Shown here piece by piece: positions 1-64,000 of a DNA stretch of 64,000 nt; the first letter of the stretch is position 1; each line of letters begins with the position of its first letter. A model generated the notes under the pieces. That model saw only the letters and a list, made by a program, of their open reading frames with translations. It had not been told where the DNA came from and made no database searches. Origin of the DNA: Paractinoplanes atraurantiacus (GTDB taxonomy: Bacteria > Actinomycetota > Actinomycetes > Mycobacteriales > Micromonosporaceae); contig NZ_OBDY01000006.1 of NCBI RefSeq assembly GCF_900215205.1, positions 62,001 through 126,000 on the forward strand. The letters are read 5' to 3'. The position numbers and the translations under genes are program-made.

Positions 1-5
1 CTCGG

Positions 6-2003
6 CTAACCGTGACGCCGGGGCTGACTCCGGCGCTCCGTAGCCGGCGGCTCGGCGGCGGGCGCCGGCGGCAGGGTGAACCAGAACGTGGCCCCGCGGC
101 CGTCCTCGCCCTCGGCCCAGATCTCGCCGCCGTGCCGCTCGACCGCCCGGTGCACGGTGGTCAGGCCGATGCCGGTGCCGGGGAATTCCTCGGCCTTGTG
201 CAGGCGGGCGAACGGGCGGAACAGCTCGCCCGCCTTGCCGGCCGGGAAGCCGGCCCCGTTGTCGCGCACGTAGAAGCCCCGCGAGGTGTAGCCCACCTCG
301 ATCGCCGGGTGCTCGACCTTGCGGGTGAACTTCACCGCGTTGTTGATCAGATTTTCCAGGATGACCCGGACCAGGCCCTCGTCGGCGTCGGCGATCATCG
401 CGTCGTGCACGGTGAAGCCGACCGAGCGGCCCGGGTCGCGGGCCTCCACCTCTCCTATCACCGACCAGGTGGTCGCCGTCATGTCGAACTTCTCCCGGCG
501 CAGGTCGCCGCGGCTGGCCCGGGCCAGGATCAGCAGCGACTCGACCAGGTCGGCCATCCGCAGCGCGGCCGCCTGGATGCGGCCCAGCCGGCGCCGGGCC
601 TCCTCGCTGAGCGGATCGTCCTCGTCGTCGAGCATGTGCTCGGCGAAGCTGCTGATCACCTGGAGCGGGCCGCGCAGGTCGTGCGAGACCGAGCCGGAGA
701 ACGCCTCCAGCTCGCGGTTGCGCCACTCCAGCTCCTCGACCAGGGCGGCCCGAGTCTCGGCGAGCTGCCGCGCGGAGCGCTCCTCGGCCGCGTCCAGCTC
801 GCGGCGCATCAGCTCCTCGCGAATGCGGCGGCTCTCGTCGTGCGACTGCTTACGGCGGATCTGCGTACGGACGTGGGCCCGCAACGCCTCGGCGCCGGAC
901 TCCGTCCGCACGTAGTCGTCGGCCCCGGCGGCCAGGCACTCGAGCATGTCGTCGTCGTTGGCGCCGGTCATCACCACCGGCGTCTCGCCGATCACCGGCA
1001 CCTCCTTGATCCGGCGGCAGGCGTCGCGGCCCAGCTCGCCGGAGAGCCCCATGCCCAGCACGATGCAGTCGACCGGCTGCTCGGCCAGCAGGTCGAGGGC
1101 GTCGTCGGTGCTCGCCACCGGCACCACGTCGTAGCCGTCGGAGCGCAGGGCGTGGGCCAGGTCGGACAGCCGCTCCTTGTCCGGGGTCAGGGCCAGCACC
1201 TTGCTCGGGCCGTGCAGGCTGCCGGTGACCTCGATCGGCAGCTGCTCGGCGCTCTGCCGCAGCACCGCGTTGAGCTTGGCCGGCACGATCGCCAGGTTCT
1301 GCTGCTTGCGGACGAACGCGTCGGCGCCGGCGTCGAGCATCTGCAGCTCGGTGGCGTAGTCGTCGGCCGCGGTCATCAGGATGCACGGAATGTCGCGCAG
1401 CGCCGGATCCAGGCGCACCCGGCGGATCACCGTGGCCCCGTCGATGCCGGGCATCACGCCGTCGACGATGATCGCCTGCGGGCGGCGGTCGGCCGCCGTG
1501 CGCAGGCCGTCCTCGCCGCTGGGCGCGGTCAGCACCGCGTACCCCTCGCCCTCCAGCAGCTCCCGCAACTGCTCGCGGAAGGTCATGCTGTCGTCGATGA
1601 CCAGGATCGTGGTCCGGTCGTCGGCCCGGGCCGGCCCGTCGCCGAGCAGCTGCCGGGTGCGGGCCACCACATAACCGGCGTCGTACGGCTTGCCGACGTA
1701 CTCGTCGGCGCCGATCCGCAGGCCGGCCAGCCGGTCGGCCACCTCGTCCTCGCTGGACAGCAGCACGATCACCACGCCCGCCCGGCTCGGCATGCCGCGC
1801 AGCTCGGTGAGCAGCTCCAGACCGTCGGCGTCGGGCAGCATCACGTCGAGCACGGCCACGTCGAACTCGGCGCTCACGAACGCGGCGCGGGCCTCGGCCC
1901 CGGTGGCGCACAGGATGGTGGCGAACCCGTCCGCGTTGAACGCGTCGTGCAGGTCCATCCGCACGGTGAGGCTGTCGTCGACGATCAGCACCTGCCGGGT
2001 CAT
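6..2003 (-). CDS. Soluble hybrid histidine kinase with three N-terminal receiver domains
   Basis: A 665-residue cytoplasmic signalling protein with no membrane segment. Receiver 1 (about 1-120) has DD at 9-10 and phospho-acceptor Asp53. Receiver 2 (about 131-250) has Asp181. Receiver 3 (about 267-380) has Gly317 where the Asp should be, so it is probably not phosphorylated. A charged helix (about 385-432) leads to a HisKA box with SHDLRGPL (His441). The HATPase domain follows, with N box NLINNAVKF, DNGAGF and GTGIGL. The ATG at 2003 overlaps the cheB stop by four bases, so it is translationally coupled and last in the operon. By position it takes the place of an output regulator such as WspR. 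It probably receives phosphate from CheA and may pass it to an unseen partner; that role is inference. A much longer upstream extension is open but would run through cheB. Confidence 0.88.
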   Translation of the reverse strand: MTRQVLIVDDSLTVRMDLHDAFNADGFATILCATGAEARAAFVSAEFDVAVLDVMLPDADGLELLTELRGMPSRAGVVIVLLSSEDEVADRLAGLRIGADEYVGKPYDAGYVVARTRQLLGDGPARADDRTTILVIDDSMTFREQLRELLEGEGYAVLTAPSGEDGLRTAADRRPQAIIVDGVMPGIDGATVIRRVRLDPALRDIPCILMTAADDYATELQMLDAGADAFVRKQQNLAIVPAKLNAVLRQSAEQLPIEVTGSLHGPSKVLALTPDKERLSDLAHALRSDGYDVVPVASTDDALDLLAEQPVDCIVLGMGLSGELGRDACRRIKEVPVIGETPVVMTGANDDDMLECLAAGADDYVRTESGAEALRAHVRTQIRRKQSHDESRRIREELMRRELDAAEERSARQLAETRAALVEELEWRNRELEAFSGSVSHDLRGPLQVISSFAEHMLDDEDDPLSEEARRRLGRIQAAALRMADLVESLLILARASRGDLRREKFDMTATTWSVIGEVEARDPGRSVGFTVHDAMIADADEGLVRVILENLINNAVKFTRKVEHPAIEVGYTSRGFYVRDNGAGFPAGKAGELFRPFARLHKAEEFPGTGIGLTTVHRAVERHGGEIWAEGEDGRGATFWFTLPPAPAAEPPATERRSQPRRHG

Positions 2004-3073
2004 CGCCGGCCCCCGTCGGGTTGCAGATCGACCAGCCGCGCCGCTATCCGGGCCGGTGGCAGGACGTGGGCGGCCGCGCCGAGCAGGGCGGCCTCGCGCG
2101 GCATCCCGTACACCACGCAGCTCGCCTCGTCCTGGGCGAAGGTGGTCGCGCCGCGTGAGCGCATGCGCAGCAGGCCCTCGGCGCCGTCGCGGCCCATCCC
2201 GGTCAGCAGGCAGCCGGCCGCCGACGGGCCGAACTCGGCCGCGACCGACTCGAACAGCACGTCGACCGAGGGCCGGCACGAGTGCCGGGGCGGGGCGTCG
2301 CTGAGCCGCAGCCGCCCGTCGCGCACGTAGAGGTGGCGGTCGGGCGGGGCCAGCACGACCCGGCCGGTGGCCGCGCCGATCGGCGTGCCGTCGCGGGCGT
2401 AGGCGACGTCACGGCCGGTCTGCCCGGCCAGCCAGTCGGAGAACGCCACCGCGAACGGCTCGCTGGCCGCGATGTGCTGCACGCACAGCACCGGCGGCTG
2501 GAAATTGAGCGGCAGCGCCCGCAGCAGCTCGGTGAGCGCGCCCGGCCCGCCGGTGGAGGCGCCCAGCGCCACCGCCCGGAACGTCTCGGAGACCGGCACG
2601 ACCGCCGGCGTGGTGGGCGTGGGTTCAGGGGCCGGGCCGCTGCGGGGGCGGCCGTCCAGGCGGGCCCGGGGATGGGTGATCACGCGGATGCGGGAGACGA
2701 TCCGCACCGACTGGCACAGCCGCCGGCCCCAGTCGGCGTCGCTGGCGTCGCCGCGCGGCTTCTCCATCACGTCGACCGCGCCCGCCGCCAGCGCGTTGTA
2801 CGTGCTGAACATCTCCTGCCGGTCGGCCGACGAGACGACCAGGATCGGCGTCGGATGCTCGGCCATGATGTGCTCGGTGGCGACCAGGCCGCTCATCGTC
2901 GGCAGCATCATGTCCATGGTCACCACGTCCGGGCGCAGCCGGGCGACCGCGGCCACCGCGTCGGCGCCGTCGGTCGCCTCGCCCACGACCTGCAACTCCG
3001 GGTCGGCGGCGAGCGACTCGCGCAGGTGGTGGCGCATGGTCGCGGAATCCTCGACGAGCAGGACACGGATCAT
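2000..3073 (-). CDS. cheB: Chemotaxis response regulator / protein-glutamate methylesterase CheB
   Basis: A 357-residue two-domain CheB. The N-terminal receiver (1-115) carries Asp54 in TMDMMLP. A proline-rich linker (about 140-165) joins it to the methylesterase domain, whose triad is visible: Ser173 in GASTGG, His200 in CVQH and Asp296 in GMGRDG. Spacing and length match enterobacterial CheB (about 349 residues). It removes methyl groups from, or deamidates, receptor glutamines/glutamates and resets sensitivity, opposing CheR. The ATG overlaps the cheA stop by four bases (TCAT on the plus strand), and the gene overlaps the downstream hybrid kinase in the same way. The receiver is presumably phosphorylated by CheA. 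Confidence 0.95.
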   Translation of the reverse strand: MIRVLLVEDSATMRHHLRESLAADPELQVVGEATDGADAVAAVARLRPDVVTMDMMLPTMSGLVATEHIMAEHPTPILVVSSADRQEMFSTYNALAAGAVDVMEKPRGDASDADWGRRLCQSVRIVSRIRVITHPRARLDGRPRSGPAPEPTPTTPAVVPVSETFRAVALGASTGGPGALTELLRALPLNFQPPVLCVQHIAASEPFAVAFSDWLAGQTGRDVAYARDGTPIGAATGRVVLAPPDRHLYVRDGRLRLSDAPPRHSCRPSVDVLFESVAAEFGPSAAGCLLTGMGRDGAEGLLRMRSRGATTFAQDEASCVVYGMPREAALLGAAAHVLPPARIAARLVDLQPDGGRR

Positions 3074-5568
3074 CGAAGGATCAGCCTCCGGATGTGCGAC
3101 AAGAGCTCCTCCTGGTTGAACTCGCCCTTGACCACGTAGGCGGACGCGCCCGCCTCGGTGCCACGGCGGCGGTCCTCGGCGGTGGCCCGCGAGCTGACCA
3201 GGATGGCCGGCACGTGCGACAGGGTGGGATCGGCCCGCGTCTCGGCCACGAAGGCGAAGCCGTCGATGCCGGGCATGTCGATGTCGGAGAGGATCAGGCC
3301 GTACTCGCGGGCACGGGCCTTCTCCAGGCCCTCCTCGCCGGAGGCGGCCAGGTCGACCTCGTAACCGGCCGACTCGAGGATGCTGCGCTCGAGCATGCGG
3401 GTGGTCAGCGAGTCGTCCACCACGAGGATCGGCATCCGGCGGCCGTTGCTCTCGGTGGACTGGCCGCCGGCCGTGGGACTGATGTGGCGGGCCTCGGCGA
3501 CCAGGCCGTGCGGGTCGAGCACCAGGCGGGGGTTGCCGTCGAGGTCGATCGAGACGCTGCCGATCACCGGTGCGGCCGGGGCCAGATCGGGCAGCGGGCG
3601 GGCGACCAGCGTGGTGGTGCCCGCGAGCCGGTCGACGCCGATCGCCGCGGTCTCGCCGTCGGCGCTGAGCACGATCGCCACGCCCGTGCCGGTCAACTCG
3701 GTCTCCTGATGCAGGGCGCGGCACAACGGCAGGAACGGCACGACCCGGCCCTCGTGGGCGAGCCGGCCGGTGTCCATGGCGGCGGTGATCTCCTCGGCCG
3801 ACAGCCGCACGCAGCGGCGCACCGAGTCCAGCGGCATGGTGACGGTGTGCTCGCCCGCCTCGACCAGCAGGCCGTTCATGCTGAGCAGGGTGAGCGGCAC
3901 GACCAGCAGCACGGTGGCGCCCAGCCCGGGCCGGTTGTCGATCGAGACGCTGCCGCCGAGCTGATCGGCCACGTCGCGGGCCACGTCCATGCCGATGCCG
4001 CGGCCGGCGACGTCGGTGACCGCGGGCGAGGTGCTGATGCCGCCGTGCAGCACCAGGTCGATCAGGGTGCGCGGGTCGGGCTCGGCGCCGGGGGAGAGCA
4101 GGCCCCGCTCGAGGGCGGTGCGGCGTAAGGCGTCCAGGTCGAAGCCGCGCCCGTCGTCGGCGCAGCGGAACTCGGCCCAGCGGCCGCGCCGCTCGACGTG
4201 CACGGTGACCGAGCCCTCGGCCGGCTTGCCGGCGGCCAGGCGCTGCGGCTCGGGCTCGATGCCGTGCACGACGGCGTTGCGCACGACGTGCAGGAAGGCG
4301 CCGTTGACCTGGTTGAGCAGCTGCGGACCCATCCGCACGTCGGCGCCGGTGGCGTGGAAGCGGACCCGCTTGCCCTCGGCGTCGGCGGCGTCGCGCACGG
4401 CCCGGCGCAGGGCGGTGAAGATGGTGCCGGCGGGCACCAGGCGCAGGCCCTCGGCGCGGCCGCGGACCTCGTCGAGCTCGCGTTCGACCTGGTCGACGGC
4501 GTCGATCAGGCGGCGGCCGAGGGCGCCCAGATCGGCGCCGAGGCGCTGCACGCTGCCGCGGGTGACGGCGTCGCCGCCGCCGATCCGGCCGGTGCGCAGG
4601 CGGTCGCCGAGCGTCTCCACCCGGCGGTGGATGGTGGCCAGGGTGCGGCTGCCCTCGCGCAGCGGGGCGATCCGCGAGTTGGCCTCACCGATGGCGTCGA
4701 GCAGCTCGTCCAGATCGGCGGTGACGGCCCGCTCGGGGGCGGCGCCGCCCTCGGCCGGCACCACACGCCCGGCCGCGGCCCCACTCTCCGGCGCGTGCCC
4801 GGGTGCGGCGCTTCCGTCGGCCGCGGGGGTGCGCTCGGTCGCGGCGCCGCTCTCGGCTGCCGGGGCTTGTTCGGGGGTGGCGCTTCCGTCGGCCGCTGGA
4901 GTGTGCTCGGTGGCGGCGCTTTCTCCGGCCGCCGGGGTGTGCTCGGTGGCGGCGCTTTCTCCGGCCGCCGGGGTGTGCTCGGGAGCGGGGCTGCCTGTCG
5001 CTGGTTCGCCGTGCGGGGCGCTTTCCGGCGTGGGGTTGCGGCCGGCGGTTGTGGCTGGGTGCGGGCTGCTGCCGGCGGGGGCGGCGGGTTTCGACGGCCC
5101 GGCGGCCTCCGCGGCCAGCCCTTCGCGTAGAGGGGGTGCCATCGGGGCCGGTCCCGCCGGCGGGGGCGCGGGAGCGGGGCGGTTGGCCCGGTGGGGTGCT
5201 CCTTGCGGTTGGGCCGCGCCGCCCCTGCGTACATCTGCGGTCTGGTTTTGAACAGGCGCGGAAAGAGCGGCCACCCTCCCGGCGATCGCGTCGTTCAGGC
5301 GCAGGAGCTCGCGCATCTCGTCGGCCGGCAAAGGGGAGGCGTCGTCGCGGTGGGGGACCAGCACCTCCTCGAAGGCGTGGGCCTGCTCGGCGATCTCCGG
5401 CTGCTTGACCACCCGGGCCGCGCCCTTGAGAGTGTGCGCGTACCGCAGCAGCCGGGCCACCACCTCGGTGCTGGGCTGCTGGTCCAGATCGAGGACGCCC
5501 GCGCTGATCTGGTCGACCAGCTCGGCGGCCTCGATCCGGAAATAGCGCAGCGGATCGCGGTCGGTCAT
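3070..5568 (-). CDS. cheA: Chemotaxis-type histidine kinase CheA with C-terminal receiver
   Basis: An 832-residue kinase. The Hpt domain has the phosphorylated His45 in YAHTLKGAA. No recognisable P2 domain follows. Instead there is a long Ala/Pro/Glu/Thr linker (about 110-300) with repeats such as EHTPAAGES. Next come a dimerisation helix pair, a HATPase with VRNAVVHGIE and DDGRGFD, a CheW-like coupling domain (about 565-700) and a fused receiver (about 712-832) with phospho-acceptor near Asp762 (ILSDIDMPG). CheA-receiver fusions are usual in Wsp/Frz-like systems and unusual in classical flagellar ones. It should autophosphorylate under MCP/CheW control and donate phosphate to its own receiver, CheB and perhaps the downstream kinase. 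Its ATG overlaps the MCP stop by one base (TGATG). The linker is underlain by DNA repeats and may vary in length between strains. Confidence 0.94.
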   Translation of the reverse strand: MTDRDPLRYFRIEAAELVDQISAGVLDLDQQPSTEVVARLLRYAHTLKGAARVVKQPEIAEQAHAFEEVLVPHRDDASPLPADEMRELLRLNDAIAGRVAALSAPVQNQTADVRRGGAAQPQGAPHRANRPAPAPPPAGPAPMAPPLREGLAAEAAGPSKPAAPAGSSPHPATTAGRNPTPESAPHGEPATGSPAPEHTPAAGESAATEHTPAAGESAATEHTPAADGSATPEQAPAAESGAATERTPAADGSAAPGHAPESGAAAGRVVPAEGGAAPERAVTADLDELLDAIGEANSRIAPLREGSRTLATIHRRVETLGDRLRTGRIGGGDAVTRGSVQRLGADLGALGRRLIDAVDQVERELDEVRGRAEGLRLVPAGTIFTALRRAVRDAADAEGKRVRFHATGADVRMGPQLLNQVNGAFLHVVRNAVVHGIEPEPQRLAAGKPAEGSVTVHVERRGRWAEFRCADDGRGFDLDALRRTALERGLLSPGAEPDPRTLIDLVLHGGISTSPAVTDVAGRGIGMDVARDVADQLGGSVSIDNRPGLGATVLLVVPLTLLSMNGLLVEAGEHTVTMPLDSVRRCVRLSAEEITAAMDTGRLAHEGRVVPFLPLCRALHQETELTGTGVAIVLSADGETAAIGVDRLAGTTTLVARPLPDLAPAAPVIGSVSIDLDGNPRLVLDPHGLVAEARHISPTAGGQSTESNGRRMPILVVDDSLTTRMLERSILESAGYEVDLAASGEEGLEKARAREYGLILSDIDMPGIDGFAFVAETRADPTLSHVPAILVSSRATAEDRRRGTEAGASAYVVKGEFNQEELLSHIRRLILR

Positions 5569-7040
5569 CAGTGACGTCCGGTGCCGACCAGGTCGAGCAG
5601 CTCGCCGGAGAGCGTGGAGAGGTGGGCCGCGGTCTGCTTGGTCTGCACCGCGCTGGCCTCGGTCTCGCGGGTGACCCGGGCGGTGTCCGAGGCGGCCACG
5701 TTCACCTGCTCGACCGCGGTGGTCTGCTGCTTGGTGGAGAGCTCGATCTCGCGGGTGGCGTCGCTGGTGGTCGAGACCAGCCCGACGATGCGGCGGAACG
5801 AGCTGGTGGCGTCGTCGAACTGCCGGGAACCGGAGTCGACCGCCTTGGCGCCGATCTCGGTGGCCATGACGGTCGTGTTGACCGCGCCCCGCACGTCCTC
5901 GATGAGGGCGCGGATCTCCTTGGCACTGGCCGCGGTCCGGTCGGCCAGCTTGCGGATCTCCTCGGCCACCACCGCGAACCGGCGGCCCCACTCGCCGGCC
6001 CCGCTCGCCTCGATCGTCGCGTTGATGGCCAGGATGTTGGTCTGCTCGGCCAGCTCGGACACGAGGTCGACGACGCCGCCGATCTGCTGCGACTTCTCGC
6101 CCAGAGCCAGCATGTGCTGCACGATCTGGTCGACCTGGGTACGGATGGCGGCGATCGACGCGCGGGTCTGGTCGATGGTGGCGTCGCCGGTGCGGGCGGC
6201 CTCGGCCGTCTCCTCGGCGACCTTGGAGACGCGCTGGGCGCTCTCGGCGATCTGCCGCGAGGTGATCAGCAGCTCGCTGATGGTCGTGGTGATCTCGCTC
6301 ATCGCGCTGGCCTGGTCGCGCCCGCCCGCGGCCTGCTGGGCGGCGGCCGCCTCGAGCTGGGCCGACGAACTCTGAATGTGCCCCACGGCCGCGCCGACCT
6401 CGCGTTTCAGGTCCCGGCTGAGTTTCCAGGCCACGCCGGCCGCGCCGCCGATGAGCAGCACCCCGATCACGATGATGAAGATCATCGCCCACATCGCGCG
6501 TTCGGACGAGTCGTCGCTCTTGGCGTTGACCGTGGTCTGCACCTGCGCGATCAGGTCGGCGATGGCCTTCTGCACGGTGACCCGGGCCGCCTTGACCTCC
6601 TCGTTGCCGCTGAACTGGGCCACGCTGCTCAGAATGGTGATCTTCGCGCGCTGGGCGATCAGGCCCGACACCAGGCCGGCGTGGACCGCCTCGGCGTCGG
6701 CCACCTTCTGCAGCAGCGCCTTCGAGTTCGCGTTCTCGATCGACCCGCGCAACGAGTCGAGCTGGGCCAGGAACTTGGCGCGGTCGGTGTTGGTGGCGTT
6801 CAGATATTCGTCGGTGCCGGCCAACATGTAGCCGCGGTAGTCGGCGATCCGCGACTCCATCAGCGCGCTCAGCGCCTCGGCGCCGACCAGGTTCACCCGG
6901 GCCGAGTCGATCACGGCGTCCTTGGTGTGCAGCACGTAGCGCAGCCCCGCCAGTGAGGTGACGGTCATCAGCAGGGTCAGGAGCAGGGTGAGGCCGAAAC
7001 CGGCCGCCAGCTTGGTGCCGAAGGTGCGTCCCGCCATCAT
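5568..7040 (-). CDS. Methyl-accepting chemotaxis protein
   Basis: A 490-residue transmembrane receptor. TM1 spans about 10-32. An extracytoplasmic helical domain of about 150 residues (4HB_MCP type) follows, then TM2 at about 184-205. The cytoplasmic signalling coiled coil has its hairpin tip at 331-362 ([19 protein letters not shown], then [14 protein letters not shown]), close to the universal MCP consensus. No clear HAMP domain and no C-terminal CheR-docking pentapeptide were seen; the protein ends [10 protein letters not shown]. It is the only receptor in the operon. It should sense an unknown signal and control CheA through the two CheW proteins. Either of two adjacent ATG codons (7038-7040 or 7035-7037) may be the start; both overlap the upstream cheW stop region. 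Confidence 0.93.
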
Positions 7041-7573
7041 CGTGCGGCCTCCTGGTCGGTGACTTGGTGTCCGGTCAGCGCGTGCACGGTGGCGCGCGTC
7101 GCGGGGACGTCGATGATCGGCCGGACGCCCCCGGGCAGGCCGACCATGCCGCGAACACTGCCGGCGGCGTCGCTGTCGTTCGCCTCCTGCACGATGTCGG
7201 CGTTCGCGGCCCGCACGTGCCCGTCGAGGTCGTGGAAGGCCAGGCCCAGCGGCGGGTTCCCGCCGGCCAGCACGAGCCAGCGCGGCCGTTCGGCGACCGG
7301 GTGGCCGAGCAGGGCGGCCAGGTCGTAGACGGGCACCACCTGACCGGCGAAACCGGCCAGGCCGAGCAGGGCCGGTTGCGGTCCCGGCAGGGGGGTGACC
7401 GGGCGGTCCGGGTGCAGGCCGGAGGTCTGCGAGAGGCGGAGGGCGTACGGGCGGCCGCCGGCCCTGATGGTGAGCAGCTCGACGTGCTCGTCGTCGTGGC
7501 GGCGGACCGGGTCGGCGAACGAGCGGTCGAAATCCTCCCGCAGCTCGGCGAGGCGGCCGGCCACGGTGCTCAT
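7037..7573 (-). CDS. cheW: CheW-like coupling protein (second copy)
   Basis: A 178-residue single-domain protein. After a charged N-terminus (about 1-30) it has the CheW fold: [15 protein letters not shown], then [17 protein letters not shown] and RPIIDVPA near the end. CheW links receptor tips to CheA. This copy is divergent from the one at 8931-9425, as in Wsp-type systems where two distinct CheW proteins (WspB, WspD) have different jobs. The ATG at 7573 overlaps the cheR stop by four bases. Longer in-frame starts would lie inside cheR. Confidence 0.86.
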
Positions 7574-8934
7574 CGCCGTACCCCGCAGGCGTCGAGCTCG
7601 GAGCGGCACTGGACGGTCAGCGCGATACGGCCGAAGCCGCCGCCGAACAGCGTGATCCGCTCCTCCTTCTCGTGAGTGAGCAGGTCGAGGGCGCGTTCCA
7701 GCTCGCCGGCGGCGGTCCGTTCGTCGCCGTGGCGCCGGGCCAGCTGCCCGAGGCGCATGCGGGGCAGGGCGAAGCCGGGATCGAGGTAGGCGGCGAGGCG
7801 GTACTGGCCGATCGCCTCGGCCACGGCCGAGCCACCCTCCAGGCACAGTCCCAGGAGCTGGTGGGCGTCGGGGTCGAGGCCGTTCTCCTCGATCAGGCGG
7901 CGGGCCAGGATGATCGCCTCGCCCAGGCGGCCGGTCTGGGCCAGCAGGATGCCGTGCAGGAGGGTGCCGCGCTGGCCGTCGATCATCTCGAGGGCCTCCG
8001 CGAAGCGTTCCTCACGGAGAAGGGCCAGAGCTTGGTTGTACGAGGTGTCGGTCTCGGTATCTTCCAGCGGCCGGGGCTTGTCGACCGCCGGGGGCGCCGC
8101 CGGCTCCGGCGCCTTTCTGTCCGCCTTGCAGTAATAGAAGGCCTGGTGGCTCTGCCGCAGGTCAAGGCCATCGGCCCGGCTGCCGAGCGAGTCGGTGTGG
8201 CCCAGGAACAGGAAGCCGCCCGGGGCGAGAGCGGTGGTCATCCGCTCGATCAGCGACGACACGACGTCCGCGGTCAGATACATCAGCAGGTTGCGGCAGA
8301 AGATCACGTCGTACCGGCCGGGGGCCCACAACTGCGGGTCGGGCTCGGCCACGTTGTGCCGCTTGAACCGGACGAGTCGCCGGGCCTCGTCGGCGACGCG
8401 GTAGCCGCCGTCCTCCGGCCGGAACCACTTCTGGCGTACGTCGTCGGGCGTCTCCCGCAGCGACCAGGACGAATAGAGGGCGGTCTCGGCCCGGCTCAGC
8501 ACGCCGGGGTTGGCGTCGACGCCGGTCACCTCGACGATCCAGTCGCTGCCCGGTATCACCATGAGCCCGGTGATGGCCAGCGAATACGCCTCCTCGCCGG
8601 AGGAGCAGGCCACCGAGAGCATCCGCAGCACGCGCTGACCCTGCCGGGCCGCCACCCGCTCCGGCAGCGCCTCCTCGCGCAGCGCCCGGAACTGCTCACC
8701 GTGCCGGAAGAAGTACGTCTCGGTGATGCTGAGCCGCTCGACCAGCACGGTCAGCTCCTCGGGCCAGGGCCGGGCGGCGAGGCGGTCGAGGTACGCGGTG
8801 GCGCTCATCCCGGCCGCGCCGGCCCGCTCCCGCAGCGTCCCGGTGAGGTGCCCGGCGTCGTTGTCGGCGAAGGTCCAGCCGAACCGGCGGGCCAGCACCT
8901 CCCGGAAGCGGATGAGCTCCGCCGCGCCGATCAT
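7570..8934 (-). CDS. cheR: CheR methyltransferase with C-terminal TPR region
   Basis: A 454-residue protein. The N-terminal helical CheR domain contains ITETYFFRH (70-78). The SAM-binding domain has [12 protein letters not shown] (about 107-118), GVDANPGVL and [12 protein letters not shown] (209-220). A linker rich in Pro/Ala leads to a TPR-like region (about 295-430; [16 protein letters not shown], then LLGLCLEGG and [19 protein letters not shown]). It methylates receptor glutamates using S-adenosylmethionine. CheR-TPR fusions are the WspC/FrzF type and may act in protein contacts. The ATG overlaps the upstream cheW stop by four bases. Confidence 0.93.
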
Positions 8935-9425
8935 GTCGCCACGCCCGCGGCGGCCGCGGCTTCCCAGACGTCGTCGGGCACGGCCCGCATGCTCTGCAGA
9001 AGCAGCAGGGGCTCGGTGCCGAGGGTGCCGACCCCGGCGACGAGCCGGCTGTTGCCCCCGCCGAGCAGGGCCGGGTGCCCGCCGGAGGGCACGGCCTCGA
9101 CGTTGCGCACGCCGAGCACGGGCCCGGTGCCGAAGGCGACGGCACCCCGGTCGGTGCTGACGGCGATGTAGCGCTCGGGTTCGGCCGACCCGCCGCCGAG
9201 CAGCCGCGACACGTCGATGACGGGGGTGGGTACGCCGCGGAGCACGCTGATCCCGCGCACGAAGGCCGGCGTCCCGGCCAAGGGGCGGGTCTCGAGCGGC
9301 CGCATGGTCTCGATGACCTCGTCCAGCCGCAGTGCGCAGAGCAGAGGGCCGGCTCGGAAGACGAGGGCCGGCACTCCGGTGCCCTCGTCCTCGGAGAGCA
9401 CCGGCGCTTGTCCGTACTGCCGCAT
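8931..9425 (-). CDS. cheW: CheW coupling protein, first gene of the chemosensory operon
   Basis: A 164-residue CheW-like protein: ALVFRAGPLLCALRLDEV, PLAGTPAFVRGISVLRGVPTP and VIDVSRLLG are the usual CheW landmarks, and TEPLLLLQSM is near the C-terminus. It is the first gene of a seven-gene operon in which every junction overlaps, so the promoter should lie in 9426-9506. That 81-base spacer is unusually AT-rich for this genome near the start (AGATTAGTAGTGATTCATCC on the plus strand). I could not assign a clear -35/-10 or a strong Shine-Dalgarno site; no FliA/WhiG-type GCCGATAA element is visible. Confidence 0.88.
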   Translation of the reverse strand: MRQYGQAPVLSEDEGTGVPALVFRAGPLLCALRLDEVIETMRPLETRPLAGTPAFVRGISVLRGVPTPVIDVSRLLGGGSAEPERYIAVSTDRGAVAFGTGPVLGVRNVEAVPSGGHPALLGGGNSRLVAGVGTLGTEPLLLLQSMRAVPDDVWEAAAAAGVAT

Positions 9426-9506
9426 TCCGTCAGATTAGTAGTGATTCATCCGTCATTTACGAGATTTCCTCGGGTAGACGGCCGGTGACGCCGGATCGGC
9501 CTCCGG

Positions 9507-11006
9507 TCAGTCCCGGGCGTGGTGCCCGCGGAACCACTCAGTGGCGTCCTCGGGGCCGGACTGCCGGGGCTCCTCGGAGGTGCCCCAGCCGGCGGGGAGG
9601 GTGGGTTTGGTGTCGGTGTCTCCGCTGAGAGGGCCGGCGCGGCGGCCCGCCACGGGGAATCCGGGATCCTCGGGCTGCGGCGTGGCCTTCGCCGGGCCGG
9701 CCGTGGCGGCGGTCGCCGGTGGGGCGGGATCCTCGGTGCGGGGGATCGGTGGCCAGTTGGCGGGGAGGCGGTGCATCGCCGAGGCTGCGGTCTGGCGGCG
9801 CTTGGAGTCGCCCAGGTTGGCCATCGCGGAGGCCGTGCCGCTGACCCGGGTGGCGCGGGACTGGCTGGGCGCCGGCTCGTGGCCGCCGGGATCGGTGGGG
9901 CCGGCGGAAGGCGCCGGGTCGACGGGGGCGGTGGGGCTGGCGGGGTTTTCGACAGTGCCCACGGCGGGGTGGGCCGTCGAGCCGGCCGGCCAGAGGCGGG
10001 GGTGGCGCTTGGCGGCCAGGTCCTCGACCCAGCCGAAGGCCAGCACGGCCAGGATGGTCAGCAGGAAGGCCGTGAGCAGGTCGCCGACGTGGCCCATGCT
10101 GTCGCCCAGCTCGTCCAGGGCGAGGAAGGTCAGCACCGGCCACACCGCGGCGATCGCGATGTTGTGCCACAGATAGATGGTCACGGCCCGGTTGTTGATC
10201 AGGGTGACCGTGCGGTCCAGCGGCTTCACCTTCGCCAGCCAGGTCATCGACGGCTGCCAGCGCAGCGCGATCAGCACGAAGGCGAAGGACCAGAGCGCCT
10301 GCGCCTCGGAGATGTCGTTCAGGTCGTACGTGCCCTCGTCGCGCATGAAGTAGTACGCGCCGGCGGCCAGCACGAGCGCGACCGGCCCGGCGATCCACGG
10401 CTTGAGCCGGGCCAGGCGGCCGTCGTGGTGCGCGAAGCCGGCCATCCAGCAGGCGCCGTAGGTGACGAAGTCCCACAGGGCGGCGTCGGCCGTGTCGGGC
10501 AGCGTGAAGCCGGTGACGTCCAGCACCGCCATGATCGCCAGGGGTAGCGCGACCGCGGCCCAGCCGGCCTTGCGGTAGAGCAGATAGAGGATCGGCGAGA
10601 GCAGCACGAACCACAGGTAGGCGCGGATGTACCAGAGCGGCTCCCACGCGTCCACGGCCAAGTCGCTGCCGGGCGGGTCGCCGATCGGCACCAGCCAGAA
10701 GAGCAGGTTCGGCACGCTGAACGGGTGCTCGCCGTCGGTCTCGGCGGCCCAGCCGGTCACCAGCATGACCGGTACCGCGATCAGCCCCAGCAGCCACAGC
10801 GGGGGGAGCAGGCGCCGCAGCCGGGAGGTGACGACCTTGGCTCCCGCCCGATTGTCCAGGGAGGCGGCGGTGAGCGAGCCGGCCAGCGCGAACATGACGC
10901 CCATGGCGGGCAGCAGGACGGACAGCCACGGCCAGCCGTACAGGTGGTAGACGATCACCCGGACGATGGCCGCGGCACGGAGCAGATCCAGGTATCGATT
11001 ACGCAC
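9507..11006 (-). CDS. Acyltransferase family 3 membrane protein
   Basis: An integral membrane O-acyltransferase (Acyl_transf_3 type). It opens with RNRYLDLLRAAAIVRVIVYH, the conserved first helix with its catalytic-type His. About ten hydrophobic helices follow to residue 350. The C-terminal 140 residues are a Pro/Ala/Thr-rich, presumably cytoplasmic, disordered tail. Such enzymes acylate sugars, lipids or cell-wall polymers; the substrate cannot be told here. I prefer the GTG at 11006, preceded by AAGG and giving the standard N-terminus. Another in-frame GTG at 11126 would add 40 polar residues lacking family character. It stands alone between the che operon and a divergent secreted protein. 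Confidence 0.83.
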   Translation of the reverse strand: MRNRYLDLLRAAAIVRVIVYHLYGWPWLSVLLPAMGVMFALAGSLTAASLDNRAGAKVVTSRLRRLLPPLWLLGLIAVPVMLVTGWAAETDGEHPFSVPNLLFWLVPIGDPPGSDLAVDAWEPLWYIRAYLWFVLLSPILYLLYRKAGWAAVALPLAIMAVLDVTGFTLPDTADAALWDFVTYGACWMAGFAHHDGRLARLKPWIAGPVALVLAAGAYYFMRDEGTYDLNDISEAQALWSFAFVLIALRWQPSMTWLAKVKPLDRTVTLINNRAVTIYLWHNIAIAAVWPVLTFLALDELGDSMGHVGDLLTAFLLTILAVLAFGWVEDLAAKRHPRLWPAGSTAHPAVGTVENPASPTAPVDPAPSAGPTDPGGHEPAPSQSRATRVSGTASAMANLGDSKRRQTAASAMHRLPANWPPIPRTEDPAPPATAATAGPAKATPQPEDPGFPVAGRRAGPLSGDTDTKPTLPAGWGTSEEPRQSGPEDATEWFRGHHARD

Positions 11007-11311
11007 CGCGAAGACCTTGCCAGTCCGGCCACTGTGGCGGGACCGTCCGGCCGGTTGCCAAGACGACCTCGCAGGCTTACCCCGTACGAATGAACTGTCC
11101 GAATTGTCTGTGCGGTTGTGCGACACCCGTGCTGCCCTCCATGGAGGTGTTTCCCCTGCTCCAGCCGCGGATCGAAGGCATCTTCGCCGATCGGTGCGGC
11201 GATACGGCCGGCCGGAGGGTCAGTGACCGTGGCCGGGTCGTGACGTTGATCCCCGGCGAGCGGCGCACCGGAGAAGGCCGGGCGCCCGGGAATCGATGGG
11301 GTTTACGGGGC

Positions 11312-12259
11312 ATGCGGAAACCTGTAGTGGTCGTCTGCGCGGCGGCGTCGGCACTGTTGCTCGCGGGCGGTGTCGCGGCAACCACCGCGGATGCCGGCGA
11401 GAGGCCGGACACGCAGGGGTGGGGTGGGTTCGCCTTCCCCGGGTGGCCGTTCTTCGGAGCGGATCACTCCGACGACGGCCGGTATTCAGATGTGGACGAG
11501 GAGCCGGACTCCGGCTTCGACGACCGCTCGACCGTAGGCGACGACGACAACTCGATCGACGATTACGACAATTCGGACGAGGAGCGGCCGGCCTTCTCCT
11601 ATCAGCAGCAGGACGCTCAGCGTGCCGCTGCCCAGCGTGCCGCGGCTCAGCGCGCGGCCGACCAGCGCGCGGCCGCGCAGCGAGCCGCGGCGCAGAGGGC
11701 GGCCGCTCAGCGGGCGGCGAACCAGCGAGCGGCCAACCAGCGGGCGGCGAATCAGCGCGCGGCGAACCAGCGGGCGGCCGTTCAGCGGCAGCAGGTGCAG
11801 CGGCCCTCCTCCGTGATGGACGCGGCCCGGCGCAATGTCACGGCGGCCGACATCTCGGGGAGCCCGTCCGCCCCCGTACAGCAAAGGGTCCTGGTGTTGG
11901 TCAATCAGAACCGGCGCAAGGGTGGCTGCCGTCCCCTGGAGCTCGACCGGCGTCTCATCGAGGCCGCCAACCGGCACGCGGCCGACATGGCCCGGCGCGA
12001 CTACTTCGAGCACGACTCGCCGAACGGCGAGAGCGCCGGCGACCGGGTGAGCCGCACCGGCTACGACTGGAAGCGCTACGGCGAGAACATCGCCCGGGGC
12101 GCGGACAGCGCGTGGGAGGTCGTCGACGGCTGGATGCACAGCCGGGTGCACCGGGAGAACATCCTCGACTGTGATCTGCACGAAATGGGCATCGGCCTGG
12201 CGATCGACCGCGAGCACACGACGTACTGGGTCCAGGACTTCGCTACACCGATGAATTAG
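11312..12259 (+). CDS. Secreted CAP/SCP-domain protein with AQR-rich repeat linker
   Basis: A 315-residue exported protein. A signal peptide (1-28; MRKP then a hydrophobic core ending TTADA) precedes an acidic Asp-rich stretch (50-92). Next is a linker of about 14 tetrapeptide repeats of AAQR/ANQR type (101-158), then a CAP domain (about 187-315). CAP landmarks are LVNQNRRKGGCRPLELD, ANRHAADMA, HDSPNG, GENIA, W..S..HRENIL and W.QDF. Cys206 and Cys287 may pair. Bacterial CAP proteins of the YkwD class are extracellular and of uncertain function. The linker should be helical or extended and may cross or bind the wall. The ATG at 11312 gives a clean signal peptide; open sequence upstream to 11090 does not look coding. 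The 305 bases upstream hold no riboswitch I could recognise. Confidence 0.87.
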   Translation: MRKPVVVVCAAASALLLAGGVAATTADAGERPDTQGWGGFAFPGWPFFGADHSDDGRYSDVDEEPDSGFDDRSTVGDDDNSIDDYDNSDEERPAFSYQQQDAQRAAAQRAAAQRAADQRAAAQRAAAQRAAAQRAANQRAANQRAANQRAANQRAAVQRQQVQRPSSVMDAARRNVTAADISGSPSAPVQQRVLVLVNQNRRKGGCRPLELDRRLIEAANRHAADMARRDYFEHDSPNGESAGDRVSRTGYDWKRYGENIARGADSAWEVVDGWMHSRVHRENILDCDLHEMGIGLAIDREHTTYWVQDFATPMN

Positions 12260-12372
12260 TCCTTTTTGTACGATAACTAAATACCGGATTCGCGCCACGG
12301 CGCTTCCCCGGGATCTATGTGTCGCACGTCTGTGCTTCGATATGCGAACACATTTCCTGGGGAGGAACCACA

Positions 12373-13122
12373 TTGGGAGTGAGACGGGTGGCCGCCCGCC
12401 TCACCGGGACCGCGATCGCGGTCCTGGTCGGCGGGGGTCTCGGCGCCGTGGCGCTGTCACCGGCCGTAGCCGGCGCCGTGGTGAGCAAGCCTGTGGCCGC
12501 GGTCGTCGTGACCAAGGCCGCAGCCGCTGGCTGCACCACCGGTAAGTACCAGAAGTCGGTCGAGATCCTGCTGAACAAGCTCGGCGGGTTCGGCAAGATG
12601 TCGGTCGACGGCAAGCAGTCGGCGACCGACTGTGCCAACATCAAGAAGTTCCAGAAGAGGTACGGCATCCAGCCGGCTCAGGGTCTCGCCGGCCCGACCA
12701 CGTACGACGTGGTCATGCGCCTGGCGGGCACCAAGGTGGCCGACTGCAAGGCCGCGAAGACCGGGGTCACGTTCTGCGTCAACCTGACCAGGCAGACCGC
12801 GTGGGTGATGAAGAACGGCAAGCGCATCACGCCGTTCACCGTCGTCCGCACCGGCATGAAGGGCTACCGCACGCCGGCCGGCACCTTCAAGATCAACAAG
12901 CGGACCATCAAGGAGTGGTCGGACCCGTACGAGGTCTGGCTGCCCTACTGGCAGCGCTTCAAGGGTGGGATGGGCTTCCACCAGACCACCACGTACATCC
13001 ACGACAAGTGGCGCGGCTCGCACGGCTGCGTCAACCTGTTGCCGGTCGACGCCAAGGCGTACTACAGCGTCGGCAAGATCGGGATGACGGTCAAGACGTT
13101 CGGCCGCCGCCCCGGCACCTGA
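12373..13122 (+). CDS. Secreted L,D-transpeptidase (YkuD) with peptidoglycan-binding domain
   Basis: A 249-residue exported protein. The TTG at 12373 is favoured because GGGGAGG (12359-12365) lies seven bases upstream and the protein then starts LGVRRVAARL before a long hydrophobic signal segment. A PG-binding-like domain follows (about 58-119, KFQKRYGIQPAQGLAGPTTYD). The YkuD catalytic domain has His203 (GFHQTT) and the SHGCVNL motif with nucleophile Cys219 and His217. It should form 3-3 cross-links in, or attach proteins to, peptidoglycan at the cell surface. A T-run (TCCTTTTT, 12261 on) follows the upstream CAP gene. A GTG at 12379 is an alternative start. Confidence 0.9.
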   Translation: MGVRRVAARLTGTAIAVLVGGGLGAVALSPAVAGAVVSKPVAAVVVTKAAAAGCTTGKYQKSVEILLNKLGGFGKMSVDGKQSATDCANIKKFQKRYGIQPAQGLAGPTTYDVVMRLAGTKVADCKAAKTGVTFCVNLTRQTAWVMKNGKRITPFTVVRTGMKGYRTPAGTFKINKRTIKEWSDPYEVWLPYWQRFKGGMGFHQTTTYIHDKWRGSHGCVNLLPVDAKAYYSVGKIGMTVKTFGRRPGT

Positions 13123-13133
13123 CGTCGTCCGGG

Positions 13134-13158
13134 GGCGGGTCGCTCTAGGCGGCCCGCC
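13134..13158. terminator. Bidirectional hairpin terminator
   Basis: Ten-base arms (13134-13143 and 13149-13158) around a TCTAG loop, with one G-U pair; GC-rich and without a clear T-run. It sits between the L,D-transpeptidase gene and the convergent small gene, overlapping the stop of the latter. Confidence 0.6.
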
Positions 13159-13327
13159 TCCGCACGTGGGTGGTGAGCACCTCGTTCGACCCGAAATGAC
13201 GCTCGACGCCGCCGGACGTGACCAGCCAGAGGCCGTCCCGGTTCAGCGTGTACCGCACGTCGGTGAACCGGCTCACGCTGTCATCGTGATGCACGACGGT
13301 CAGCTCGTCGGCGCTAATCATTTCCAC
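13145..13327 (-). CDS. Small hypothetical protein (60 residues)
   Basis: A short protein I do not recognise by family: beta-rich, with SADELTVVHHDD, DVRYTLNRDGLWLV and RHFGSNEVLTTHV. The shape suggests a small all-beta domain, probably cytoplasmic, with no signal peptide. It may start at GTG 13327 (preceded by AGGG) or ATG 13321. It is convergent with the L,D-transpeptidase and divergent from the efflux operon. It is supported by frame-specific composition only. Confidence 0.55.
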   Translation of the reverse strand: MEMISADELTVVHHDDSVSRFTDVRYTLNRDGLWLVTSGGVERHFGSNEVLTTHVRRRAA

Positions 13328-13415
13328 CCCTAGCTCATCGGTCGGCGGTGCTTCGTTCTTTACGGATCCGGCCGCCCGGACGGTTCATTTCCCGCTTCGG
13401 CATAGAGTGGCGTGC

Positions 13416-14735
13416 GTGACCCGCTCACGCCCCCTGGTGATCGCCGCGGCGATGATCTTCCTGGTCAGCTCCACGGCCGCCTCGTGCGGCGACGACAAGA
13501 GTGGGGTCGGTCTCGGCCAGGCCACTCGCGGCACGGTGGCCGAGATCGTCGAGGCGCCCGGCTCCGTGACGGCCCGTGCCGCCGCCACGGTCAGCGCTCC
13601 CGCCTCCGGCACCCTGGCCGAGCTGCGCGCCGAGCCCGGCCAGCGGGTCGCCAAGGACCAGGTGGTCGCGGTGATCGACTCTCCCGAGCTCGAGGCCCGC
13701 CGCCGCTCCGCGGAAAAGGCTCTCGATCAAAGTTCCGGCGGCTCGGTCACGGTCGGTGATTCCACTGCTTTCCTTGCTGTACGCCACCAGACGGACACTA
13801 ACGCCGAAAAGGCGTACCAGGAAGCTCGTGCGGCGGCCGCGCAGATCACCGACCCCGCCCTCCGCGAGACCCTGCTGAAGCAGGTCGACGCCGCCCGCCG
13901 CCAGTACAACCTCGCCTCGGCCGCCGCGGCGGCCGCCCTGCGCTCGGTCCAGGAGGGCGTGGCCTCGCTGGGGGAGGCGGTGAACTCCCTGTCGTCGGCC
14001 CAGCGGCTCCAGGCCCAGCAGGCGTACGACCTGGCCGACGCCGCCGTCTCGGCGCTGACCCTGCGCGCCCCGGTGGCCGGGGTGGTGCAGCTCGGCGGCG
14101 TGGCCACCGGCGGAAGTTCCCTCACCGACCTTCTGTCGGCCGGCGGCGCCGGTGCCGCTTCCTCCTCCGGCTCCGCCGGCGGGGCCCTGCCGGGCGTCGA
14201 CGAGGCCGTGCCGCAGGGCGCCTTCGTGGCCGCCGGCACGCCGATCCTCACGGTGGTCGACGTGAGCCGCCTGGGCCTGACCGCCGAGGTCGACGAGACG
14301 GACGTCCTGCTGGTCAAGGCGGGCACCCCCGCCACCGTCGAACTGGACGCGGCCTCGGGCGCCTCGTACGACGCGAAGGTCCGCTCGATCGACCTGCTGC
14401 CCACGACGTCGGCCCGCGGCGGCGTCTCCTACAAGGTCCGGCTCGACCTGACCGCGAGCGCCGACGCTCCCGCCCCGCGCCCCGGCATGAGCGCCGTGGT
14501 CCGCCTCCAGGTCCGCGAGGCCGACGACACCGTGACGGTCCCCGCGTCGGCCGTCATCAGCGTCGACGGCAAGGACACGGTCTGGGCCGTGGAGGGCGAC
14601 CGCTACGAGCGCGTCCCGGTCACCCTGGGCGTCCAGGGCGAGGACGTGGTCGAGATCACCGAAGGCCTGAAGGCCGGCCAGCGCATCGCCGTCTCCGGGG
14701 CCGACGAGATCCAGCCCGGCGACAAGGCCCCGTGA
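13416..14735 (+). CDS. MacA/HlyD-type efflux adaptor lipoprotein
   Basis: About 439 residues. A lipoprotein-type signal (TRSRP, hydrophobic core, then STAASC with the lipid Cys before GDDKSG) anchors it outside the membrane. A biotinyl-lipoyl half-motif (SAPASGTLAELRAEPGQRV) is followed by an Ala-rich coiled-coil hairpin (about 80-190), the second lipoyl half (LRAPVAGVVQLGG), a beta-barrel region and a C-terminal membrane-proximal domain (VPASAVISVDGKDTVWAV). This is the adaptor of a tripartite-like ABC exporter whose ATPase and permease follow with four-base overlaps. GTG codons at 13407 and 13416 are both possible; the second gives a standard signal peptide. Confidence 0.85.
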   Translation: MTRSRPLVIAAAMIFLVSSTAASCGDDKSGVGLGQATRGTVAEIVEAPGSVTARAAATVSAPASGTLAELRAEPGQRVAKDQVVAVIDSPELEARRRSAEKALDQSSGGSVTVGDSTAFLAVRHQTDTNAEKAYQEARAAAAQITDPALRETLLKQVDAARRQYNLASAAAAAALRSVQEGVASLGEAVNSLSSAQRLQAQQAYDLADAAVSALTLRAPVAGVVQLGGVATGGSSLTDLLSAGGAGAASSSGSAGGALPGVDEAVPQGAFVAAGTPILTVVDVSRLGLTAEVDETDVLLVKAGTPATVELDAASGASYDAKVRSIDLLPTTSARGGVSYKVRLDLTASADAPAPRPGMSAVVRLQVREADDTVTVPASAVISVDGKDTVWAVEGDRYERVPVTLGVQGEDVVEITEGLKAGQRIAVSGADEIQPGDKAP

Positions 14736-15703
14736 CCACCCCCGCCGCGATCGTGGCCGAGAACGTCAGCCGCACCTATGAGCTGGACGGCGTCTCGGTG
14801 CCGGCCCTGCGCGGGGTGTCGCTGACCGTGTCGGCCACCGACTACGTGGCGATCGTGGGAACGTCCGGCTCGGGCAAGTCGACGCTGATGCACCTGCTCG
14901 GCGGCCTCGACCGCCCCAGCGGCGGGACGCTGCTGATCGGCGGGCGGGACGTGTCGACCCTGAACCCGGCCGAGATGGCCCACCTGCGCAACGAGACGAT
15001 CGGTTTCGTCTTCCAGTCGTTCCACCTGCTGGCGCGCACCACGGCCCGCGACAACGTGGCCCTGCCGCTGGTCTACCGCGGCGTGGGCCGCCGGGAGCGC
15101 CGGGCCCGGGCCGCCGAGATGCTGGAACGGGTCGGCCTGGGCCATCGGCTCGACCACCGCCCCAACCAGATGTCCGGCGGCGAACAGCAGCGGGTGGCGA
15201 TCGCCCGGGCCCTGGTGACCGGCCCGTCCGTCCTGCTGGCCGACGAGCCCACCGGCAACCTCGACTCGACCACCGGCCAGTCGGTCCTGGCCCTCCTGGA
15301 GTCCCTGAACGCCGACGGCGTAGCCGTAGTCCTCGTCACCCACGACAAAGACGTAGCCGCCCGAGCCCACCGCCAGATAGTCATGCGCGACGGCCTGATC
15401 GTCACCAGTCCTCCGCCGACATCACCGCCCCCGTCCGCGCCGCCCCCTTCACCCGCGCTGCCTTCCTCCGCCCTGCCTTCCTCCGCGCCGCCCCTTTCCT
15501 CCCCGCCGACCGATTACGCCGCGCCGCCCTCTTCCCCCGCGCCGCCCTCTTCCCCCGCGCCGCCCTCTTCCCCCGCGCCGCCCTCTTCCTCCGCACCGGT
15601 GTCTCCCTCCACGCCGGTCTCACCGGACATATCGGATTCGGCCCATTTGTCGGGGCGCTCGGTTCTGGATCGGCCTTCCCCGTCGCCGGAGGCGGACTCG
15701 TGA
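14732..15703 (+). CDS. MacB/LolD-type ABC transporter ATPase with a long Pro/Ser tail
   Basis: A 323-residue ATPase. Walker A GTSGSGKST is at 43-51, Q-loop FVFQSFHLL, signature MSGGEQQRVAIA, Walker B VLLADEPTGNLDS and an H-loop VTHDKDVAA. The family usually ends near residue 230; here about 95 residues of almost pure Pro/Ser/Ala follow, encoded by 18-base tandem repeats. The start GTG overlaps the adaptor stop, and the stop overlaps the permease GTG. It powers the exporter formed with 13416-14735 and 15700-16884; the substrate (drug, peptide or lipoprotein) is unknown. The tail may be a flexible cytoplasmic linker or simply repeat expansion. Confidence 0.9.
   Translation: MTTPAAIVAENVSRTYELDGVSVPALRGVSLTVSATDYVAIVGTSGSGKSTLMHLLGGLDRPSGGTLLIGGRDVSTLNPAEMAHLRNETIGFVFQSFHLLARTTARDNVALPLVYRGVGRRERRARAAEMLERVGLGHRLDHRPNQMSGGEQQRVAIARALVTGPSVLLADEPTGNLDSTTGQSVLALLESLNADGVAVVLVTHDKDVAARAHRQIVMRDGLIVTSPPPTSPPPSAPPPSPALPSSALPSSAPPLSSPPTDYAAPPSSPAPPSSPAPPSSPAPPSSSAPVSPSTPVSPDISDSAHLSGRSVLDRPSPSPEADS
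15521..15592 (+). repeat. Four tandem 18-base repeats inside the ABC ATPase gene
   Basis: The unit GCGCCGCCCTCTTCCCCC occurs four times head to tail (the last copy with one change), encoding repeats of APPSSP. It is in frame and lies in the low-complexity tail. Confidence 0.9.
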
Positions 15704-16884
15704 GGCTGGCCGAGGCGTGGCGGGTGGCTGTCGACGCGCTGCGGGCCAATCGGCTGCGCAGTGTGTTGACCATGCTCGGGGTCGTCATCGGGGTGGCGGC
15801 TGTCGTGGCGCTCGTGGCCATCGGGACCGGGACCAAGCGGCAGATCGAACAGCAGGTGGAGGGGCTGGGGAGCAATCTGCTGCTCGTCGTTCCCGGGCGG
15901 CTCGAAGCGGGTGCGGCTCCGACCGCCTCGACGCTGACCATGGATGACGTGGACGCGGTGACCCGGGTGGTGGGTGACCGGGACCGGGTGGCGGTGACCA
16001 TCAGCTCGGGGGAGACCGTCCGGGCCGGATCGCGGTCGGCCTTCGCGAGCATGCAAGGGGTGCTGGAGACGACCCCTACCGTCTTCGTGCGCAAGCTCGA
16101 GCGGGGGTCCTATCTGACGCGTACGGATGTGTCGACCGGGCGGCGGGTCGCCGTGCTCGGGGCGGGGGTGGCCTCGTCGCTGTTCGGGGACCGGGATCCG
16201 ATCGGGCGGCAGGTCACCATCGGCGGGGTGCGGTTCCGGGTGATCGGCACCTTCGAGCGGCTCGGGCAGAGCCTCGGGGTCGACCGGGACAGCGAGGTGC
16301 ACGTGCCGGTCACGGCGGCGCAGCGGCTGCTCGGCACCGACCGGATCGACGGGCTGGCCATCCGGGCGCCGGACCGGGAGCGGATCGGGGCGCTCGGGGC
16401 GGCGGTGGTGGCCGCGCTCAGCGACCGGCATCCGGAGACGGACTTCAGCGCCGTCACCCAGGAGCAGATCCTCGGGGTGCTTGGGGACATCCTGGGCGTG
16501 CTGACCGGGGTGCTGGCCTCGATCGCGGGGATCAGCCTGCTCGTGGGCGGGGTCGGGGTCTCCAACATCATGCTGGTGTCGGTGCGGGAGCGGACCAAGG
16601 AGATCGGGCTGCGGAAGGCGGTCGGCGCCCGGCCGCGCGACATCGGCGTGCAGTTCCTGTTGGAGGCCGTGCTTCTGACGACGCTTGGTGGCGTACTGGG
16701 AATGGCCTTGGGAATTTCCGCCGCTCTTCTCGTGGATCGGCTGTCTCCGGTGCCGGCCGCGATCACGTGGTGGTCGTTGACCTTGGCCTTCGGGGTGTCG
16801 GCGGCGGTCGGCATCGTCTTCGGGGTGGTGCCGGCGCAGCGGGCGGGCAAGCTCGACCCCGTTGTCGCGTTGCGCACAGAGTGA
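15700..16884 (+). CDS. MacB/FtsX-family ABC transporter permease
   Basis: A 394-residue permease with MacB layout. A short cytoplasmic N-terminus (LAEAWRVAVDALRANRLRS) precedes TM1 (about 22-45). A large extracytoplasmic MacB_PCD domain follows (about 46-260), then three C-terminal TM segments (about 270-385) with the FtsX signature SNIMLVSVRERTKEIGLRKA. GTG start overlaps the ATPase stop by four bases. It forms the membrane part of the export system and probably works by mechanotransmission with the adaptor. Confidence 0.9.
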   Translation: MRLAEAWRVAVDALRANRLRSVLTMLGVVIGVAAVVALVAIGTGTKRQIEQQVEGLGSNLLLVVPGRLEAGAAPTASTLTMDDVDAVTRVVGDRDRVAVTISSGETVRAGSRSAFASMQGVLETTPTVFVRKLERGSYLTRTDVSTGRRVAVLGAGVASSLFGDRDPIGRQVTIGGVRFRVIGTFERLGQSLGVDRDSEVHVPVTAAQRLLGTDRIDGLAIRAPDRERIGALGAAVVAALSDRHPETDFSAVTQEQILGVLGDILGVLTGVLASIAGISLLVGGVGVSNIMLVSVRERTKEIGLRKAVGARPRDIGVQFLLEAVLLTTLGGVLGMALGISAALLVDRLSPVPAAITWWSLTLAFGVSAAVGIVFGVVPAQRAGKLDPVVALRTE

Positions 16885-16930
16885 CCGGGCGGCTGCGCTC
16901 CGGGCGGGGCGGTCGGGAAGGCTGAGCCTC

Positions 16931-17821
16931 ATGAGACGCGAACCACCGGCGCCGTTGCTCGTCATCACGGCGATCGCCTCGGTGCAGGTGGGCAGCTCGA
17001 TCGCGCACGGGCTCTTCGACGACCTCGGCGCCAACGGGGTGACGTTCCTGCGGCTCGCCCTGGCCGCGGTGATCTTCGCGGTGGTGACCCGGCCCAGTCT
17101 CCGGTCGTGGAGCCGGCCGGCCTGGATGGCGGCCGCGCTGCTCGGCGTCGTCATGGCCGGGATGAACCTGATCTTCTACCAGTCGATCCGCACGGTGCCG
17201 CTGGGCATCGCGGTCACCGTCGAGTTCCTCGGGCCGCTGCTGCTCGCGCTCGTGCAGACCCGGCGGCTGATCGACCTGCTGTGGGCGCTGATGGCGGCCG
17301 GTGGCGTACTGCTGCTCGGCCTGGACAGCGGCGGCTCGGCCCCGGTCACCGGGCTGCTCCTGGCCTTCCTGGCCGGGCTCTTCTGGGCCGGCTACATCGT
17401 GTGCAGCGCCCGCCTCGGCGGTCTCGTGCCCGGGGCCGGCGGGCTGACGGTGTCATTGTCGGTCGCCGCCCTGATCGCACTGCCGTTCGGCGGCGGGGCC
17501 GCGACGGAGGCGATCGGTCACCCGTCGTGGCTGGTCGCGGCGGCCGCGGTGGCGCTGCTCTCCTCCGTACTCTCATATGGCCTGGAAATTCACGCCCTCC
17601 GCAAGATCCCGACTCGGGTCTTCGGGATCCTGATGAGCCTGGAACCGGCCGCGGCGGCCGTGGCCGGGCTGATCATCCTCGGTCAGCGGCTCGGTGGCGC
17701 CGAGATCGTAGCGTTGGTGCTGGTGACGCTGGCCAGTGCCGGGGTGACGCTGGCCAGGCGGGAGAAGGCTCAGGAACAGGTGGTCCTCGCCGAAGGGTCA
17801 GGGGAGACGAGGAGGACGTGA
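16931..17821 (+). CDS. EamA/RhtA-type transporter
   Basis: A 296-residue protein with about ten TM helices in two EamA repeats, e.g. VTFLRLALAAVIFAV and VFGILMSLEPAAAAVAGLI. The latter resembles the LEPV/SLEPA signature of RhtA-like threonine/homoserine exporters. It probably exports amino acids or small metabolites. I start it at ATG 16931 after GGGAAGG; the frame is open further upstream, but that part overlaps the end of the permease gene. A diguanylate cyclase gene follows after one base. Confidence 0.86.
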   Translation: MRREPPAPLLVITAIASVQVGSSIAHGLFDDLGANGVTFLRLALAAVIFAVVTRPSLRSWSRPAWMAAALLGVVMAGMNLIFYQSIRTVPLGIAVTVEFLGPLLLALVQTRRLIDLLWALMAAGGVLLLGLDSGGSAPVTGLLLAFLAGLFWAGYIVCSARLGGLVPGAGGLTVSLSVAALIALPFGGGAATEAIGHPSWLVAAAAVALLSSVLSYGLEIHALRKIPTRVFGILMSLEPAAAAVAGLIILGQRLGGAEIVALVLVTLASAGVTLARREKAQEQVVLAEGSGETRRT

Positions 17822-17822
17822 G

Positions 17823-18887
17823 TTGCCGTTTCGGATCCGCGACAAACCGGGCGCTGCCCGGAGTGTCGCGTATTTGATGCTCGCGGCCGCGCCCGCCAAC
17901 TTCGTCACCTGCATCGTCCTGCCCACCTCGCGCCCGCTCGGCTGGGTCGTCACGACCGTCGTTGTCTGCACGTTCCTGGTCACCGGCGGGCTGATGTGCC
18001 TGCGCCGCCCGGAGAAGGTGCCGCACGCCTGGTGGCTGATCGCGCCGTTCTTCGCGACCGCGCTGATCACCACGCTGAACCAGCTCTCCAACGACGCCAG
18101 CACCGGCGCCCAGCTGTTCTACCTGTGGCCGGTGCTCTACTCGGCCAACTTCCTCAGTCGCCGCCTCATGGGCATCACCCTGGCCGTGATCTCCCTGGCC
18201 CACGCGTCGGTGGCCTTCCGGGTGCTGACGACGGCGCACGCGATCTCCGACTGGTTCTCGCTGACCGTGGCGTTCGCGCTGACCATGGTCGTCGTCTACA
18301 GCCTGCGCCGGCGCAACGACACGCTGCGCGAGGTGCTGGAGACCCAGGCCCTGGCCGACCCGCTGACCGGGGTCGCCAACCGCCGCTCCTTCGACAGCGA
18401 GCTGAGCCGCGCGGTGGCCTGGTCACATCGCACGGACAGCCCGCTCGCCCTGCTCACGGTCGACATCGACTACTTCAAGAAGATCAACGACACGTGGGGG
18501 CACGCGGTCGGCGATCGTGCGCTTCAGCAGGTGGCAAAGGCTTTATGTGGTACGGCGACAGGTCCCGACGATGTGGTGGCCCGTCTCGGCGGCGACGAGT
18601 TCGTGGTGCTGCTCCGCACGGACCGGATGGCGGCCCGGAGAGCGGCCGACGACGTGCGGGCGGCCCTGGCCGAGAAGGACGGCCTGCCGGGCGGCCCGCC
18701 CGGGCTGAGCATCGGCATCGCGCTGCTGCCCGACCACGCCGAGACCGGCGACGAGCTGGTCAAAGCGTCGGACACGGCGCTGTACGAGGCCAAGTCGGGC
18801 GGCCGTGGCCGCACGGCCATGGCCCACCCGGCGTCGGCCCGGCAGAACGTGGACCGGGTGCAGCCGTCCCGTACTAGCGTCGCTTGA
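17823..18887 (+). CDS. Membrane diguanylate cyclase (GGDEF)
   Basis: A 354-residue protein with about five N-terminal TM helices (15-160) and a GGDEF domain (about 178-335). The active site RLGGDEFVVLL is at 254-264, with DIDYFKKINDTWGHAVGD upstream, so it should make cyclic di-GMP from two GTP. The usual inhibitory I-site RxxD is replaced by GPDD (247-250), so product inhibition is probably absent. A TTG at 17823 is the start: GAGGAGG lies about seven bases upstream and overlaps the end of the exporter gene, indicating coupling. Its 3' end overlaps the convergent giant gene by 14 bases. Confidence 0.88.
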   Translation: MPFRIRDKPGAARSVAYLMLAAAPANFVTCIVLPTSRPLGWVVTTVVVCTFLVTGGLMCLRRPEKVPHAWWLIAPFFATALITTLNQLSNDASTGAQLFYLWPVLYSANFLSRRLMGITLAVISLAHASVAFRVLTTAHAISDWFSLTVAFALTMVVVYSLRRRNDTLREVLETQALADPLTGVANRRSFDSELSRAVAWSHRTDSPLALLTVDIDYFKKINDTWGHAVGDRALQQVAKALCGTATGPDDVVARLGGDEFVVLLRTDRMAARRAADDVRAALAEKDGLPGGPPGLSIGIALLPDHAETGDELVKASDTALYEAKSGGRGRTAMAHPASARQNVDRVQPSRTSVA

Positions 18888-21800
18888 CGACCGGCTGCTC
18901 GGCGGTCGGCTCGTCGAACGCGTCGCTCTCTTGCGCCGCCGGTTTCTCCGGCTGCTTGCCCAGAATGTCCTCGCGGCTTCGCGGGTACGGGCCCCAGCCG
19001 TCGCGCAGGACGTGGATGTAGACGGCCTCCAGGCACACGCCGATGCGGGCGGCGAGTTCGCTGTCGTCGGGCTTCCCGAGGCGTACGGCCTTGGCGAAAT
19101 GGTCCAAAGCCTCCATGTGACGGCCCTGGTCGTAGCAGCTGCGGCCGGCGTTCTCGTGAACGACGCTGCGCAGGAGCTCGGGCACATCGTCGGCGGTGGC
19201 CTTGGCGAAGAGGCGGTCCGCCTCCTTGAAGTCGCGCCGCAACCGCAGAATGTGCGCCAGCTCGGCCTGCGCGATCACCATCGACTGCACGTCCCGGGCC
19301 GACTCGGCGTGGGCCAGGGCCAGCCGGCTGGCCGCGGCGGCCATGCCCAGCTCGCCGAGCAGGCGGTAGACCTCGGCCCGCACACTGAGCAGGCCGGCCT
19401 TGGCGACGTTGTCGACCTCGTCGGCGAGCGGCCCGTCGAGCTTCTCGCCCAGCTCGCGCAGCGCCTCCCGGTCCTCGACGACCTCGCGCAGGGTGCCGCC
19501 GTCGAGCCGCCAGCGGATCGCCTCGAGGTCGGCCGCGGACAGGCTGGGGCGCTCGGGCTCGGGGTCCGGCTCCGCGTCCCGCCGCCGCTCGGCGGCCTCG
19601 GCGAGCATCCGCTGCTCGATCCGCTTCCGGACAGCCTCGGCGTCCATCGTCGGCGGGTCGTCGGTGGTGCTGGGCTGCTCTTCCTGTTTCTGCTCGGTGA
19701 CGGCGGGCGGGGCTTCGGTGTCCGGCGTGCCGGCCATGGCCATGGCCCGGAACAGGCCGGTGACGTCGAGGTTGATGACCACACCGTCGCTGGAGCGCTT
19801 CGCCTTTTCGCCGGCCGCGCTTGTCGCGGGCTCGCCGATCTCGGACTTTTCAGGCTCGTGGAACTTTTCGGGCGCGGGCTGGGGCTCGTCCGGTGCCGGT
19901 ATGTCGGCCAGGCTGGTCGACGGCGTTTCAGCGGCCTCGGCCTGCGGCTCATCCTCCGGATCGGCTTTGGAGGTGAACCACATGCCACCGAAGTCGGTGT
20001 CGGCGGGCCGCACGGGCTGCGTGTCCGGCCCCGACACCTCAAGCCGGGCGATCGGCCGCAGGTTGTGCAGCGTGCCGTCCGGATCCATGTACGGGGCGGC
20101 ATGCGCACCCAGGCGCTGTTCACCGGGCGTCCCGGCCGGCCGCGCGTCCGCGTCCTCGGGCTGAGCGGGCCCGGCGTGCTGCGCGGCGCGCTCCGCGGTC
20201 CCGGTTTCCGGCCGCCGTCCAGCACTCGGCCACTGCGGCGCCGGCCCGTCGGAAGGCATCCGGGGCGCCGGTCCGTCGGAAGGCATCCGCGGCGCCGGTC
20301 CGTCGGAAGGCATCCGCGGCGCCGGTCCGTCCGAAGGCATCCGCGGCGCCGGAACCGGCCGCACCGCGGACCCGGCTTCGACCGGACCATCAGAACGCCC
20401 AGCAGCGGGCGCACTGACCGGCGCCGACGCGAGCGACGTGGGCCGCGCCGCGTCACCCGGCGAGGTTTGCCCACCCGAGACCGGCCGCACGTCACCGAGC
20501 GACCCCGGTCGAGCGGCTGGCATGGCCCCCTGCTGCCGCGGCAACGCCTGGCCGTCAACCGCGTGACCGCTCGCCGCCTGACCAGGCCGTGTCTGACCGG
20601 GTGTTGCCTGAGCGGGCGTTGGCTGACCGGGCCATGGCTGGTCGGGCGCGGCTTGGCCGGGCTGGGTGTGGGAGGCCGGCGGCGGGGGCCACGCGGCGGG
20701 CGCAACCGGCGAGGCGGAACCGGACGGCGGCGTGCCGTTCGGTACAGCACCCGGCGACACCGGGCGAATGGCTTCCGGCCCGGTGCCGAGACCGGGCGGC
20801 GCGGACGTCGGTGCGATCGGGCCACCGGGCACCGGCGTACTCGGGGATCCCGCGAGACCCTGGGGCCCTGCGGCCGGGTTCGCGGTCACGCTCGGCGGAA
20901 CTGCGTTCGAGGCCGGGGCCTGGCTTTGCCCCGGTTGGGGCTGCCGCAGGTCCTGGGTCGGGTACGGCTGGTGCCGTACGCCGCGCTGCGAAGCCGGGTC
21001 CTGCTGCGGTGCGCCGTGCGGAGAGGCCGGACTTTGCCACGGAGCGGCGTGTTGCGGTGCGCCGTGTTGTGGCGTTGAACTTTGTTGCGGGGCGCCATGG
21101 TGCTGTGCGCCGTGTTGTGGCGTTGGGCTTTGCTGTGGTGCGGCCTCTAGTGGGGCCGGCCTTTGCTGTGGTGCTGCGGGCTGGGCGTAGTTCTGCGGGT
21201 GGGCGCCGTTCGAGCCTGGCGGCTGGGGCGCGGGTCCCTGCTGCGGGGCGCTGGGCTGGGTGTGAGTCTGCGCTGCGCTGGCCGCGGGTCCCGGCTGCGT
21301 CGCGGGGCTGGGCTGGGGGTGAGTCTGCGGTGCGCCGGCCACGGGTCCCGGCTGCGGCGCGGGGCTGGACTGGAGGTGAGTCTGCGGTGCGCCGGCCACG
21401 GGTCCCGGCTGCGTCGCGGGGCTGGACTGGAGGTGAGTCTGCGATGGGCCGGCCGCTGGCCGTGTCTGGGGCTGCGGTGGCTGGACCGGCCGGTCGCTGG
21501 GCACGACCGGTGCCTGCGGCGCGGGGGCCGGCGGCTGCGAAGCGGGCTGCTGGGCGCTGCCGTGTGTCGGGTGAGCCGGACGCGGGGTACCGCTCGGTGC
21601 CGGGCGAACGTGGTCCGGGGAGCCACTGTGGGGCTGCTGCGGCGCGCCGTGCTGCGGGCGGTGCTGCGGCGCGGCGGTAGGCGCTGTGGGCGGCTGGGGG
21701 TACGGCGGCGGTACCGGGCCGGGAGCGGCGTAGGACTGTGGAGTGCGGTCCTGCGGCGCGGGAGCCTGCGAATGCTGTGCGGCGCCGGGGGAGACCGGGG

Positions 21801-24800
21801 GTGCCGGGTGAAGGTGGTCCGCCGACGTGCGCGGGGCCGCGGGGGAGATCGGCGGGGTGAGCCCGGTCGTCGGCAGCGAGGGCGGAGGCGCCTGGTCGGC
21901 GACCATCGACCACGGGCCGTCCGACTCGGAGAGCGTCACGTGAGCGGTACGCGGGCTGCGGCGCGGGCGGTGGTCCTGAGCGCTGTATCCACGAGCGGCG
22001 TCGAAAGACGGAGCCGTGCCGTCTTGCTGCGGCGGAAGGCCGAGGCGCGAGTTGGTGGTGGCGGGGGATCCGCCGCCGGCCGACTGCTGTGGTGGGACGC
22101 CCAGGCGGGAGTTGGTGGTCGCCGGGGAGCCGCCGTCGGCCTGTTGTTGCGACGGGAAAGCCAGGCGTGGGTTCGTGGTGGCGGGGGACCCACCGCCGGC
22201 TGGCTGCTGTGGTGGGAGGCCGAGACGGGAGTTGGTGGTGGCGGGGGATCCGCCGCCGGCCGGCTGCTGTGGGGGGATGCCCAGGCGGGAGTTGGTGGTC
22301 GCCGGGGAACCGCCGTCGGCCTGTTGTTGCGACGGGAATGCCAGGCGGGGGTTCGTGGTGGCGGGGGAAGCGCCGTCGGTGGGACGGGTCTGGGCGGCCG
22401 GAGGGCGAGTGGACGTGGCTGGGGCTCGGCCGGAGGCTACGGGAGCCTGGGCCTGGGGAAGCGGACGTTGCGGGTCGCGGTGGCCGTGCGAACCGTCGGC
22501 GCTGTGGTCGGCGGGGCGCGCTGGGCCGAGGGGCTGCGTTGGAGCTGCGGCGGAGGCCGGCTCCGGCCCGGTGGTGGGTGCGGTGCTGTCCGCGTTCGGC
22601 CGGGGCAGAGACGAGAAGCCGTTGGCATCATTGGCTGCGTGACCGGTGCGCGGCTGGGCAGCCGGCGAAGGTGCAGCAGCCGCAGAGGGCTGCTGTGCCG
22701 GGGTCTGACCGGTCCCGGGCTGCTGGTGTGCCGGTGAGGTCTGGGCGGCTGCGGGCTGCTGGTGTGCCGGTGAGGTCTGGGCGGCTGCGGGCTGCTGGTG
22801 CGCTGGGGTCTGGGCGGCCGCGGGCTGCTGGGCGGCCGTGGGCTGTGAGTGGGCCGGCTGCGAAGCCGCGGGGGCGGCCGGGGGAGGGCTGACCACGCGC
22901 GCGGCGGGGGTGGGGGCGTGGGTGCCTACGACGCGAGGGGCCGCGGGTGGGTCGGCCTTGACCACGCGGGGGGTGGGAGGAGGTGCCTCCTTGCCGATCA
23001 CCCGTGGGGGTGTGGGCGGGGCGGCCTTGCTGATGACTCGCGGGGTGTCGGCTGGGTCGTCGCTCGGTGCCTGTGCGGCCTCGGACTCGTGGTGGTGCGA
23101 AGCCGGCGCGGGGACGGCCTCGTCCTGCTCGGTGGGGGGTACGTCGACGGTGGCGGCCGGAGCGTGGGGAGCCTGGTGGCGGTCGGGCTCGCCGGTCTCT
23201 TCGGCGGGGGCGGGCTGGGCGTCCGCGGCGGTTCTGTGGCGTTCGGCGACGATCTCGCCGTCGATTGTGCGGGCGGGGCGCTCGTCGAGGATCTCGCCGT
23301 CGATGGTGCGCGGGCCGCGGGTGGCGGGCTCGTCGTCGGCCCAAGTCTGTGCGCCGTCGGAGTCGACCGGCCAGCGCTCGTCCAGCGGGTCGCGGTCGGC
23401 GGGCCAAGGGCGGCGGTCGTCGTAGGCGTCGGGACGGCGGCCGTCGTACGCGTCGGCCGGGTGCCGCTCGTCGTACGCGCCAGGGTGGTGCCGCTCGTCG
23501 TAAACCTCAGCCGCGTAGCGGTCGTCGTAACCGGAAGGCCGGCGATGGTCCTCGTAACCCGAAACCTGGTGGCGATCGTCGTAGCCGGAAACCTGACGGT
23601 CGTCGTAGCCGGAAACCTGACGGTCGTCGTAGCCGGGGACCTGGCGGTCGTCGTAGCCGGGGACCTGGCGGTCGTCGTAGTCGGCAATCCGGCGGTCGTC
23701 ATAACCGGAAGGCCGGCGCTCGTCGTAACCAGGAGCCTGGCGGTCGTCGTAAGCAGGGGACTCGCGCCGGTCGTTGTAGTCGGCCGGGTGGCGCCGGTGG
23801 TCCGGGCGGTCGCGCAGGTCGCCGGCCGGGTACTGGTCGGCGGCGGGGTAGCGCTCGTCCAGCTCGAAGCGGTCGTCGAGGTCGTAGCTGACGCGGTCGC
23901 CGCGGCGGCGGGAACCGCCGCGGTAGTCGTCCTCAGGGGAACGGCGCGGGTCCGCGTCGTCGTAGCCCCGGCCGTCGCCGTGGGATGGCTCGTCCCAGAT
24001 CATCGCGGTGCGCTCGCCGGTGCGGCGCCCACGGTCGTCGGTGGGGAAGCCGGGGGCGTAACGGTCGTCCCGGCGGCGGGAATCGTCGGAGACGCGGCGG
24101 GAATCGTCGGAGACGCGGCGGGGATCGTCGGAAGCGCGGCGGGGATCGTCGGAAGGGCGGCGGGGATCGCCGGGAGCGCGGCGTGAGTCGTCAGGAGCGC
24201 GGCGGGGATCGTCGGCGAAGCGGCGCGGGTCGCCGGGAGCTCGGCGAGGGTCGTCGTAGGAGTCGTACGAGCGGCGCCGGCCGTCGTCGGGTGCGCGGCG
24301 CGGGTCGCCGGAGGAACGGTCCAGGGCCGCCGGGTCCTCGAAGGACTCCGCGGGCCGGGGGCGGCGGTCGCCGCGGACGGTGCCGTCGCCTTCGCTCACG
24401 CGGCGCGGCCGCTCCTGGCCGGGGCGGCGGTAGAGGTCCTCGGGGTCACTCGGTGCCTCCGGCACGCGGGCACGCCCGCTGGCCGGGGGCCGCATGTCGC
24501 CCTCGAGGCGCCGCGCCGGGCGCGGCGCGGTGGCCCGGCCTTCCGCCTCAGGGCCGCGGCGATCCGGCGAAAGGGGGACGGCGCGGCCCTCCGGTGAAGG
24601 AACAGTGGCGCGGCCCGCGCGGCCGTCCGCGGAAGGCGTGGAGGCACGGCGGTCAGGTGAAGGCGCGGTGGCGCGGCCGTCCACCGAGGGCGCGGTGGCG
24701 CGGCGGTCCGCGGAAGGGGTGGAGGCTCGGCGGTCGGGTGGAGGCGCGGTGGCTCGGCCGTCCGCGGAGGGCGCAGAGGCGCGACGGTCAGGCGAGGCAG

Positions 24801-25464
24801 CGCGGCGGTCGGTGGAGGCGCGGTCAGCGGAAGGCCGGTCCGCGGGAGGCCGGTCGGCGGCCGGAGGCTCGGCGGGGCGGGCGCGGCCGCGCTTGCGGCC
24901 CTCGGACGGGGTGGCCTTGCCTGCCTTGCCGGCCAGGCGGCGCCAGCGGCTCTCGGTGCGGCGCTCGGCCGGCTCCTCGTAGTCCTCGTCCCAGCCGACC
25001 GTGACCGCGCCCGGCTCCGGGCCGTGCCCGTACGCCACCAGGTCGCGGTGGTCGAACGGCTCGTCGATGTCGTCGTGCAGGTCGGGCTCGCGGCGCCGGG
25101 CGCCGCCGTCCGCGATCGGGAACTCCGGGTTTTCGAAGTCGGCGCCGAGCTCCGGGCGGTTGAAGTCGACGTCGTCGAAGTCGTCGCCGGCCAGGTTGGG
25201 CTGTGACGTGTCGACCGGGGAGAACTCCGGGTCGTCGAGCCAGCTCGGCCTTTTCGTGTCGAAGGCGCTGCCGTTGGCCCGGCGCTGCCGGCGGGCCGCC
25301 AGCTCGTCGACCGGTGTGCCGTCGTCGCCGGCGCGCTTGGTGGGGATCACCGGCTCGGGGCCGTTACGGCGTACGTAGGGACGCTCTTGAACCACAGCCG
25401 CGTTCGGCACGAGGGAGTACTCGGAGTACTCCTCGTCCCAGTACTCGTCGTCCTCGAAACTCAT
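18874..25464 (-). CDS. Giant low-complexity repeat protein with TPR-like C-terminus
   Basis: A 2196-residue protein. Residues 1-150 are acidic and Tyr-rich (SFEDDEYWDEEYSEYSLVP). The middle (about 150-1850) is almost wholly low complexity. It contains Arg/Asp/Pro blocks (DDPRR, YDDRQVPG), then long Pro/Gln/Ala/Ser repeats (SPATTNSRLGLPPQQPAGGG, QTHLQSSPATQPGPVAGA, APRMPSDGP). The last 200 residues form a folded region of TPR-like helical pairs (LLSVRAEVYRLLGELGMAAA; ARDVQSMVIAQAELAHILRL; GRSCYDQGRHMEALDHFAKA). No signal peptide or TM is seen, so it should be cytoplasmic and may act as a scaffold or condensate-forming protein. That is inference. The ATG at 25464 (AAGGG upstream) is preferred to a GTG at 25503. 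Long open frames on the other strand reflect its biased composition. Confidence 0.82.
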   Translation of the reverse strand: MSFEDDEYWDEEYSEYSLVPNAAVVQERPYVRRNGPEPVIPTKRAGDDGTPVDELAARRQRRANGSAFDTKRPSWLDDPEFSPVDTSQPNLAGDDFDDVDFNRPELGADFENPEFPIADGGARRREPDLHDDIDEPFDHRDLVAYGHGPEPGAVTVGWDEDYEEPAERRTESRWRRLAGKAGKATPSEGRKRGRARPAEPPAADRPPADRPSADRASTDRRAASPDRRASAPSADGRATAPPPDRRASTPSADRRATAPSVDGRATAPSPDRRASTPSADGRAGRATVPSPEGRAVPLSPDRRGPEAEGRATAPRPARRLEGDMRPPASGRARVPEAPSDPEDLYRRPGQERPRRVSEGDGTVRGDRRPRPAESFEDPAALDRSSGDPRRAPDDGRRRSYDSYDDPRRAPGDPRRFADDPRRAPDDSRRAPGDPRRPSDDPRRASDDPRRVSDDSRRVSDDSRRRDDRYAPGFPTDDRGRRTGERTAMIWDEPSHGDGRGYDDADPRRSPEDDYRGGSRRRGDRVSYDLDDRFELDERYPAADQYPAGDLRDRPDHRRHPADYNDRRESPAYDDRQAPGYDERRPSGYDDRRIADYDDRQVPGYDDRQVPGYDDRQVSGYDDRQVSGYDDRHQVSGYEDHRRPSGYDDRYAAEVYDERHHPGAYDERHPADAYDGRRPDAYDDRRPWPADRDPLDERWPVDSDGAQTWADDEPATRGPRTIDGEILDERPARTIDGEIVAERHRTAADAQPAPAEETGEPDRHQAPHAPAATVDVPPTEQDEAVPAPASHHHESEAAQAPSDDPADTPRVISKAAPPTPPRVIGKEAPPPTPRVVKADPPAAPRVVGTHAPTPAARVVSPPPAAPAASQPAHSQPTAAQQPAAAQTPAHQQPAAAQTSPAHQQPAAAQTSPAHQQPGTGQTPAQQPSAAAAPSPAAQPRTGHAANDANGFSSLPRPNADSTAPTTGPEPASAAAPTQPLGPARPADHSADGSHGHRDPQRPLPQAQAPVASGRAPATSTRPPAAQTRPTDGASPATTNPRLAFPSQQQADGGSPATTNSRLGIPPQQPAGGGSPATTNSRLGLPPQQPAGGGSPATTNPRLAFPSQQQADGGSPATTNSRLGVPPQQSAGGGSPATTNSRLGLPPQQDGTAPSFDAARGYSAQDHRPRRSPRTAHVTLSESDGPWSMVADQAPPPSLPTTGLTPPISPAAPRTSADHLHPAPPVSPGAAQHSQAPAPQDRTPQSYAAPGPVPPPYPQPPTAPTAAPQHRPQHGAPQQPHSGSPDHVRPAPSGTPRPAHPTHGSAQQPASQPPAPAPQAPVVPSDRPVQPPQPQTRPAAGPSQTHLQSSPATQPGPVAGAPQTHLQSSPAPQPGPVAGAPQTHPQPSPATQPGPAASAAQTHTQPSAPQQGPAPQPPGSNGAHPQNYAQPAAPQQRPAPLEAAPQQSPTPQHGAQHHGAPQQSSTPQHGAPQHAAPWQSPASPHGAPQQDPASQRGVRHQPYPTQDLRQPQPGQSQAPASNAVPPSVTANPAAGPQGLAGSPSTPVPGGPIAPTSAPPGLGTGPEAIRPVSPGAVPNGTPPSGSASPVAPAAWPPPPASHTQPGQAAPDQPWPGQPTPAQATPGQTRPGQAASGHAVDGQALPRQQGAMPAARPGSLGDVRPVSGGQTSPGDAARPTSLASAPVSAPAAGRSDGPVEAGSAVRPVPAPRMPSDGPAPRMPSDGPAPRMPSDGPAPRMPSDGPAPQWPSAGRRPETGTAERAAQHAGPAQPEDADARPAGTPGEQRLGAHAAPYMDPDGTLHNLRPIARLEVSGPDTQPVRPADTDFGGMWFTSKADPEDEPQAEAAETPSTSLADIPAPDEPQPAPEKFHEPEKSEIGEPATSAAGEKAKRSSDGVVINLDVTGLFRAMAMAGTPDTEAPPAVTEQKQEEQPSTTDDPPTMDAEAVRKRIEQRMLAEAAERRRDAEPDPEPERPSLSAADLEAIRWRLDGGTLREVVEDREALRELGEKLDGPLADEVDNVAKAGLLSVRAEVYRLLGELGMAAAASRLALAHAESARDVQSMVIAQAELAHILRLRRDFKEADRLFAKATADDVPELLRSVVHENAGRSCYDQGRHMEALDHFAKAVRLGKPDDSELAARIGVCLEAVYIHVLRDGWGPYPRSREDILGKQPEKPAAQESDAFDEPTAEQPVVKRR
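20237..20352 (-). repeat. Tandem 27-base repeats (about four copies) in the giant gene
   Basis: On the plus strand the unit GTCGGAAGGCATCCGCGGCG followed by CCGGTCC repeats about four times with few changes, encoding APRMPSDGP. Confidence 0.85.
21240..21450 (-). repeat. About four 57-base repeats in the giant gene
   Basis: GGTCCCGGCTGCG recurs at 57-base spacing together with TGAGTCTGCGGTGCGCCGGCC. It encodes 19-residue units of the form QTHLQSSPATQPGPVAGAP. Confidence 0.8.
22021..22380 (-). repeat. Six 60-base tandem repeats in the giant gene
   Basis: GAGTTGGTGGTSGCSGGGGA and its surroundings recur with an exact 60-base period. The array encodes six 20-residue units around SPATTN(S/P)RLG(L/V/I)PPQQ. 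Reading frame is kept in every copy. Confidence 0.92.
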
Positions 25465-25867
25465 GAGGCGACCCTTCGCGGCATGCTGCCCCCCGTCTGT
25501 CACGCGTGCCCGGATCGTCCCCTCCCACGCGGTGGATGGGGAAGGTTAACCACGGATTTGCGAACAGCGCTACCGCCCCCGGGAGCGCTCCCCGAGGCTC
25601 GGGGCGTGGTTCGTCGAGGGAGAGTACGGAGAACCTCGGGATCGGGTTCAAAGGTGATCGCTCAACTTAAGTCATTCTTAAACACGTATTGAGGACCCCT
25701 TTAGAGCTACCCACAGGTAACAAAGTGGCGAAGGCCACGATGGCTTTTCACGGATCTTGGTGCTAGTGGATGTCACGGTGGATGAGCGACACACACGGAC
25801 CTCCAACTCCCCGGCCGGCGGCCGACGCCCCCGTTTCCAACGGCCGCCACCGCGCTAACTCAGGGCT

Positions 25868-25900
25868 CTCACACCGACTTGCCCCCCATGACGGTGTGAG
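25868..25900. other. Hairpin, nine-base perfect stem
   Basis: CTCACACCG (25868-25876) pairs with CGGTGTGAG (25892-25900) across a 15-base loop containing a C run. It is not followed by a T-run. It precedes a second, stronger hairpin by 26 bases. Confidence 0.65.
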
Positions 25901-25926
25901 GGAACTTCTGCGCGGCGTGGCCGGGA

Positions 25927-25961
25927 GAGACGGCGGTGGGAGCGCGCCCCACCGCCGTCTC
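25927..25961. terminator. Strong 14-base-stem hairpin just upstream of the pirin gene
   Basis: GAGACGGCGGTGGG pairs perfectly with CCCACCGCCGTCTC across a seven-base loop; a short pyrimidine-rich tail (GCATCTTCTC) follows. It ends 24 bases before the pirin start codon. It could terminate an unseen plus-strand transcript or control pirin by attenuation. Confidence 0.55.
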
Positions 25962-25985
25962 GCATCTTCTCGGTAATGTGAAGCC

Positions 25986-26885
25986 GTGAGCGAACTGCTC
26001 GAAGGCACACCCGTGGCGCTCGGCGGCCCCCGCGGCTTCGCCGTCACCCGCCTGCTGCCGGCCAAGGGCCGCCGCATGGTCGGCGCCTGGTGCTTCCTCG
26101 ACGCGTACGGCCCGGTCGACATCAGCGGCACACCGGGGATGCGCGTCGCCCCGCACCCGCACACCGGCCTGCAGACCGTGACCTGGCTCCTGAGCGGTGA
26201 GGTGCTCCACCGCGACATCCTCGGCTCGGTGCAGGAGATCCGCCCCGGCCAGCTCAATCTGATGACCGCCGGCCGCGGCATCGCCCACTCCGAGGAGACG
26301 CCGGCCGAGCACTCGCCGGTCCTGCACGGCGTGCAGCTCTGGGTCGCGCTGCCTCATGCCGTACGGGACATGGCCCCGGCCTTCGCCCATCACGCCGATC
26401 TGCCCGTCGTCGATCTCAACAAAGGCACCGTGACGGTCCTCATGGGCACCTTTGAGGGCGTGACCTCCCCGGCCGCGACGCACACCCCGCTGATCGGGGC
26501 CGAACTCGCCATCACAGGAGAGATCGACCTGCCCCTCGATCCCACCTTCGAATACGCGTTCCTCACCCTCGACGGCGCTCCCACGGTCGACGGCACAACC
26601 CTCAAACCAGGTCCTTTGCTGTACGCCGGTGAGGGCCGCCGGTCCGTCCGCCTGGCCACCTCGTCGCCCTCCCGCCTGCTCCTTCTCGGCGGCGAGCCCT
26701 TCGACGAGCGCCTGGTCATGTGGTGGAACTTCGTCGCCCGCGACCACGACGAGATCGTGCAGATGCGCGCCGACTGGGCCGATCACACGCCCCGCTTCGG
26801 CGAGGTGCACGGCTACGACGGCCCGCCCCTGCCGGCCCCGCCGATGCCGATCACCCGCCTGGTTCCGAGGGGGAGGACCCGGTGA
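25986..26885 (+). CDS. Pirin-family protein
   Basis: A 299-residue bicupin. The N-terminal cupin has the pirin metal site HPHTG (His57, His59), then His101 and Glu103 in GIAHSEE. The C-terminal cupin (about 190-285) ends in FVARDHDEIVQMRADW. Bacterial pirins may show quercetinase activity or act as redox-linked regulators; the in vivo role here is unknown. It starts at GTG 25986. Its 3' end overlaps the convergent Crp-type gene by 35 bases. Confidence 0.92.
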   Translation: MSELLEGTPVALGGPRGFAVTRLLPAKGRRMVGAWCFLDAYGPVDISGTPGMRVAPHPHTGLQTVTWLLSGEVLHRDILGSVQEIRPGQLNLMTAGRGIAHSEETPAEHSPVLHGVQLWVALPHAVRDMAPAFAHHADLPVVDLNKGTVTVLMGTFEGVTSPAATHTPLIGAELAITGEIDLPLDPTFEYAFLTLDGAPTVDGTTLKPGPLLYAGEGRRSVRLATSSPSRLLLLGGEPFDERLVMWWNFVARDHDEIVQMRADWADHTPRFGEVHGYDGPPLPAPPMPITRLVPRGRTR

Positions 26886-27549
26886 AAGCACCGAGCGCCG
26901 CCGGGTCGAGCACGACGATCCGGCGGTAGGCGGTGGCGATCAGCCCGGCCGCCCGCAGCTCTTGAACCGCGTTCTGCACCGTGGCCCGGGAGGCCGCGAT
27001 CATCGCGGCCAGCTCGGGACGGCTCAGCGGCACCGCGATCTCGACGCCGCCGTCCGGCAGCTCGCGCCCGCACGTCTCGGCAATCTCCACCAGCAGCCGG
27101 GCCAGCCGGACCGGCGCCGGGAACGCCGTGAAGTCGCTGCGCCGCCGGTTGGCCCAGGTCAGCTGCCGCGCGATCATCGCCATGACCAGTGTCGACGCCG
27201 CCGGGTGGCGGCGCAGGAAGTCTTCGAAGACGGCCTTGGTGACCACTCCCGCGTGCACCGTGCCGCAGGCGGTCACCGTCGCGTTGCGCGGGCTGCCGGT
27301 GAGCGCGCCGATCTCGCCGACCAGTTCGCCGGGCAGCCGGATGCCGAGCAGCGTCCCGAAGTCGGCGGTGGTCACCTTGACGAAGCCGGTTTCGAGCACC
27401 ACGACGTGTGATCCGAGCGCCCCCTCGCGCAGGATCGGCCGGCCGGTCTCGTAACGGTGCCGCGCACTCAGGCCGAGCAGCTCGTCGGCGGCGACCGGCG
27501 CGAGGCCGCCCAGAAAGGTGCTGGGCGGCCACGCGCCGGTACGCCTCAT
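26851..27549 (-). CDS. Crp/Fnr-family transcriptional regulator
   Basis: A 232-residue regulator. The cyclic-nucleotide-binding-like beta barrel (about 10-125) contains RYETGRPILREGALG and LPGELVGEIGALTGSPRNATV, a good match to the phosphate-binding cassette. A C-helix and winged helix-turn-helix follow (LSRPELAAMIAASRATVQNAVQ). It lacks Cys residues in an Fnr-like cluster, so cAMP or another small ligand is more likely than oxygen sensing. It starts at ATG 27549. It may regulate the convergent pirin or the downstream flavoprotein block; no target site was identified. Confidence 0.88.
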   Translation of the reverse strand: MRRTGAWPPSTFLGGLAPVAADELLGLSARHRYETGRPILREGALGSHVVVLETGFVKVTTADFGTLLGIRLPGELVGEIGALTGSPRNATVTACGTVHAGVVTKAVFEDFLRRHPAASTLVMAMIARQLTWANRRRSDFTAFPAPVRLARLLVEIAETCGRELPDGGVEIAVPLSRPELAAMIAASRATVQNAVQELRAAGLIATAYRRIVVLDPAALGAFTGSSPSEPGG

Positions 27550-27564
27550 GAGTCCATAATGGCC

Positions 27565-28170
27565 TCAGCGCGCGTGCCGGAGAACCTCTGTCAGGCGGCT
27601 CTCGGCCCGGGTGGCGGCCAGCCGTCCCCGGTGCAGCAGGGCCAGATCCTCGACCGCGCAGGCCGGCGGGCGGTAGGAGTTGGCCGCGGCCAGCGCCGGG
27701 TGGAGCCCGGCCCAGGCCAGCAGCGCCTCGCGCAGCGACGGCAGCACCGGCTCCGGCGAGTCGCCCGGGTCGCGGGCGCGCTCGGCGAAATGCTGCCGGT
27801 ACGGCCAGAACGACCACACCTTCGTCTCGTCGATGAGCTGCTCGACCGGGTCGGGCCGCTGGTAGCGCATGGCGATCTCGATCGAGCGCATGCTGCCCTC
27901 GGCGATCAGCTCACCGACCATGGCGTGCCGGGCGCGCACGCCGGTCACCTCGTAGAACGTGCTGCGGCAGCCGCGCGGCCGGGCCGCGCCGACGATCGTC
28001 TTCCAGGTCAGCGGCCGTTCCGGCCGGCCGGCCAGGAGCTCGGCCACGGCCTCGTAGTAGATGATCTTCGTCTGCCAGTGGTTGCGCCGGGGGCAGGGGT
28101 TGTCGGCGAGCCGGGTGTACCAGCCGGCGATCGTGGTGTGCCCCAGGTCGTCGATGATCGTTGTTGACAT
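27565..28170 (-). CDS. TetR-like putative regulator of unknown specificity
   Basis: A 201-residue protein, cytoplasmic. The segment PLTWKTIVGAARPRGCRSTF followed by YEV resembles a TetR-type helix-turn-helix, though it is preceded by more residues than usual (WYTRLADNPCPRRNHWQTKI). The rest is helical (EQLIDETKVWSFWPYRQHF) like a ligand-binding domain. I do not recognise a named family. ATG 28170 is preceded by AGAGGGA. It follows the flavoprotein gene at 28239-29774 on the same strand after 68 bases, so the two may be co-transcribed. Confidence 0.7.
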   Translation of the reverse strand: MSTTIIDDLGHTTIAGWYTRLADNPCPRRNHWQTKIIYYEAVAELLAGRPERPLTWKTIVGAARPRGCRSTFYEVTGVRARHAMVGELIAEGSMRSIEIAMRYQRPDPVEQLIDETKVWSFWPYRQHFAERARDPGDSPEPVLPSLREALLAWAGLHPALAAANSYRPPACAVEDLALLHRGRLAATRAESRLTEVLRHAR

Positions 28171-28238
28171 CGTCCCTCTGTCCCATCCCTGTTCCGCTGG
28201 GAGATGTCGAGCTTCGCCGGAGTCCTCCGGCCCTCGCA

Positions 28239-29774
28239 TCACGCGTTCTCGTATAACTGGTGTCGTACGCCCGTCACTTCGTCGAGCACGCCGTCGCAGT
28301 CGGGCGGCGGCCCGTCGGCGCGCCAGGCCACCTGCTGGTCGGGCCGGATCAGCACGAGCCGCCCGCACCAGGCGGCCGGCATCGGCGCGCCGGCCATCGG
28401 CAGGTGCCGCATCGGCACACCCCGGGCCCGCGCCGCCGTCACCAGCGGCCACCCGCCCTGGTCGTCGGTGAGGTCGACCAGGGTGAGCTGCGGGCCGAGA
28501 CGGTCGAAGAACTGCTCGCCGCCGGCCAGCCGGAAGGCGGGCGGGCGGAACCCGGGAGCGCCGCTCATCCCGGCCGGGCCGGTGCCGGCCGGATCGACCT
28601 GCGGGGCCTCCTGCCGGAGGATCTCGACCAGCACCTCACGGTCGGCGCCCGAGGCGACCAGCCGCTGGAACCGGCTGCGGGTCTGACCGGCCCGGCGGCC
28701 CAGCTCCCGGTCGAGCAGGGCCTGCCGGCGGCGCTCGGCCTCATATCCGGCCAGCAGGTGCTCGCCGGCCCAGCCGTGCACGGCCGCGGCCAGCCGCCAG
28801 CCCAGGTCGACGGCGTCGCCGATGCACGTGTCGACGTCGTTGCCGGGCGGTTCGGCCCGGTGCGCGGCCTGCCCGGCCAGGAAGACCCGGCCCCGGCGGT
28901 AGGACCGCGCGACCGACGGCGTGCCCGCCCGCTGCGCGACCGCGCAGATCTCCGGCGGCTCGCCGGGCAGCCCGAGCCGCTGCGTGAGCAGGCCGGCCGG
29001 GTCGGCCACGGCGGCCTCGTCGCCCTCGGTCAGGGGCAGGTGGGCGACGCAGAGGTCGCCGTCGTGCCCGGTCAGGACGGTGCTGCCGCCGGTGATCACG
29101 GCCGAGGGGTGCGGCCACCGCGCGGCCAGCCCGGCGCTGCGGAAGGCGACGGTCAGATAGGTGGCGGCCGAGCCCAGGTCCTCCATCTCCAGGCCGGCGC
29201 AGCGGCGCACGGTGCTGCCCGCGCCGTCGCACCCGGCCAGGTAGGCCGCCTCGATCACGTGCCGCTTGCCGGACTCGGCGTCGATCACCGTGGCGACCAC
29301 GCACTCCGCCTCGGTGCGCAGGTCGGTGAGGGTCCAGCGGGAGCGCAGGTCGATCAGCGGGTGCTCCAGCGCCCGGCGCAGCCGCCCGGCCAGCCGGGAA
29401 CCGGCGATCAGCAGGTACGGCTCGATCGGCGCGCTGCCGTCGGCCGACGCCGCGTACGAGCCGCGCAGCTCGGTGACCGAGGGCAGCCGCCACACCAGCA
29501 GCGGCTCCTGGTCGACGCCGCGGGCCCAGACCACGTCGACCGGCCCGTCCGGGTCGACACCGGCCGGGCGCAGGTCGCCGGCCAGGCCGAGCCGGCGCAG
29601 CAGCTCCATGTTGCGCCCGTTGACCAGCAGCGGCTCGAGGATCCGGGGCGGGCCGCCGGAGCGTTCGACGACCATGCTGGGCACTCCGTGGTGCGCCAGT
29701 TCCAGTGCGGTGAGCGAGCCGGTGACGCCGGCTCCGGCCACGAGCACCGGCGTCCGGAACGCGGCTGTCGGCAT
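28239..29774 (-). CDS. FAD-dependent aromatic monooxygenase (PheA/TfdB type)
   Basis: A 511-residue group A flavoprotein with a C-terminal thioredoxin-like domain. FAD Rossmann motif GAGVTG is at 14-19, the DG motif GCDGAGSTVR at 181-190. The GD motif region reads GRVFLAGQAAHRAEPPGND (296-314), with Gln302 in place of the near-universal Asp that binds the FAD ribose. Homologues hydroxylate phenols or polyketides using NAD(P)H and oxygen. It neighbours the 3-amino-4-hydroxybenzoate genes and could tailor their product, but the changed GD motif lowers confidence that it is a normal hydroxylase. It is 80 bases downstream of the LAL regulator gene on the same strand. Confidence 0.85.
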   Translation of the reverse strand: MPTAAFRTPVLVAGAGVTGSLTALELAHHGVPSMVVERSGGPPRILEPLLVNGRNMELLRRLGLAGDLRPAGVDPDGPVDVVWARGVDQEPLLVWRLPSVTELRGSYAASADGSAPIEPYLLIAGSRLAGRLRRALEHPLIDLRSRWTLTDLRTEAECVVATVIDAESGKRHVIEAAYLAGCDGAGSTVRRCAGLEMEDLGSAATYLTVAFRSAGLAARWPHPSAVITGGSTVLTGHDGDLCVAHLPLTEGDEAAVADPAGLLTQRLGLPGEPPEICAVAQRAGTPSVARSYRRGRVFLAGQAAHRAEPPGNDVDTCIGDAVDLGWRLAAAVHGWAGEHLLAGYEAERRRQALLDRELGRRAGQTRSRFQRLVASGADREVLVEILRQEAPQVDPAGTGPAGMSGAPGFRPPAFRLAGGEQFFDRLGPQLTLVDLTDDQGGWPLVTAARARGVPMRHLPMAGAPMPAAWCGRLVLIRPDQQVAWRADGPPPDCDGVLDEVTGVRHQLYENA

Positions 29775-29854
29775 CGGTGTCCCCTTGGCGGTGGGGGTGG
29801 TGGGCGGGTTACTCCGCCATCCTCGGCCGCGCGGGTCGTTCGTACATCACGTGT

Positions 29855-32626
29855 TCACGTGGTTCGGGCGCCGCACTCCTGCACGACGAGGGTGGCGAGC
29901 TCGACCCGCCGCCGGATGCCGAGCTTGGCGAAGATGTTGCGCAGGTGCGCGTCCACGGTGTGCCGCGAGATGTAGAGGGTCTCCGCGATCGTGATGTTCG
30001 TGCTGCCCTTGCCGACCTCGAGCGCCACCTTGCGCTCGGCCGGGGTGAGCTGGGGCAGGCAGGTGGCGGCCGGCTCGGGCACGGCCTCGGTGCCGAGCCT
30101 GTCCTCGACCCGGCGGCGGGCCCGGTCGGCGCCGGCCGCGGTCACCAGGGACAGGGCCTCCTCGTAGTGGCCGCGCCCGCGGCCGAGCACGGCCGCGTCC
30201 TCGAGCGCCGCGGCCAGGGCGAGTGGGCGGCCGACCTCCCGGAACCGCTCGGCCGCCGCGGCCAGTCTCCCCGGGTCCCGGGCCAGCACGCCGCCGGCGT
30301 AGGCGGCGGCGGCCGCGGCCGAGCGCGACCCGGGATTGTTCGCGGCCAGCCGCTCGGCCGCCCGCACGGCGGCCCCGGCCTCGGCCGGATGGCCGGTGTC
30401 GCGGGCGATGCGGACCAGCTCGGCCGCCGCCGCCGGATCGTTGGCGAGCAGGGCCGGGCGCTCGGGCAGCGTGCGGTAGAAGTCGCCGAGCAGGGCGAAC
30501 GCGGCCGGGGTGTCGCCGCGGGCGTCCATCAGCAGCGCCTCGGCCCACAGCACGTCCTCAGGCACGGCCGTCACGCCGCCCTCGGCCAGCCGGCGTACGT
30601 GGTCGAGATGCTCCTGCGCCGCCGCCAGGTCACCGCGGAGCACGGCGATCCGCATGAGCATGCCCAGCAGCGGCATGGCCAGCGCGTGCGCGTTGTGCCG
30701 TTCGGCCACCGTGAGGCCCGACTCGGCCTCGACCGCCGCTTCCTCGAGCCGCCCCCGGGCGTACAGCAAAGAGGTCTGGAAGTGATGCCAGAGAGGCTCG
30801 GCCCAGGAGGAGCCGGAGCGGTCGGACTCGCGGCGCCCGGCCCGGATGACCTGCTCGGCCTCGTCGAACTCGTCGAGCACGATCAGCGCCGCGCCGAGCC
30901 AGATGCGCGGATGGCGCTGGGCCGCGTCGCCGCCCGCCTCGTCGGCCAGCTCGGTCGCGGCGCGCGCGTGGGCCAGCGAGTCGCCGAGCCGGCCCTGGGC
31001 GTGGGCGACCAGGCTGCGCCCGGCCAGGCCGAACACCGCGGCCCCGTACTCGCCGCCCCGGCGGCCGAGCCCGTCTGCGCGGGCCCCCGACTCGTCGGCC
31101 TCGGCCAGCCGGCCCAGATAGCAGAGCGCGTGGGCCCGTACGGCGTGAAGCAGGGCTTGCACCGCGAGGGAGATGCCCTCCTGCCGCAACGCCTGATCGC
31201 AGTAGCGCACGGTCATCTCGTTGAGGCCGCCGTGCTTGCAGGCCTCGGCCAGGCCGAGCAGCAGCAGCGCCTCGGTCTCGGCGTCGAGACCGGCGCCGAG
31301 CGCCTCACCGCCCAGCTCGCGCGCCTCCTCGAGGCGGGCGGCGGCGGCGAGCAGGTTGACGGTGTCGGCGATCAGCCCGGGACGGCCGGGGTCGCCGGGA
31401 TTCGCCGCGTCCAGCGCGCGCAGCATGACGTCGGCCGCGGCGCCGGGCGCGACCCGGGCGATCTCGCGCGCCATCGACCGGACCATGTGGACCGCGTCGG
31501 CCGCGCCGGAACGGCCGCTGCGCAGCTGGTGCTCGGCCACCTCCAGGGCCGGCCGGTCGAGCGTCGCCGCCTCGCGGTGCAGCTGCTCGCGCAGCATCCG
31601 GGGCAGGGTGTTGTAGATCGCCTGCCGGACCAGGTCGTGGGCGAAGGCCAGCCCGCCGCTCACGTCGTCGATCAGGAAGTCGGCCATCACCTCGTCGATC
31701 AGCGGGAAGAGCTCGGCCGGCTTGTGCCCGGTGAGCCGGGCCGCCTCGTCGAAGCTGAACGGCCGGGCCAGCACCGACACCGAGCGCAGCAGCCAGCGGG
31801 CCTGCTCGGAGAGGGTGTCGACGTTCTCCCGGACCGAGTCGACGAAGCTGGACGGCAGATCGTCGCCGACCACCGAGCCCACCCCGTCGGCCACCACCAG
31901 CTGACCGGTCACGAGCAGGGCCTTGAGCAGCTGCTCGGTCCGCAGCGGATTGCCCAGGCAGGAGGCGGCCAGCGCCACGACGGTGTTGTCGACCTCGGCG
32001 CCCACCACGTCCACGCTGAGCTCGGCGATGGCTTTCTCATCGAGAAGACCGAGGTGCGTCCGCTGTACGCCGTCCCGCCGCAACCAGCGCATGAGCTGGT
32101 GACCGGGAGTGTCGCCCTCGTCGGGCGACGGCGGCCGGTGCGCGAACAGCCACCGCACCGGCGAGGAGGCGAGGCCCGGGATCAGCTCGCGGACGGCGAG
32201 CGCGCTCAGCTCGTCCATCCACTGCGCGTCGTCGATGACGATCAGCAGTGGCCGCTCACCGGCCGCCTCCTCGAGCGAGGCCCGCAGTCGTTGCAGCGCG
32301 CGGAGCGGGTCGGCCCGCTCCGGTTCCTGCCCGGCCAGCCAGGCGAACGCGGACGCGCCGGGACGGCACTCGCGCAGCGCGCCGGTCAGGGTGACCAGGG
32401 GCGCCGCCTGATCGAGCCGGAACGCCTCGCGGGCGGCGACCGCGATGCCGCGCTCGGCGGCCAGATGGCCGGCGACATGCAGCAGCGCGGACTTGCCGAT
32501 GCCGGGGGCGCCGGTCACCACGTGGCAGCCGCCGGCCCCGGCCGCGGTGTCGTCCAGGACGCGGGTCAGCGACTCGACCTCGGCTTCCCGGCCGACCAGT
32601 CGCCGGATCATGTCGGGGGTCCTCAT
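29855..32626 (-). CDS. LAL-type LuxR transcriptional regulator
   Basis: A 923-residue large ATP-binding LuxR regulator. An N-terminal AAA/NACHT-like ATPase has Walker A GAPGIGKSA (39-47) and Walker B LLIVIDDAQWMDE. A long helical repeat (TPR-like) region follows. The C-terminal LuxR helix-turn-helix has LTPAERKVALEV and ISRHTVDAHLRNIFAKLGI. Such proteins are common pathway-specific activators of actinomycete biosynthetic clusters. It is divergent from the griI-like gene at 32831, so it probably activates that operon from the shared 204-base spacer. ATG 32626 is chosen. Confidence 0.92.
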   Translation of the reverse strand: MRTPDMIRRLVGREAEVESLTRVLDDTAAGAGGCHVVTGAPGIGKSALLHVAGHLAAERGIAVAAREAFRLDQAAPLVTLTGALRECRPGASAFAWLAGQEPERADPLRALQRLRASLEEAAGERPLLIVIDDAQWMDELSALAVRELIPGLASSPVRWLFAHRPPSPDEGDTPGHQLMRWLRRDGVQRTHLGLLDEKAIAELSVDVVGAEVDNTVVALAASCLGNPLRTEQLLKALLVTGQLVVADGVGSVVGDDLPSSFVDSVRENVDTLSEQARWLLRSVSVLARPFSFDEAARLTGHKPAELFPLIDEVMADFLIDDVSGGLAFAHDLVRQAIYNTLPRMLREQLHREAATLDRPALEVAEHQLRSGRSGAADAVHMVRSMAREIARVAPGAAADVMLRALDAANPGDPGRPGLIADTVNLLAAAARLEEARELGGEALGAGLDAETEALLLLGLAEACKHGGLNEMTVRYCDQALRQEGISLAVQALLHAVRAHALCYLGRLAEADESGARADGLGRRGGEYGAAVFGLAGRSLVAHAQGRLGDSLAHARAATELADEAGGDAAQRHPRIWLGAALIVLDEFDEAEQVIRAGRRESDRSGSSWAEPLWHHFQTSLLYARGRLEEAAVEAESGLTVAERHNAHALAMPLLGMLMRIAVLRGDLAAAQEHLDHVRRLAEGGVTAVPEDVLWAEALLMDARGDTPAAFALLGDFYRTLPERPALLANDPAAAAELVRIARDTGHPAEAGAAVRAAERLAANNPGSRSAAAAAAYAGGVLARDPGRLAAAAERFREVGRPLALAAALEDAAVLGRGRGHYEEALSLVTAAGADRARRRVEDRLGTEAVPEPAATCLPQLTPAERKVALEVGKGSTNITIAETLYISRHTVDAHLRNIFAKLGIRRRVELATLVVQECGARTT

Positions 32627-32830
32627 CGCGACTCATACGTATCACGAAGACGGGCACGGCGCATCGGGCGCGGGTACCCGTCGCGGGTCAACTACCCATT
32701 CGGCTAGGTCAATGGCCGCGATGCGAACCGAGCTGCGATTTCCCTGGTCGATCGGGGATGCCACTCGGACGAGCAGTGTCGGCCCACGGCGGGGCGCGGA
32801 TAGCTTTCGGCCGAGGAAAGGGGGTCCGCG
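32627..32830. promoter_or_regulatory. Divergent promoter region: LAL regulator / AHBA operon
   Basis: A 204-base spacer. It contains palindromes ATACGTAT (32635-32642, nine bases before the regulator's ATG) and CGGGTACCCG (32671-32680), plus CCATT-N10-AATGG (32696-32715). Any of these could be operators. A good Shine-Dalgarno (AAAGGGGG) precedes the plus-strand gene. Confidence 0.45.
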
Positions 32831-33622
32831 ATGTACGCGAACGCAACCTTCGGACGGCGGTTGAGGCAGGGGCGCCTCGGCCGCCGCAGCGGCTCCGGCC
32901 TGCTGCTGGTACCGCTCGACCACGCGGTCGGGACCGGGCCGCTGCGCGCCGGCGGCGACCTGGACGCACTGGTCGGCCGGCTGGCCGAGCACGGCGCCGA
33001 CGGCGTGGTGGTCCACAAGGGCGCCGCCCACCGGATCCGCCCGGCCCGGTTCCACGACCTGTCCCTGATCGTGCAGCTGAACGCGAGCACCGGGATGGCG
33101 GCCGACCCGGACGCGAAATATCCGGTGGCCACCGTCGAGGAGGCGCTGCGCCTCGGCGCCGACGCGGTCAGTGTGCACGTCAACGCGGCCTCCCGCACCG
33201 AGGCGGCGCAGATCGCCCACCTGGCCGCCGTGGCCGAGGAGTGCGACCGCTGGTCGCTGCCGCTGCTGGCGATGATGTACGTGCGCGGGCCGGCGGTCCG
33301 TGACGGCCGCGCGCCGGAGCTGGTCGCGCACGCGGTGGCGGTCGCCGCCGAGTTGGGCGCCGACCTGGTCAAGACCGCGCTGCCGGACGACCCGGTGGCG
33401 TCCGCCCGGATCATCGCGGGCGCTGCCGTGCCGGTGCTGGCCGCCGGGGGAGCGCCCGAGCCGGACCCGGACGCGGTGCTGGGCCGGATGGCCGCGGCGA
33501 TGCGGGCGGGCGCGGCCGGGGTGGCGGTGGGCCGGCTGGTCTTCACGGCCGCCGACCCGGCGGCCATGCTGCGCCGGCTGGCCGCCGTCGTGCACGACCG
33601 GACGCCGGCGGTGGCCCGATGA
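32831..33622 (+). CDS. griI: GriI/AroA'-type aldolase (C7 aminosugar-like precursor for 3,4-AHBA)
   Basis: A 263-residue DhnA/class I FBP-aldolase-like enzyme. PLDHAV (28-33, Asp30), MMYVRG (Tyr150) and LVKTALP (Lys181, candidate Schiff-base lysine) match the 2-amino-3,7-dideoxy-heptulosonate synthase family. In grixazone biosynthesis GriI condenses aspartate semialdehyde with dihydroxyacetone phosphate; archaeal homologues feed shikimate instead. The immediate partner gene is a GriH homologue, joined by a four-base ATGA overlap, which is the arrangement of the 3-amino-4-hydroxybenzoate pathway. ATG 32831 follows AAAGGGGG. Confidence 0.88.
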   Translation: MYANATFGRRLRQGRLGRRSGSGLLLVPLDHAVGTGPLRAGGDLDALVGRLAEHGADGVVVHKGAAHRIRPARFHDLSLIVQLNASTGMAADPDAKYPVATVEEALRLGADAVSVHVNAASRTEAAQIAHLAAVAEECDRWSLPLLAMMYVRGPAVRDGRAPELVAHAVAVAAELGADLVKTALPDDPVASARIIAGAAVPVLAAGGAPEPDPDAVLGRMAAAMRAGAAGVAVGRLVFTAADPAAMLRRLAAVVHDRTPAVAR

Positions 33623-34716
33623 CCACACCGGGACGTGAATGCTGGCTGGACCTGCGCGGGGCCGGGCCGTGGCGGCGCGAAGCCGCCGAGGAAGCGGTCC
33701 ACCTGCGGTTCGAGGCGATCGTCGCGGACGATCCGGCCGACCTGGCCGATCTGCCGCCGACCGTCACCCGGGTGCTGGCCGTGGCCGGCGCCGAGCTGCC
33801 CGACGACCTCGGTAACGCGGACCTCGTGCTCGTCGATCCGTCGGTGTCCACCGGCGGCCACCCGGGGGTGCGGTTCGGCCGCCGGGTCGACGTCACCGAC
33901 GCGGCGAGCCTCGACCTGGCCTGCGAGCGGGTCCGGACCGACGAGATCACCGTGCTGCGCTTCCACGACCCCACGCACATCCCGCTCGAGATCGTGCTGG
34001 CCGCGGCCGACGGCTCGCTGGGCCGCATCATCACCGAGGTCGGCGACATCGACGAGGCCTCGGTCCACCTGACCGTGCTCGAGCGCGGCCCCGACGGCGT
34101 GCTGCTGCGGCCGGGCGGGCCGGGCGACGCCACGAAGCTCACCGAGGTGGTGCGGCGCCACTCGCCCGAGATCGACCTGGTCACGCTGACGGTCACCGGC
34201 GTGAAGCACAGCGGCGCCGGGGAGCGGGCCTGCGTGGACACGTGTTCCTACCTCAACCAGGACGAGGGGATCCTGGTCGGCTCCCGCTCGCAGGGGCTGA
34301 TCCTCTGCGTCAGCGAGACGCACCCCCTGCCGTACATGCCGATGCGGCCGTTCCGGGTCAACGCCGGCGCGATCATGTCGTACACGCTGGCCGATCCCGA
34401 GCGCACCCGCTATCTGTGCGAGCTTCAGGCGGGGGCGACGGTCCTGGCCGTACGGGCCGACGGCCGCACCCGCCCGGTGACGGTGGGCCGGGTGAAGATC
34501 GAGACGCGGCCGCTGCTGTCCATCGAGGCGGTGGCACCCACCGGCGAGCGCGTCAACCTGATCGTGCAGGACGACTGGCACGTGCGGGTGCTCGGGCCGG
34601 GCGGCGCGGTGCTCAACTCCACCGAGCTGAAACCGGGCGACGAGGTCCTCGGCTATCTGCCCGGCCGGGAACGGCACGTGGGCTATCCGATCGACGAGCT
34701 GTGCCATGAGCTCTGA
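33619..34716 (+). CDS. griH: GriH-type 3-dehydroquinate synthase II homologue (3,4-AHBA cyclase)
   Basis: A 365-residue DHQ synthase II family member. Landmarks are GVKHSGAGERACVDTCSYL, EGILVGSRSQGL, PMRPFRVNAGA and YTLADPERTRYL, all typical of the family. In actinomycetes GriH converts the C7 product of GriI to 3-amino-4-hydroxybenzoate. An actinomycete makes dehydroquinate by the normal AroB route, so a secondary-metabolic role is preferred. It overlaps griI by four bases and the ligase gene by 11 bases, so the operon is tightly coupled. Confidence 0.9.
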   Translation: MTTPGRECWLDLRGAGPWRREAAEEAVHLRFEAIVADDPADLADLPPTVTRVLAVAGAELPDDLGNADLVLVDPSVSTGGHPGVRFGRRVDVTDAASLDLACERVRTDEITVLRFHDPTHIPLEIVLAAADGSLGRIITEVGDIDEASVHLTVLERGPDGVLLRPGGPGDATKLTEVVRRHSPEIDLVTLTVTGVKHSGAGERACVDTCSYLNQDEGILVGSRSQGLILCVSETHPLPYMPMRPFRVNAGAIMSYTLADPERTRYLCELQAGATVLAVRADGRTRPVTVGRVKIETRPLLSIEAVAPTGERVNLIVQDDWHVRVLGPGGAVLNSTELKPGDEVLGYLPGRERHVGYPIDELCHEL

Positions 34717-35923
34717 CCTGACCAAGATCCAGGACTCGCTGCTGCCGGCCGCGCTGGCGGCGGCGGCGAGATCACCCTTCTACCGCACGCGGCGCGACGG
34801 CGTGCCGGCGAACCGGGCCGAGCTGGCCGGGTATCCGCTGACGACCAAGGCCGACCTGCGCGACGCGTACCCGTTCGGGATGCTCGCGGTGGACCGGTCG
34901 CGGCTGGCGACCTACCACGAGTCGAGCGGCACGACCGGGACGCCGACCGCCTCCTACTACACGAAGGGGGACTGGGCGGACCTGATCGAGCGGTACGCGC
35001 GGGTCCGGGTCGGCATCGAGCCGGCGGACACCTTCATGGTCCGTACGCCCTACGCGCTCATGCTGACCGGGCACGTCGCGCACGCGGCGGCGCTGGCCCG
35101 CGGGGCGACCGTGGTCCCCGCCGACAACCGGTCGCTCGCCACGCCGTACAGCAAAGTCGTGAAGTTGATGCACGACCTGGAAGTGACCCTGACCTGGTCA
35201 CTCCCGACCGACACCCTGTTGTGGGCGGCGGCGGCGTCCCGGGCCGGCCTGCGGGGTTTCCCGGCGCTGCGGGCGATGCTGGTGGCGGGCGAGCCGCTGA
35301 GCCCGGCGCGGCGCGACCGGATCTCGGAGATCTGGAAGGTGCCGGTCGTGCAGGAGTACGGCTCGAGCGAGACCGGTGGCCTGGCCGGCGAATGCCCGCA
35401 CGGGAGGCTTCATCTCTGGGCCGATCGGGCGATCTTCGAGGTGTACGACCCCTCGACCGGCCGTCTCACGCCGGACGGCGCCGGGGAGCTGGTCGTGACG
35501 ATGCTGGTGCGCGAGGCGATGCCGCTGCTGCGCTACCACATCGGGGACCGGGTGCGAGTGTCGTACGGGGACTGCCCGTGCGGTTCGGAGCTGCCGGTCG
35601 TCCGGGTGCTGGGAAGGATGTCCCAGCAGGCGGCGGAGCTGGAGGAGGCGGTGTTCCGGCTGCCGCTCGCGTACGGGGTGATGTTCTGGCGCGCCCGTCG
35701 ATCGTCGCGGGGACTGCACGTGCAGATCGAGGTGCCCGACCGCTATCGCTACGCGGCGGCCCGCGATCTGACCGCCGCCATCGAGAAGGACGCGCTGGTC
35801 GAGGCGGTGCCGCCGGGGACGCTCGTGCCGGTGGCGGCGCTGACCGCGCCCGCGGAGATCATGAAGCCGCGCAGCGTGTTCGCGGCGGGCGAGGACTGGG
35901 ACCGTGCGCTGCGCTACTACTGA
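34706..35923 (+). CDS. PaaK-like adenylating ligase for an aromatic acid
   Basis: A 405-residue member of the phenylacetate-CoA ligase branch of adenylate-forming enzymes. The P-loop-like SSGTTGTPT is at 73-81, EYGSSETGG at 217-225, LRYHIGDRV (Asp281) and a Cys-x-Cys (290, 292) typical of PaaK-like proteins. A candidate catalytic Lys lies in IMKPRSVF near the C-terminus. It should activate a carboxylic acid as an acyl-AMP, then CoA thioester or amide/ester. Its position directly after griH suggests 3-amino-4-hydroxybenzoate or a hydroxylated derivative as substrate. The next gene starts 20 bases before this one ends. Confidence 0.86.
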   Translation: MSSDLTKIQDSLLPAALAAAARSPFYRTRRDGVPANRAELAGYPLTTKADLRDAYPFGMLAVDRSRLATYHESSGTTGTPTASYYTKGDWADLIERYARVRVGIEPADTFMVRTPYALMLTGHVAHAAALARGATVVPADNRSLATPYSKVVKLMHDLEVTLTWSLPTDTLLWAAAASRAGLRGFPALRAMLVAGEPLSPARRDRISEIWKVPVVQEYGSSETGGLAGECPHGRLHLWADRAIFEVYDPSTGRLTPDGAGELVVTMLVREAMPLLRYHIGDRVRVSYGDCPCGSELPVVRVLGRMSQQAAELEEAVFRLPLAYGVMFWRARRSSRGLHVQIEVPDRYRYAAARDLTAAIEKDALVEAVPPGTLVPVAALTAPAEIMKPRSVFAAGEDWDRALRYY

Positions 35924-36902
35924 GACAGCGGTCGTCGGTGCGGGGGTGGGTGGCCTCACGGCCGCCCTCGCCCTGCGACGGGAGGGTTTCTCCCGCGTCA
36001 CGGTGTACGAGCGACAGGCGGAACTTCCTTTCGAGGGGTACGGGATTCAGATCTCACCCAACGCGGCGGCCCTCCTGGACGGACACGTGTTCGCGGCGGC
36101 GGCGCGGCCGCCGTACCGGGAGATCCGCCGCTGGCGGGACGACGCAGTGATCTCCAGGATCGACCTTCAGCGGTACCGAACCCCGTACTACACGATGCGC
36201 CGGGGCGACCTGATCGCCGCGCTGGCTTCGCCCGTCGTCCTGAATGCTCCGGTGCGTTCCGCCGCCGACCTGGACGCCGAGATCGTGATCGGCGCCGACG
36301 GCCTGAACTCGGCCCTGCACGGCGCCATCGCCTCGGATCGGCCGCGGGACAGCGGCTACGTCGCGTACCGGGCGGTCGTGCCCGCCGGCCTCGACCGGGT
36401 GGTGGTGTGGCTGGGCCCCGGCCGCCACCTGGTCGCCTACCCGATCGGCGGAGGCGTCAACGTGGTCGCGGTGGTCCCCGACGACGGCGTAGCCCTGGAA
36501 GACGGCTTCGCCGAGTGGCATCCCGCGCCCCGCCGGCTGATCGCCTTGATGAACGGGTCTCCCTCCCACCTCTTACGGGATCGGGTGCCGTTGCCGTGCT
36601 GGCACGAGGGGAAGGTGGTGCTGATCGGCGATGCGGCGCATCCGATGCTGCCGTTCGCGGCGCAGGGCGCCGTGCAGGCGATCGAGGACGCCGCCGCGCT
36701 GGCTCCTCTCCTGCGTCATCCGGACGCCTTCGCCCGCTTCGAGGCGGCGCGGCGCCCCCGCGTCGAGCGGATCTTCGCGATGTCGCGAGCAGGCCTGCAG
36801 TCGTACCACCTGCCGGACGGTAGTGAACAGCGGCGCCGTGATCGGGAGCTGGCGGCCGCGCCTGCGAACGCCCTCGACTGGCTCTATGGGGTGAACTCCT
36901 AG
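35904..36902 (+). CDS. Salicylate-hydroxylase-like FAD monooxygenase (PtmB3-like candidate)
   Basis: A 332-residue group A flavoprotein. GAGVGG (12-17), ADGLNS (131-136) and GDAAHPMLPFAAQG (242-255) are the three FAD motifs, all intact. The family includes salicylate 1-monooxygenase and PtmB3, which hydroxylates 3-amino-4-hydroxybenzoate in platensimycin biosynthesis. It is somewhat shorter than usual (about 390). The GTG start overlaps the ligase gene by 20 bases. Co-location with GriI/GriH homologues makes hydroxylation, possibly decarboxylative, of the aminohydroxybenzoate the leading hypothesis. Its stop overlaps that of the convergent LuxR gene. Confidence 0.85.
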   Translation: MRCATTETAVVGAGVGGLTAALALRREGFSRVTVYERQAELPFEGYGIQISPNAAALLDGHVFAAAARPPYREIRRWRDDAVISRIDLQRYRTPYYTMRRGDLIAALASPVVLNAPVRSAADLDAEIVIGADGLNSALHGAIASDRPRDSGYVAYRAVVPAGLDRVVVWLGPGRHLVAYPIGGGVNVVAVVPDDGVALEDGFAEWHPAPRRLIALMNGSPSHLLRDRVPLPCWHEGKVVLIGDAAHPMLPFAAQGAVQAIEDAAALAPLLRHPDAFARFEAARRPRVERIFAMSRAGLQSYHLPDGSEQRRRDRELAAAPANALDWLYGVNS

Positions 36903-37996
36903 CCGGCGTCCGCCCGCATCTCCGGGTGTTCTCTCAACCGCAGCAGCGACACCAGCTCCACCCGCGACGCGAGGCCGAACTTCCGGAAGATCTGCCGCAG
37001 GTGATAGTTCACGGTGTGCGGCGACCGCCCGAGCCGGCTGGCGATCTGCTGGTTCGTCAGCGCCAGCCCCACCAGCTCCGCGATCTCCAGCTCCCGTTCG
37101 CTGAGCAGACTCCAGTCGGCTGTACGCGGCGTCGCCCGCGGATGCGGCGCCACGGCCACCCGCGCCCGCGGCCGGTGATGCCCCTGCTCGTGGCGCAGCG
37201 CCGCCACCACCGCGTGCGGCATCGACGCCTCGACCACCGCCCGCACCAGCTCATGGCTGAACGCCAGAGCGTCACCCGCCGGCACGAGCAGCCCCGAGTC
37301 GAGCGCCTCCTCGACGTCCGGCAGAAGTGCCACCACGCTGCCACCGAGCATCTCGCTCAGCCGAGCCGGCGAGACGGGCGACCGCACCGCCGTGGCCGCC
37401 TGCACCAGATGCCGCGCCGACCCCGACAGATTGGCCACCCGATGAGCAAGCCGAGCCCGCGTCCGCTCCGGCAGCCGGCCGGGCAGGCTCTCCATCAGCC
37501 TTTCCTCCTGGAGTCCGTCGATCAGATCGAGGATCGCGCCCGGACGGCCCGCCGCCACCCGGGCCAGGTCGAGCAGGCGGTCACTCGGCGGGCCGCCCAG
37601 CCGGGCCGCGATCAGCCGGCGTACGTCCGCCCTTCCGAGCGGCGTCAGCACCACCCGGTGCACCTCGGCCGGCGTGCGCGCGAGCACCGGCTGCCGCGCC
37701 GTGACCACCAGCACCGGCGCCGACGCGGCCAGCCGTTCCGGGAAGTGCGGGTCGGCCGTGCCCGGCCGCAGCGCCTCCCGGTCGCGCACCACCACGATCC
37801 GCTCCGGTGACGTGGCCACCGCCGCCCCGAGCCGCCGTCCGGCCACCGCGAGCTCCCGCAGCAGACGGCCACATCCGATCTCCGGCGGCCCGTCGAGTAT
37901 CAGCACCGTAGGACGTCCCGGCGCGGCCCGGTGGAGCAGCGCCACGAAGCGCTCCCTCTCACCGTCCCGCCCCACCAGGGGAAGCGACTGATCCAT
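36899..37996 (-). CDS. Short LuxR-family regulator with degenerate P-loop
   Basis: A 365-residue regulator. Residues 1-330 are a shrunken STAND/LAL-type region, starting PLVGRDGERERFVALL. The P-loop reads GPPEIGCGR (36-44), lacking the Lys and Ser/Thr needed for nucleotide binding, and no convincing Walker B is present. The C-terminal LuxR domain is intact (LSERELEIAELVGLALTNQQ; SRLGRSPHTVNYHLRQIF). It closes the putative biosynthetic locus and is convergent with it. ATG 37996 is chosen since it begins at the family start; a longer open frame to 38080 is less likely. Confidence 0.85.
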   Translation of the reverse strand: MDQSLPLVGRDGERERFVALLHRAAPGRPTVLILDGPPEIGCGRLLRELAVAGRRLGAAVATSPERIVVVRDREALRPGTADPHFPERLAASAPVLVVTARQPVLARTPAEVHRVVLTPLGRADVRRLIAARLGGPPSDRLLDLARVAAGRPGAILDLIDGLQEERLMESLPGRLPERTRARLAHRVANLSGSARHLVQAATAVRSPVSPARLSEMLGGSVVALLPDVEEALDSGLLVPAGDALAFSHELVRAVVEASMPHAVVAALRHEQGHHRPRARVAVAPHPRATPRTADWSLLSERELEIAELVGLALTNQQIASRLGRSPHTVNYHLRQIFRKFGLASRVELVSLLRLREHPEMRADAG

Positions 37997-38139
37997 GCCG
38001 TCGATGGTGGGGCCACGAGCTACCGAAAACCCGCTAGAAGTAGCGCGTTCCCTGCAGATCCCGAGTCGGCCTTCCAACACATTTCGCGCTGACTGTTATC
38101 GCCTTGACGCTCGCCCCGCCCCGGGCGGATGGTCGAAAC

Positions 38140-38577
38140 GTGTCCGCCCTCGACCTGGGAAAGCTGGCGCTCATCGTCGCCGCCCCCACCCTGATCGGCG
38201 CCGCCGTGATCTACGCCCCACGCTGGTGCGGCGTCGTCGCGGACCGCTGGCGCCTGATGCACCCACCCCCGCCCCAGCCGGTGGGCCCACCCATCGAACA
38301 GCTGGCCGCCGACCTGCGCCGCCTGCTGCGCCTGCACAGCGAGCTGACCGCCTCCGCCCATCTGGCCATGCGGGCCCACCGCCTGTGGGCGGTCGAGGCC
38401 GCCATCGCCACCCGGGCCGTGGAGGCGGCCCGGGCCCTGGACGTGCCCCACCCCGAGCCGGCCATCCCGGGCGCCCTGACCCGCCGCGAGCTGCTCGACC
38501 TGCTGACCGCGCTCTCCATCGCCGGCTTGACCCTCCCGTCGAAGGTGGGCCCCTTCACCTCGGACGGCCGCTTCTGA
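38140..38577 (+). CDS. Hypothetical single-TM protein
   Basis: About 145 residues from GTG 38140. One N-terminal TM helix (about 5-24, LALIVAAPTLIGAAVIY), a Pro-rich turn, then Ala/Arg-rich helices (LRRLLRLHSELTASAHLAMR; LWAVEAAIATRAVEAARAL). No family recognised. It may be a small membrane-anchored helical protein. A TTG at 38104 would add 12 residues. Confidence 0.55.
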   Translation: MSALDLGKLALIVAAPTLIGAAVIYAPRWCGVVADRWRLMHPPPPQPVGPPIEQLAADLRRLLRLHSELTASAHLAMRAHRLWAVEAAIATRAVEAARALDVPHPEPAIPGALTRRELLDLLTALSIAGLTLPSKVGPFTSDGRF

Positions 38578-38624
38578 CTCGGCTCGACCGATGACTCGGT
38601 GCGGCTCACCGAGTCGGTAGGAGC

Positions 38625-39404
38625 ATGACCGAGCTGAGCCCCGAACGCGCCCGCCAAGCCATCGTCGACCACACTCACCGCCTGGCCGGCGCGGCCACCG
38701 CGGCCGGACCCGGCACCCCGGTGCCGACCGCCCCCGAGTGGACCGTCACCGACCTGGTCGCCCACGTCGGCCAGACCCATCACTGGGTCGCCGACATGAT
38801 CGAGCGGCGCATCACCGACCCCGCCGAGCTCCCCACCGAGATGGCCGGGGTCCCCACCGACCCCGGCGAGTGGCCGGCCTGGCTGTCGAGGTCCGCCGAG
38901 CGGGTCGCGACCGCCTGCGCTCTCGACGTCCCGGTCTTCAACGCCGCCGGCGACGAGCGCTCCGGCACGCAGTTCTGGCGGTCCACAGTCCTCAACGAGA
39001 CAGTCGTCCACGGCGCCGACGCCGCCAACGCCGCCGGCCGGCGACTCGACGTAGCGTCCGACATCGCCGCCGCCCTGATCACCAACCATCTGGCGATGCT
39101 CACCTCCCCCACCTGGGAGATGCGGCGCCCCGAGTCGGCCCACGCCCTGCGCGGCACCGGCCAGACCTTGCAGTGGCAGGCTTCCGACGTCGAGGCCGGC
39201 TGGTTCATCGAGCGTCTCCCGGCCGGCGCCACCTGGCACCCCGCCACCCGCCCGGCCGACGTGACGGTGACCGGCCCGGCCGGCTCCCTGCTGCTCATCA
39301 TGACCCGCCGGCTCCCGCTCACCCACGCCACCGACGTCGACCTCGACGGCGACACGGCCCTCGCCCAGCACTGGCTCGACAACACAGCCCACGTCGCCGA
39401 TTGA
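38625..39404 (+). CDS. Maleylpyruvate isomerase-family mycothiol-dependent enzyme
   Basis: A 259-residue protein with the MDMPI/DinB-like metal-binding N-terminal domain (WTVTDLVAHVGQTHHW and LNETVVHGADAA supply the expected His, Glu/His residues) and a smaller C-terminal domain. Members use mycothiol with a divalent metal for isomerase or transferase reactions; the substrate is unknown. TAGGAG precedes the ATG. Mycothiol use fits an actinobacterium. Confidence 0.83.
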   Translation: MTELSPERARQAIVDHTHRLAGAATAAGPGTPVPTAPEWTVTDLVAHVGQTHHWVADMIERRITDPAELPTEMAGVPTDPGEWPAWLSRSAERVATACALDVPVFNAAGDERSGTQFWRSTVLNETVVHGADAANAAGRRLDVASDIAAALITNHLAMLTSPTWEMRRPESAHALRGTGQTLQWQASDVEAGWFIERLPAGATWHPATRPADVTVTGPAGSLLLIMTRRLPLTHATDVDLDGDTALAQHWLDNTAHVAD

Positions 39405-39464
39405 CGCGCCCCGATCGTAGATCCGCACAGGGGAAAGAGGACCGGCGCCGACAGGGTGATGGCC

Positions 39465-39623
39465 ATGTCGTCTGAAGTCACAGCGGCATGGATCGCCGCT
39501 ATCGCCGCCGGCGCGGCAGCCGCGGTGAACATCTACTTCAGCCTGGCCACCGAGCGACGCCGGCGAGACGCGGAGATGATGGTGACCGCGCCGGCCTACT
39601 TCGAAGGTCCTTCCCGCTCCTGA
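39465..39623 (+). CDS. Small membrane protein, possibly the 5' half of a frameshifted gene
   Basis: Fifty-two residues from ATG 39465 (AGGGTG upstream). It begins SSEVTAAWIAAIAAGAAAAV, one TM helix, then NIYFSLATERRRRDAEMMV and APAYFEGPSRS. It ends in a different frame from the next small gene, which starts eight bases after its stop and looks like a natural continuation. Confidence 0.45.
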   Translation: MSSEVTAAWIAAIAAGAAAAVNIYFSLATERRRRDAEMMVTAPAYFEGPSRS

Positions 39624-39630
39624 CGACGAC

Positions 39631-39771
39631 ATGAGGAAGCGGATCGAGTCGGCGGTCGAGCGATACGACCAAGACTGGCCGCATCTCACCGACAAGCAGA
39701 AAAAGGCCTACGACGGCGAATTCGTCGGCCAGATGATCGACCACGTTCGCCGACTGTGCGAAGCCCTCTAA
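39631..39771 (+). CDS. Small helical protein, possibly the 3' half of a frameshifted gene
   Basis: Forty-six residues: charged helices (RKRIESAVERYDQDWPHL; TDKQKKAYDGEFVGQMIDHV; RRLCEAL). No family recognised. No clear ribosome site of its own. Its stop overlaps the convergent MocR gene stop. Confidence 0.45.
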   Translation: MRKRIESAVERYDQDWPHLTDKQKKAYDGEFVGQMIDHVRRLCEAL

Positions 39772-41162
39772 ACGGCCATCGCGGGTGGGTAGGAGGCCGG
39801 TCGTGGCTCGTACGTGGACCAGGCCGCGGCCAGGCGCCGTACGGCCTCCGTCAGGTCCTCCGGTGTGGCCAGGAAATGCAGGCGCAGGTGGTCCTGGCTG
39901 CCGCCCGACGGGTCGAGGCCCGGGCCCGGCAGGACGGCGACTCCGTGGCGCAGCGCCTGCTGGGCGAACGAGCGGGCGTCGCCGTGGGGCAGGCGCACCC
40001 ACAAGGTCTGGCCGCCCTGGACGGCGGGGGCGTGCCAGGACGGCAGCGCCCGGGCCAGTTCGGACCGCAGGTGGTCGTGGCGGGTCTTCCTGAGCTGGGC
40101 CGACCGGGCCAGTTCGGGGCCCAGGTGGGGGAGCAGGCGGGCCGCCGCCAGCTGGGCGGGGACGTTGCCGCCCAGGTCGAAGACCGTGCGCATGCGGGCC
40201 AGGCGGGCGATCAGGGCGGCGGGGGCGCGGACCCAGCCGACGCGCAGGCCACCCCAGATCAGTTTGCTCAGGGAGCCGATGGTGATGATCTGGTCGTTGT
40301 GGGCGGCCAGCGGCGGCGGTGGGGTGTGGCCGGGGAAGCCCAGGTCGGCCAGGGCCTCGTCGTCGATCAGGGGGAAGCCGGCCTGGGCGACGCGGTGACG
40401 TTCTCCCGGCGGCAGGACGGCGCCCGTGGGGTTGTGGAACGTGCTGATGACGTACGCCAAAGTGGGGTTGACCTTGGTGAAGCCACGGAGATCGACCGGC
40501 AGTGTTCGGAGGACGGCGGCCTCTTCGCGGAAGGCCTCGATGGCGCCGAAGTAGGTGGGCGCCTGCACGAGCACGCGATCGCCGGGGCGGATCAGGGCCT
40601 TGGCCAGCAACGTCAGCGCCTGCTGGCCGCCGGTGGTCACCATGATCTGGTCGGGGGTGGTGGGGAGACCGCGCTCGTGGTAGCGCTCGGCCAGGGCCCG
40701 GCGCAGCGCCGGATGGCCGGTCGGGTGATAACCGATGTCGCCGGTGATGGCGGCCAGGTCCTCCAGCGACGAGGCGTAGGCCGTCAGCAGCGCCGGCGGG
40801 GGAGCGTCGGGTGCGGCACAGGCCAGCATGAGTACGCCGTCGCGCGGCTCCAGCAGGTGAAGGAACGCGGGCGCCTCGGTGGTCGGGCGCGCGGTGCCCG
40901 AGGGCGGACCGGCGACCCGGGTGCCGCTGCCCTGCCGGCGGACGATGCGGCCCTCGGCGACGAGCAGGTCGTACGCGGCGACGACCGTGCTGCGCCCCAC
41001 GGCCAGGGCCGACGCCAGCGCGCGGTCCGGTGGCAGCAGCGTGCCCGGCGGCAGCTCGCCCTCGTCGATCAGCGTGCGGATGCGGGCGGTCAGCAGCAGG
41101 TAGAGCGCGCCGCGCCCGGAGGCCCAGCGGCCCAGGCGCTCGACGATGCCGATTGGTTCCAT
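39768..41162 (-). CDS. MocR-family (GntR/aminotransferase) transcriptional regulator
   Basis: A 464-residue regulator. The N-terminal winged helix (about 15-82) contains LPPDRALASALAVGRSTVVAAYDLL. The C-terminal aminotransferase-like domain has HNPTG (243-247) and the PLP lysine Lys300 in GSLSKLIWGGLRVGW. MocR proteins sense PLP or amino acids and control PLP-related or adjacent transporter/enzyme genes. It is divergent from an aminotransferase gene, its likely target. ATG 41162 lies inside a candidate operator (41151-41187). Confidence 0.92.
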   Translation of the reverse strand: MEPIGIVERLGRWASGRGALYLLLTARIRTLIDEGELPPGTLLPPDRALASALAVGRSTVVAAYDLLVAEGRIVRRQGSGTRVAGPPSGTARPTTEAPAFLHLLEPRDGVLMLACAAPDAPPPALLTAYASSLEDLAAITGDIGYHPTGHPALRRALAERYHERGLPTTPDQIMVTTGGQQALTLLAKALIRPGDRVLVQAPTYFGAIEAFREEAAVLRTLPVDLRGFTKVNPTLAYVISTFHNPTGAVLPPGERHRVAQAGFPLIDDEALADLGFPGHTPPPPLAAHNDQIITIGSLSKLIWGGLRVGWVRAPAALIARLARMRTVFDLGGNVPAQLAAARLLPHLGPELARSAQLRKTRHDHLRSELARALPSWHAPAVQGGQTLWVRLPHGDARSFAQQALRHGVAVLPGPGLDPSGGSQDHLRLHFLATPEDLTEAVRRLAAAWSTYEPRPASYPPAMAV

Positions 41163-41187
41163 CGACAGACCAATCTAGGGGCATTGG
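41151..41187. promoter_or_regulatory. Candidate MocR operator
   Basis: GATTGGT (41151-41157) and ACCAATC (41169-41175) form a perfect inverted repeat with an 11-base spacer. A further ATTGG at 41183-41187 is a direct repeat of the first at 31-base distance, about three helical turns. It covers the MocR start codon and the divergent promoter. Confidence 0.5.
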
Positions 41188-41227
41188 CCCTGCCCTGGCG
41201 AGACCCTTCTCGCGGACGATCGGTGGC

Positions 41228-42253
41228 ATGAGCTCGATGACCGCCCTGATCGACTGCACTGTCCGCTACGACCTGGCCGAGAGCACCTGCCCGCCGCTGC
41301 GTCTCACCGAGGACGACCTCGCGGGCCTGTCCGGCGTCCCACTCGGCTACGGCACCACCCGCGGCGACCTCACGCTGCGCGAGCTCATCGCCGCCGGCGC
41401 CGGGGTGACCAGTGACGACGTGCTGATCACGGTGGGCGCCATCCACGCCATGTCGCTGCTGCCGGCGAAGCACGTCCTGCTCGTCGGCCCCTGCTTCCCG
41501 CCCGCGCGCACGCTGCCGTCGTCCCGCGGCGCCAGGGTCGACGTCGTCGACGCCCGCTTCGACGAGGGTTACCGCCTGCCGCTGGACCGCATCGAGGCCG
41601 TCCTCGACCCGGCCACCGATCTGATCTCGCTTGCCTCACCCCAAAACCCTTCCGGTGTACGGGTGGAGCCTCGCGACCTGGAAGCTCTGCTCGACCTCGC
41701 CCCCACCGCAACGATCCTGGTCGACGAGACCTACCGCGAGTCCGTGTACGGCGACGCCCCGGTTCCGGCCTCCGCCGCCGCCCTGTCACCGAGGATCGTC
41801 ACGTGCTCGTCGGTCTCCAAGGCCCACGGCGCCCCCGGCCTGCGCCTGGGCTGGCTGACCACCACCGATCCCGGGCTGTACGAGCAGGCCCGCACCGCCA
41901 AGTTCGAGACCACCATCGCCTGCTCCACGATCGACGAGCACCTGGCCACCCGGGTCCTGCGCCGCGGCACCACCAGCGGCCCGTTCCTGCGGTCCGCCCT
42001 CGACGTGGTGCTGCGCTGGGCCGCCGACCACCCCGTCGAGATCGTCACCCCCGACGGCGGCCCGCTCTGCTGCCTGCGCCTGCCCGCCGGCCTGGACATG
42101 GACAAGTTCCACGCCACCCTGAGCGAGGCCGACACCCGGGTGGCCCCCGGCGCCTGGTTCGGCGAGGACGACCACATCGTCCGGGTCGGCTTCGGCCACC
42201 TCAGCCTGCCCGACCTCGCCCAGGCGCTGGCCAACGTGGCAATGGCACTCTGA
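41228..42253 (+). CDS. PLP-dependent aminotransferase, class I/II
   Basis: A 341-residue fold-type I aminotransferase. N140 and PSG in SPQNPSG, Asp166 in LVDETY, Lys198 in CSSVSKAHGAPGLRLGW (Schiff base), and the substrate-carboxylate Arg near IVRVGFG are seen. It resembles small aminotransferases of the capreomycidine synthase/aminotransferase group; the substrate is not clear. Divergent from the MocR gene with a 65-base spacer. ATG 41228 follows GGTGG; the frame is open upstream into the MocR gene. Confidence 0.87.
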   Translation: MSSMTALIDCTVRYDLAESTCPPLRLTEDDLAGLSGVPLGYGTTRGDLTLRELIAAGAGVTSDDVLITVGAIHAMSLLPAKHVLLVGPCFPPARTLPSSRGARVDVVDARFDEGYRLPLDRIEAVLDPATDLISLASPQNPSGVRVEPRDLEALLDLAPTATILVDETYRESVYGDAPVPASAAALSPRIVTCSSVSKAHGAPGLRLGWLTTTDPGLYEQARTAKFETTIACSTIDEHLATRVLRRGTTSGPFLRSALDVVLRWAADHPVEIVTPDGGPLCCLRLPAGLDMDKFHATLSEADTRVAPGAWFGEDDHIVRVGFGHLSLPDLAQALANVAMAL

Positions 42254-42257
42254 ACGC

Positions 42258-42941
42258 ATGGATTTCCGTCTTCGTAGTGCCGTCGACGCGAGTGTCGGCT
42301 GGTATGAGGACCTGTGCACGCTGCACGGGGTCGGATCGGCGCTGGCCGACGGCTTGTGGAGCTCGCTGGAGCCCCCGCCGCCGCTGCACTCGGACGCGGT
42401 GGCGGTCGAGCCGGAGGTGACAGCGGACCAGGTCCTCGCGCGCCTCGAAAGGCGGGAGCGCTGCGGGGTCAAGGACAGCTTCGCGACCATGGACCTGACC
42501 GCGGACGGCTTCGACCTGCTCTTCTCGGCCACCTGGTTCCATCGCGAAGCCGGTCCGCGGCGCCGTGCCGCGCCCACCGCCTGGACCGCGGTGACCGGCG
42601 TGGAGCAGTTGGCCGAGTGGACCAGCCACCACGACACGCGCGACGTCCTGCTGCCGCCACTGCTGCGGCGCGCCCACTTCCGCATCCTGGCCCGCTACGC
42701 CGACGGCCACATCGTCGCCGGCGCGGTCGCCCGCCTCGGCAGCGGCACCGTCGACGTGTCGAATGTGTACGCCGTCCCCGGCCACCACGTCGACTGGCAG
42801 GAGCTGGCCGACGCCGTCGGCGCGTTCTTCCCGGGCCGCCCCCTGGTCGGCTACGAGCGCGGCGAGGCGCTCACCGCCGCCCTGGACGGCGGCTTCACCG
42901 CCGTGGGCGAGCTGAACGTCTTCACCCGCGGCCTTCAGTAG
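42258..42941 (+). CDS. Hypothetical protein with GNAT-like C-terminal half
   Basis: A 227-residue protein. The C-terminal half (ADGHIVAGAVARLGSGTVDV; NVYAVPGHHVDW; LVGYERGEALTAALDGGFTA VGEL) is laid out like an acetyltransferase fold: strand, P-loop-position turn, helix, strand. No classic acetyl-CoA motif is clear. It starts four bases after the aminotransferase stop, so it is probably co-transcribed and may serve the same pathway. Its end overlaps the convergent FRG gene by seven bases. Confidence 0.65.
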   Translation: MDFRLRSAVDASVGWYEDLCTLHGVGSALADGLWSSLEPPPPLHSDAVAVEPEVTADQVLARLERRERCGVKDSFATMDLTADGFDLLFSATWFHREAGPRRRAAPTAWTAVTGVEQLAEWTSHHDTRDVLLPPLLRRAHFRILARYADGHIVAGAVARLGSGTVDVSNVYAVPGHHVDWQELADAVGAFFPGRPLVGYERGEALTAALDGGFTAVGELNVFTRGLQ

Positions 42942-43861
42942 CCGGGCCCCACGACGCTGATGGTGCCGAGCTCCTGGAACTCGTCGTGCCGGAACCGGTC
43001 GAGCAGCCGGCGATAGCCGTCGTCGACAGTGGCCGGGGGATAGATGCCGAACGGGCTCAGGATGACACTCGACCCCAGCCATTCCAGGGCCCGCATCAGT
43101 GGCACCCGGATCGCGGCCACCGTCAGCCCGGTCCCCTCCATAGCGTGGGGCCGGATGAGATAACCGTGCTGGGCGTGCGGCCGGACGTAGTAGGAGGGCG
43201 CCGCGACCCGCAGGTCGATCACGCGCCCTTTCTCGGGGAAGAGCCACAGGCCCGGGCACTCCTGGGTCGCGCCCAGCCCCTCCAGCGTGATCGACAGGAC
43301 GTAGACGTAGTCCTCGCCGGCGTCGTGGATGTTGCGCTTGACCACGTGCAGATAGCGGCCCTCAGTAGTGAAATGGTGGCAGGCGAACCAGAGCGCGATC
43401 CAGATGTTGTCGACCACGTCGAGCCAGCGGGTGCGGATGCCGTAGTGCTGAAGCAGCGGCTCCGCGGCGTAGTGGGGCACCCCGCTGCCGAGCAGGGAGT
43501 CGCGGGATACGTCCCGGCCGAGCTTGACCGGGCACCGCACCGTCCGGTGCTTCGACCCGTCACACGGCCACGCGGCCACCTGGCTGACGAAGCGCTCGAC
43601 CTTCTCGTCCCGGCCCTGCCGCTTCCGGGCGCCCCGCATCAGCGAGGGCTGAAGCTTCCCCTCGTACAGGGAGGACTGCCCGCGCAGAAAGGTGCTGCCA
43701 CTGAGCCGGTACTTCAGATATCCCAGCGCTTGAATCAGCCCCGGAAGCGAGTCGGCCTGCAGCGAGTCGATCTCTCCGGCCGGAGTGGAAAGCCGGCACA
43801 GCGAAAGCCCCGACCCGCCGATCTTGCGCAGAACTCCCGCATCGATCCACGTGATCGCCAT
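42935..43861 (-). CDS. FRG-domain protein
   Basis: A 308-residue protein. The FRG core is clear: TFLRGQSS (57-64) and LLQHYGIRTRWLDVVDNIWI (136-155) followed by ALWFACHH, matching the family pattern of an RGQ motif and a QHYG..TRLLD motif. The C-terminal half is strand-rich (YLIRPHAMEGTGLTVAAIRV). FRG proteins are of unknown biochemical activity; some occur in mobile or defence-linked loci, which is a weak guide. ATG 43861 follows an excellent GGGAGGGG. It is divergent from the unknown gene at 43920. Confidence 0.83.
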   Translation of the reverse strand: MAITWIDAGVLRKIGGSGLSLCRLSTPAGEIDSLQADSLPGLIQALGYLKYRLSGSTFLRGQSSLYEGKLQPSLMRGARKRQGRDEKVERFVSQVAAWPCDGSKHRTVRCPVKLGRDVSRDSLLGSGVPHYAAEPLLQHYGIRTRWLDVVDNIWIALWFACHHFTTEGRYLHVVKRNIHDAGEDYVYVLSITLEGLGATQECPGLWLFPEKGRVIDLRVAAPSYYVRPHAQHGYLIRPHAMEGTGLTVAAIRVPLMRALEWLGSSVILSPFGIYPPATVDDGYRRLLDRFRHDEFQELGTISVVGPGY

Positions 43862-43919
43862 GACCCCTCCCGCGACCGATGCTAGCGTCGAGCTTGCCGG
43901 GCGGTGCGACAGTGCGTCC

Positions 43920-44603
43920 ATGGGCATGGATTTCGGCAAGCCGAGACACCGCGAGTATCGACCGCCCCAAGAGTCTTCGGGAGAGCTGCCACCGCTCGCG
44001 CCCGTCACCATGCCGCGGCCGGTGCGGATGTCGGTCGAGTCGCTCGAGGGCCGCCACCCAGTTGCCGAAGGCATCCGCGCGTTCGGTGAGAACGTCGCCG
44101 AACAAGCCGCGTGGAGCGCCGCCAAGCATTTCGCTGACGCGGTCGCGCCCGGCGCGGGGCTGATCGTCGGCGCGTCCTACGTCGCGATCAAGGCCCTTGG
44201 CGCGGTGACCGGCGCCAACGTCGGCCGGGGCTTCATGGTCGTGATTCCCGCACAGGTTCCGGGAACCGAACTCGCGTTCTCCGTGGGGGTGCGGCAGGCG
44301 TCCGATTCGTTCGGCGTCCAGTTCCGCGTCGACCTGATGGATGATGCCTACTTCGAGGGCGCACCCGCCGAGCCACCCGCGCCGAACCACGGTTCGTGGC
44401 CCGGCGAGTGGACGTTGGAATACGGGCTGGCCGGGATCCGTGATCATGGTGCGGTCCTCAGCCGTGTCGTCCCGCTGCCCGGCGGTGTCCCGCGGTTCGC
44501 GGACCGGCCCGGCTCGGCCAGTCAGGCTGTTTGGGATATGTCGGCCGCGCGTCGGTGGCGGGTCAGGGTGCCCGGCTGCGATCCGCTTTACGTCACTCGG
44601 TGA
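43920..44603 (+). CDS. Hypothetical protein, divergent partner of the FRG gene
   Basis: About 227 residues from ATG 43920 (ATG 43860 and 43926 are alternatives). A Pro/Arg-rich start (GMDFGKPRHREYRPPQE) leads to a helix (VAEGIRAFGENVAEQAAWSA), a glycine-rich hydrophobic helix (ADAVAPGAGLIVGASYVAIK), and a beta-rich C-terminal half (FMVVIPAQVPGTELAFSVGV; WTLEYGLAGIRDHGAVLSRV). No family recognised. The hydrophobic helix could be a TM segment. Its end overlaps the convergent PPOX gene by 11 bases. Confidence 0.6.
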   Translation: MGMDFGKPRHREYRPPQESSGELPPLAPVTMPRPVRMSVESLEGRHPVAEGIRAFGENVAEQAAWSAAKHFADAVAPGAGLIVGASYVAIKALGAVTGANVGRGFMVVIPAQVPGTELAFSVGVRQASDSFGVQFRVDLMDDAYFEGAPAEPPAPNHGSWPGEWTLEYGLAGIRDHGAVLSRVVPLPGGVPRFADRPGSASQAVWDMSAARRWRVRVPGCDPLYVTR

Positions 44604-44997
44604 AGCGGCTCGAGCCCAGGATCTTCTTGATGTCGACCTCGATCACGACGCGCTGGGGGTTGGGGCGCGGGGTGCGGTAGCGGACCGCGTAGCGCTTCTC
44701 GGCCTCGGTTACGGAGGAAGGGTCGTCTCGGACCACGGCCAGGCCCTCCACGGTCGTCCAGCGGGGGCCTTCGACCTGGCAGATCGCCACGCGGGACTGG
44801 CCGTTGCGGACGTGGCGCACGTGGGCCGACGTCGAGGACGAGATGACCCGAGCCAGGCCGGACGCCGGGTCGAGGGTGGCGCCGACCGCGACCACGTGCG
44901 GTGAGCCGTCGGCTCGCAACGTGGTCAGCGTGCACAGGTGGCGCTCGGTCCAGAAGTCCAGCAGTTCCTGGTTGTCCAGGGAGACACGGCCGCTCAA
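44593..44997 (-). CDS. PPOX-class (F420/FMN) split-barrel oxidoreductase
   Basis: A 134-residue protein of the pyridoxamine 5'-phosphate oxidase-like split-barrel fold: FWTERHLCTLTTLRADGSPH, VVAVGATLD, VRNGQSRVAICQVEG and VEIDIKKILG-type end. Many actinobacterial members use F420. The TTG at 44997 is chosen: GAAAGGG lies eight bases upstream, within the tail of the DUF2252 gene, so the two are coupled. There is no ATG start. Confidence 0.82.
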   Translation of the reverse strand: MSGRVSLDNQELLDFWTERHLCTLTTLRADGSPHVVAVGATLDPASGLARVISSSTSAHVRHVRNGQSRVAICQVEGPRWTTVEGLAVVRDDPSSVTEAEKRYAVRYRTPRPNPQRVVIEVDIKKILGSSRFTE

Positions 44998-45010
44998 CGA
45001 ATAAACCCTT

Positions 45011-46423
45011 TCACACTGTCTCGGCCGGGAGCCGGCCCTGTCGTACGGCGGTGGACAGCGCCGCATGGTCGCTCTCCACCTGGTCGGCGTAGGCGCGGGA
45101 GAACCGGCACAGCGCCTCGGCCAGTTTGCCGCTGCCGCCGATGTACCCCGCGATCATCGAGGCGCCACTCGTGCGGGCGTGTGATTTGGCCAGCAGGTAG
45201 CCGCAGATGCCGGCGTAGTCGGCCAGGGCGCCGGCGTCGATGCCCTCGACGACGATCGCGCCCTTCATGTCGCGGAACTGCCGCACGTAGAACTGGGTGT
45301 CGCCCACCGTCGTCCAGCCCAGCAGCGGGTCCGACACCGTCTGCAGCGCCTGCTGATATTCGACGACCCGCTGGCCCTGGTGCCGGTGCCAGGCCGAGTC
45401 GCCGTGCTGGTGGCGGGCGATGACCGAGCGGCGGGCCTGCTTGAGCTGGAGGAAGACCACGTCGTCGGAGCTGCTGCCTTCGCACAGGGCCACGTACGCC
45501 CGCAGGCCCACCGAGCCGACCCCGACGACCTTGTGCGCGATGTCGACGATGCGATATCCGGCCAGGATGCGCGCCCAGTGCGGCGGCAGCGTGTTCAGAT
45601 AGCCGTCCAGCGCCTCCGCCAGCTGGTCGCGTTCCTCGTCGCTGGGGCGGGTGATCAGCGGCGGTTCCTCGACGAGCTTGGCCGAGCCGTCGCGGCGCTC
45701 GGTGAAGCGGGGCAGCGCGCGGTCGCTGGTGCGGCGGCGGGCGCGGCGGGCCGCCCGTTCGATCTCGTCGCGGAAGCTGGCCCGGCTGGCCGCCGAGCGC
45801 AGCCGGTCGACGTCGAGCTGGTCGAAGGAGCGGGCCAGCAGCGGCTGCTCGGCCAGGTGGGCGATCTGCACCTGATATTCCTCGACGCAGTGCTCGACCG
45901 CGTCGGCGCAGGCGCCCTCGCGGAAGCCGTTCTGCCGGCCGGCCACGTAGACGCTGACCGCGAGCCGGCGCAGGTCCCACTCCCACGCGCCCGGGTGGGC
46001 CTCGTCGAAGTCGTTGAGGTCGAAGACCAGTTCGCGCTCGGGCGACGCGTAGAAGCCGAAGTTGCCCAGGTGGGCGTCGCCGCAGATGACCGGCGTGATG
46101 CCGGTGGACGGAAGGCCCGCGAAGTCGTCGGCCATCACATTGGCCGAGCCGCGCAGGTAGGCGTACGGCGAAGAGATCATCCGCCCCACCCGGACCGGAA
46201 TCAGCCACGGCTGGCGGCCCCGGTTCGCCTCGATCACCTGCTGGACCGGGTCGGCCCGCCCGGCCGGCGGCGTCCAGAAGGCCATCTCCGAGCGGTGCGC
46301 TCGTTCGCGCAGCGAGCGGCCCAGCTCGTACCGCTCGGCGCGCGGGCGGGCCGAGCGCCGCAGCGAGACGAAGCCGTCGTCCTGTGCCACGTCCACCACG
46401 ACGTGCCCGTTACTTTGTTGCAT
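45011..46423 (-). CDS. DUF2252 family protein
   Basis: A 470-residue protein. The kinase-like motif VICGDAHLGNFGFY and the following FDLNDFDEAHPGAWEWDLRR are diagnostic for DUF2252 and look like the catalytic loop and metal site of aminoglycoside-phosphotransferase-like enzymes. HKVVGVGSVGLRAYV and DMKGAIVVEGI are also conserved. The true substrate is not known. ATG 46423 gives the family N-terminus; a preceding GTG is possible. Followed by the PPOX gene after 13 bases. Confidence 0.88.
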   Translation of the reverse strand: MQQSNGHVVVDVAQDDGFVSLRRSARPRAERYELGRSLRERAHRSEMAFWTPPAGRADPVQQVIEANRGRQPWLIPVRVGRMISSPYAYLRGSANVMADDFAGLPSTGITPVICGDAHLGNFGFYASPERELVFDLNDFDEAHPGAWEWDLRRLAVSVYVAGRQNGFREGACADAVEHCVEEYQVQIAHLAEQPLLARSFDQLDVDRLRSAASRASFRDEIERAARRARRRTSDRALPRFTERRDGSAKLVEEPPLITRPSDEERDQLAEALDGYLNTLPPHWARILAGYRIVDIAHKVVGVGSVGLRAYVALCEGSSSDDVVFLQLKQARRSVIARHQHGDSAWHRHQGQRVVEYQQALQTVSDPLLGWTTVGDTQFYVRQFRDMKGAIVVEGIDAGALADYAGICGYLLAKSHARTSGASMIAGYIGGSGKLAEALCRFSRAYADQVESDHAALSTAVRQGRLPAETV

Positions 46424-46518
46424 CACGGGCCAGCCTAGAGGGGGAGGGAATCGCACACTCACCCAGCACAACCCCTCCGAGCGACGGGAAAGTGACGTCC
46501 ACCTAAACGTCCGAGGAA

Positions 46519-47757
46519 TCAGCGGGCCGCGGCCAGCCCGAACGATGACGGTGACACGTCCGGGAAGACCTGGGACAGCGAGCCGACGCCGCAGCGCTTC
46601 TGCAGGACTTCCCCGATGACCGCGCGATAGTCGGTGGTGGCGGCCAAATCTCCGGCGACCAGGGCGTCCGGCGAAAGACCGGGCCACTTCGTGAAGATCT
46701 TTCCCCCTCGTACGCCGCCACCCAGCACCAGCATGGCGTTGCCGTGCCCGTGGTCGACGCCGTGCGAGCCGTTCTCGGCCACCCGGCGGCCGAACTCGCT
46801 GACGGTCAGCAGGGTCACCGACGCCATGCCCTCGGCGCCGAGGTCGGTGGCGAACGCGGCCAGGGCCAGGGCCAGCTCGGTGAGGTTGTCGTACATCCGC
46901 TGGCCCTTGACGCCGGTGCCGAGGCCTTCGTGCATGTCCCAGTCGCCGCAGTCGACAGTGGCCGTGGCCAGGCCCACCTTCGCCTTGATCAGACGGGCCA
47001 CGTCGCGCAGCGCGGTGCCCAGCTCGGTCGCCGGATAGGTGGCGCCGTTGGCCGGCGTGTAGGTGGCGCCGCGCAGCGATGCCGTGGCGGTCAGCGCCTG
47101 GTCGGCGGCGAGGGCCTGGCCGGCCTGGAGGGCGGGCGCGTCGGCGTACATGGCCCGCAGCGCGGCCGCCCGCGGCCGCTTGGCCGAGTCGCCGGCCAGG
47201 GTGAAGCCGTCGATCGAGGCCATCGAGACGTCGGGGGCGGGACCCGCGTACAGCCGGTGGGGCATGGCGTTGCCGATCGAGACGCCGGCCAGCGGGCCGG
47301 AGGCGCCGGTGACGCCGAGCATCCGGTCGAGCCAGCCGGTGCGGATCGAGGTGCCGGGTGCGGCGTTCTCCATCGCGTCCATGGCCGCGAAGTGGGAGCG
47401 GGTCGGGTTGGGCTGGCCGACGGCGTGCACCGCGGCCAGCTTGCCGCTCTGCCAGTGCGGCAGGAGTGGGGCCAGCGCCGGGTGCAGGCCGAAGGTGCCG
47501 TCGCCGGCGATGACCTGGGCCTTGGGCACGCCGATGGACGGCCGGGCCTTGTAGTAGTCGGCGTCGCCGATCGGGACGATGGCCGACAGACCGTCGAACC
47601 CGCCGCGCAGCGAGAGCACGACCAGCGTGTCCCCGGTGTAGCCGGGCGCGGCGTACGCCATCGTGGTCGAGATGCCGGTGGCGGCGACGCCGGCCAGGGC
47701 GCCCCCGAGGACCGTGCGGCGGCTGACCTGCTTCTCGCGGCAGTCGAAGGAGAACAT
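46519..47757 (-). CDS. DUF1501 Tat-secreted protein
   Basis: A 412-residue protein. A Tat-type signal (VSRRTVLGGALAGVAATGIS) follows a short Cys-containing start. The DUF1501 domain has LVVLSLRGGFDGLSAIVP, the conserved TRSHFAAMDAMENA, and TVSEFGRRVAENGSHGVDHG near the C-terminus, an alkaline-phosphatase-like metal-site arrangement. The function is not established; it nearly always accompanies DUF1800, as here, five bases upstream. ATG 47757 has GAGGTGAAG upstream. Confidence 0.9.
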   Translation of the reverse strand: MFSFDCREKQVSRRTVLGGALAGVAATGISTTMAYAAPGYTGDTLVVLSLRGGFDGLSAIVPIGDADYYKARPSIGVPKAQVIAGDGTFGLHPALAPLLPHWQSGKLAAVHAVGQPNPTRSHFAAMDAMENAAPGTSIRTGWLDRMLGVTGASGPLAGVSIGNAMPHRLYAGPAPDVSMASIDGFTLAGDSAKRPRAAALRAMYADAPALQAGQALAADQALTATASLRGATYTPANGATYPATELGTALRDVARLIKAKVGLATATVDCGDWDMHEGLGTGVKGQRMYDNLTELALALAAFATDLGAEGMASVTLLTVSEFGRRVAENGSHGVDHGHGNAMLVLGGGVRGGKIFTKWPGLSPDALVAGDLAATTDYRAVIGEVLQKRCGVGSLSQVFPDVSPSSFGLAAAR

Positions 47758-47762
47758 CGGCT

Positions 47763-49271
47763 TCACCTCAGCTGGAAGGACGGCGAGTCGAGGACCAGGG
47801 CGATCAGGTACGGTGCGTGGCCCGCCAGGGACTTGTCGGACGCGGTCAGAGGACTGGTCGGCAGCTTGCCCGCGACACTGAGCACGGCGGCCGTGTGCGC
47901 GGCCGGAAGCTTGGCCCCGATCAGGCGTACGGCCAGCGCGTCGACCAAAGCCCCGTAGGTGTTCGGCAGCGTGGGCACCAGTGACTTGAGCAGGTCGGCG
48001 GGGCGGGTGAGCTGGCTGGGGTACCAGCCGGCGGCCAGGTTGAGGTGGTTGTTGCACCTGAGCAGGAAGCCGGACGGCGACGACCAGGCCACGGCCACGT
48101 CGGGGTAGCCGTTGGGCGGGCTCCACCGGAACGGCGCGTTCCCGGCGTTGACGGCCGCGTTGTAGAGCGCGTCGAGCGCCTTGACGCCGGACGCCTCCGG
48201 GCCGAGGCCGAGCGCGCGGATCGAGGCGATCAGGTCCTCGAACGGCGTGCGGACCTTGGCGCCGATCGACGCCGCGAACTCCGGCGACGTGAACAGGGCG
48301 CGCAGCACCGGCGTGATGGCGGTGTCGTTGTCGAGGTAGACCTTGACCAGCTTGGCGACCAGCGTGGCCGGGGCCTCGTCGGCCACGAAGCGCTGGCACA
48401 GCTTGACCGCGAGGCGCTTCGCGGTGGCCGGGTGCCGGGCCAGGTGGTCGGCGAAGGCCAGGGCGGCCGCCTCGCCGCCGCCGGCGGTCGCGTTGGCGTG
48501 CTCGAAGCCGAGGATCTTCACCGGGCCGGTGACGTGCTTGGCGCCGTCGTAGACGTAGCCGCCGGACGCGGTGACGGTCAGGCCGGTGAGCAGCCGGGCG
48601 CCGGCCTGCACGTCGGCCTCGGAGTAGACCAGGCCGACCGTGTGCAGCTCCATCAGCTCGCGGGCGTAGTTCTCGTTCGGGTTGGCCTTGGTCGAGCTGC
48701 GGTTGTCGAGATAGGTGAGCATCGCCGGGTGGCGCATCGACGCCTTGAGCATGTCGGCGAACCGGCCGAAGGCGTGCTTGCGCAGCACCTGGGCGTCGTA
48801 GTCGCAGCGGCTGTCCCAGACGCCGCTGGAGGGCGCGGTGATGTGCAGGTGGTTGGCCCAGAAGGCGACCGTGCTCTCGAACAGCTGGCGCTCGCTCCAC
48901 GCGGCGCGGGCCACGGCGGCCCGGCCGAGCTGCTTGAACGCGTCGTACGAGTGCTTGGCCAGCTTGGCCCGCACGGTCGCGATCGAGGCGCCGGCCAGCG
49001 GCAGCCGGGCGATCAGGGCGTCGCAGGCGGCGTCGTTGATCTTCGAGGGGCTGAGCTGCCGGTCGAGCCAGCCCGCCACGCCGAGCTTGCGGGCCTCGGC
49101 CAGCGAGGCGGCGGTCGGGCCGAAGGTGGCGCGGCGCAGCAGGTGCGCGATCTGGTCGTCGCTGAGCAACGGGGCCGAGGAGGCGGCCGCGGCCGAGGCC
49201 GGGGGAGCGGCAACGGCAACGGCGACTGCGGTGGCGGCACCGGCGGCGAGGATCGTGCGTCGGGTCGTCAT
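47763..49271 (-). CDS. DUF1800 Tat-secreted protein
   Basis: A 502-residue protein. Signal MTTRRTILAAGAATAVAVAV with twin Arg, then the DUF1800 domain: IAHLLRRATFGPT, FWANHLHIT, NENYARELMELHTVG and LVKVYLDNDTAITPVLRAL are characteristic. Probably exported folded with its DUF1501 partner. The biochemical role is unknown. ATG 49271 is the first gene of this two-gene operon and is divergent from the ROK kinase gene. Confidence 0.92.
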   Translation of the reverse strand: MTTRRTILAAGAATAVAVAVAAPPASAAAASSAPLLSDDQIAHLLRRATFGPTAASLAEARKLGVAGWLDRQLSPSKINDAACDALIARLPLAGASIATVRAKLAKHSYDAFKQLGRAAVARAAWSERQLFESTVAFWANHLHITAPSSGVWDSRCDYDAQVLRKHAFGRFADMLKASMRHPAMLTYLDNRSSTKANPNENYARELMELHTVGLVYSEADVQAGARLLTGLTVTASGGYVYDGAKHVTGPVKILGFEHANATAGGGEAAALAFADHLARHPATAKRLAVKLCQRFVADEAPATLVAKLVKVYLDNDTAITPVLRALFTSPEFAASIGAKVRTPFEDLIASIRALGLGPEASGVKALDALYNAAVNAGNAPFRWSPPNGYPDVAVAWSSPSGFLLRCNNHLNLAAGWYPSQLTRPADLLKSLVPTLPNTYGALVDALAVRLIGAKLPAAHTAAVLSVAGKLPTSPLTASDKSLAGHAPYLIALVLDSPSFQLR

Positions 49272-49386
49272 GCCAGCACCTTCGGCCCGTACGGCCGGGG
49301 AAGTCGCGGCTGCAACCGTGACTAACGCACCCGCAATCCGCCCGCACCCGTACCGCGGGGCACGAGTCGGACGTACGCTCAGGCCT

Positions 49387-50436
49387 GTGGATCAGGCTGA
49401 ATCGGTACGCACCCCGTCCTCCTGGGTCGTCGTCGGTCTCGACAACGGCGGTACCTGCAACAACGCCACCGTGCTGGATGCCACGGGGCAATATCTCGTC
49501 GACAACCTCGTGGAAAATCCGAGTCTGGTGACCGAGGGCCCCGAGTCGGCCATCGAGGCGCTCGCCGAGGCCTTCCACAACATCCTCGAGCTGACCAGCA
49601 CCCCGCTGACCCTGGTCCGCGCGGTCGGGCTGGACACGCCCGGCCCGGCCAGCGCCACCGGGGTCATCTCGTCGAAGGGCTCGACCAACTTCAATCAGAA
49701 GTCGTGGCACGGCTTCGACATCCGGGGCGCTCTCGAGGCCCGCATCGGATTGCCGGTCTTCTACGCGAACGACGCCAACGCCGCCGCTCTGTATGCGCAT
49801 TACCGGCTGTTCGGCGACGAGGCCGCGACCAAGTCGTCGGTGGCCGCGATCGTCGGCACCGGGCTGGGTGGCGGCGTCGTCGAGAACGGCAAGGTGGTCA
49901 GCGGCGCGGCCGGCATGGCCGGTGAGCTCGGCCACGTGCAGATCCCGCTGCACGGCGTGCTCGAGGACGACCAGCCGGTGCCCCAGTGCAACTGCGGTTT
50001 CTCCGGCGACGTCGAGAGCCTGGCCTCGCTGACCGGCATCAAGAAGAACCTGTTGCCGTACTGGCTGACGAAGTTCCCCGACCACCCGCTCGCCGCCGAG
50101 CCGATCCCCAAGGCGGCCAAACTGCTGCGGGGGTACGGGGAGAAGGACGATCCGCTGGCCCTTGCGGTGTTCGGCCAGCAGGCCAAGGCGATCGGCAAGC
50201 TGTTCACGATCGCCGCCAACTTCACCGACCCGGACGCCTACCTGCTGGGCGGCGGCGTCGTGGAGGCCGCCCCCCGGTTCCGGCAGTGGTTCCTCAACGC
50301 GGTCCGCGAGAGCACCGAGCTGCGCGCCGAGCAGCAGGCGGCCGCCACCTTCGCCCTCGTGGCCGACCTCGACATGGCCGGCGCCCGCGGTGCGGCCGTG
50401 GCCGCGCTCGAGTCCGTACGGGCACAAGGTTTGTAG
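49387..50436 (+). CDS. ROK-family sugar kinase
   Basis: A 349-residue ROK protein. GLDNGGTCNN near the N-terminus binds phosphate; ANDANAAALYAHYR, GTGLGGGVV and GELGHVQI are ROK landmarks. The zinc motif is altered: CNCGFSGDVESLA lacks the last Cys of the usual CxCGxxGCxE. No N-terminal helix-turn-helix is present, so it is a kinase and not a repressor; glucose or a related sugar is likely. The GTG at 49387 begins the family N-terminus. The long open frame upstream lies over the DUF1800 gene and is not used. Confidence 0.86.
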   Translation: MDQAESVRTPSSWVVVGLDNGGTCNNATVLDATGQYLVDNLVENPSLVTEGPESAIEALAEAFHNILELTSTPLTLVRAVGLDTPGPASATGVISSKGSTNFNQKSWHGFDIRGALEARIGLPVFYANDANAAALYAHYRLFGDEAATKSSVAAIVGTGLGGGVVENGKVVSGAAGMAGELGHVQIPLHGVLEDDQPVPQCNCGFSGDVESLASLTGIKKNLLPYWLTKFPDHPLAAEPIPKAAKLLRGYGEKDDPLALAVFGQQAKAIGKLFTIAANFTDPDAYLLGGGVVEAAPRFRQWFLNAVRESTELRAEQQAAATFALVADLDMAGARGAAVAALESVRAQGL

Positions 50437-50542
50437 AGGCTGTTAAGCATTATCGACACACATAGATATTGACGGTCGTCTTCAGTAACGTCCTGAATGC
50501 CATCCGTGACGGGGGTCATGGAGAGGCTGAAGGGGGAACTGA

Positions 50543-52501
50543 ATGCGACGGAGCATCGCCGCCCTGTCCGCGACCGCGCTCGGCCTGGCGCTCATCACGC
50601 CGGGCGCGGCCCAAGCCGAACCGAAGTCCGACGACCTCTCCGCGGCCGACAAGGCCTCGCTGGCGGTCGGCATCGGCGTGGTGCCCAAGGCGCCGTACGG
50701 CTCGAAGCCCAAGGGTGTGAACCCGTACCTGGCCGAGGTGACCGACGCGGCCAAGGTCGACTACTCGGGCTGGGCCAACTACATGAAGACCCAGTCCAAG
50801 ACCAAGCAGGCCCAGCGAGTCAAGTCTCTCGCCGCTTCCTCGGCCAAGGCCGCCACCCCGGCCGTGGTGGTCGACGAGGACGAGCTCGACGGCACGTCCG
50901 GCGGGAACGACATCCCGGCCAACGCCCAGCGTGTCAACGGCTACGGCACGGGCGCCGGGCAGTACCCGAACATCCGCATCCTCGGCAGCCTGGACAACGA
51001 GGCCGTGACCACGCCGACCGTGGCCGCCCCGCCCGAGGACAACGGCTCGATCACGCTGGCCGGCGCCACCGGCATCGGCGCGGGCCGCAGCGGCGCGACC
51101 ATCGACTCGCAGATCGGCGACGGCCCGCACGGCCGCCAGACCGGCGACGGCAGCAACGACTTCGACTTCTACAAGATCACCGCGCCGGCCGGCAAGGTGC
51201 TCACCCTCTCCACCGCCACCCCGACCGGGCCGCTGGACACCGTGCTCCAGCTGTTCGCGCCGGACGGCACCGTGCTCGCCGTGAACGACGACTTCACCGG
51301 GCTCGACAGCCGGATCACCTACCGGGTGACCACCGGCGGCGACTTCTACCTGGCCGTGGCCGCGTACGGCGGCCTGCCGGCCGACCCGTTCGACTCCGGC
51401 AGCGGCGGCGGCATCGGCGACCCGACCCCGCCGACCGAGGGCCCGTACACCCTGACCCTCACCTCGGGCGGCGTCGACCAGGACTTCTTCGCCGTCAAGC
51501 TCAAGGCCGGCGACGTCATCGGCGGCTCGGTGAAGGGCTCGGCCACCTACCTGACCGTGTACGACACGGTGCCGCGCGAGGTGCACGGCTCCGACCAGGA
51601 CGCGTCGTACATCTACCCGGTCGACTCGCCGCTGCCCGCCGGCGGCAACGCGGTCACCGACTACGTGGCGACCAAGGCCGGCTGGCACTACATCGGCGTG
51701 GCCAGCGGTTCCGGCGCGTACGACATCACGGTCGAGGCCTACCGGCCGGTGCTCCAGGGCGCCAAGCCGGTGCAGACGCTCTACCTGGACTTCGACGGGG
51801 CCCGGGTCAACACCGGCGTCTTCGGCGGTCCCGGCAACCGCGACCTGACCGCGTTCTCGGCCTTCCTGACCAGCTGGGGCCTGACCCGCGCCGACGAGGA
51901 CGCGGTGATCGACGCCGTGGTCGCCGGTGTCACCGAGAACATCAAGACCGACCTCGAGCAGAGCGGCCTCAACAGCCGCTTCAAGATCAAGATCGCCAAC
52001 AGCAAGGACAACGCCGACGTCTGGGGCAAGGCGAACGTCAGCCGCGTCGTGGTCGGCGGCACCATCGAGGAGTCCGGCGTCGACACGATCGGCATCGCGC
52101 AGAGCATCGACCCCGGCAACTTCGAGACCGAGGAGACCGCGCTCGTGCTGCTCGACGTGCTCAGCGCGCCCGCCGGCGACTCGGCGGCCTCGCTGAACAC
52201 CTATCTCACGCCGCAGAGCGACCGGATCCGCTTCGTCGCCCAGGCGCTGAGCAACGTGATCTCGCACGAGGCCGGTCACTTCTTCGGCGACTTCCACACC
52301 GACAACCAGGACGCGATCCCGAACCTTCAGGACGCGGGCGGCACCGGCTTCGCCACCCTGTTCGGCGTGGGCCCGGACGGCGTCGGCGGCACCGCGGACG
52401 ACATCGACGTCGACTTCGGTGAGGACGCCTTCCTGCCCGCCGAGGGCTTCACCGGCACCGAGGACACCTTGGGCCGCATCGTCTTCGGTGTGACCAGCTA
52501 G
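50543..52501 (+). CDS. Secreted metzincin-like zinc metalloprotease with prepeptidase domains
   Basis: A 652-residue exported protein. Signal peptide 1-25 (MRRSIAALSA then GAAQA) precedes a pro-region. Two PPC-type beta domains follow (about 185-270, DFDFYKITAPAGKVLTLSTA; about 310-400). The catalytic domain (about 405-652) has the zinc motif HEAGHFFGDFH (575-585), the HExxHxxGxxH form of metzincins. It should be an extracellular protease. ATG 50543 has a strong AGGGGGA upstream. The 106-base spacer before it is AT-richer and contains TTGACG (50469-50474), a possible -35. Confidence 0.88.
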   Translation: MRRSIAALSATALGLALITPGAAQAEPKSDDLSAADKASLAVGIGVVPKAPYGSKPKGVNPYLAEVTDAAKVDYSGWANYMKTQSKTKQAQRVKSLAASSAKAATPAVVVDEDELDGTSGGNDIPANAQRVNGYGTGAGQYPNIRILGSLDNEAVTTPTVAAPPEDNGSITLAGATGIGAGRSGATIDSQIGDGPHGRQTGDGSNDFDFYKITAPAGKVLTLSTATPTGPLDTVLQLFAPDGTVLAVNDDFTGLDSRITYRVTTGGDFYLAVAAYGGLPADPFDSGSGGGIGDPTPPTEGPYTLTLTSGGVDQDFFAVKLKAGDVIGGSVKGSATYLTVYDTVPREVHGSDQDASYIYPVDSPLPAGGNAVTDYVATKAGWHYIGVASGSGAYDITVEAYRPVLQGAKPVQTLYLDFDGARVNTGVFGGPGNRDLTAFSAFLTSWGLTRADEDAVIDAVVAGVTENIKTDLEQSGLNSRFKIKIANSKDNADVWGKANVSRVVVGGTIEESGVDTIGIAQSIDPGNFETEETALVLLDVLSAPAGDSAASLNTYLTPQSDRIRFVAQALSNVISHEAGHFFGDFHTDNQDAIPNLQDAGGTGFATLFGVGPDGVGGTADDIDVDFGEDAFLPAEGFTGTEDTLGRIVFGVTS

Positions 52502-52522
52502 ACCGTCCAGGTGGAGGCTGCC

Positions 52523-52855
52523 CTATTCCTTGAGGGCGGCCTCCACGTCGGGGTACAAAGCCAGATAGTCAGTCAGGCCCAGGGTGTCGAACAGGCGCCG
52601 CAGGAAACCGCTCGGCGCGGCCAGGCGCACCCAGCCGTCCCGCTCGGAGGCGCGGGCATGCGCGGTGACCAGCACGCCGACGCCCATGGAGTCGCAGAAG
52701 TCGAGGCCGGCCACGTCGACCACGACCCGGGGCGAGGGCCGTTCGACGAGCCGGTTGAGGTTCGCCTTGAGAGCGGGCGCGGTGTCGATGTCGAGGGAAC
52801 CGCGCAGGACGACAACGGCCGTGTTCGGGGGGTGGTGCGCGACCGAGACCTGCAT
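52523..52855 (-). CDS. STAS-domain anti-sigma factor antagonist
   Basis: A 110-residue single STAS domain: VVVLRGSLDIDTAPALKANL, VVVDVAGLDFCDSMGVGVLV with the phosphorylatable Ser56, and LFDTLGLTDYLALYPD. It should bind and neutralise an anti-sigma kinase when unphosphorylated. No kinase or sigma gene lies beside it, so its partner is elsewhere. Confidence 0.88.
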   Translation of the reverse strand: MQVSVAHHPPNTAVVVLRGSLDIDTAPALKANLNRLVERPSPRVVVDVAGLDFCDSMGVGVLVTAHARASERDGWVRLAAPSGFLRRLFDTLGLTDYLALYPDVEAALKE

Positions 52856-52952
52856 GGGGGGTGTCGCTTTCGGTGGGGCTTCGATGGAAGTCTCAGCCTA
52901 GGGGAGGCGGGCCGCAATGGCCGAATCGACTACCGGGCAGTAGCTTGTTGCC

Positions 52953-53468
52953 ATGGCAAACAAGGGTGATGTCGTCGACGACTTCGAGCTGCCCGACCAG
53001 GACGGCGTGCCCCGCCGGCTGAGCGCTCTGCTCGCCGACGGCCCGGTGGTCCTTTTCTTCTACCCCGCCGCTCTCAGCTCCGGCTGCACCGCCGAGGCCT
53101 GCAACTTCCGCGATCTGGCGGCCGAGTTCCGCGCCGCCGGAGCGCAGCGCGTCGGCATCAGCCGCGACGAAGTCACCAAACAGAAGGCCTTTTCCGACAA
53201 GCACGACTTCGACTACCCGTTGCTCAGCGATCCGGCCAACAGCGTCGCCGCGAAGCTGGGTGTCAAGCGCAAGCTCCCGCTCGGCCCGCTCAGCACGAAG
53301 CGGATGACCTTTGTGATCGACACGGACCGCACGATCCTCGAGGTCATCCACTCCGAGACAAACATGAACGACCACGCTCTGCTGGCTTTGGCCTCGCTCC
53401 GCTCGGCGGGAACTTCGCCCCGGAAGGTCGATGCCGAGGACACCGAAAATGGCCTCGGCTCCGCCTAG
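52953..53468 (+). CDS. BCP/PrxQ-type peroxiredoxin
   Basis: A 171-residue thiol peroxidase. YPAALSSGCTAEACNFRD shows peroxidatic Cys45 and the resolving Cys50 five residues later, the PrxQ arrangement. ISRDEVTKQKAFSDKHDFDY and PLLSDP are conserved. It reduces peroxides with thioredoxin. The last about 20 residues (AGTSPRKVDAEDTENGLGSA) are beyond the family end and are encoded by one arm of a long inverted repeat; they look like a later addition. Confidence 0.9.
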   Translation: MANKGDVVDDFELPDQDGVPRRLSALLADGPVVLFFYPAALSSGCTAEACNFRDLAAEFRAAGAQRVGISRDEVTKQKAFSDKHDFDYPLLSDPANSVAAKLGVKRKLPLGPLSTKRMTFVIDTDRTILEVIHSETNMNDHALLALASLRSAGTSPRKVDAEDTENGLGSA

Positions 53469-53505
53469 CCATTTTCGGCGCCCTCGACATCGACGGGCGA
53501 AGTTC
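53410..53505. repeat. Long imperfect inverted repeat across the peroxiredoxin stop codon
   Basis: Left arm 53410-53453 and right arm 53468-53505 match over 38 positions except for three substitutions and a six-base insert (CGGAAG) in the left arm; the loop is 14 bases. Outer arms: GAACTTCGCCC / GGGCGAAGTTC; inner arms: CCGAAAATGGC / GCCATTTTCGG. All three substitutions become G-U pairs in a minus-strand RNA. It may end both the peroxiredoxin and convergent zwf transcripts, or be a small palindromic element. Confidence 0.85.
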
Positions 53506-53553
53506 GGTGCGTGGTTCTCTGCGTCTAAAGTTATTATTTGTTAGTTTTGTTTG

Positions 53554-55047
53554 TTAAATGCTGTTCTTCCAGGCCCGGCCCGACCGGCCGATCAGGCGGT
53601 CGGCGTCGGCCGGGCCCCACGAGGCGGCCTCGTAGGTGGGGATCGGCGAGTGGTCGTTGGCCCAGTGCTCGATGATCGGGTCGACGACCCGCCACGACTG
53701 CTCGACCTCGTCGGCGCGGATGAACAGCGTGGAGTCGCCGACCAGAGCGTCGAGCAGCAGCCGCTCGTAGGCCTCGGGCGACTCCTCGGCGAAGGTCTGC
53801 TCGTACGAGAAGTCCATGCTGGCCGTGCGGACCCGGAACGAGTGGCCCGGCACCTTGGCCCCGAAGCGCAGCGAGATGCCCTCGTTGGGCTGGATGCGCA
53901 GGATCAGCGCGTCGGCCTCGAGGTCGGTGAGCTGGTTGGCCGGGATCGGCAGGTGCGGCGGGCGCTGGAACTGCAGGGCCACCTCGGTCACGCGGGCCGG
54001 GAGCCGCTTGCCGGTGCGCACGTAGAACGGGACGCCGGCCCAGCGCCAGTTGTCGACGTTGAGCCGCATGGCCGCGTACGTCTCCGTGCGCGACAGCGGG
54101 TCGACGCCGGTCTCCTCGCGATAGCCGGCCATCAGCTCCTCGCGGGTGCCGCCCCGCGTGTACTGGCCGCGGACCGCCAGGTCGGCGATGTCGCGGTTGG
54201 TGGGCAGCCGGATCGCCTGGAGGAGTTTCGCCTTCTCGTTGCGCAGGCCCTCGGCCTCGAACGACGCCGGCGGCTCCATCAGGGCCAGCGCGAGCACCTG
54301 GAGCACGTGGTTCTGCACGATGTCGCGCATGGCGCCGGCGTGCTCGTAGAAGCCGCCGCGGGTGCCGACGCCGAGCGTCTCGGCCACCGTGATCTGCACG
54401 TGGTCGACCCACGAGCGGTCCCAGATGGGCTGGAAGATGGAGTTGGCGAAGCGCAGGGCCAGAACGTTCTGGACCGTGTCCTTGCCCAAGTAGTGGTCGA
54501 TGCGGAAGACCTGGTGCTCGTCGAAGGCGCTGTGCACGACGCCGTCGAGCTCGCGGGCGGTCGGCAGGTCGCGGCCGTACGGCTTCTCGATGACCAGCCG
54601 GGAGAAGGAGCCCTCCGGCGCGTGGTTGAGCCCGGCCCCGGCCAGCCCGTTGATCACCGGCTTGAACGCCTCGGCCGGGGTCGAGAGGTAGAACAGCCGG
54701 TTACCGGCCGTGCCGCGGGTGGCGTCGAGCTCGTCGAGGGTCTCGGCCAGCCGCTTGTACGTCTCGGGGTCGTCGTAGCCGCCCGACACGTACCGGATGC
54801 CGCCGGAGAGCTGCGCCTTGTCGCTGAGCGTGCGCCCGTCGAGCGAGCTGGCGGCGAACTGCTCGTCCTCCATCGGCGTGCGGGCCACGCCGACCAGGGC
54901 GAACTCGCCGGGAAGGCGGTTGTGCCGCGCGAGGCTCTCCACGGCCGGGAGCAGCTTGCGCCGGGTCAGGTCGCCCGACGCTCCGAAGATCACCAGCGTG
55001 GCGGGCGGAGCGCTGCGCTCCTGGATGAGCTGAGGGACGTTGTCCAT
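53554..55047 (-). CDS. zwf: Glucose-6-phosphate 1-dehydrogenase
   Basis: A 497-residue G6PD. NADP-binding VIFGASGDLTRRKLLPA, substrate motif RLVIEKPYGRDL and the active-site RIDHYLGKDTVQN are all intact. The length is normal. It catalyses the first step of the oxidative pentose phosphate route, making NADPH. No opcA, tal or gnd gene is adjacent in the window. ATG 55047 is used; the upstream MLHP... extension does not look coding. The 3' flank (53524-53560) is AT-rich, then the long inverted repeat. Confidence 0.95.
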   Translation of the reverse strand: MDNVPQLIQERSAPPATLVIFGASGDLTRRKLLPAVESLARHNRLPGEFALVGVARTPMEDEQFAASSLDGRTLSDKAQLSGGIRYVSGGYDDPETYKRLAETLDELDATRGTAGNRLFYLSTPAEAFKPVINGLAGAGLNHAPEGSFSRLVIEKPYGRDLPTARELDGVVHSAFDEHQVFRIDHYLGKDTVQNVLALRFANSIFQPIWDRSWVDHVQITVAETLGVGTRGGFYEHAGAMRDIVQNHVLQVLALALMEPPASFEAEGLRNEKAKLLQAIRLPTNRDIADLAVRGQYTRGGTREELMAGYREETGVDPLSRTETYAAMRLNVDNWRWAGVPFYVRTGKRLPARVTEVALQFQRPPHLPIPANQLTDLEADALILRIQPNEGISLRFGAKVPGHSFRVRTASMDFSYEQTFAEESPEAYERLLLDALVGDSTLFIRADEVEQSWRVVDPIIEHWANDHSPIPTYEAASWGPADADRLIGRSGRAWKNSI

Positions 55048-55196
55048 GATTCTGCGTGTCCTTCGACCGTCGGGACCTTCCGGGAGAACCCTACGCAGAG
55101 TTGACCCGTCGCGGTTCAGATCCATCCCTCGATGCGACGCGGGATACAGCGACAAAAGTGGCAAAATAGGGTGAAGCATCCACCGAGGGGGATCCC

Positions 55197-56135
55197 GTGA
55201 AGTACCGGCTCGTGACCCGAAGCGATTTCGACGGCTTGGTCTGCGCGGTCCTGCTGCGCCACCTCGACATGATCGACGAGATCAAGTTCGTACATCCCAA
55301 GGACGTCCAGGACGGCGAGGTCGAGGTCACCGCCAACGACATTTTGACCAATTTGCCGTACGCCCCGGGCGCGCACATGGTGTTCGACCACCACCACTCC
55401 GAGACCCTGCGCAACGAGGGCAACCTGGCGAATCACGTGATCGACGCCGACGCGCCGTCGGCCGCCCGGGTCATCTACGAGCACTTCGGGGCGGCCGAGC
55501 GCTTCCCCAAGGTCTCCGACGACCTCATGAAGGCGGTCGACCAGGCCGACTCGGCCCATTACGAGCTCGACGACATTCTGCACCCCGAGGGCTGGACGCT
55601 GCTGAACTTCCTGATGGACAGCCGTACGGGGCTGGGGCGCTTCCGGGAGTTCCGGATCTCCAACTACCAGCTGATGATGCAGCTGATCGACGCCTGCATC
55701 GAGCACCAGGACGTCAACGAGATCCTCGCGCTGCCCGACGTGGCCGAGCGGGCCGAGCTGTTCCAGGCCCAGTACGACCTGTTCGTCGAGCAGCTGAAAC
55801 GGGTCAGTCACCTCGAGGGCGACGTGGTCGTGGTCGACCTGCGCGAGGAGGAGGTGATCCACGCCGGGAACCGGTTCATGGTGTACGCGCTGTTCCCGGA
55901 GTCGCGGGTCTCGATGCACATCATCTGGGGCCGGCAGAAGCTCAACACCGTCTTCGCCTGCGGAAAGTCAATCCTCGACCGCACCTCGCCGGTCGACGTG
56001 GGCGAGGTCATGCTCCGCTACGGCGGGGGCGGGCACGTGGCCGCCGGCACCTGCCAGGTGCCGCACGAGGACTCCGACCGGGTCCAGCGGGAGATCATCG
56101 ACGCTCTGCGGAGTCCCCGAACCGTTTCAGTGTGA
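55197..56135 (+). CDS. DHH-family phosphoesterase
   Basis: A 312-residue protein. The metal-binding motifs RSDFDG (8-13), FDHHHSE and a C-terminal GGGGHVAAGTC show a DHH/DHHA1 phosphoesterase of the exopolyphosphatase/NrnA group. It may cleave short oligonucleotides, cyclic-dinucleotide products or polyphosphate; this cannot be resolved by eye. GTG 55197 follows GAGGGGGA. It is divergent from zwf. Confidence 0.86.
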   Translation: MKYRLVTRSDFDGLVCAVLLRHLDMIDEIKFVHPKDVQDGEVEVTANDILTNLPYAPGAHMVFDHHHSETLRNEGNLANHVIDADAPSAARVIYEHFGAAERFPKVSDDLMKAVDQADSAHYELDDILHPEGWTLLNFLMDSRTGLGRFREFRISNYQLMMQLIDACIEHQDVNEILALPDVAERAELFQAQYDLFVEQLKRVSHLEGDVVVVDLREEEVIHAGNRFMVYALFPESRVSMHIIWGRQKLNTVFACGKSILDRTSPVDVGEVMLRYGGGGHVAAGTCQVPHEDSDRVQREIIDALRSPRTVSV

Positions 56136-56137
56136 CT

Positions 56138-56168
56138 CGAGGGGTGGGGTCAGCGACCCCACCCCTCG
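56138..56168 (+). terminator. Strong hairpin terminator after the DHH gene
   Basis: A perfect 14-base stem (CGAGGGGTGGGGTC / GACCCCACCCCTCG) with an AGC loop, starting three bases after the stop codon. There is no T-run, as is common in high-GC actinomycetes. It also faces the convergent YcnI-like gene. Confidence 0.8.
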
Positions 56169-56276
56169 TCCGCGAGTCGCGAACCGTGCCCAACGGTCCC
56201 ACTCGCCGGTCGTGCGCCGCGCCCCACGCGCGTCATCACGACGGTTTCCCGCGTCCACCATCGCGGGAGTCTCTTG

Positions 56277-57110
56277 TCAGCCTTTGAAGGCCCACTTGCT
56301 GGAGCCGGCCGTGACCGGCTCCTTCTCCTCCTCTTTCGCCTCTTCCATCTCCGGCTCGTCGGGCTCGTCGTCGTCCTGCTCGGCCCGGTGCCGGCCGCGG
56401 AACATCACGACCGCGCCGCCGAGCAGCACGAGGCCGGCCACGACCCAGCCGCCGATCGACCAGATGGACGGGCCGCGCTCGGCGTCGGCCACGGTCTGCG
56501 CGAAGAGCTGCGCCTCGGCGTCGTCCGTGGTGCCGGTCGTGGTCGTACCGCCGCCGTGGGCGTTGTGCCCGGCCGGGGCACCTCCGGTGCCCGGCGTCAG
56601 CGTCAGGTCGGCCGGCGGCATCGAGGGTCCGGGTTTCCCATTTCCGTACGTGGTCACGACCGTGAACCGCATCGACGACAGGGTCGGCAGCGGCCCGATG
56701 GCCACCCGCACATCGGTGCCCTGGCCGGGAGCGAGGTCCTTGCCGGGCATCGCGATCCAGGTGATCGAGGCGGCGGTCTCGGTGGCCTTGGTGTCGCCGT
56801 GGATGGTCGGCAACGGCGTCGCGAGGTCGCGCATCTCGATCTTCGGGCCCCAGTTGTCGACCGAGAGCGGGTAGACCTCGGCCACCGGGGTGTCGTCCGG
56901 CAGTTGCAGCTTGATCGTGTGGATCGGCTGATCGCCGGTGTTGGTGACGTGGAAGGTCAGGTTCTCGCCCTCGCCCTGGGGCGCGGTGCTCGGGGAGACC
57001 GACACGTCGGCCAGGGCGGGTGCCGCGATGAGTACGCCGAACAACGCGGCGGCGGTGGGGACGCCCGCGCGGCGGGCCAGGTGGCGGTGTGTCAGGAGAA
57101 AGGGCCTCAC
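56277..57110 (-). CDS. YcnI-like (DUF1775) membrane-anchored protein
   Basis: A 277-residue exported protein. Signal peptide to about 34 (APALA), then a beta-sandwich (VSVSPSTAPQGEGENLTFHV; VDNWGPKIEM; ASITWIAMPGKDLAPGQ), a Gly/Thr/His linker, a TM helix (about 214-236) and an acidic cytoplasmic tail. YcnI proteins bind copper with the N-terminal His of the mature chain; here the residue after the cleavage site is Asp. No ycnJ/copCD-like neighbour is present. It may therefore have another role. Confidence 0.82.
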   Translation of the reverse strand: MRPFLLTHRHLARRAGVPTAAALFGVLIAAPALADVSVSPSTAPQGEGENLTFHVTNTGDQPIHTIKLQLPDDTPVAEVYPLSVDNWGPKIEMRDLATPLPTIHGDTKATETAASITWIAMPGKDLAPGQGTDVRVAIGPLPTLSSMRFTVVTTYGNGKPGPSMPPADLTLTPGTGGAPAGHNAHGGGTTTTGTTDDAEAQLFAQTVADAERGPSIWSIGGWVVAGLVLLGGAVVMFRGRHRAEQDDDEPDEPEMEEAKEEEKEPVTAGSSKWAFKG

Positions 57111-57191
57111 GAGGGGTAGTTCGGATCACACGCCGGAAAGGTTCAACGAGTCCGGCAAAGTTTTCGGAACGGGGTTGGGGATGATGAACGT

Positions 57192-57404
57192 ATGCGTGAC
57201 GTACCCATCGACGGCGACATGATTAGACTCGGACAGTTCCTCAAGCTCGCGGACCTCATCGACACCGGGGGAGAGGGCAAGGTCCTCATCGCCTCCGGCG
57301 ACGTGACGGTGAACGGCGAGGTGGACACGCGCCGGGGCCGCCAGCTGCACCCGGGCGACGTCGTCGAGGTTTTCGGGCGTGAGGCGCGCGTGTCCTCCAG
57401 TTAG
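57192..57404 (+). CDS. S4-domain RNA-binding protein
   Basis: A 70-residue single S4 domain of the YaaA/RlbA-like class: IRLGQFLKLADLIDTGGEGK, LIASGDVTVNGEVDTRRGRQ and LHPGDVVEV. It probably binds ribosomal RNA or ribosome subunits. ATG 57192 with a purine-rich leader. Confidence 0.87.
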   Translation: MRDVPIDGDMIRLGQFLKLADLIDTGGEGKVLIASGDVTVNGEVDTRRGRQLHPGDVVEVFGREARVSSS

Positions 57405-57540
57405 GACGTTCGGCCCATCCGTTGATGCCCGTTTATCCAACGGAACGTGACGAAAGGTTGACATCGTGTCGATCTCAGGCATCTACTGAGGGCCGGTGTA
57501 ACCGGCGTCACAGGGCGCCGGGCCTCGCTGAGGAGGCCCT

Positions 57541-58902
57541 ATGTTTGGCAGGCACCCGCGCGCTCTGCTCGCCGCGTCCGCCGCTTTCCTGCTCGCCCTG
57601 ACCGGGTGCGCGGGCTGGGGCGGCGGGCCGGGCGGCGAAGGCCCGAACAGCATCAACGTCCTGATGGTGAACAACCCGCAGATGATCGATCTGCAGCGGC
57701 TGACCGCCGACAACTTCACCAAGCAGACCGGCATCAACGTCAACTTCACGGTGCTTCCCGAGAACGACGTCCGCGACAAGATCAGCCAGGAGTTCTCCAG
57801 CCAGGCCGGGCAGTACGACGTGGCCTCGCTCAGCAACTTCGAGATCCCCATCTACGCGAAGTCGAAGTGGATCGCCCCGCTCGATGACTACGTGGCCGCG
57901 GACACCGCCTTCAACCAGGCGGACATCCTCAAGCCGATGACGACCTCGCTGACCGCCGACGACGGCAAGCTCTACGGCGAGCCCTTCTACGGCGAGTCGT
58001 CGTTCCTGATGTTCCGCAAGGACGTGCTCGAGGCCAACAACATCGAGATGCCGGCCAACCCGACCTGGCGGCAGGTGGCCGACATCGCCGCCCGGGTCGA
58101 CGGCAAGCAGCCCGGCATGCGCGGCATCTGCCTGCGCGGCCAGCCCGGCTGGGGCCAGATCTTCGCCCCGCTCACCACGGTCGTCAACACGTTCGGCGGC
58201 ACCTGGTTCGAGAAGGACTGGACGGCCAAGGTCGACGCGCCCGAGTTCACCGAGGCCACCAAGTTCTACGTCGACCTGGTCCGGGCTCACGGCGAGAACG
58301 GCGCCCCGCAGGCCGGCTTCACCGAGTGCCTGAACAACCTGGTCCAGGGCAACGTCGCCATGTGGTACGACGCGACGAGCGCCGCCGGCTCGCTCGAGGC
58401 CGACGACTCACCGGTCAAAGGCAAGATCGGCTATGTGGCGGCGCCGGTCGAGAAGACCAAGTCGTCCGGCTGGCTCTACGCCTGGTCGTGGAGCATCCAG
58501 CAGGCCAGCGAGAAGAAGGACAACGCCTGGAAGTTCATCTCCTGGGCCTCCAGCAAGCAGTACGAGGAGCTCGTCGGCCAGCAGGTCGGGTGGTCCAGCG
58601 TTCCGGCGGGCAAGCGCGCGTCCACATATGAGAACCAGGACTACCTTAAGGTGGCCTCGGCCTTCGCCGAGCCGACGAAGTCGGCGATCGAGAGCGCCGA
58701 CCCGCGCAACCCCGGCGTGCAGCCGCGCCCGGCGATCGGCATCCAGTTCATCGACATCCCCGAGTTCACGGATCTGGGCACACAGGTGTCGCAGTACGTG
58801 AGCTCGGCCATCGCCGGCCAGATGAGCGTCGACGACGCGCTGAAACGCGGCCAGCGGCTGGCCGAGGACGTCTCCGAGCGCTACCAGTCACGGGAGGGAT
58901 AG
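57541..58902 (+). CDS. Sugar/polyol ABC transporter substrate-binding lipoprotein
   Basis: A 453-residue lipoprotein with lipobox ALTGC (Cys near 22) and a Gly-rich linker. The body is a family 1 solute-binding protein (LTADNFTKQTGINVNFTVLP; WTAKVDAPEFTEATKFYVDL; WLYAWSWSIQQASEKKDNAW), similar in feel to SmoE-type mannitol/sorbitol binders. The leader has GAGGAGG before the ATG, a small hairpin GCCGGT-GTA-ACCGGC (57492-57506) that could be an operator, and TTGACA at 57458-57463 as a possible -35. Confidence 0.9.
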   Translation: MFGRHPRALLAASAAFLLALTGCAGWGGGPGGEGPNSINVLMVNNPQMIDLQRLTADNFTKQTGINVNFTVLPENDVRDKISQEFSSQAGQYDVASLSNFEIPIYAKSKWIAPLDDYVAADTAFNQADILKPMTTSLTADDGKLYGEPFYGESSFLMFRKDVLEANNIEMPANPTWRQVADIAARVDGKQPGMRGICLRGQPGWGQIFAPLTTVVNTFGGTWFEKDWTAKVDAPEFTEATKFYVDLVRAHGENGAPQAGFTECLNNLVQGNVAMWYDATSAAGSLEADDSPVKGKIGYVAAPVEKTKSSGWLYAWSWSIQQASEKKDNAWKFISWASSKQYEELVGQQVGWSSVPAGKRASTYENQDYLKVASAFAEPTKSAIESADPRNPGVQPRPAIGIQFIDIPEFTDLGTQVSQYVSSAIAGQMSVDDALKRGQRLAEDVSERYQSREG

Positions 58903-58904
58903 CC

Positions 58905-59861
58905 ATGACTTCCGTCGCCGAGAAGTCCCGCGTCGGCACCGAGGGCCCACCCCCGTCCGGCGCCGCCCGGCGCACGTCGGCCTGGGCCCGCCGCGCCCCG
59001 CTGATGCCCGCCCTGATCTTCATGATCGTGGTCACCCAGCTGCCGTTCGTGGCCACCCTGGTCATCTCGTTCATGAACTGGAACGCCTACTACCCCGACG
59101 AGGTGGGCTTCGCCGGCTTCGACAATTTCGTGCGCGTCTTCACCGACGTCAACATGCGCGACGCGGTCTGGACGACCATTCTGCTGACCGTCGGAGTCGT
59201 CCTCATCAGCCTGGTCCTCGGTCTGGGAATCGCCCTGCTCCTCGACCGCAAGTTCCGGGGCCGGGGCGCCGTCCGCACGATGATGATCGCCCCGTTCCTG
59301 GTCGTGCCGGTGGCGGCGGCGCTGATCTGGAAGCACGCGCTCTACAACCCCGAGTACGGCCTGTTCAACGGCGCCCTGACCTGGATCTGGGGCCTGTTCG
59401 GCTCGGACAACCCGCCGCAGCCCGACTGGATCAGCAACATGCCGCTGTGGGCGGTCATCTTCTCGCTGGTCTGGCAGTGGACCCCGTTCATGATGCTGAT
59501 CCTGCTGGCCGGCTTGCAGGGCCGGCCGCTGGACGTGATCGAGGCGGCCCGCATCGACGGCGCCAACAACTGGCAGATCTTCTACAGCATGACGCTGCCC
59601 CACCTGCGGCAATATCTGGAGCTGGGCGCGCTGTTGGGCTCGATCTACATCGTCCAGAACTTCGACGCCGTCTTCACCATCACGTCGGGCGGCCTGGGCA
59701 CGGCCAACCTGCCGTACACCATCTATCAGATCTTCTATCAGGCCCACGACTACGGCCGCGCCTCCGCCGCCGCGGTCATCGTCGTCATCGGCACCATCAT
59801 CATCGCGACGTTCGCCCTGCGCACGGTGTCGTCGCTCTTCAAGCAGGAGGCGGGCCGATGA
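58905..59861 (+). CDS. ABC sugar transporter permease (MalF-like)
   Basis: A 318-residue permease with six TM helices. It starts two bases after the substrate-binding gene and carries the permease EAA-type loop (DVIEAARIDGANNWQIFYSM) that contacts the ATPase. Works with the next gene as a heterodimer to import a sugar or polyol. Confidence 0.92.
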   Translation: MTSVAEKSRVGTEGPPPSGAARRTSAWARRAPLMPALIFMIVVTQLPFVATLVISFMNWNAYYPDEVGFAGFDNFVRVFTDVNMRDAVWTTILLTVGVVLISLVLGLGIALLLDRKFRGRGAVRTMMIAPFLVVPVAAALIWKHALYNPEYGLFNGALTWIWGLFGSDNPPQPDWISNMPLWAVIFSLVWQWTPFMMLILLAGLQGRPLDVIEAARIDGANNWQIFYSMTLPHLRQYLELGALLGSIYIVQNFDAVFTITSGGLGTANLPYTIYQIFYQAHDYGRASAAAVIVVIGTIIIATFALRTVSSLFKQEAGR

Positions 59862-60706
59862 CAGCTGTTGCTGCACCTGTGGTCAAGAAGAAGGAGCGCG
59901 GAGGGGCGTGGCTCTCCCTGCTGGCCTGGGTGGTGGGCCTCCTCTTCGTCCTCCCGGTCGTCTGGATGGTGCTGACCTCGTTCCATTCCGAGGCCAACGC
60001 CGCCACCAACCCGCCGTCGGTCTTCGCCCCGCTCACCCTCGAGGGCTACCGCGAGTTCTTCTCCGGCGGCGCCTCCCCGTGGCCGCCGCTCCTGAACTCC
60101 CTGACCGCGAGCGTCCTCTCCACGGCGCTGGTGCTCGTGCTGGCCATTCCGGCCGCGTACGCCCTGTCCATCAAGCCGGTCCAGAAGTGGAGCGACGTTC
60201 TCTTCTTCTTCCTGTCGACCAAGATGCTGCCGGTCGTGGCCGGCCTGCTGCCGCTGTACCTGTTCGCCCAGAACGCGGGCCTGCTGGACAACATCTGGCT
60301 GCTGATCATCTTCTACACCTCGATGAACCTGCCGATCGCGGTGTGGATGATGCGCTCGTTCCTCTCCGAGGTCCCGGTGGAGATGCTGGAGGCGGCCCAG
60401 ATGGACGGCGCCAACCTCATCAAGACGCTGCGCTCGGTGATCGCCCCCGTGGTCACCCCCGGCATCGCCGCCACGGCCCTGATCTGCTTCATCTTCAGCT
60501 GGAACGAGCTCTTGTTCGCCCGCGTCCTCACAGCCACGGTCGCCGAGACGGCCCCGGTCTTCCTGACAGCTTTCGTCACAAGCCAGGGCCTGTTCCTGGC
60601 CCAGTTGTGCGCCGCCGCTTTCGTCGTCTCCCTGCCGGTCCTGGTGGCCGGCTTCGCCGCCCAGGACAAGCTCGTCCAGGGCCTCTCCCTGGGCTCGGTG
60701 AAGTAA
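59858..60706 (+). CDS. ABC sugar transporter permease (MalG-like)
   Basis: A 282-residue permease with six TM helices and EAA loop VEMLEAAQMDGANLIKTLRS. The ATG overlaps the previous stop by four bases. No ATPase gene follows; in actinomycetes such operons commonly share a distant MsiK-type ATPase. No dehydrogenase gene is attached. Confidence 0.92.
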   Translation: MTAVAAPVVKKKERGGAWLSLLAWVVGLLFVLPVVWMVLTSFHSEANAATNPPSVFAPLTLEGYREFFSGGASPWPPLLNSLTASVLSTALVLVLAIPAAYALSIKPVQKWSDVLFFFLSTKMLPVVAGLLPLYLFAQNAGLLDNIWLLIIFYTSMNLPIAVWMMRSFLSEVPVEMLEAAQMDGANLIKTLRSVIAPVVTPGIAATALICFIFSWNELLFARVLTATVAETAPVFLTAFVTSQGLFLAQLCAAAFVVSLPVLVAGFAAQDKLVQGLSLGSVK

Positions 60707-60735
60707 GAGACTTTCCTCTCCGCCCCCTCAATAAA

Positions 60736-60766
60736 GGTGGCCGGCCCGCTCCGCGGACCGGCCACC
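60736..60766 (+). terminator. Hairpin terminator of the ABC operon
   Basis: GGTGGCCGG (60736-60744) pairs with CCGGCCACC (60758-60766), 30 bases after the last stop. It lies between two convergent genes. Confidence 0.75.
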
Positions 60767-60783
60767 CGGCGCTCGGTTCGTCG

Positions 60784-61383
60784 CTATGTCGTCGCGTTGG
60801 AGATTTGACGTAGGACCCAAAGAGACCGGTTCGCCTTGTGCCAGTTCGGCCAGTCGACGTCAGGCCAGCCGGATGCCTCACGGAGTTGCTCGAGGCGTTT
60901 CCGAAGGACGCTCAGCTGTTCAAGCGGTACGCGATTGCCGTGCCCCGACGCCCCCACGACAGAGGATGCGAGGCGGACGACATCGGCATCTACGTGGCTG
61001 ATCCGCTCCGCCTTCCTCAGCAGATAGCCCAAGGTGAAGATCGCAGCCCGGCGCGAATCGCCGTACCAGCAGGCCGGGAAAATCGGGTTGGTGTCGGACG
61101 ATCGTGGAGTGCGTCGCCCGAGCCGTTTGGCCTCCCTCCGACGGGCGGCATACGCGTCGACTTCCACCAGCCACAGTTCCCGGCTCGCCGTCAACATGCC
61201 CAGCGCTCGAAGTAACGCGGCCTCGTCGCGACGGAAGGAACCTGCGCTCTGGCTCAGATAGCTGAACGTCGCAAGATAGCCCAGCGGCCGGTAGAGCTGG
61301 ACGCAGCCGCCCAAAGCGTTGATCCGTTGTCCGTAGGGCAACGACCCATCCGCCACCTTGCGGGCGTACGTTCCGTAGCTCAC
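60784..61383 (-). CDS. Hypothetical protein next to an IS relic
   Basis: About 199 residues from GTG 61383: VSYGTYARKVADGSLPYGQR, then LYRPLGYLATFSYLSQSAGS, a mid helix rich in Arg/Lys, and a C-terminal WPNWHKANRSLWVLRQISNA. No family recognised; probably cytoplasmic. The open frame goes on to 61536, but that part is antisense to a decayed IS110 transposase, so the true 5' end may be lost or at 61383. No Shine-Dalgarno is visible. Confidence 0.55.
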   Translation of the reverse strand: MSYGTYARKVADGSLPYGQRINALGGCVQLYRPLGYLATFSYLSQSAGSFRRDEAALLRALGMLTASRELWLVEVDAYAARRREAKRLGRRTPRSSDTNPIFPACWYGDSRRAAIFTLGYLLRKAERISHVDADVVRLASSVVGASGHGNRVPLEQLSVLRKRLEQLREASGWPDVDWPNWHKANRSLWVLRQISNATT

Positions 61384-61424
61384 CCGGCAAGGGTATGCGC
61401 CGGTACAGCCGTCCGGCGGCAGGC

Positions 61425-61790
61425 CGTCCTCCACGACACGACCATGGCGTTGCGGCTGCTGGTCGACCGCCGCGATCAGCTCGGCCGGGCCCGCATCGAG
61501 ATCGTGTCCCGGCGGCATCACCTGCCGCTCGGGCAATGTTCAACACCGTCCGCCCTCGCGACGTCGGCACAACCCGAACTGGTCGCTTCCACCGGCAGCA
61601 CGCTGGAGAAACTTCACGGCATCGGCCCTTCCGGCGACGTCAGCCGCCCGCTACTACCGACGCAAACTCGCCTTGCGCGCCCTCAAACGCAGGCTCCCGA
61701 CGTCGTCCGAACCCCAAGGCCGACACTTCGGAAAAGTCACCCTTCGAAGGCCACCTTTCTCACCGCCTATTGACACAGAAGGTGCCATGA
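61425..61790 (+). pseudogene. Decayed IS110-family transposase
   Basis: Three frames on the plus strand together resemble an IS110/IS116 transposase. Frame 1 (from about 61425) gives LHDTTMALRLLVDRRDQLGR then ARIEIVSR, where the family has ALRLLADRRDQL..AR...NR. Frame 3 (from 61542) gives NTVRPRDVGTTR, matching TVRPRDV.GKTRR. Frame 2 (from about 61640) gives AARYYRRKLALRALKRRL, matching the C-terminal AYYRRKLAEGKTP..ALRCLKRR, with about eight residues deleted. Most of the catalytic N-terminus and the middle are gone. No terminal repeats were found. Confidence 0.7.
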
Positions 61791-61904
61791 GAATGTGCGT
61801 CTCGCTGGCCGGAAAATGTGTTGCATCGCCCGCCGTGCCGAGGTCGGTCGTATTCTTTCGCGACTGGTGTGATCGTTTTATTGTTCTCGATCTTCGGGGT
61901 GCGG

Positions 61905-61910
61905 GATAAT
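61905..61910 (+). promoter_or_regulatory. Candidate -10 of a leaderless promoter
   Basis: GATAAT lies six bases before the ATG at 61916, with TTGTTC 18 bases upstream as a weak -35. The spacing would place the transcript start at or next to the ATG, which has no Shine-Dalgarno. Confidence 0.45.
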
Positions 61911-61915
61911 GGTTC

Positions 61916-62980
61916 ATGGCGCAGCTGGGGTTCTTTTCGAGGTCGGACATAGCGGCTTGGCGGGATTGGTCTGGAGTGCCGAGTCATTCACCGGAGATGG
62001 TGGAGTTCCGTCGCGGTCACGCGGACCGGCGGCGGTGGGGTCTTGCGCGGCGGCACGCGACGAAGTTGTGCCGGTTACATGGCTGTTCGCGACGGTGCGG
62101 GGAGCTGGGCTTGCATGATCCGATGGAGCGGATACCGCCGTTGGTCTGGGATGACGATGTCGAGTGGGTGCGGCGCCCGGGTCCGGCCGGCCCCGTTGAC
62201 CAGGCGGGAGCCGCTGACGGCCTGGACGGCGTGCCGTTGGCTGCGCCTGTTGAGCGCGCGGCCGAGCCGGCCGTGACCGAAGCGTCAGCACGAGCCGAAC
62301 TGGTCGCGTCGGCCCAGGCCCGGACGCTAGCGGTAGTGCAGGAGCCGACGGCCGAGGCCCAGGCCATAGTGCGAGCTGAGCCGACCGTTCAGGCTGAGCC
62401 GACCGTTCAGGCTGGGCCGGCTGCTGAGGCTGAGCCGACTGCTCAGGCCGAGCCGACCGTTCAGGCTGAGCCGGCTGCTGAGGCTGAGCCGACTGCTCAG
62501 GCCGAGCCGACCGCTCAGGCGCAACCGGTAGCGCAGACCGAGGGGGTGGCGCAGACGGCGGAAGCGCAGGCCGAAGTGGCGGCGCAGACGGCGGAAGCGC
62601 AGTCCGAGGCGGAAGCGCAGGCCGAAGTGGCGGCGCAGACGGCGGAAGCGCAGTCCGAGGCGGAAGCGCAGGCCGAAGTGGCGGCGCCGGCAGAGATCAC
62701 CGCGTGGACCGGGTCCGCCGGACTGTGTAAATTTTCGCGCCCCGCCGTGGATCTCGGACGTAGGCGGCGGTCTCGCCATTCGGCATCGAACGTTCCGGCA
62801 CTATCCGAGCGCGGCATGCGGCGTTATGGGCGGACCGGATCACACAATTCTTCGTCGACACCTGGCTCGCGAGCGAGGCAATTTCACTGCCGACTGAAGC
62901 CAGCCTACTCCACTACCGCGAATGGCACCAGTCGAAATCCCGGCGAAGAATCCCTCGACGGGCGAACAGTGAATTCTTAA
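61916..62980 (+). CDS. Repeat-rich hypothetical protein, probably frameshifted near its 3' end
   Basis: As read, 354 residues. A folded-looking N-terminus (1-85: MAQLGFFSRSDIAAWRDWSG; EFRRGHADRRRWGLARRHAT; KLCRLHGCSRRCGELGLHDP) is followed by a Glu/Ala/Gln/Pro/Thr repeat region (about 140-260; AEPTAQAEPTVQAEPAAEAE, then QTAEAQSEAEAQAEVAA). After about 62700 the frame gives Ser/Arg-rich sequence unlike a protein. Another frame over 62764-62950 reads plausibly (HAALWADRITQFFVDTWLAS; LPTEASLLHYREWHQSK), so an ancestral C-terminus was probably lost by one or two frameshifts. No family recognised. Confidence 0.6.
   Translation: MAQLGFFSRSDIAAWRDWSGVPSHSPEMVEFRRGHADRRRWGLARRHATKLCRLHGCSRRCGELGLHDPMERIPPLVWDDDVEWVRRPGPAGPVDQAGAADGLDGVPLAAPVERAAEPAVTEASARAELVASAQARTLAVVQEPTAEAQAIVRAEPTVQAEPTVQAGPAAEAEPTAQAEPTVQAEPAAEAEPTAQAEPTAQAQPVAQTEGVAQTAEAQAEVAAQTAEAQSEAEAQAEVAAQTAEAQSEAEAQAEVAAPAEITAWTGSAGLCKFSRPAVDLGRRRRSRHSASNVPALSERGMRRYGRTGSHNSSSTPGSRARQFHCRLKPAYSTTANGTSRNPGEESLDGRTVNS
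62341..62694 (+). repeat. Two tandem repeat families in the gene at 61916
   Basis: A 15/18-base family around GCTGAGCCGACTGCTCAGGC (about 62350-62520), then 48-base repeats (GCAGACGGCGGAAGCGCAGT with CCGAGGCGGAAGCGCAGGCC) at about 62550-62690. Confidence 0.85.
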
Positions 62981-63149
62981 ACGCTCCGCGCCTGCCTGAT
63001 CGAATGCTTTCTCGCCGGCATGAGCGTGCCGGAGTAGCGTGCGGTCACTCACCGTTATCGCGCGCAGCAGTCCGGTCCGGCGCGGGTGTGCTGTGGCGAA
63101 CCGCTGAAAGATGATCATCCTGGCGGGCTCGGGTCGGCATGATCTAGGC
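62981..63149. other. Spacer, no gene seen
   Basis: A 169-base gap with a small hairpin CCGGCA/TGCCGG (63015-63032). I see no convincing gene or promoter; part may belong to the lost 3' end of the upstream gene. Confidence 0.4.
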
Positions 63150-64000
63150 ATGCTGGTCGAGGTACTGCTGGATGCGCCTGTTCACGTGCACTACGGGTTT
63201 CTGACCCTGGGTGCGAACGAGGCGGGGCCGGAGGATGCCGCGCGTGGGCAAGTGAACGGGCTGTGCGGGGCGGCGGTTCCAGGGGTGCTTCACCTGCACA
63301 CCGAGCTGCACACGGGTGAGGTGCACGTCCGGGTCGAGTTGTACGCGGCAGAACCGGCGCTCGGTGATGAATGGCGGGATGTCGTGGAAGTTCTGTACAC
63401 GACGACGGCCGAGGATCTGGCGCTCGGCGGGTTCGACTCGTCGGTGGGGCCGGTCGATCTGCCGCCGGGCGTCTACCGGGCGCGCTACTGCGCCGCCGAC
63501 ATGCGGGGAGAAGATCGCTATCTGTTGCAGTTCTGGCCGGCGACCGGCGTGGACCGCATCGTGCGGCAAGGCAGCGATTACGCCGCGTACTGGCATCGAG
63601 AAGGACCCGAACCCACCCTGACCCGCGATGAGCTGGCCGGGCGGGTGGCGGATCTGCGGCGGCGCCGGGCCGAGCGGGAGGCGGGCGAGGCCGAGGAGGA
63701 GCTCGACGAGATCTGGGAGGGGGACGTCCCGGACGATCCGCGCCTGCGCGAGGCCGGCTGGTACGCGGCGTCGCTGTGGCGGCTCGACCCGGCGATCGTC
63801 GAGGCGCTGGCCGAGGCCGGCGACCGGGGACGGCGGGCCGTGACCGCGTGGGCGGTCGAGCGGGTCCTCGACGACGCGCAGCTCATGGGGCAGCCGTGGG
63901 CCGGGCCCGCGCTCGCCGCCCTGCGGGACGGATCGCCGCTCGCGGAATGGGAGATCAGGGAGACGCTGCCGCCCATGCCGATCGAGGAGCACAACCTCGA
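63150..64000 (+). CDS. Hypothetical protein, cut by the window end
   Basis: At least 283 residues, open to the last base. Start ATG 63150 gives MLVEVLLDAPVHVHYGFLTL. A beta-rich N-terminal part (VHVRVELYAAEPAL; DLPPGVYRARYCAADMRGED; RYLLQFWPA) resembles small immunity- or barrel-like proteins, then an Arg/Glu-rich helix (ADLRRRRAEREAGEAEEELD) and a helical C-terminal part (WYAASLWRLDPAIVEALAEA). No family recognised. The long frame on the opposite strand is its shadow. The true C-terminus lies outside the window. Confidence 0.7.
   Translation, partial: MLVEVLLDAPVHVHYGFLTLGANEAGPEDAARGQVNGLCGAAVPGVLHLHTELHTGEVHVRVELYAAEPALGDEWRDVVEVLYTTTAEDLALGGFDSSVGPVDLPPGVYRARYCAADMRGEDRYLLQFWPATGVDRIVRQGSDYAAYWHREGPEPTLTRDELAGRVADLRRRRAEREAGEAEEELDEIWEGDVPDDPRLREAGWYAASLWRLDPAIVEALAEAGDRGRRAVTAWAVERVLDDAQLMGQPWAGPALAALRDGSPLAEWEIRETLPPMPIEEHNL

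Follow-up and report, generated by a model that had tools for sequence, protein, structure and literature searches.

Closest described systems

Several bacterial pathways use 3-amino-4-hydroxybenzoate (3,4-AHBA) as a building block. In the closoxazole clusters (clx of Clostridium cavendishii and pfx of Pyxidicoccus fallax), an aldolase/synthase pair makes 3,4-AHBA, and the PaaK-like AMP ligases ClxA and PfxC each couple two 3,4-AHBA molecules (PMC12519233 for ClxA); a condensing amidohydrolase and a second ligase are also encoded, and the end product is a benzoxazole. Reported values are m/z 289.08 for the dimer formed by PfxC and m/z 271.07 for the benzoxazole. The bag/fev clusters of Streptomyces (bagremycin/ferroverdin) combine GriI/GriH with the FevW/BagE ester synthetase, FAD-dependent oxygenases, and a LuxR regulator, and no amidohydrolase appears in their published gene table; additional components are a tyrosine ammonia-lyase, decarboxylases, an o-aminophenol oxidase, a copper chaperone, and a SARP regulator. 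GriI/GriH also supply the precursor of grixazone (gri) and 4-hydroxy-3-nitrosobenzamide (nsp), both of which use an o-aminophenol oxidase with a copper chaperone, and 3,4-AHBA starters are known from the manumycins. The clusters for nataxazole, A33853, AJI, and microechmycin are based on 3-hydroxyanthranilate and include an amidohydrolase. The product of the ligase NatL2 is an ester that then rearranges to an amide (PMC7204872), and the same rearrangement has been proposed for PfxC; in nataxazole biosynthesis, the open ester or amide is an off-pathway shunt.

A putative four-gene 3,4-AHBA operon in Paractinoplanes

The window analyzed here is a 64,000-nt stretch of Paractinoplanes atraurantiacus (GCF_900215205.1, NZ_OBDY01000006.1, positions 62,001 to 126,000 of the forward strand). 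Four of its genes overlap to form an operon, namely griI, griH, and those for a PaaK-like ligase and a flavoprotein. The neighboring genes encode a LAL activator, another flavoprotein, and TetR-like and LuxR proteins, so that the gene set and the overlaps listed in the initial annotation are confirmed. The features, in window coordinates, are as follows.

26851..27549, minus strand, Crp/Fnr-type regulator, a recurrent cluster neighbor (PF00027 and PF13545)
27565..28239, minus strand, TetR-like protein (predicted fold; no family match)
28239..29774, minus strand, FAD monooxygenase, RebC/RdmE-like, 511 aa (PF01494, 6.1e-43; best PDB match RebC, 2e-40)
29855..32626, minus strand, LAL-type transcriptional activator, 923 aa (AAA_16, GerE)
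32760..32780, no strand, degenerate inverted-repeat copy, candidate operator (pattern near CCyACTC...GAGyAGTGGG)
32831..33622, plus strand, GriI-type DhnA aldolase (domain and family matches)
33619..34716, plus strand, GriH-type 3,4-AHBA synthase (DHQS-II match)
34706..35923, plus strand, putative NatL2/FevW-type condensing aryl-acid ligase (PDB matches, residues, tree)
35904..36902, plus strand, FAD monooxygenase, 332 aa, 3HB6H/4HB1H/TrlE group (sequence relatives)
36899..38080, minus strand, short LuxR regulator, truncated LAL-like (domain scan)

The DhnA-type aldolase adjoins a DHQS-II protein, the arrangement of a GriI/GriH pair, and griH is the sole DHQS-II match in the genome. Thus, the proposed supply of 3,4-AHBA is borne out at the family level, and the two enzymes should make this compound. 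Alternatively, 3-hydroxyanthranilate may be supplied in trans from other contigs, given that contig C21 encodes a PhzE-like protein (51% identity over 358 aa) and contig C69 an isochorismatase (50% identity), with a second, weaker chorismate-binding match no more than 3 kb from the isochorismatase gene; the PhzE-like and isochorismatase genes, however, sit on separate contigs. In agreement with the initial remarks, no PKS or NRPS domain was detected in the 30 window ORFs scanned and no o-aminophenol oxidase among the ten cluster-region proteins scanned. The same ten proteins include no copper chaperone, so the locus shares with gri and nsp the precursor supply but not the oxidase and its chaperone; they also include no ammonia-lyase (tyrosine ammonia-lyase included) or decarboxylase. 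A single tyrosinase match was found elsewhere in the genome, on contig C21.

The PaaK-like ligase groups with condensing enzymes

In a PDB search, the solved structures nearest to the window ligase were AjiA1 (1.6e-145) and NatL2 (1.1e-136), that is, those of the AJI and nataxazole group, compared with 5.1e-47 for 9s3l, an entry labeled phenylacetate-CoA ligase, and 4.5e-39 for PaaK proper; the enzyme is closer to condensing ligases of the NatL2/ClxA/FevW type than to CoA-forming PaaK. The PaaK fold and these relatives are in line with the acid-activating role predicted at the outset. Roles have been assigned to NatL2 residues, including an acid-pocket Glu, an acceptor Arg, a partner-monomer Lys, and a zinc site (PMC7204872, PMC12519233); the lysine, K418, lies on a C-terminal extension and reaches the active site of the partner monomer, and the extension locks the closed form and prevents attack by CoA (PMC7204872). 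In the alignment, E217, R142, T121, and K387 of the window ligase correspond to NatL2 E235, R156, T135, and K418, and C230, H236, C290, and C292 correspond to the structural zinc ligands C248, H254, C308, and C310. The zinc-ligand residues are identical in 95/95 ligases compared, Lys occupies the K418 place in 94 of the 95, and the match of the window ligase to the NatL2 type runs through to the C terminus. Because the zinc ligands, Glu, Arg, and Lys of NatL2 are kept, the cluster would already hold a coupling enzyme, predicted from its sequence group to both activate and couple without a carrier. The initial suggestion that the cluster may load a partner elsewhere does not agree with this grouping. 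In clusters of this kind, the PaaK-like protein is best interpreted as the enzyme that does the coupling, and the missing PKS or NRPS is then no longer puzzling.

Conversion of 3,4-AHBA to a CoA or carrier thioester, to feed a PKS or NRPS encoded elsewhere, would accord with the PaaK fold and with the manumycin starters. The NatL2-type C-terminal end with Lys387, the counterpart of which prevents CoA attack in NatL2, and the lack of PKS/NRPS domains in the scanned window ORFs nevertheless make this highly unlikely, and a CoA-ligase or loading role was rejected on the NatL2-type residues and C terminus.

ClxA, which binds 3,4-AHBA, has Tyr at the place of the NatL2 Glu (PMC12519233), whereas E217 of the window ligase is NatL2-like, which counts against a firm assignment of 3,4-AHBA as the donor. 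Arg at the NatL2 Arg156 place was considered as a sign of a carboxylated acceptor and rejected, as it is present in all 95 ligases, those of BagE/FevW included.

The nearest curated family is BagE/FevW, which forms an ester between an aryl acid and a second ring and is represented by an NCBIfam exception model with a cut-off of 800 bits. Because the window ligase scores 484 bits, while four Streptomyces ligases used as a control (L160 and L162-L164) score 864 to 904, it is by sequence a relative of the named family and not a member. The cut-off was passed in none of the 300 family genomes, and the matches in all 57 genomes fell below 800. This kinship nonetheless raises the case of a bagremycin-like hetero-ester, in which the ligase would join 3,4-AHBA, or a hydroxylated form of it, to a phenol from elsewhere in metabolism. 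BagE/FevW is credited with coupling 3,4-AHBA to p-vinylphenol, the true BagE/FevW loci (L160 and L162-L164) have griI/griH and no amidohydrolase match, and aromatic-lyase genes exist on contigs C63 and C59. In the tree, however, other ligases lie closer to the window enzyme than the BagE/FevW branch does (its identity is 55% to L160 and 57% to L162), the window enzyme keeps Thr121 (NatL2 T135) where 4/4 BagE/FevW ligases have Ala, and the cluster-region proteins scanned offer no ammonia-lyase or decarboxylase. We regard the hetero-ester as rather unlikely. A bagremycin-type cluster was rejected given the missing genes, the other ligase branch, and the score under the cut-off.

One loss of the amidohydrolase in a clade of Paractinoplanes

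The core genes of the window recur in actinobacterial griI-griH-amidohydrolase-ligase-flavoprotein clusters (e.g., L041, L057, L106, and L131), and those from Micromonosporaceae mostly have the same regulators, but these clusters keep the amidohydrolase. Loci were taken from 40 regions out of 59 matched places and from a contig scan of 102 relatives, of which 80 were retained, 26 of these 80 being duplicates of other loci; L082, a distant ligase in the window's own genome, fell below the 400-bit threshold and was dropped. As GC-biased gene calling misassigned some frames, each gene was scored as present or absent from HMM searches of six-frame translations. The ligase of Paractinoplanes deccanensis NBRC 13994 is 80% identical to that of the window. 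Among 95 distinct ligase relatives (neighbors counted at HMM scores of ≥100 bits), 80 adjoin griH, and 63 of these 80 also adjoin an amidohydrolase of the presumed benzoxazole-closing type; a PhzE-type gene lies within 40 of these 63 loci and an isochorismatase-type gene within 38. Ten ligases of the set adjoin PhzE- and isochorismatase-type genes without griH, and L048 likewise has the ligase and no griH. Thus, the gene set is not the isolated minimal combination that it had first seemed; it belongs, in reduced form, to a benzoxazole-type family that is widespread, and ten congeners have this reduced set too.

A tree of five proteins from 28 loci places the window and these ten congeners in one clade (100/100) without the amidohydrolase gene, with L033, in which the gene sits between griH and the ligase gene, as its sister (100/100). 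The same arrangement is supported by the LAL tree (99) and, weakly, by the GriH tree (80), whereas the ligase tree (92) and the tree of the 511-aa flavoprotein (95) put L033 inside the clade. The gap from griH to the ligase gene, measured to the HMM match start, is -1 to 45 nt in the 11 clade loci, 821 nt in L033, and 752 to 1218 nt in 12 others. No condensing amidohydrolase match was found beside the ligase in the window region or the ten congeners' loci, and a search for traces of the gene in the window region gave none (best E, 4.8). The absence and its polarity on the tree are observed directly; on the five-protein tree, the gene was deleted once, in the clade ancestor, in one clean loss. 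By the 100-bit tally, the gene is likewise missing from two loci outside the clade, L105, where the amidohydrolase match reaches 47 bits, and L154. The window's clade departs from NatL2 at T239 and T243, which are Ser and Gly there, and this counts against the NatL2-like reading. This pair was considered as a mark of the loss and rejected; it occurs in exactly 12 of the 95 ligases, and because these comprise the 11 loci of the clade and also L033, where the amidohydrolase is present, it marks the clade and not the loss.

The lost enzyme probably closes the product into a benzoxazole. The profile of the 250-aa amidohydrolase gave no NatAM among the matches listed in the PDB search, its weak PDB matches being to decarboxylases and amidohydrolases, and in most members the first metal motif reads HxR instead of HxH; for these reasons, we infer the role from gene position and the literature. 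A benzoxazole might still be made if the ring were closed spontaneously or by an enzyme encoded elsewhere, and the genome contains seven other amidohydrolase matches at E ≤ 1. The best two, on contigs C53 and C55, are, however, partial (39% identity over 127 aa and 34% over 116 aa, respectively), and the C53 gene lies no more than 2 kb from an ordinary PaaK (AMP-binding_C_2), with a glyoxalase gene near. Moreover, conversion of the NatL2 ester to the amide was observed in the absence of the amidohydrolase (PMC7204872), as proposed also for PfxC, and the gene is missing from the cluster in 11/11 clade members, so we consider a benzoxazole product improbable.

Gene loss on the way to a nonfunctional remnant would explain why PhzE, isochorismatase, and SDR genes are missing along with the amidohydrolase relative to other loci, and the operon flavoprotein is both shortened (about 20 residues present in most aligned orthologues are lacking) and fast-evolving. 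Such decay is very unlikely, as all four operon genes are present and closely spaced in 11/11 clade members, and dN/dS in the four within-clade pairs tested is 0.12 to 0.30 for griI, griH, and the ligase and 0.35 to 0.40 for the flavoprotein; values against L033 are higher (0.21 to 0.73 over eight genes). A single deletion, together with retention of the operon genes under purifying selection, is in keeping with a pathway that ends in an open ester or amide, which is probably what the cluster makes. The small amide or ester suggested initially is retained as one candidate product. The clade is a natural experiment: the contrast between L033, which kept the amidohydrolase, and its 11 sisters, which lost it, allows a direct test of whether the 250-aa group closes benzoxazoles.

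Proposed pathway

GriI and GriH would make 3,4-AHBA, which the ligase would adenylate. Attack by the phenol group of a further aryl molecule, most likely 3,4-AHBA again, would then yield an aryl ester capable of rearranging to an amide. In relatives, the amidohydrolase presumably closes the ester into a benzoxazole; as it was deleted in the clade ancestor, the open ester or amide would be kept, and both flavoproteins may oxidize it, perhaps at the ring position para to the phenol. The two proteins are FAD monooxygenases by domain and structure matches, in line with their initial annotation as flavoproteins, and the nearest solved relatives of the 332-aa enzyme, labeled PtmB3-like at the outset, are TrlE, VibMO1, GsMNX1, and 3-hydroxybenzoate 6-hydroxylase (3HB6H); in contrast, none of the five pfx genes is named as a flavoprotein gene. 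We lean, by a modest degree, toward this proposal as a whole. More tentatively, and with considerable doubt, at least 11 species of one genus may have turned a shunt ester or amide into an end product, namely oxidized dimers of 3,4-AHBA in which one ring may have lost its carboxyl group and been hydroxylated at C1, a chemotype not met in the literature searched.

Regulators and candidate operator

The LAL protein probably drives expression from the divergent promoter. Of 39 related loci, 17 have an inverted repeat near CCyACTC...GAGyAGTGGG at 79 to 100 bp upstream of griI, the pattern having been picked after inspection of the same loci; the window copy alone is not above chance (9/12 positions; 55/200 shuffles). 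A sigma-70 promoter scan found none, and a terminator scan gave nothing above shuffles. Structural comparison of the TetR-like model (VIA-align list) gave a middling Z for a helical protein. A search of the open-access literature found no published product for the griI-griH-amidohydrolase-ligase-flavoprotein clusters or the operon-plus-regulator unit and no Actinoplanes 3,4-AHBA cluster, a Phytohabitans match being merely the abbreviation AHBA in a table legend. The operon-plus-regulator unit is common to many species. Genes for the Crp/Fnr family are present in 19 of 41 loci of 14 to 22 kb, the window included, where presence is limited by locus ends that cut off Crp, TetR-like, 511-aa flavoprotein, and LAL genes in several loci.

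Cluster layout and regulation

All genes reported in the initial annotation were found in the window, which spans C42:62001-126000 of the 10.9-Mb genome. The core operon and a recurring neighbor are as follows:

32831-33622, griI, core operon, overlaps griH
33619-34716, griH, core operon, overlaps the ligase gene
34706-35923, NatL2/FevW-type ligase, core operon, overlaps the flavoprotein gene
35904-36902, 332-aa flavoprotein (FAD monooxygenase), last gene of the core operon
26851-27549, Crp/Fnr-type regulator, present in 19 of 41 loci

The gene for a 923-aa LAL activator diverges from the operon, and beyond it lie the genes for a RebC-like flavoprotein of 511 aa and a TetR-like protein; the gene for a short LuxR protein is convergent with the operon. 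A DHQS-II (GriH-type) match occurs only once in the genome. The Crp/Fnr-type regulator belongs to the recurring cluster neighborhood. The pirin, MocR-type regulator, and aminotransferase genes (25986-26885, 39768-41162, and 41030-42253) look like chromosomal neighbors rather than cluster members because, among the 41 loci compared, they are shared only with L053 of Paractinoplanes deccanensis, the source of the nearest named match for the window ligase (80%). Genome G152, assigned to the genus of the window, has the same ligase as P. deccanensis. The minus strand also encodes a 2209-aa Pro/Gln/Ala/Ser-rich ORF with short repeats (18874-25503) and an FRG-domain protein (42935-44125; PF08867, 1e-08).

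An inverted repeat close to CCyACTC...GAGyAGTGGG, a pattern picked after inspection of the same loci, precedes the griI match by 79 to 100 bp in 17 of 39 loci and by 59 to 63 bp in another six. For the copies in L034, L044, and L050, none of 200 shuffles and no other tile of the locus attained the score. The window copy (32760-32780) is degenerate, with 9 of 12 positions retained and a score reached by 55 of 200 shuffles; the L045 copy is likewise at chance level, and the best matches in L051, L053 to L056, and several other loci are no better than chance. We regard the repeat only as a candidate operator for the LAL or LuxR protein.

Distribution of the ligase family

Of 300 genomes searched from the same family as the window, 57, counting the window's own, gave ligase matches (E ≤ 1e-60). 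The genus of the window accounts for 26 of the 57, and a GriH-type gene occurs in 29 of its 67 genomes. The loci examined were 40 regions of 14 to 19 kb from 59 matched places and 80 named loci (80 of 102 relatives), which, after removal of 26 duplicates among the named loci, yielded 95 distinct ligases including that of the window. griH adjoins the ligase gene in 80 of the 95. The gene for an amidohydrolase, a protein of ∼250 aa presumed to close benzoxazoles in related clusters, is also adjacent in 63 of these 80. The other 17 comprise the window with the loci of its ten congeners, four loci from Streptomyces whose ligases are of the BagE/FevW (bagremycin/ferroverdin) type, and two singletons (L105 and L154). 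In the 63 loci with both griH and the amidohydrolase, an anthranilate-synthase/PhzE-like gene occurs in 40, an isochorismatase-type gene in 38, and a dihydro-dihydroxybenzoate dehydrogenase-type SDR in many, which would amount to a second supply of aminobenzoate or hydroxybenzoate. LAL and LuxR genes accompany most Micromonosporaceae clusters. No description of the present cluster was met in the open-access literature searched.

The ligase as a predicted coupling enzyme

The closest NCBIfam model for the window ligase is BagE/FevW (3.7e-145), although its score of 484 bits is below the cut-off of 800; the four Streptomyces ligases score 864 to 904. Among solved structures, AjiA1 (1.6e-145) and NatL2 of the nataxazole pathway (1.1e-136) are nearest, compared with 5.1e-47 for a PDB entry labelled phenylacetate-CoA ligase and 4.5e-39 or worse for classical PaaK enzymes. 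The NatL2 residues to which published ligase work assigns roles (PMC7204872, PMC12519233) have equivalents in the window ligase: E217 (E235 in NatL2), T121 (T135), R142 (R156), and K387 (K418). R142 and the zinc ligands C230/H236/C290/C292 are shared by all 95 aligned ligases, K387 by 94, and T121 by 89; the E217 position is Glu in 87 and Asp in 8. NatL2 T239 and T243 are replaced by Ser221 and Gly225, a pair found in 12 of the 95 ligases, namely, those of the window's clade (the window and its ten congeners) and its amidohydrolase-bearing relative L033. The closoxazole-pathway ligases PfxC and ClxA each couple two molecules of 3-amino-4-hydroxybenzoate (3,4-AHBA), according to PMC12118335 and PMC12519233. 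The relationship to AjiA1 and NatL2 and the retention of these NatL2 residues argue that the cluster encodes its own coupling enzyme; a partner assembly line need not be assumed, and the earlier suggestion that the acid is loaded onto a partner elsewhere is not required.

Apparent single loss of the amidohydrolase

The distance from griH to the start of the ligase HMM match was measured in 24 loci. The 11 clade members without the amidohydrolase gene have values of -1 to 45 nt, compared with 821 nt in L033 and 752 to 1218 nt in 12 other loci with the amidohydrolase. In L033, the amidohydrolase gene lies between griH and the ligase gene, and the conserved motifs of the family are intact. A joint tree of GriI, GriH, ligase, flavoprotein, and LAL from 28 loci groups the 11 amidohydrolase-less loci as a clade (100/100) whose sister is L033 (100/100). 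Among single-protein trees, LAL supports a clade excluding L033 (99), and GriH does so weakly (80), whereas L033 falls inside the clade in the trees of the ligase (92) and the 511-aa flavoprotein (95); the joint tree was taken as the better guide. This topology and the closed gap point to one clean loss. A search of the window for an amidohydrolase remnant gave nothing better than E = 4.8. Elsewhere in the genome, there are seven matches at E ≤ 1, the best two of which are partial (39% over 127 aa and 34% over 116 aa); the former belongs to a gene set that also includes an ordinary PaaK. Among other amidohydrolases of the family, those of L152, L148, L158, and L161 have HxH where most have HxR, and in L142 and L139, Arg replaces the His itself of this motif.

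Pairwise dN/dS values, rough at this G+C content under the simple Nei-Gojobori count, were 0.15 to 0.30 for griI, 0.12 to 0.20 for griH, 0.21 to 0.28 for the ligase, and 0.35 to 0.40 for the flavoprotein in four within-clade pairs; against L033, they were 0.21 to 0.73 over eight genes.

Flavoproteins and proposed pathway

The predicted model of the 332-aa flavoprotein is confident (pLDDT, 89.5). Its closest relatives among solved structures are TrlE (tropone 2-monooxygenase), VibMO1 (listed as 4-hydroxybenzoate decarboxylase), GsMNX1 (4-hydroxybenzoate 1-hydroxylase), and 3-hydroxybenzoate 6-hydroxylase. Enzymes of this group often hydroxylate para to a phenol, and some also decarboxylate. Because the carboxylate of 3,4-AHBA is para to its phenol, the enzyme could hydroxylate C1 and release CO2, but it might equally well carry out ordinary ring hydroxylation. 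The window protein lacks ∼20 residues present between the YYTMRRG and GADG motifs in most aligned orthologues.

In the pathway described in PMC10179220, GriI couples aspartate semialdehyde with dihydroxyacetone phosphate, and GriH aromatizes the product to 3,4-AHBA. The most likely scheme, for which we infer substrate, bond, and product, is that GriI and then GriH would supply 3,4-AHBA, after which the ligase would adenylate the acid for attack by the oxygen of a second aryl unit, yielding an ester that may shift to an amide. In the clade, no cluster gene would be left for ring closure, and the flavoproteins would then oxidize the monomer or dimer.

Other loci

The 18-kb locus L048 (genome G202) has the LAL, flavoproteins, amidohydrolase, and ligase of the family; because griI and griH are absent from the locus and the whole genome contains no DHQS-II match, the predicted cluster must either draw on a different aryl acid or lack some of its genes. 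L083, in the same genome as the window (C21:90500-109500), encodes a PhzE-like protein; aligned over 358 aa, it and the cluster-type enzyme from L047 are 51% identical. None of the three scanned neighbors was recognized as biosynthetic. L106 of Streptomyces toyocaensis is a larger cluster of the family that adds a multicopper oxidase, a class-II DAHP synthase, and an aspartate kinase, the last of which likely supplies substrate for GriI.
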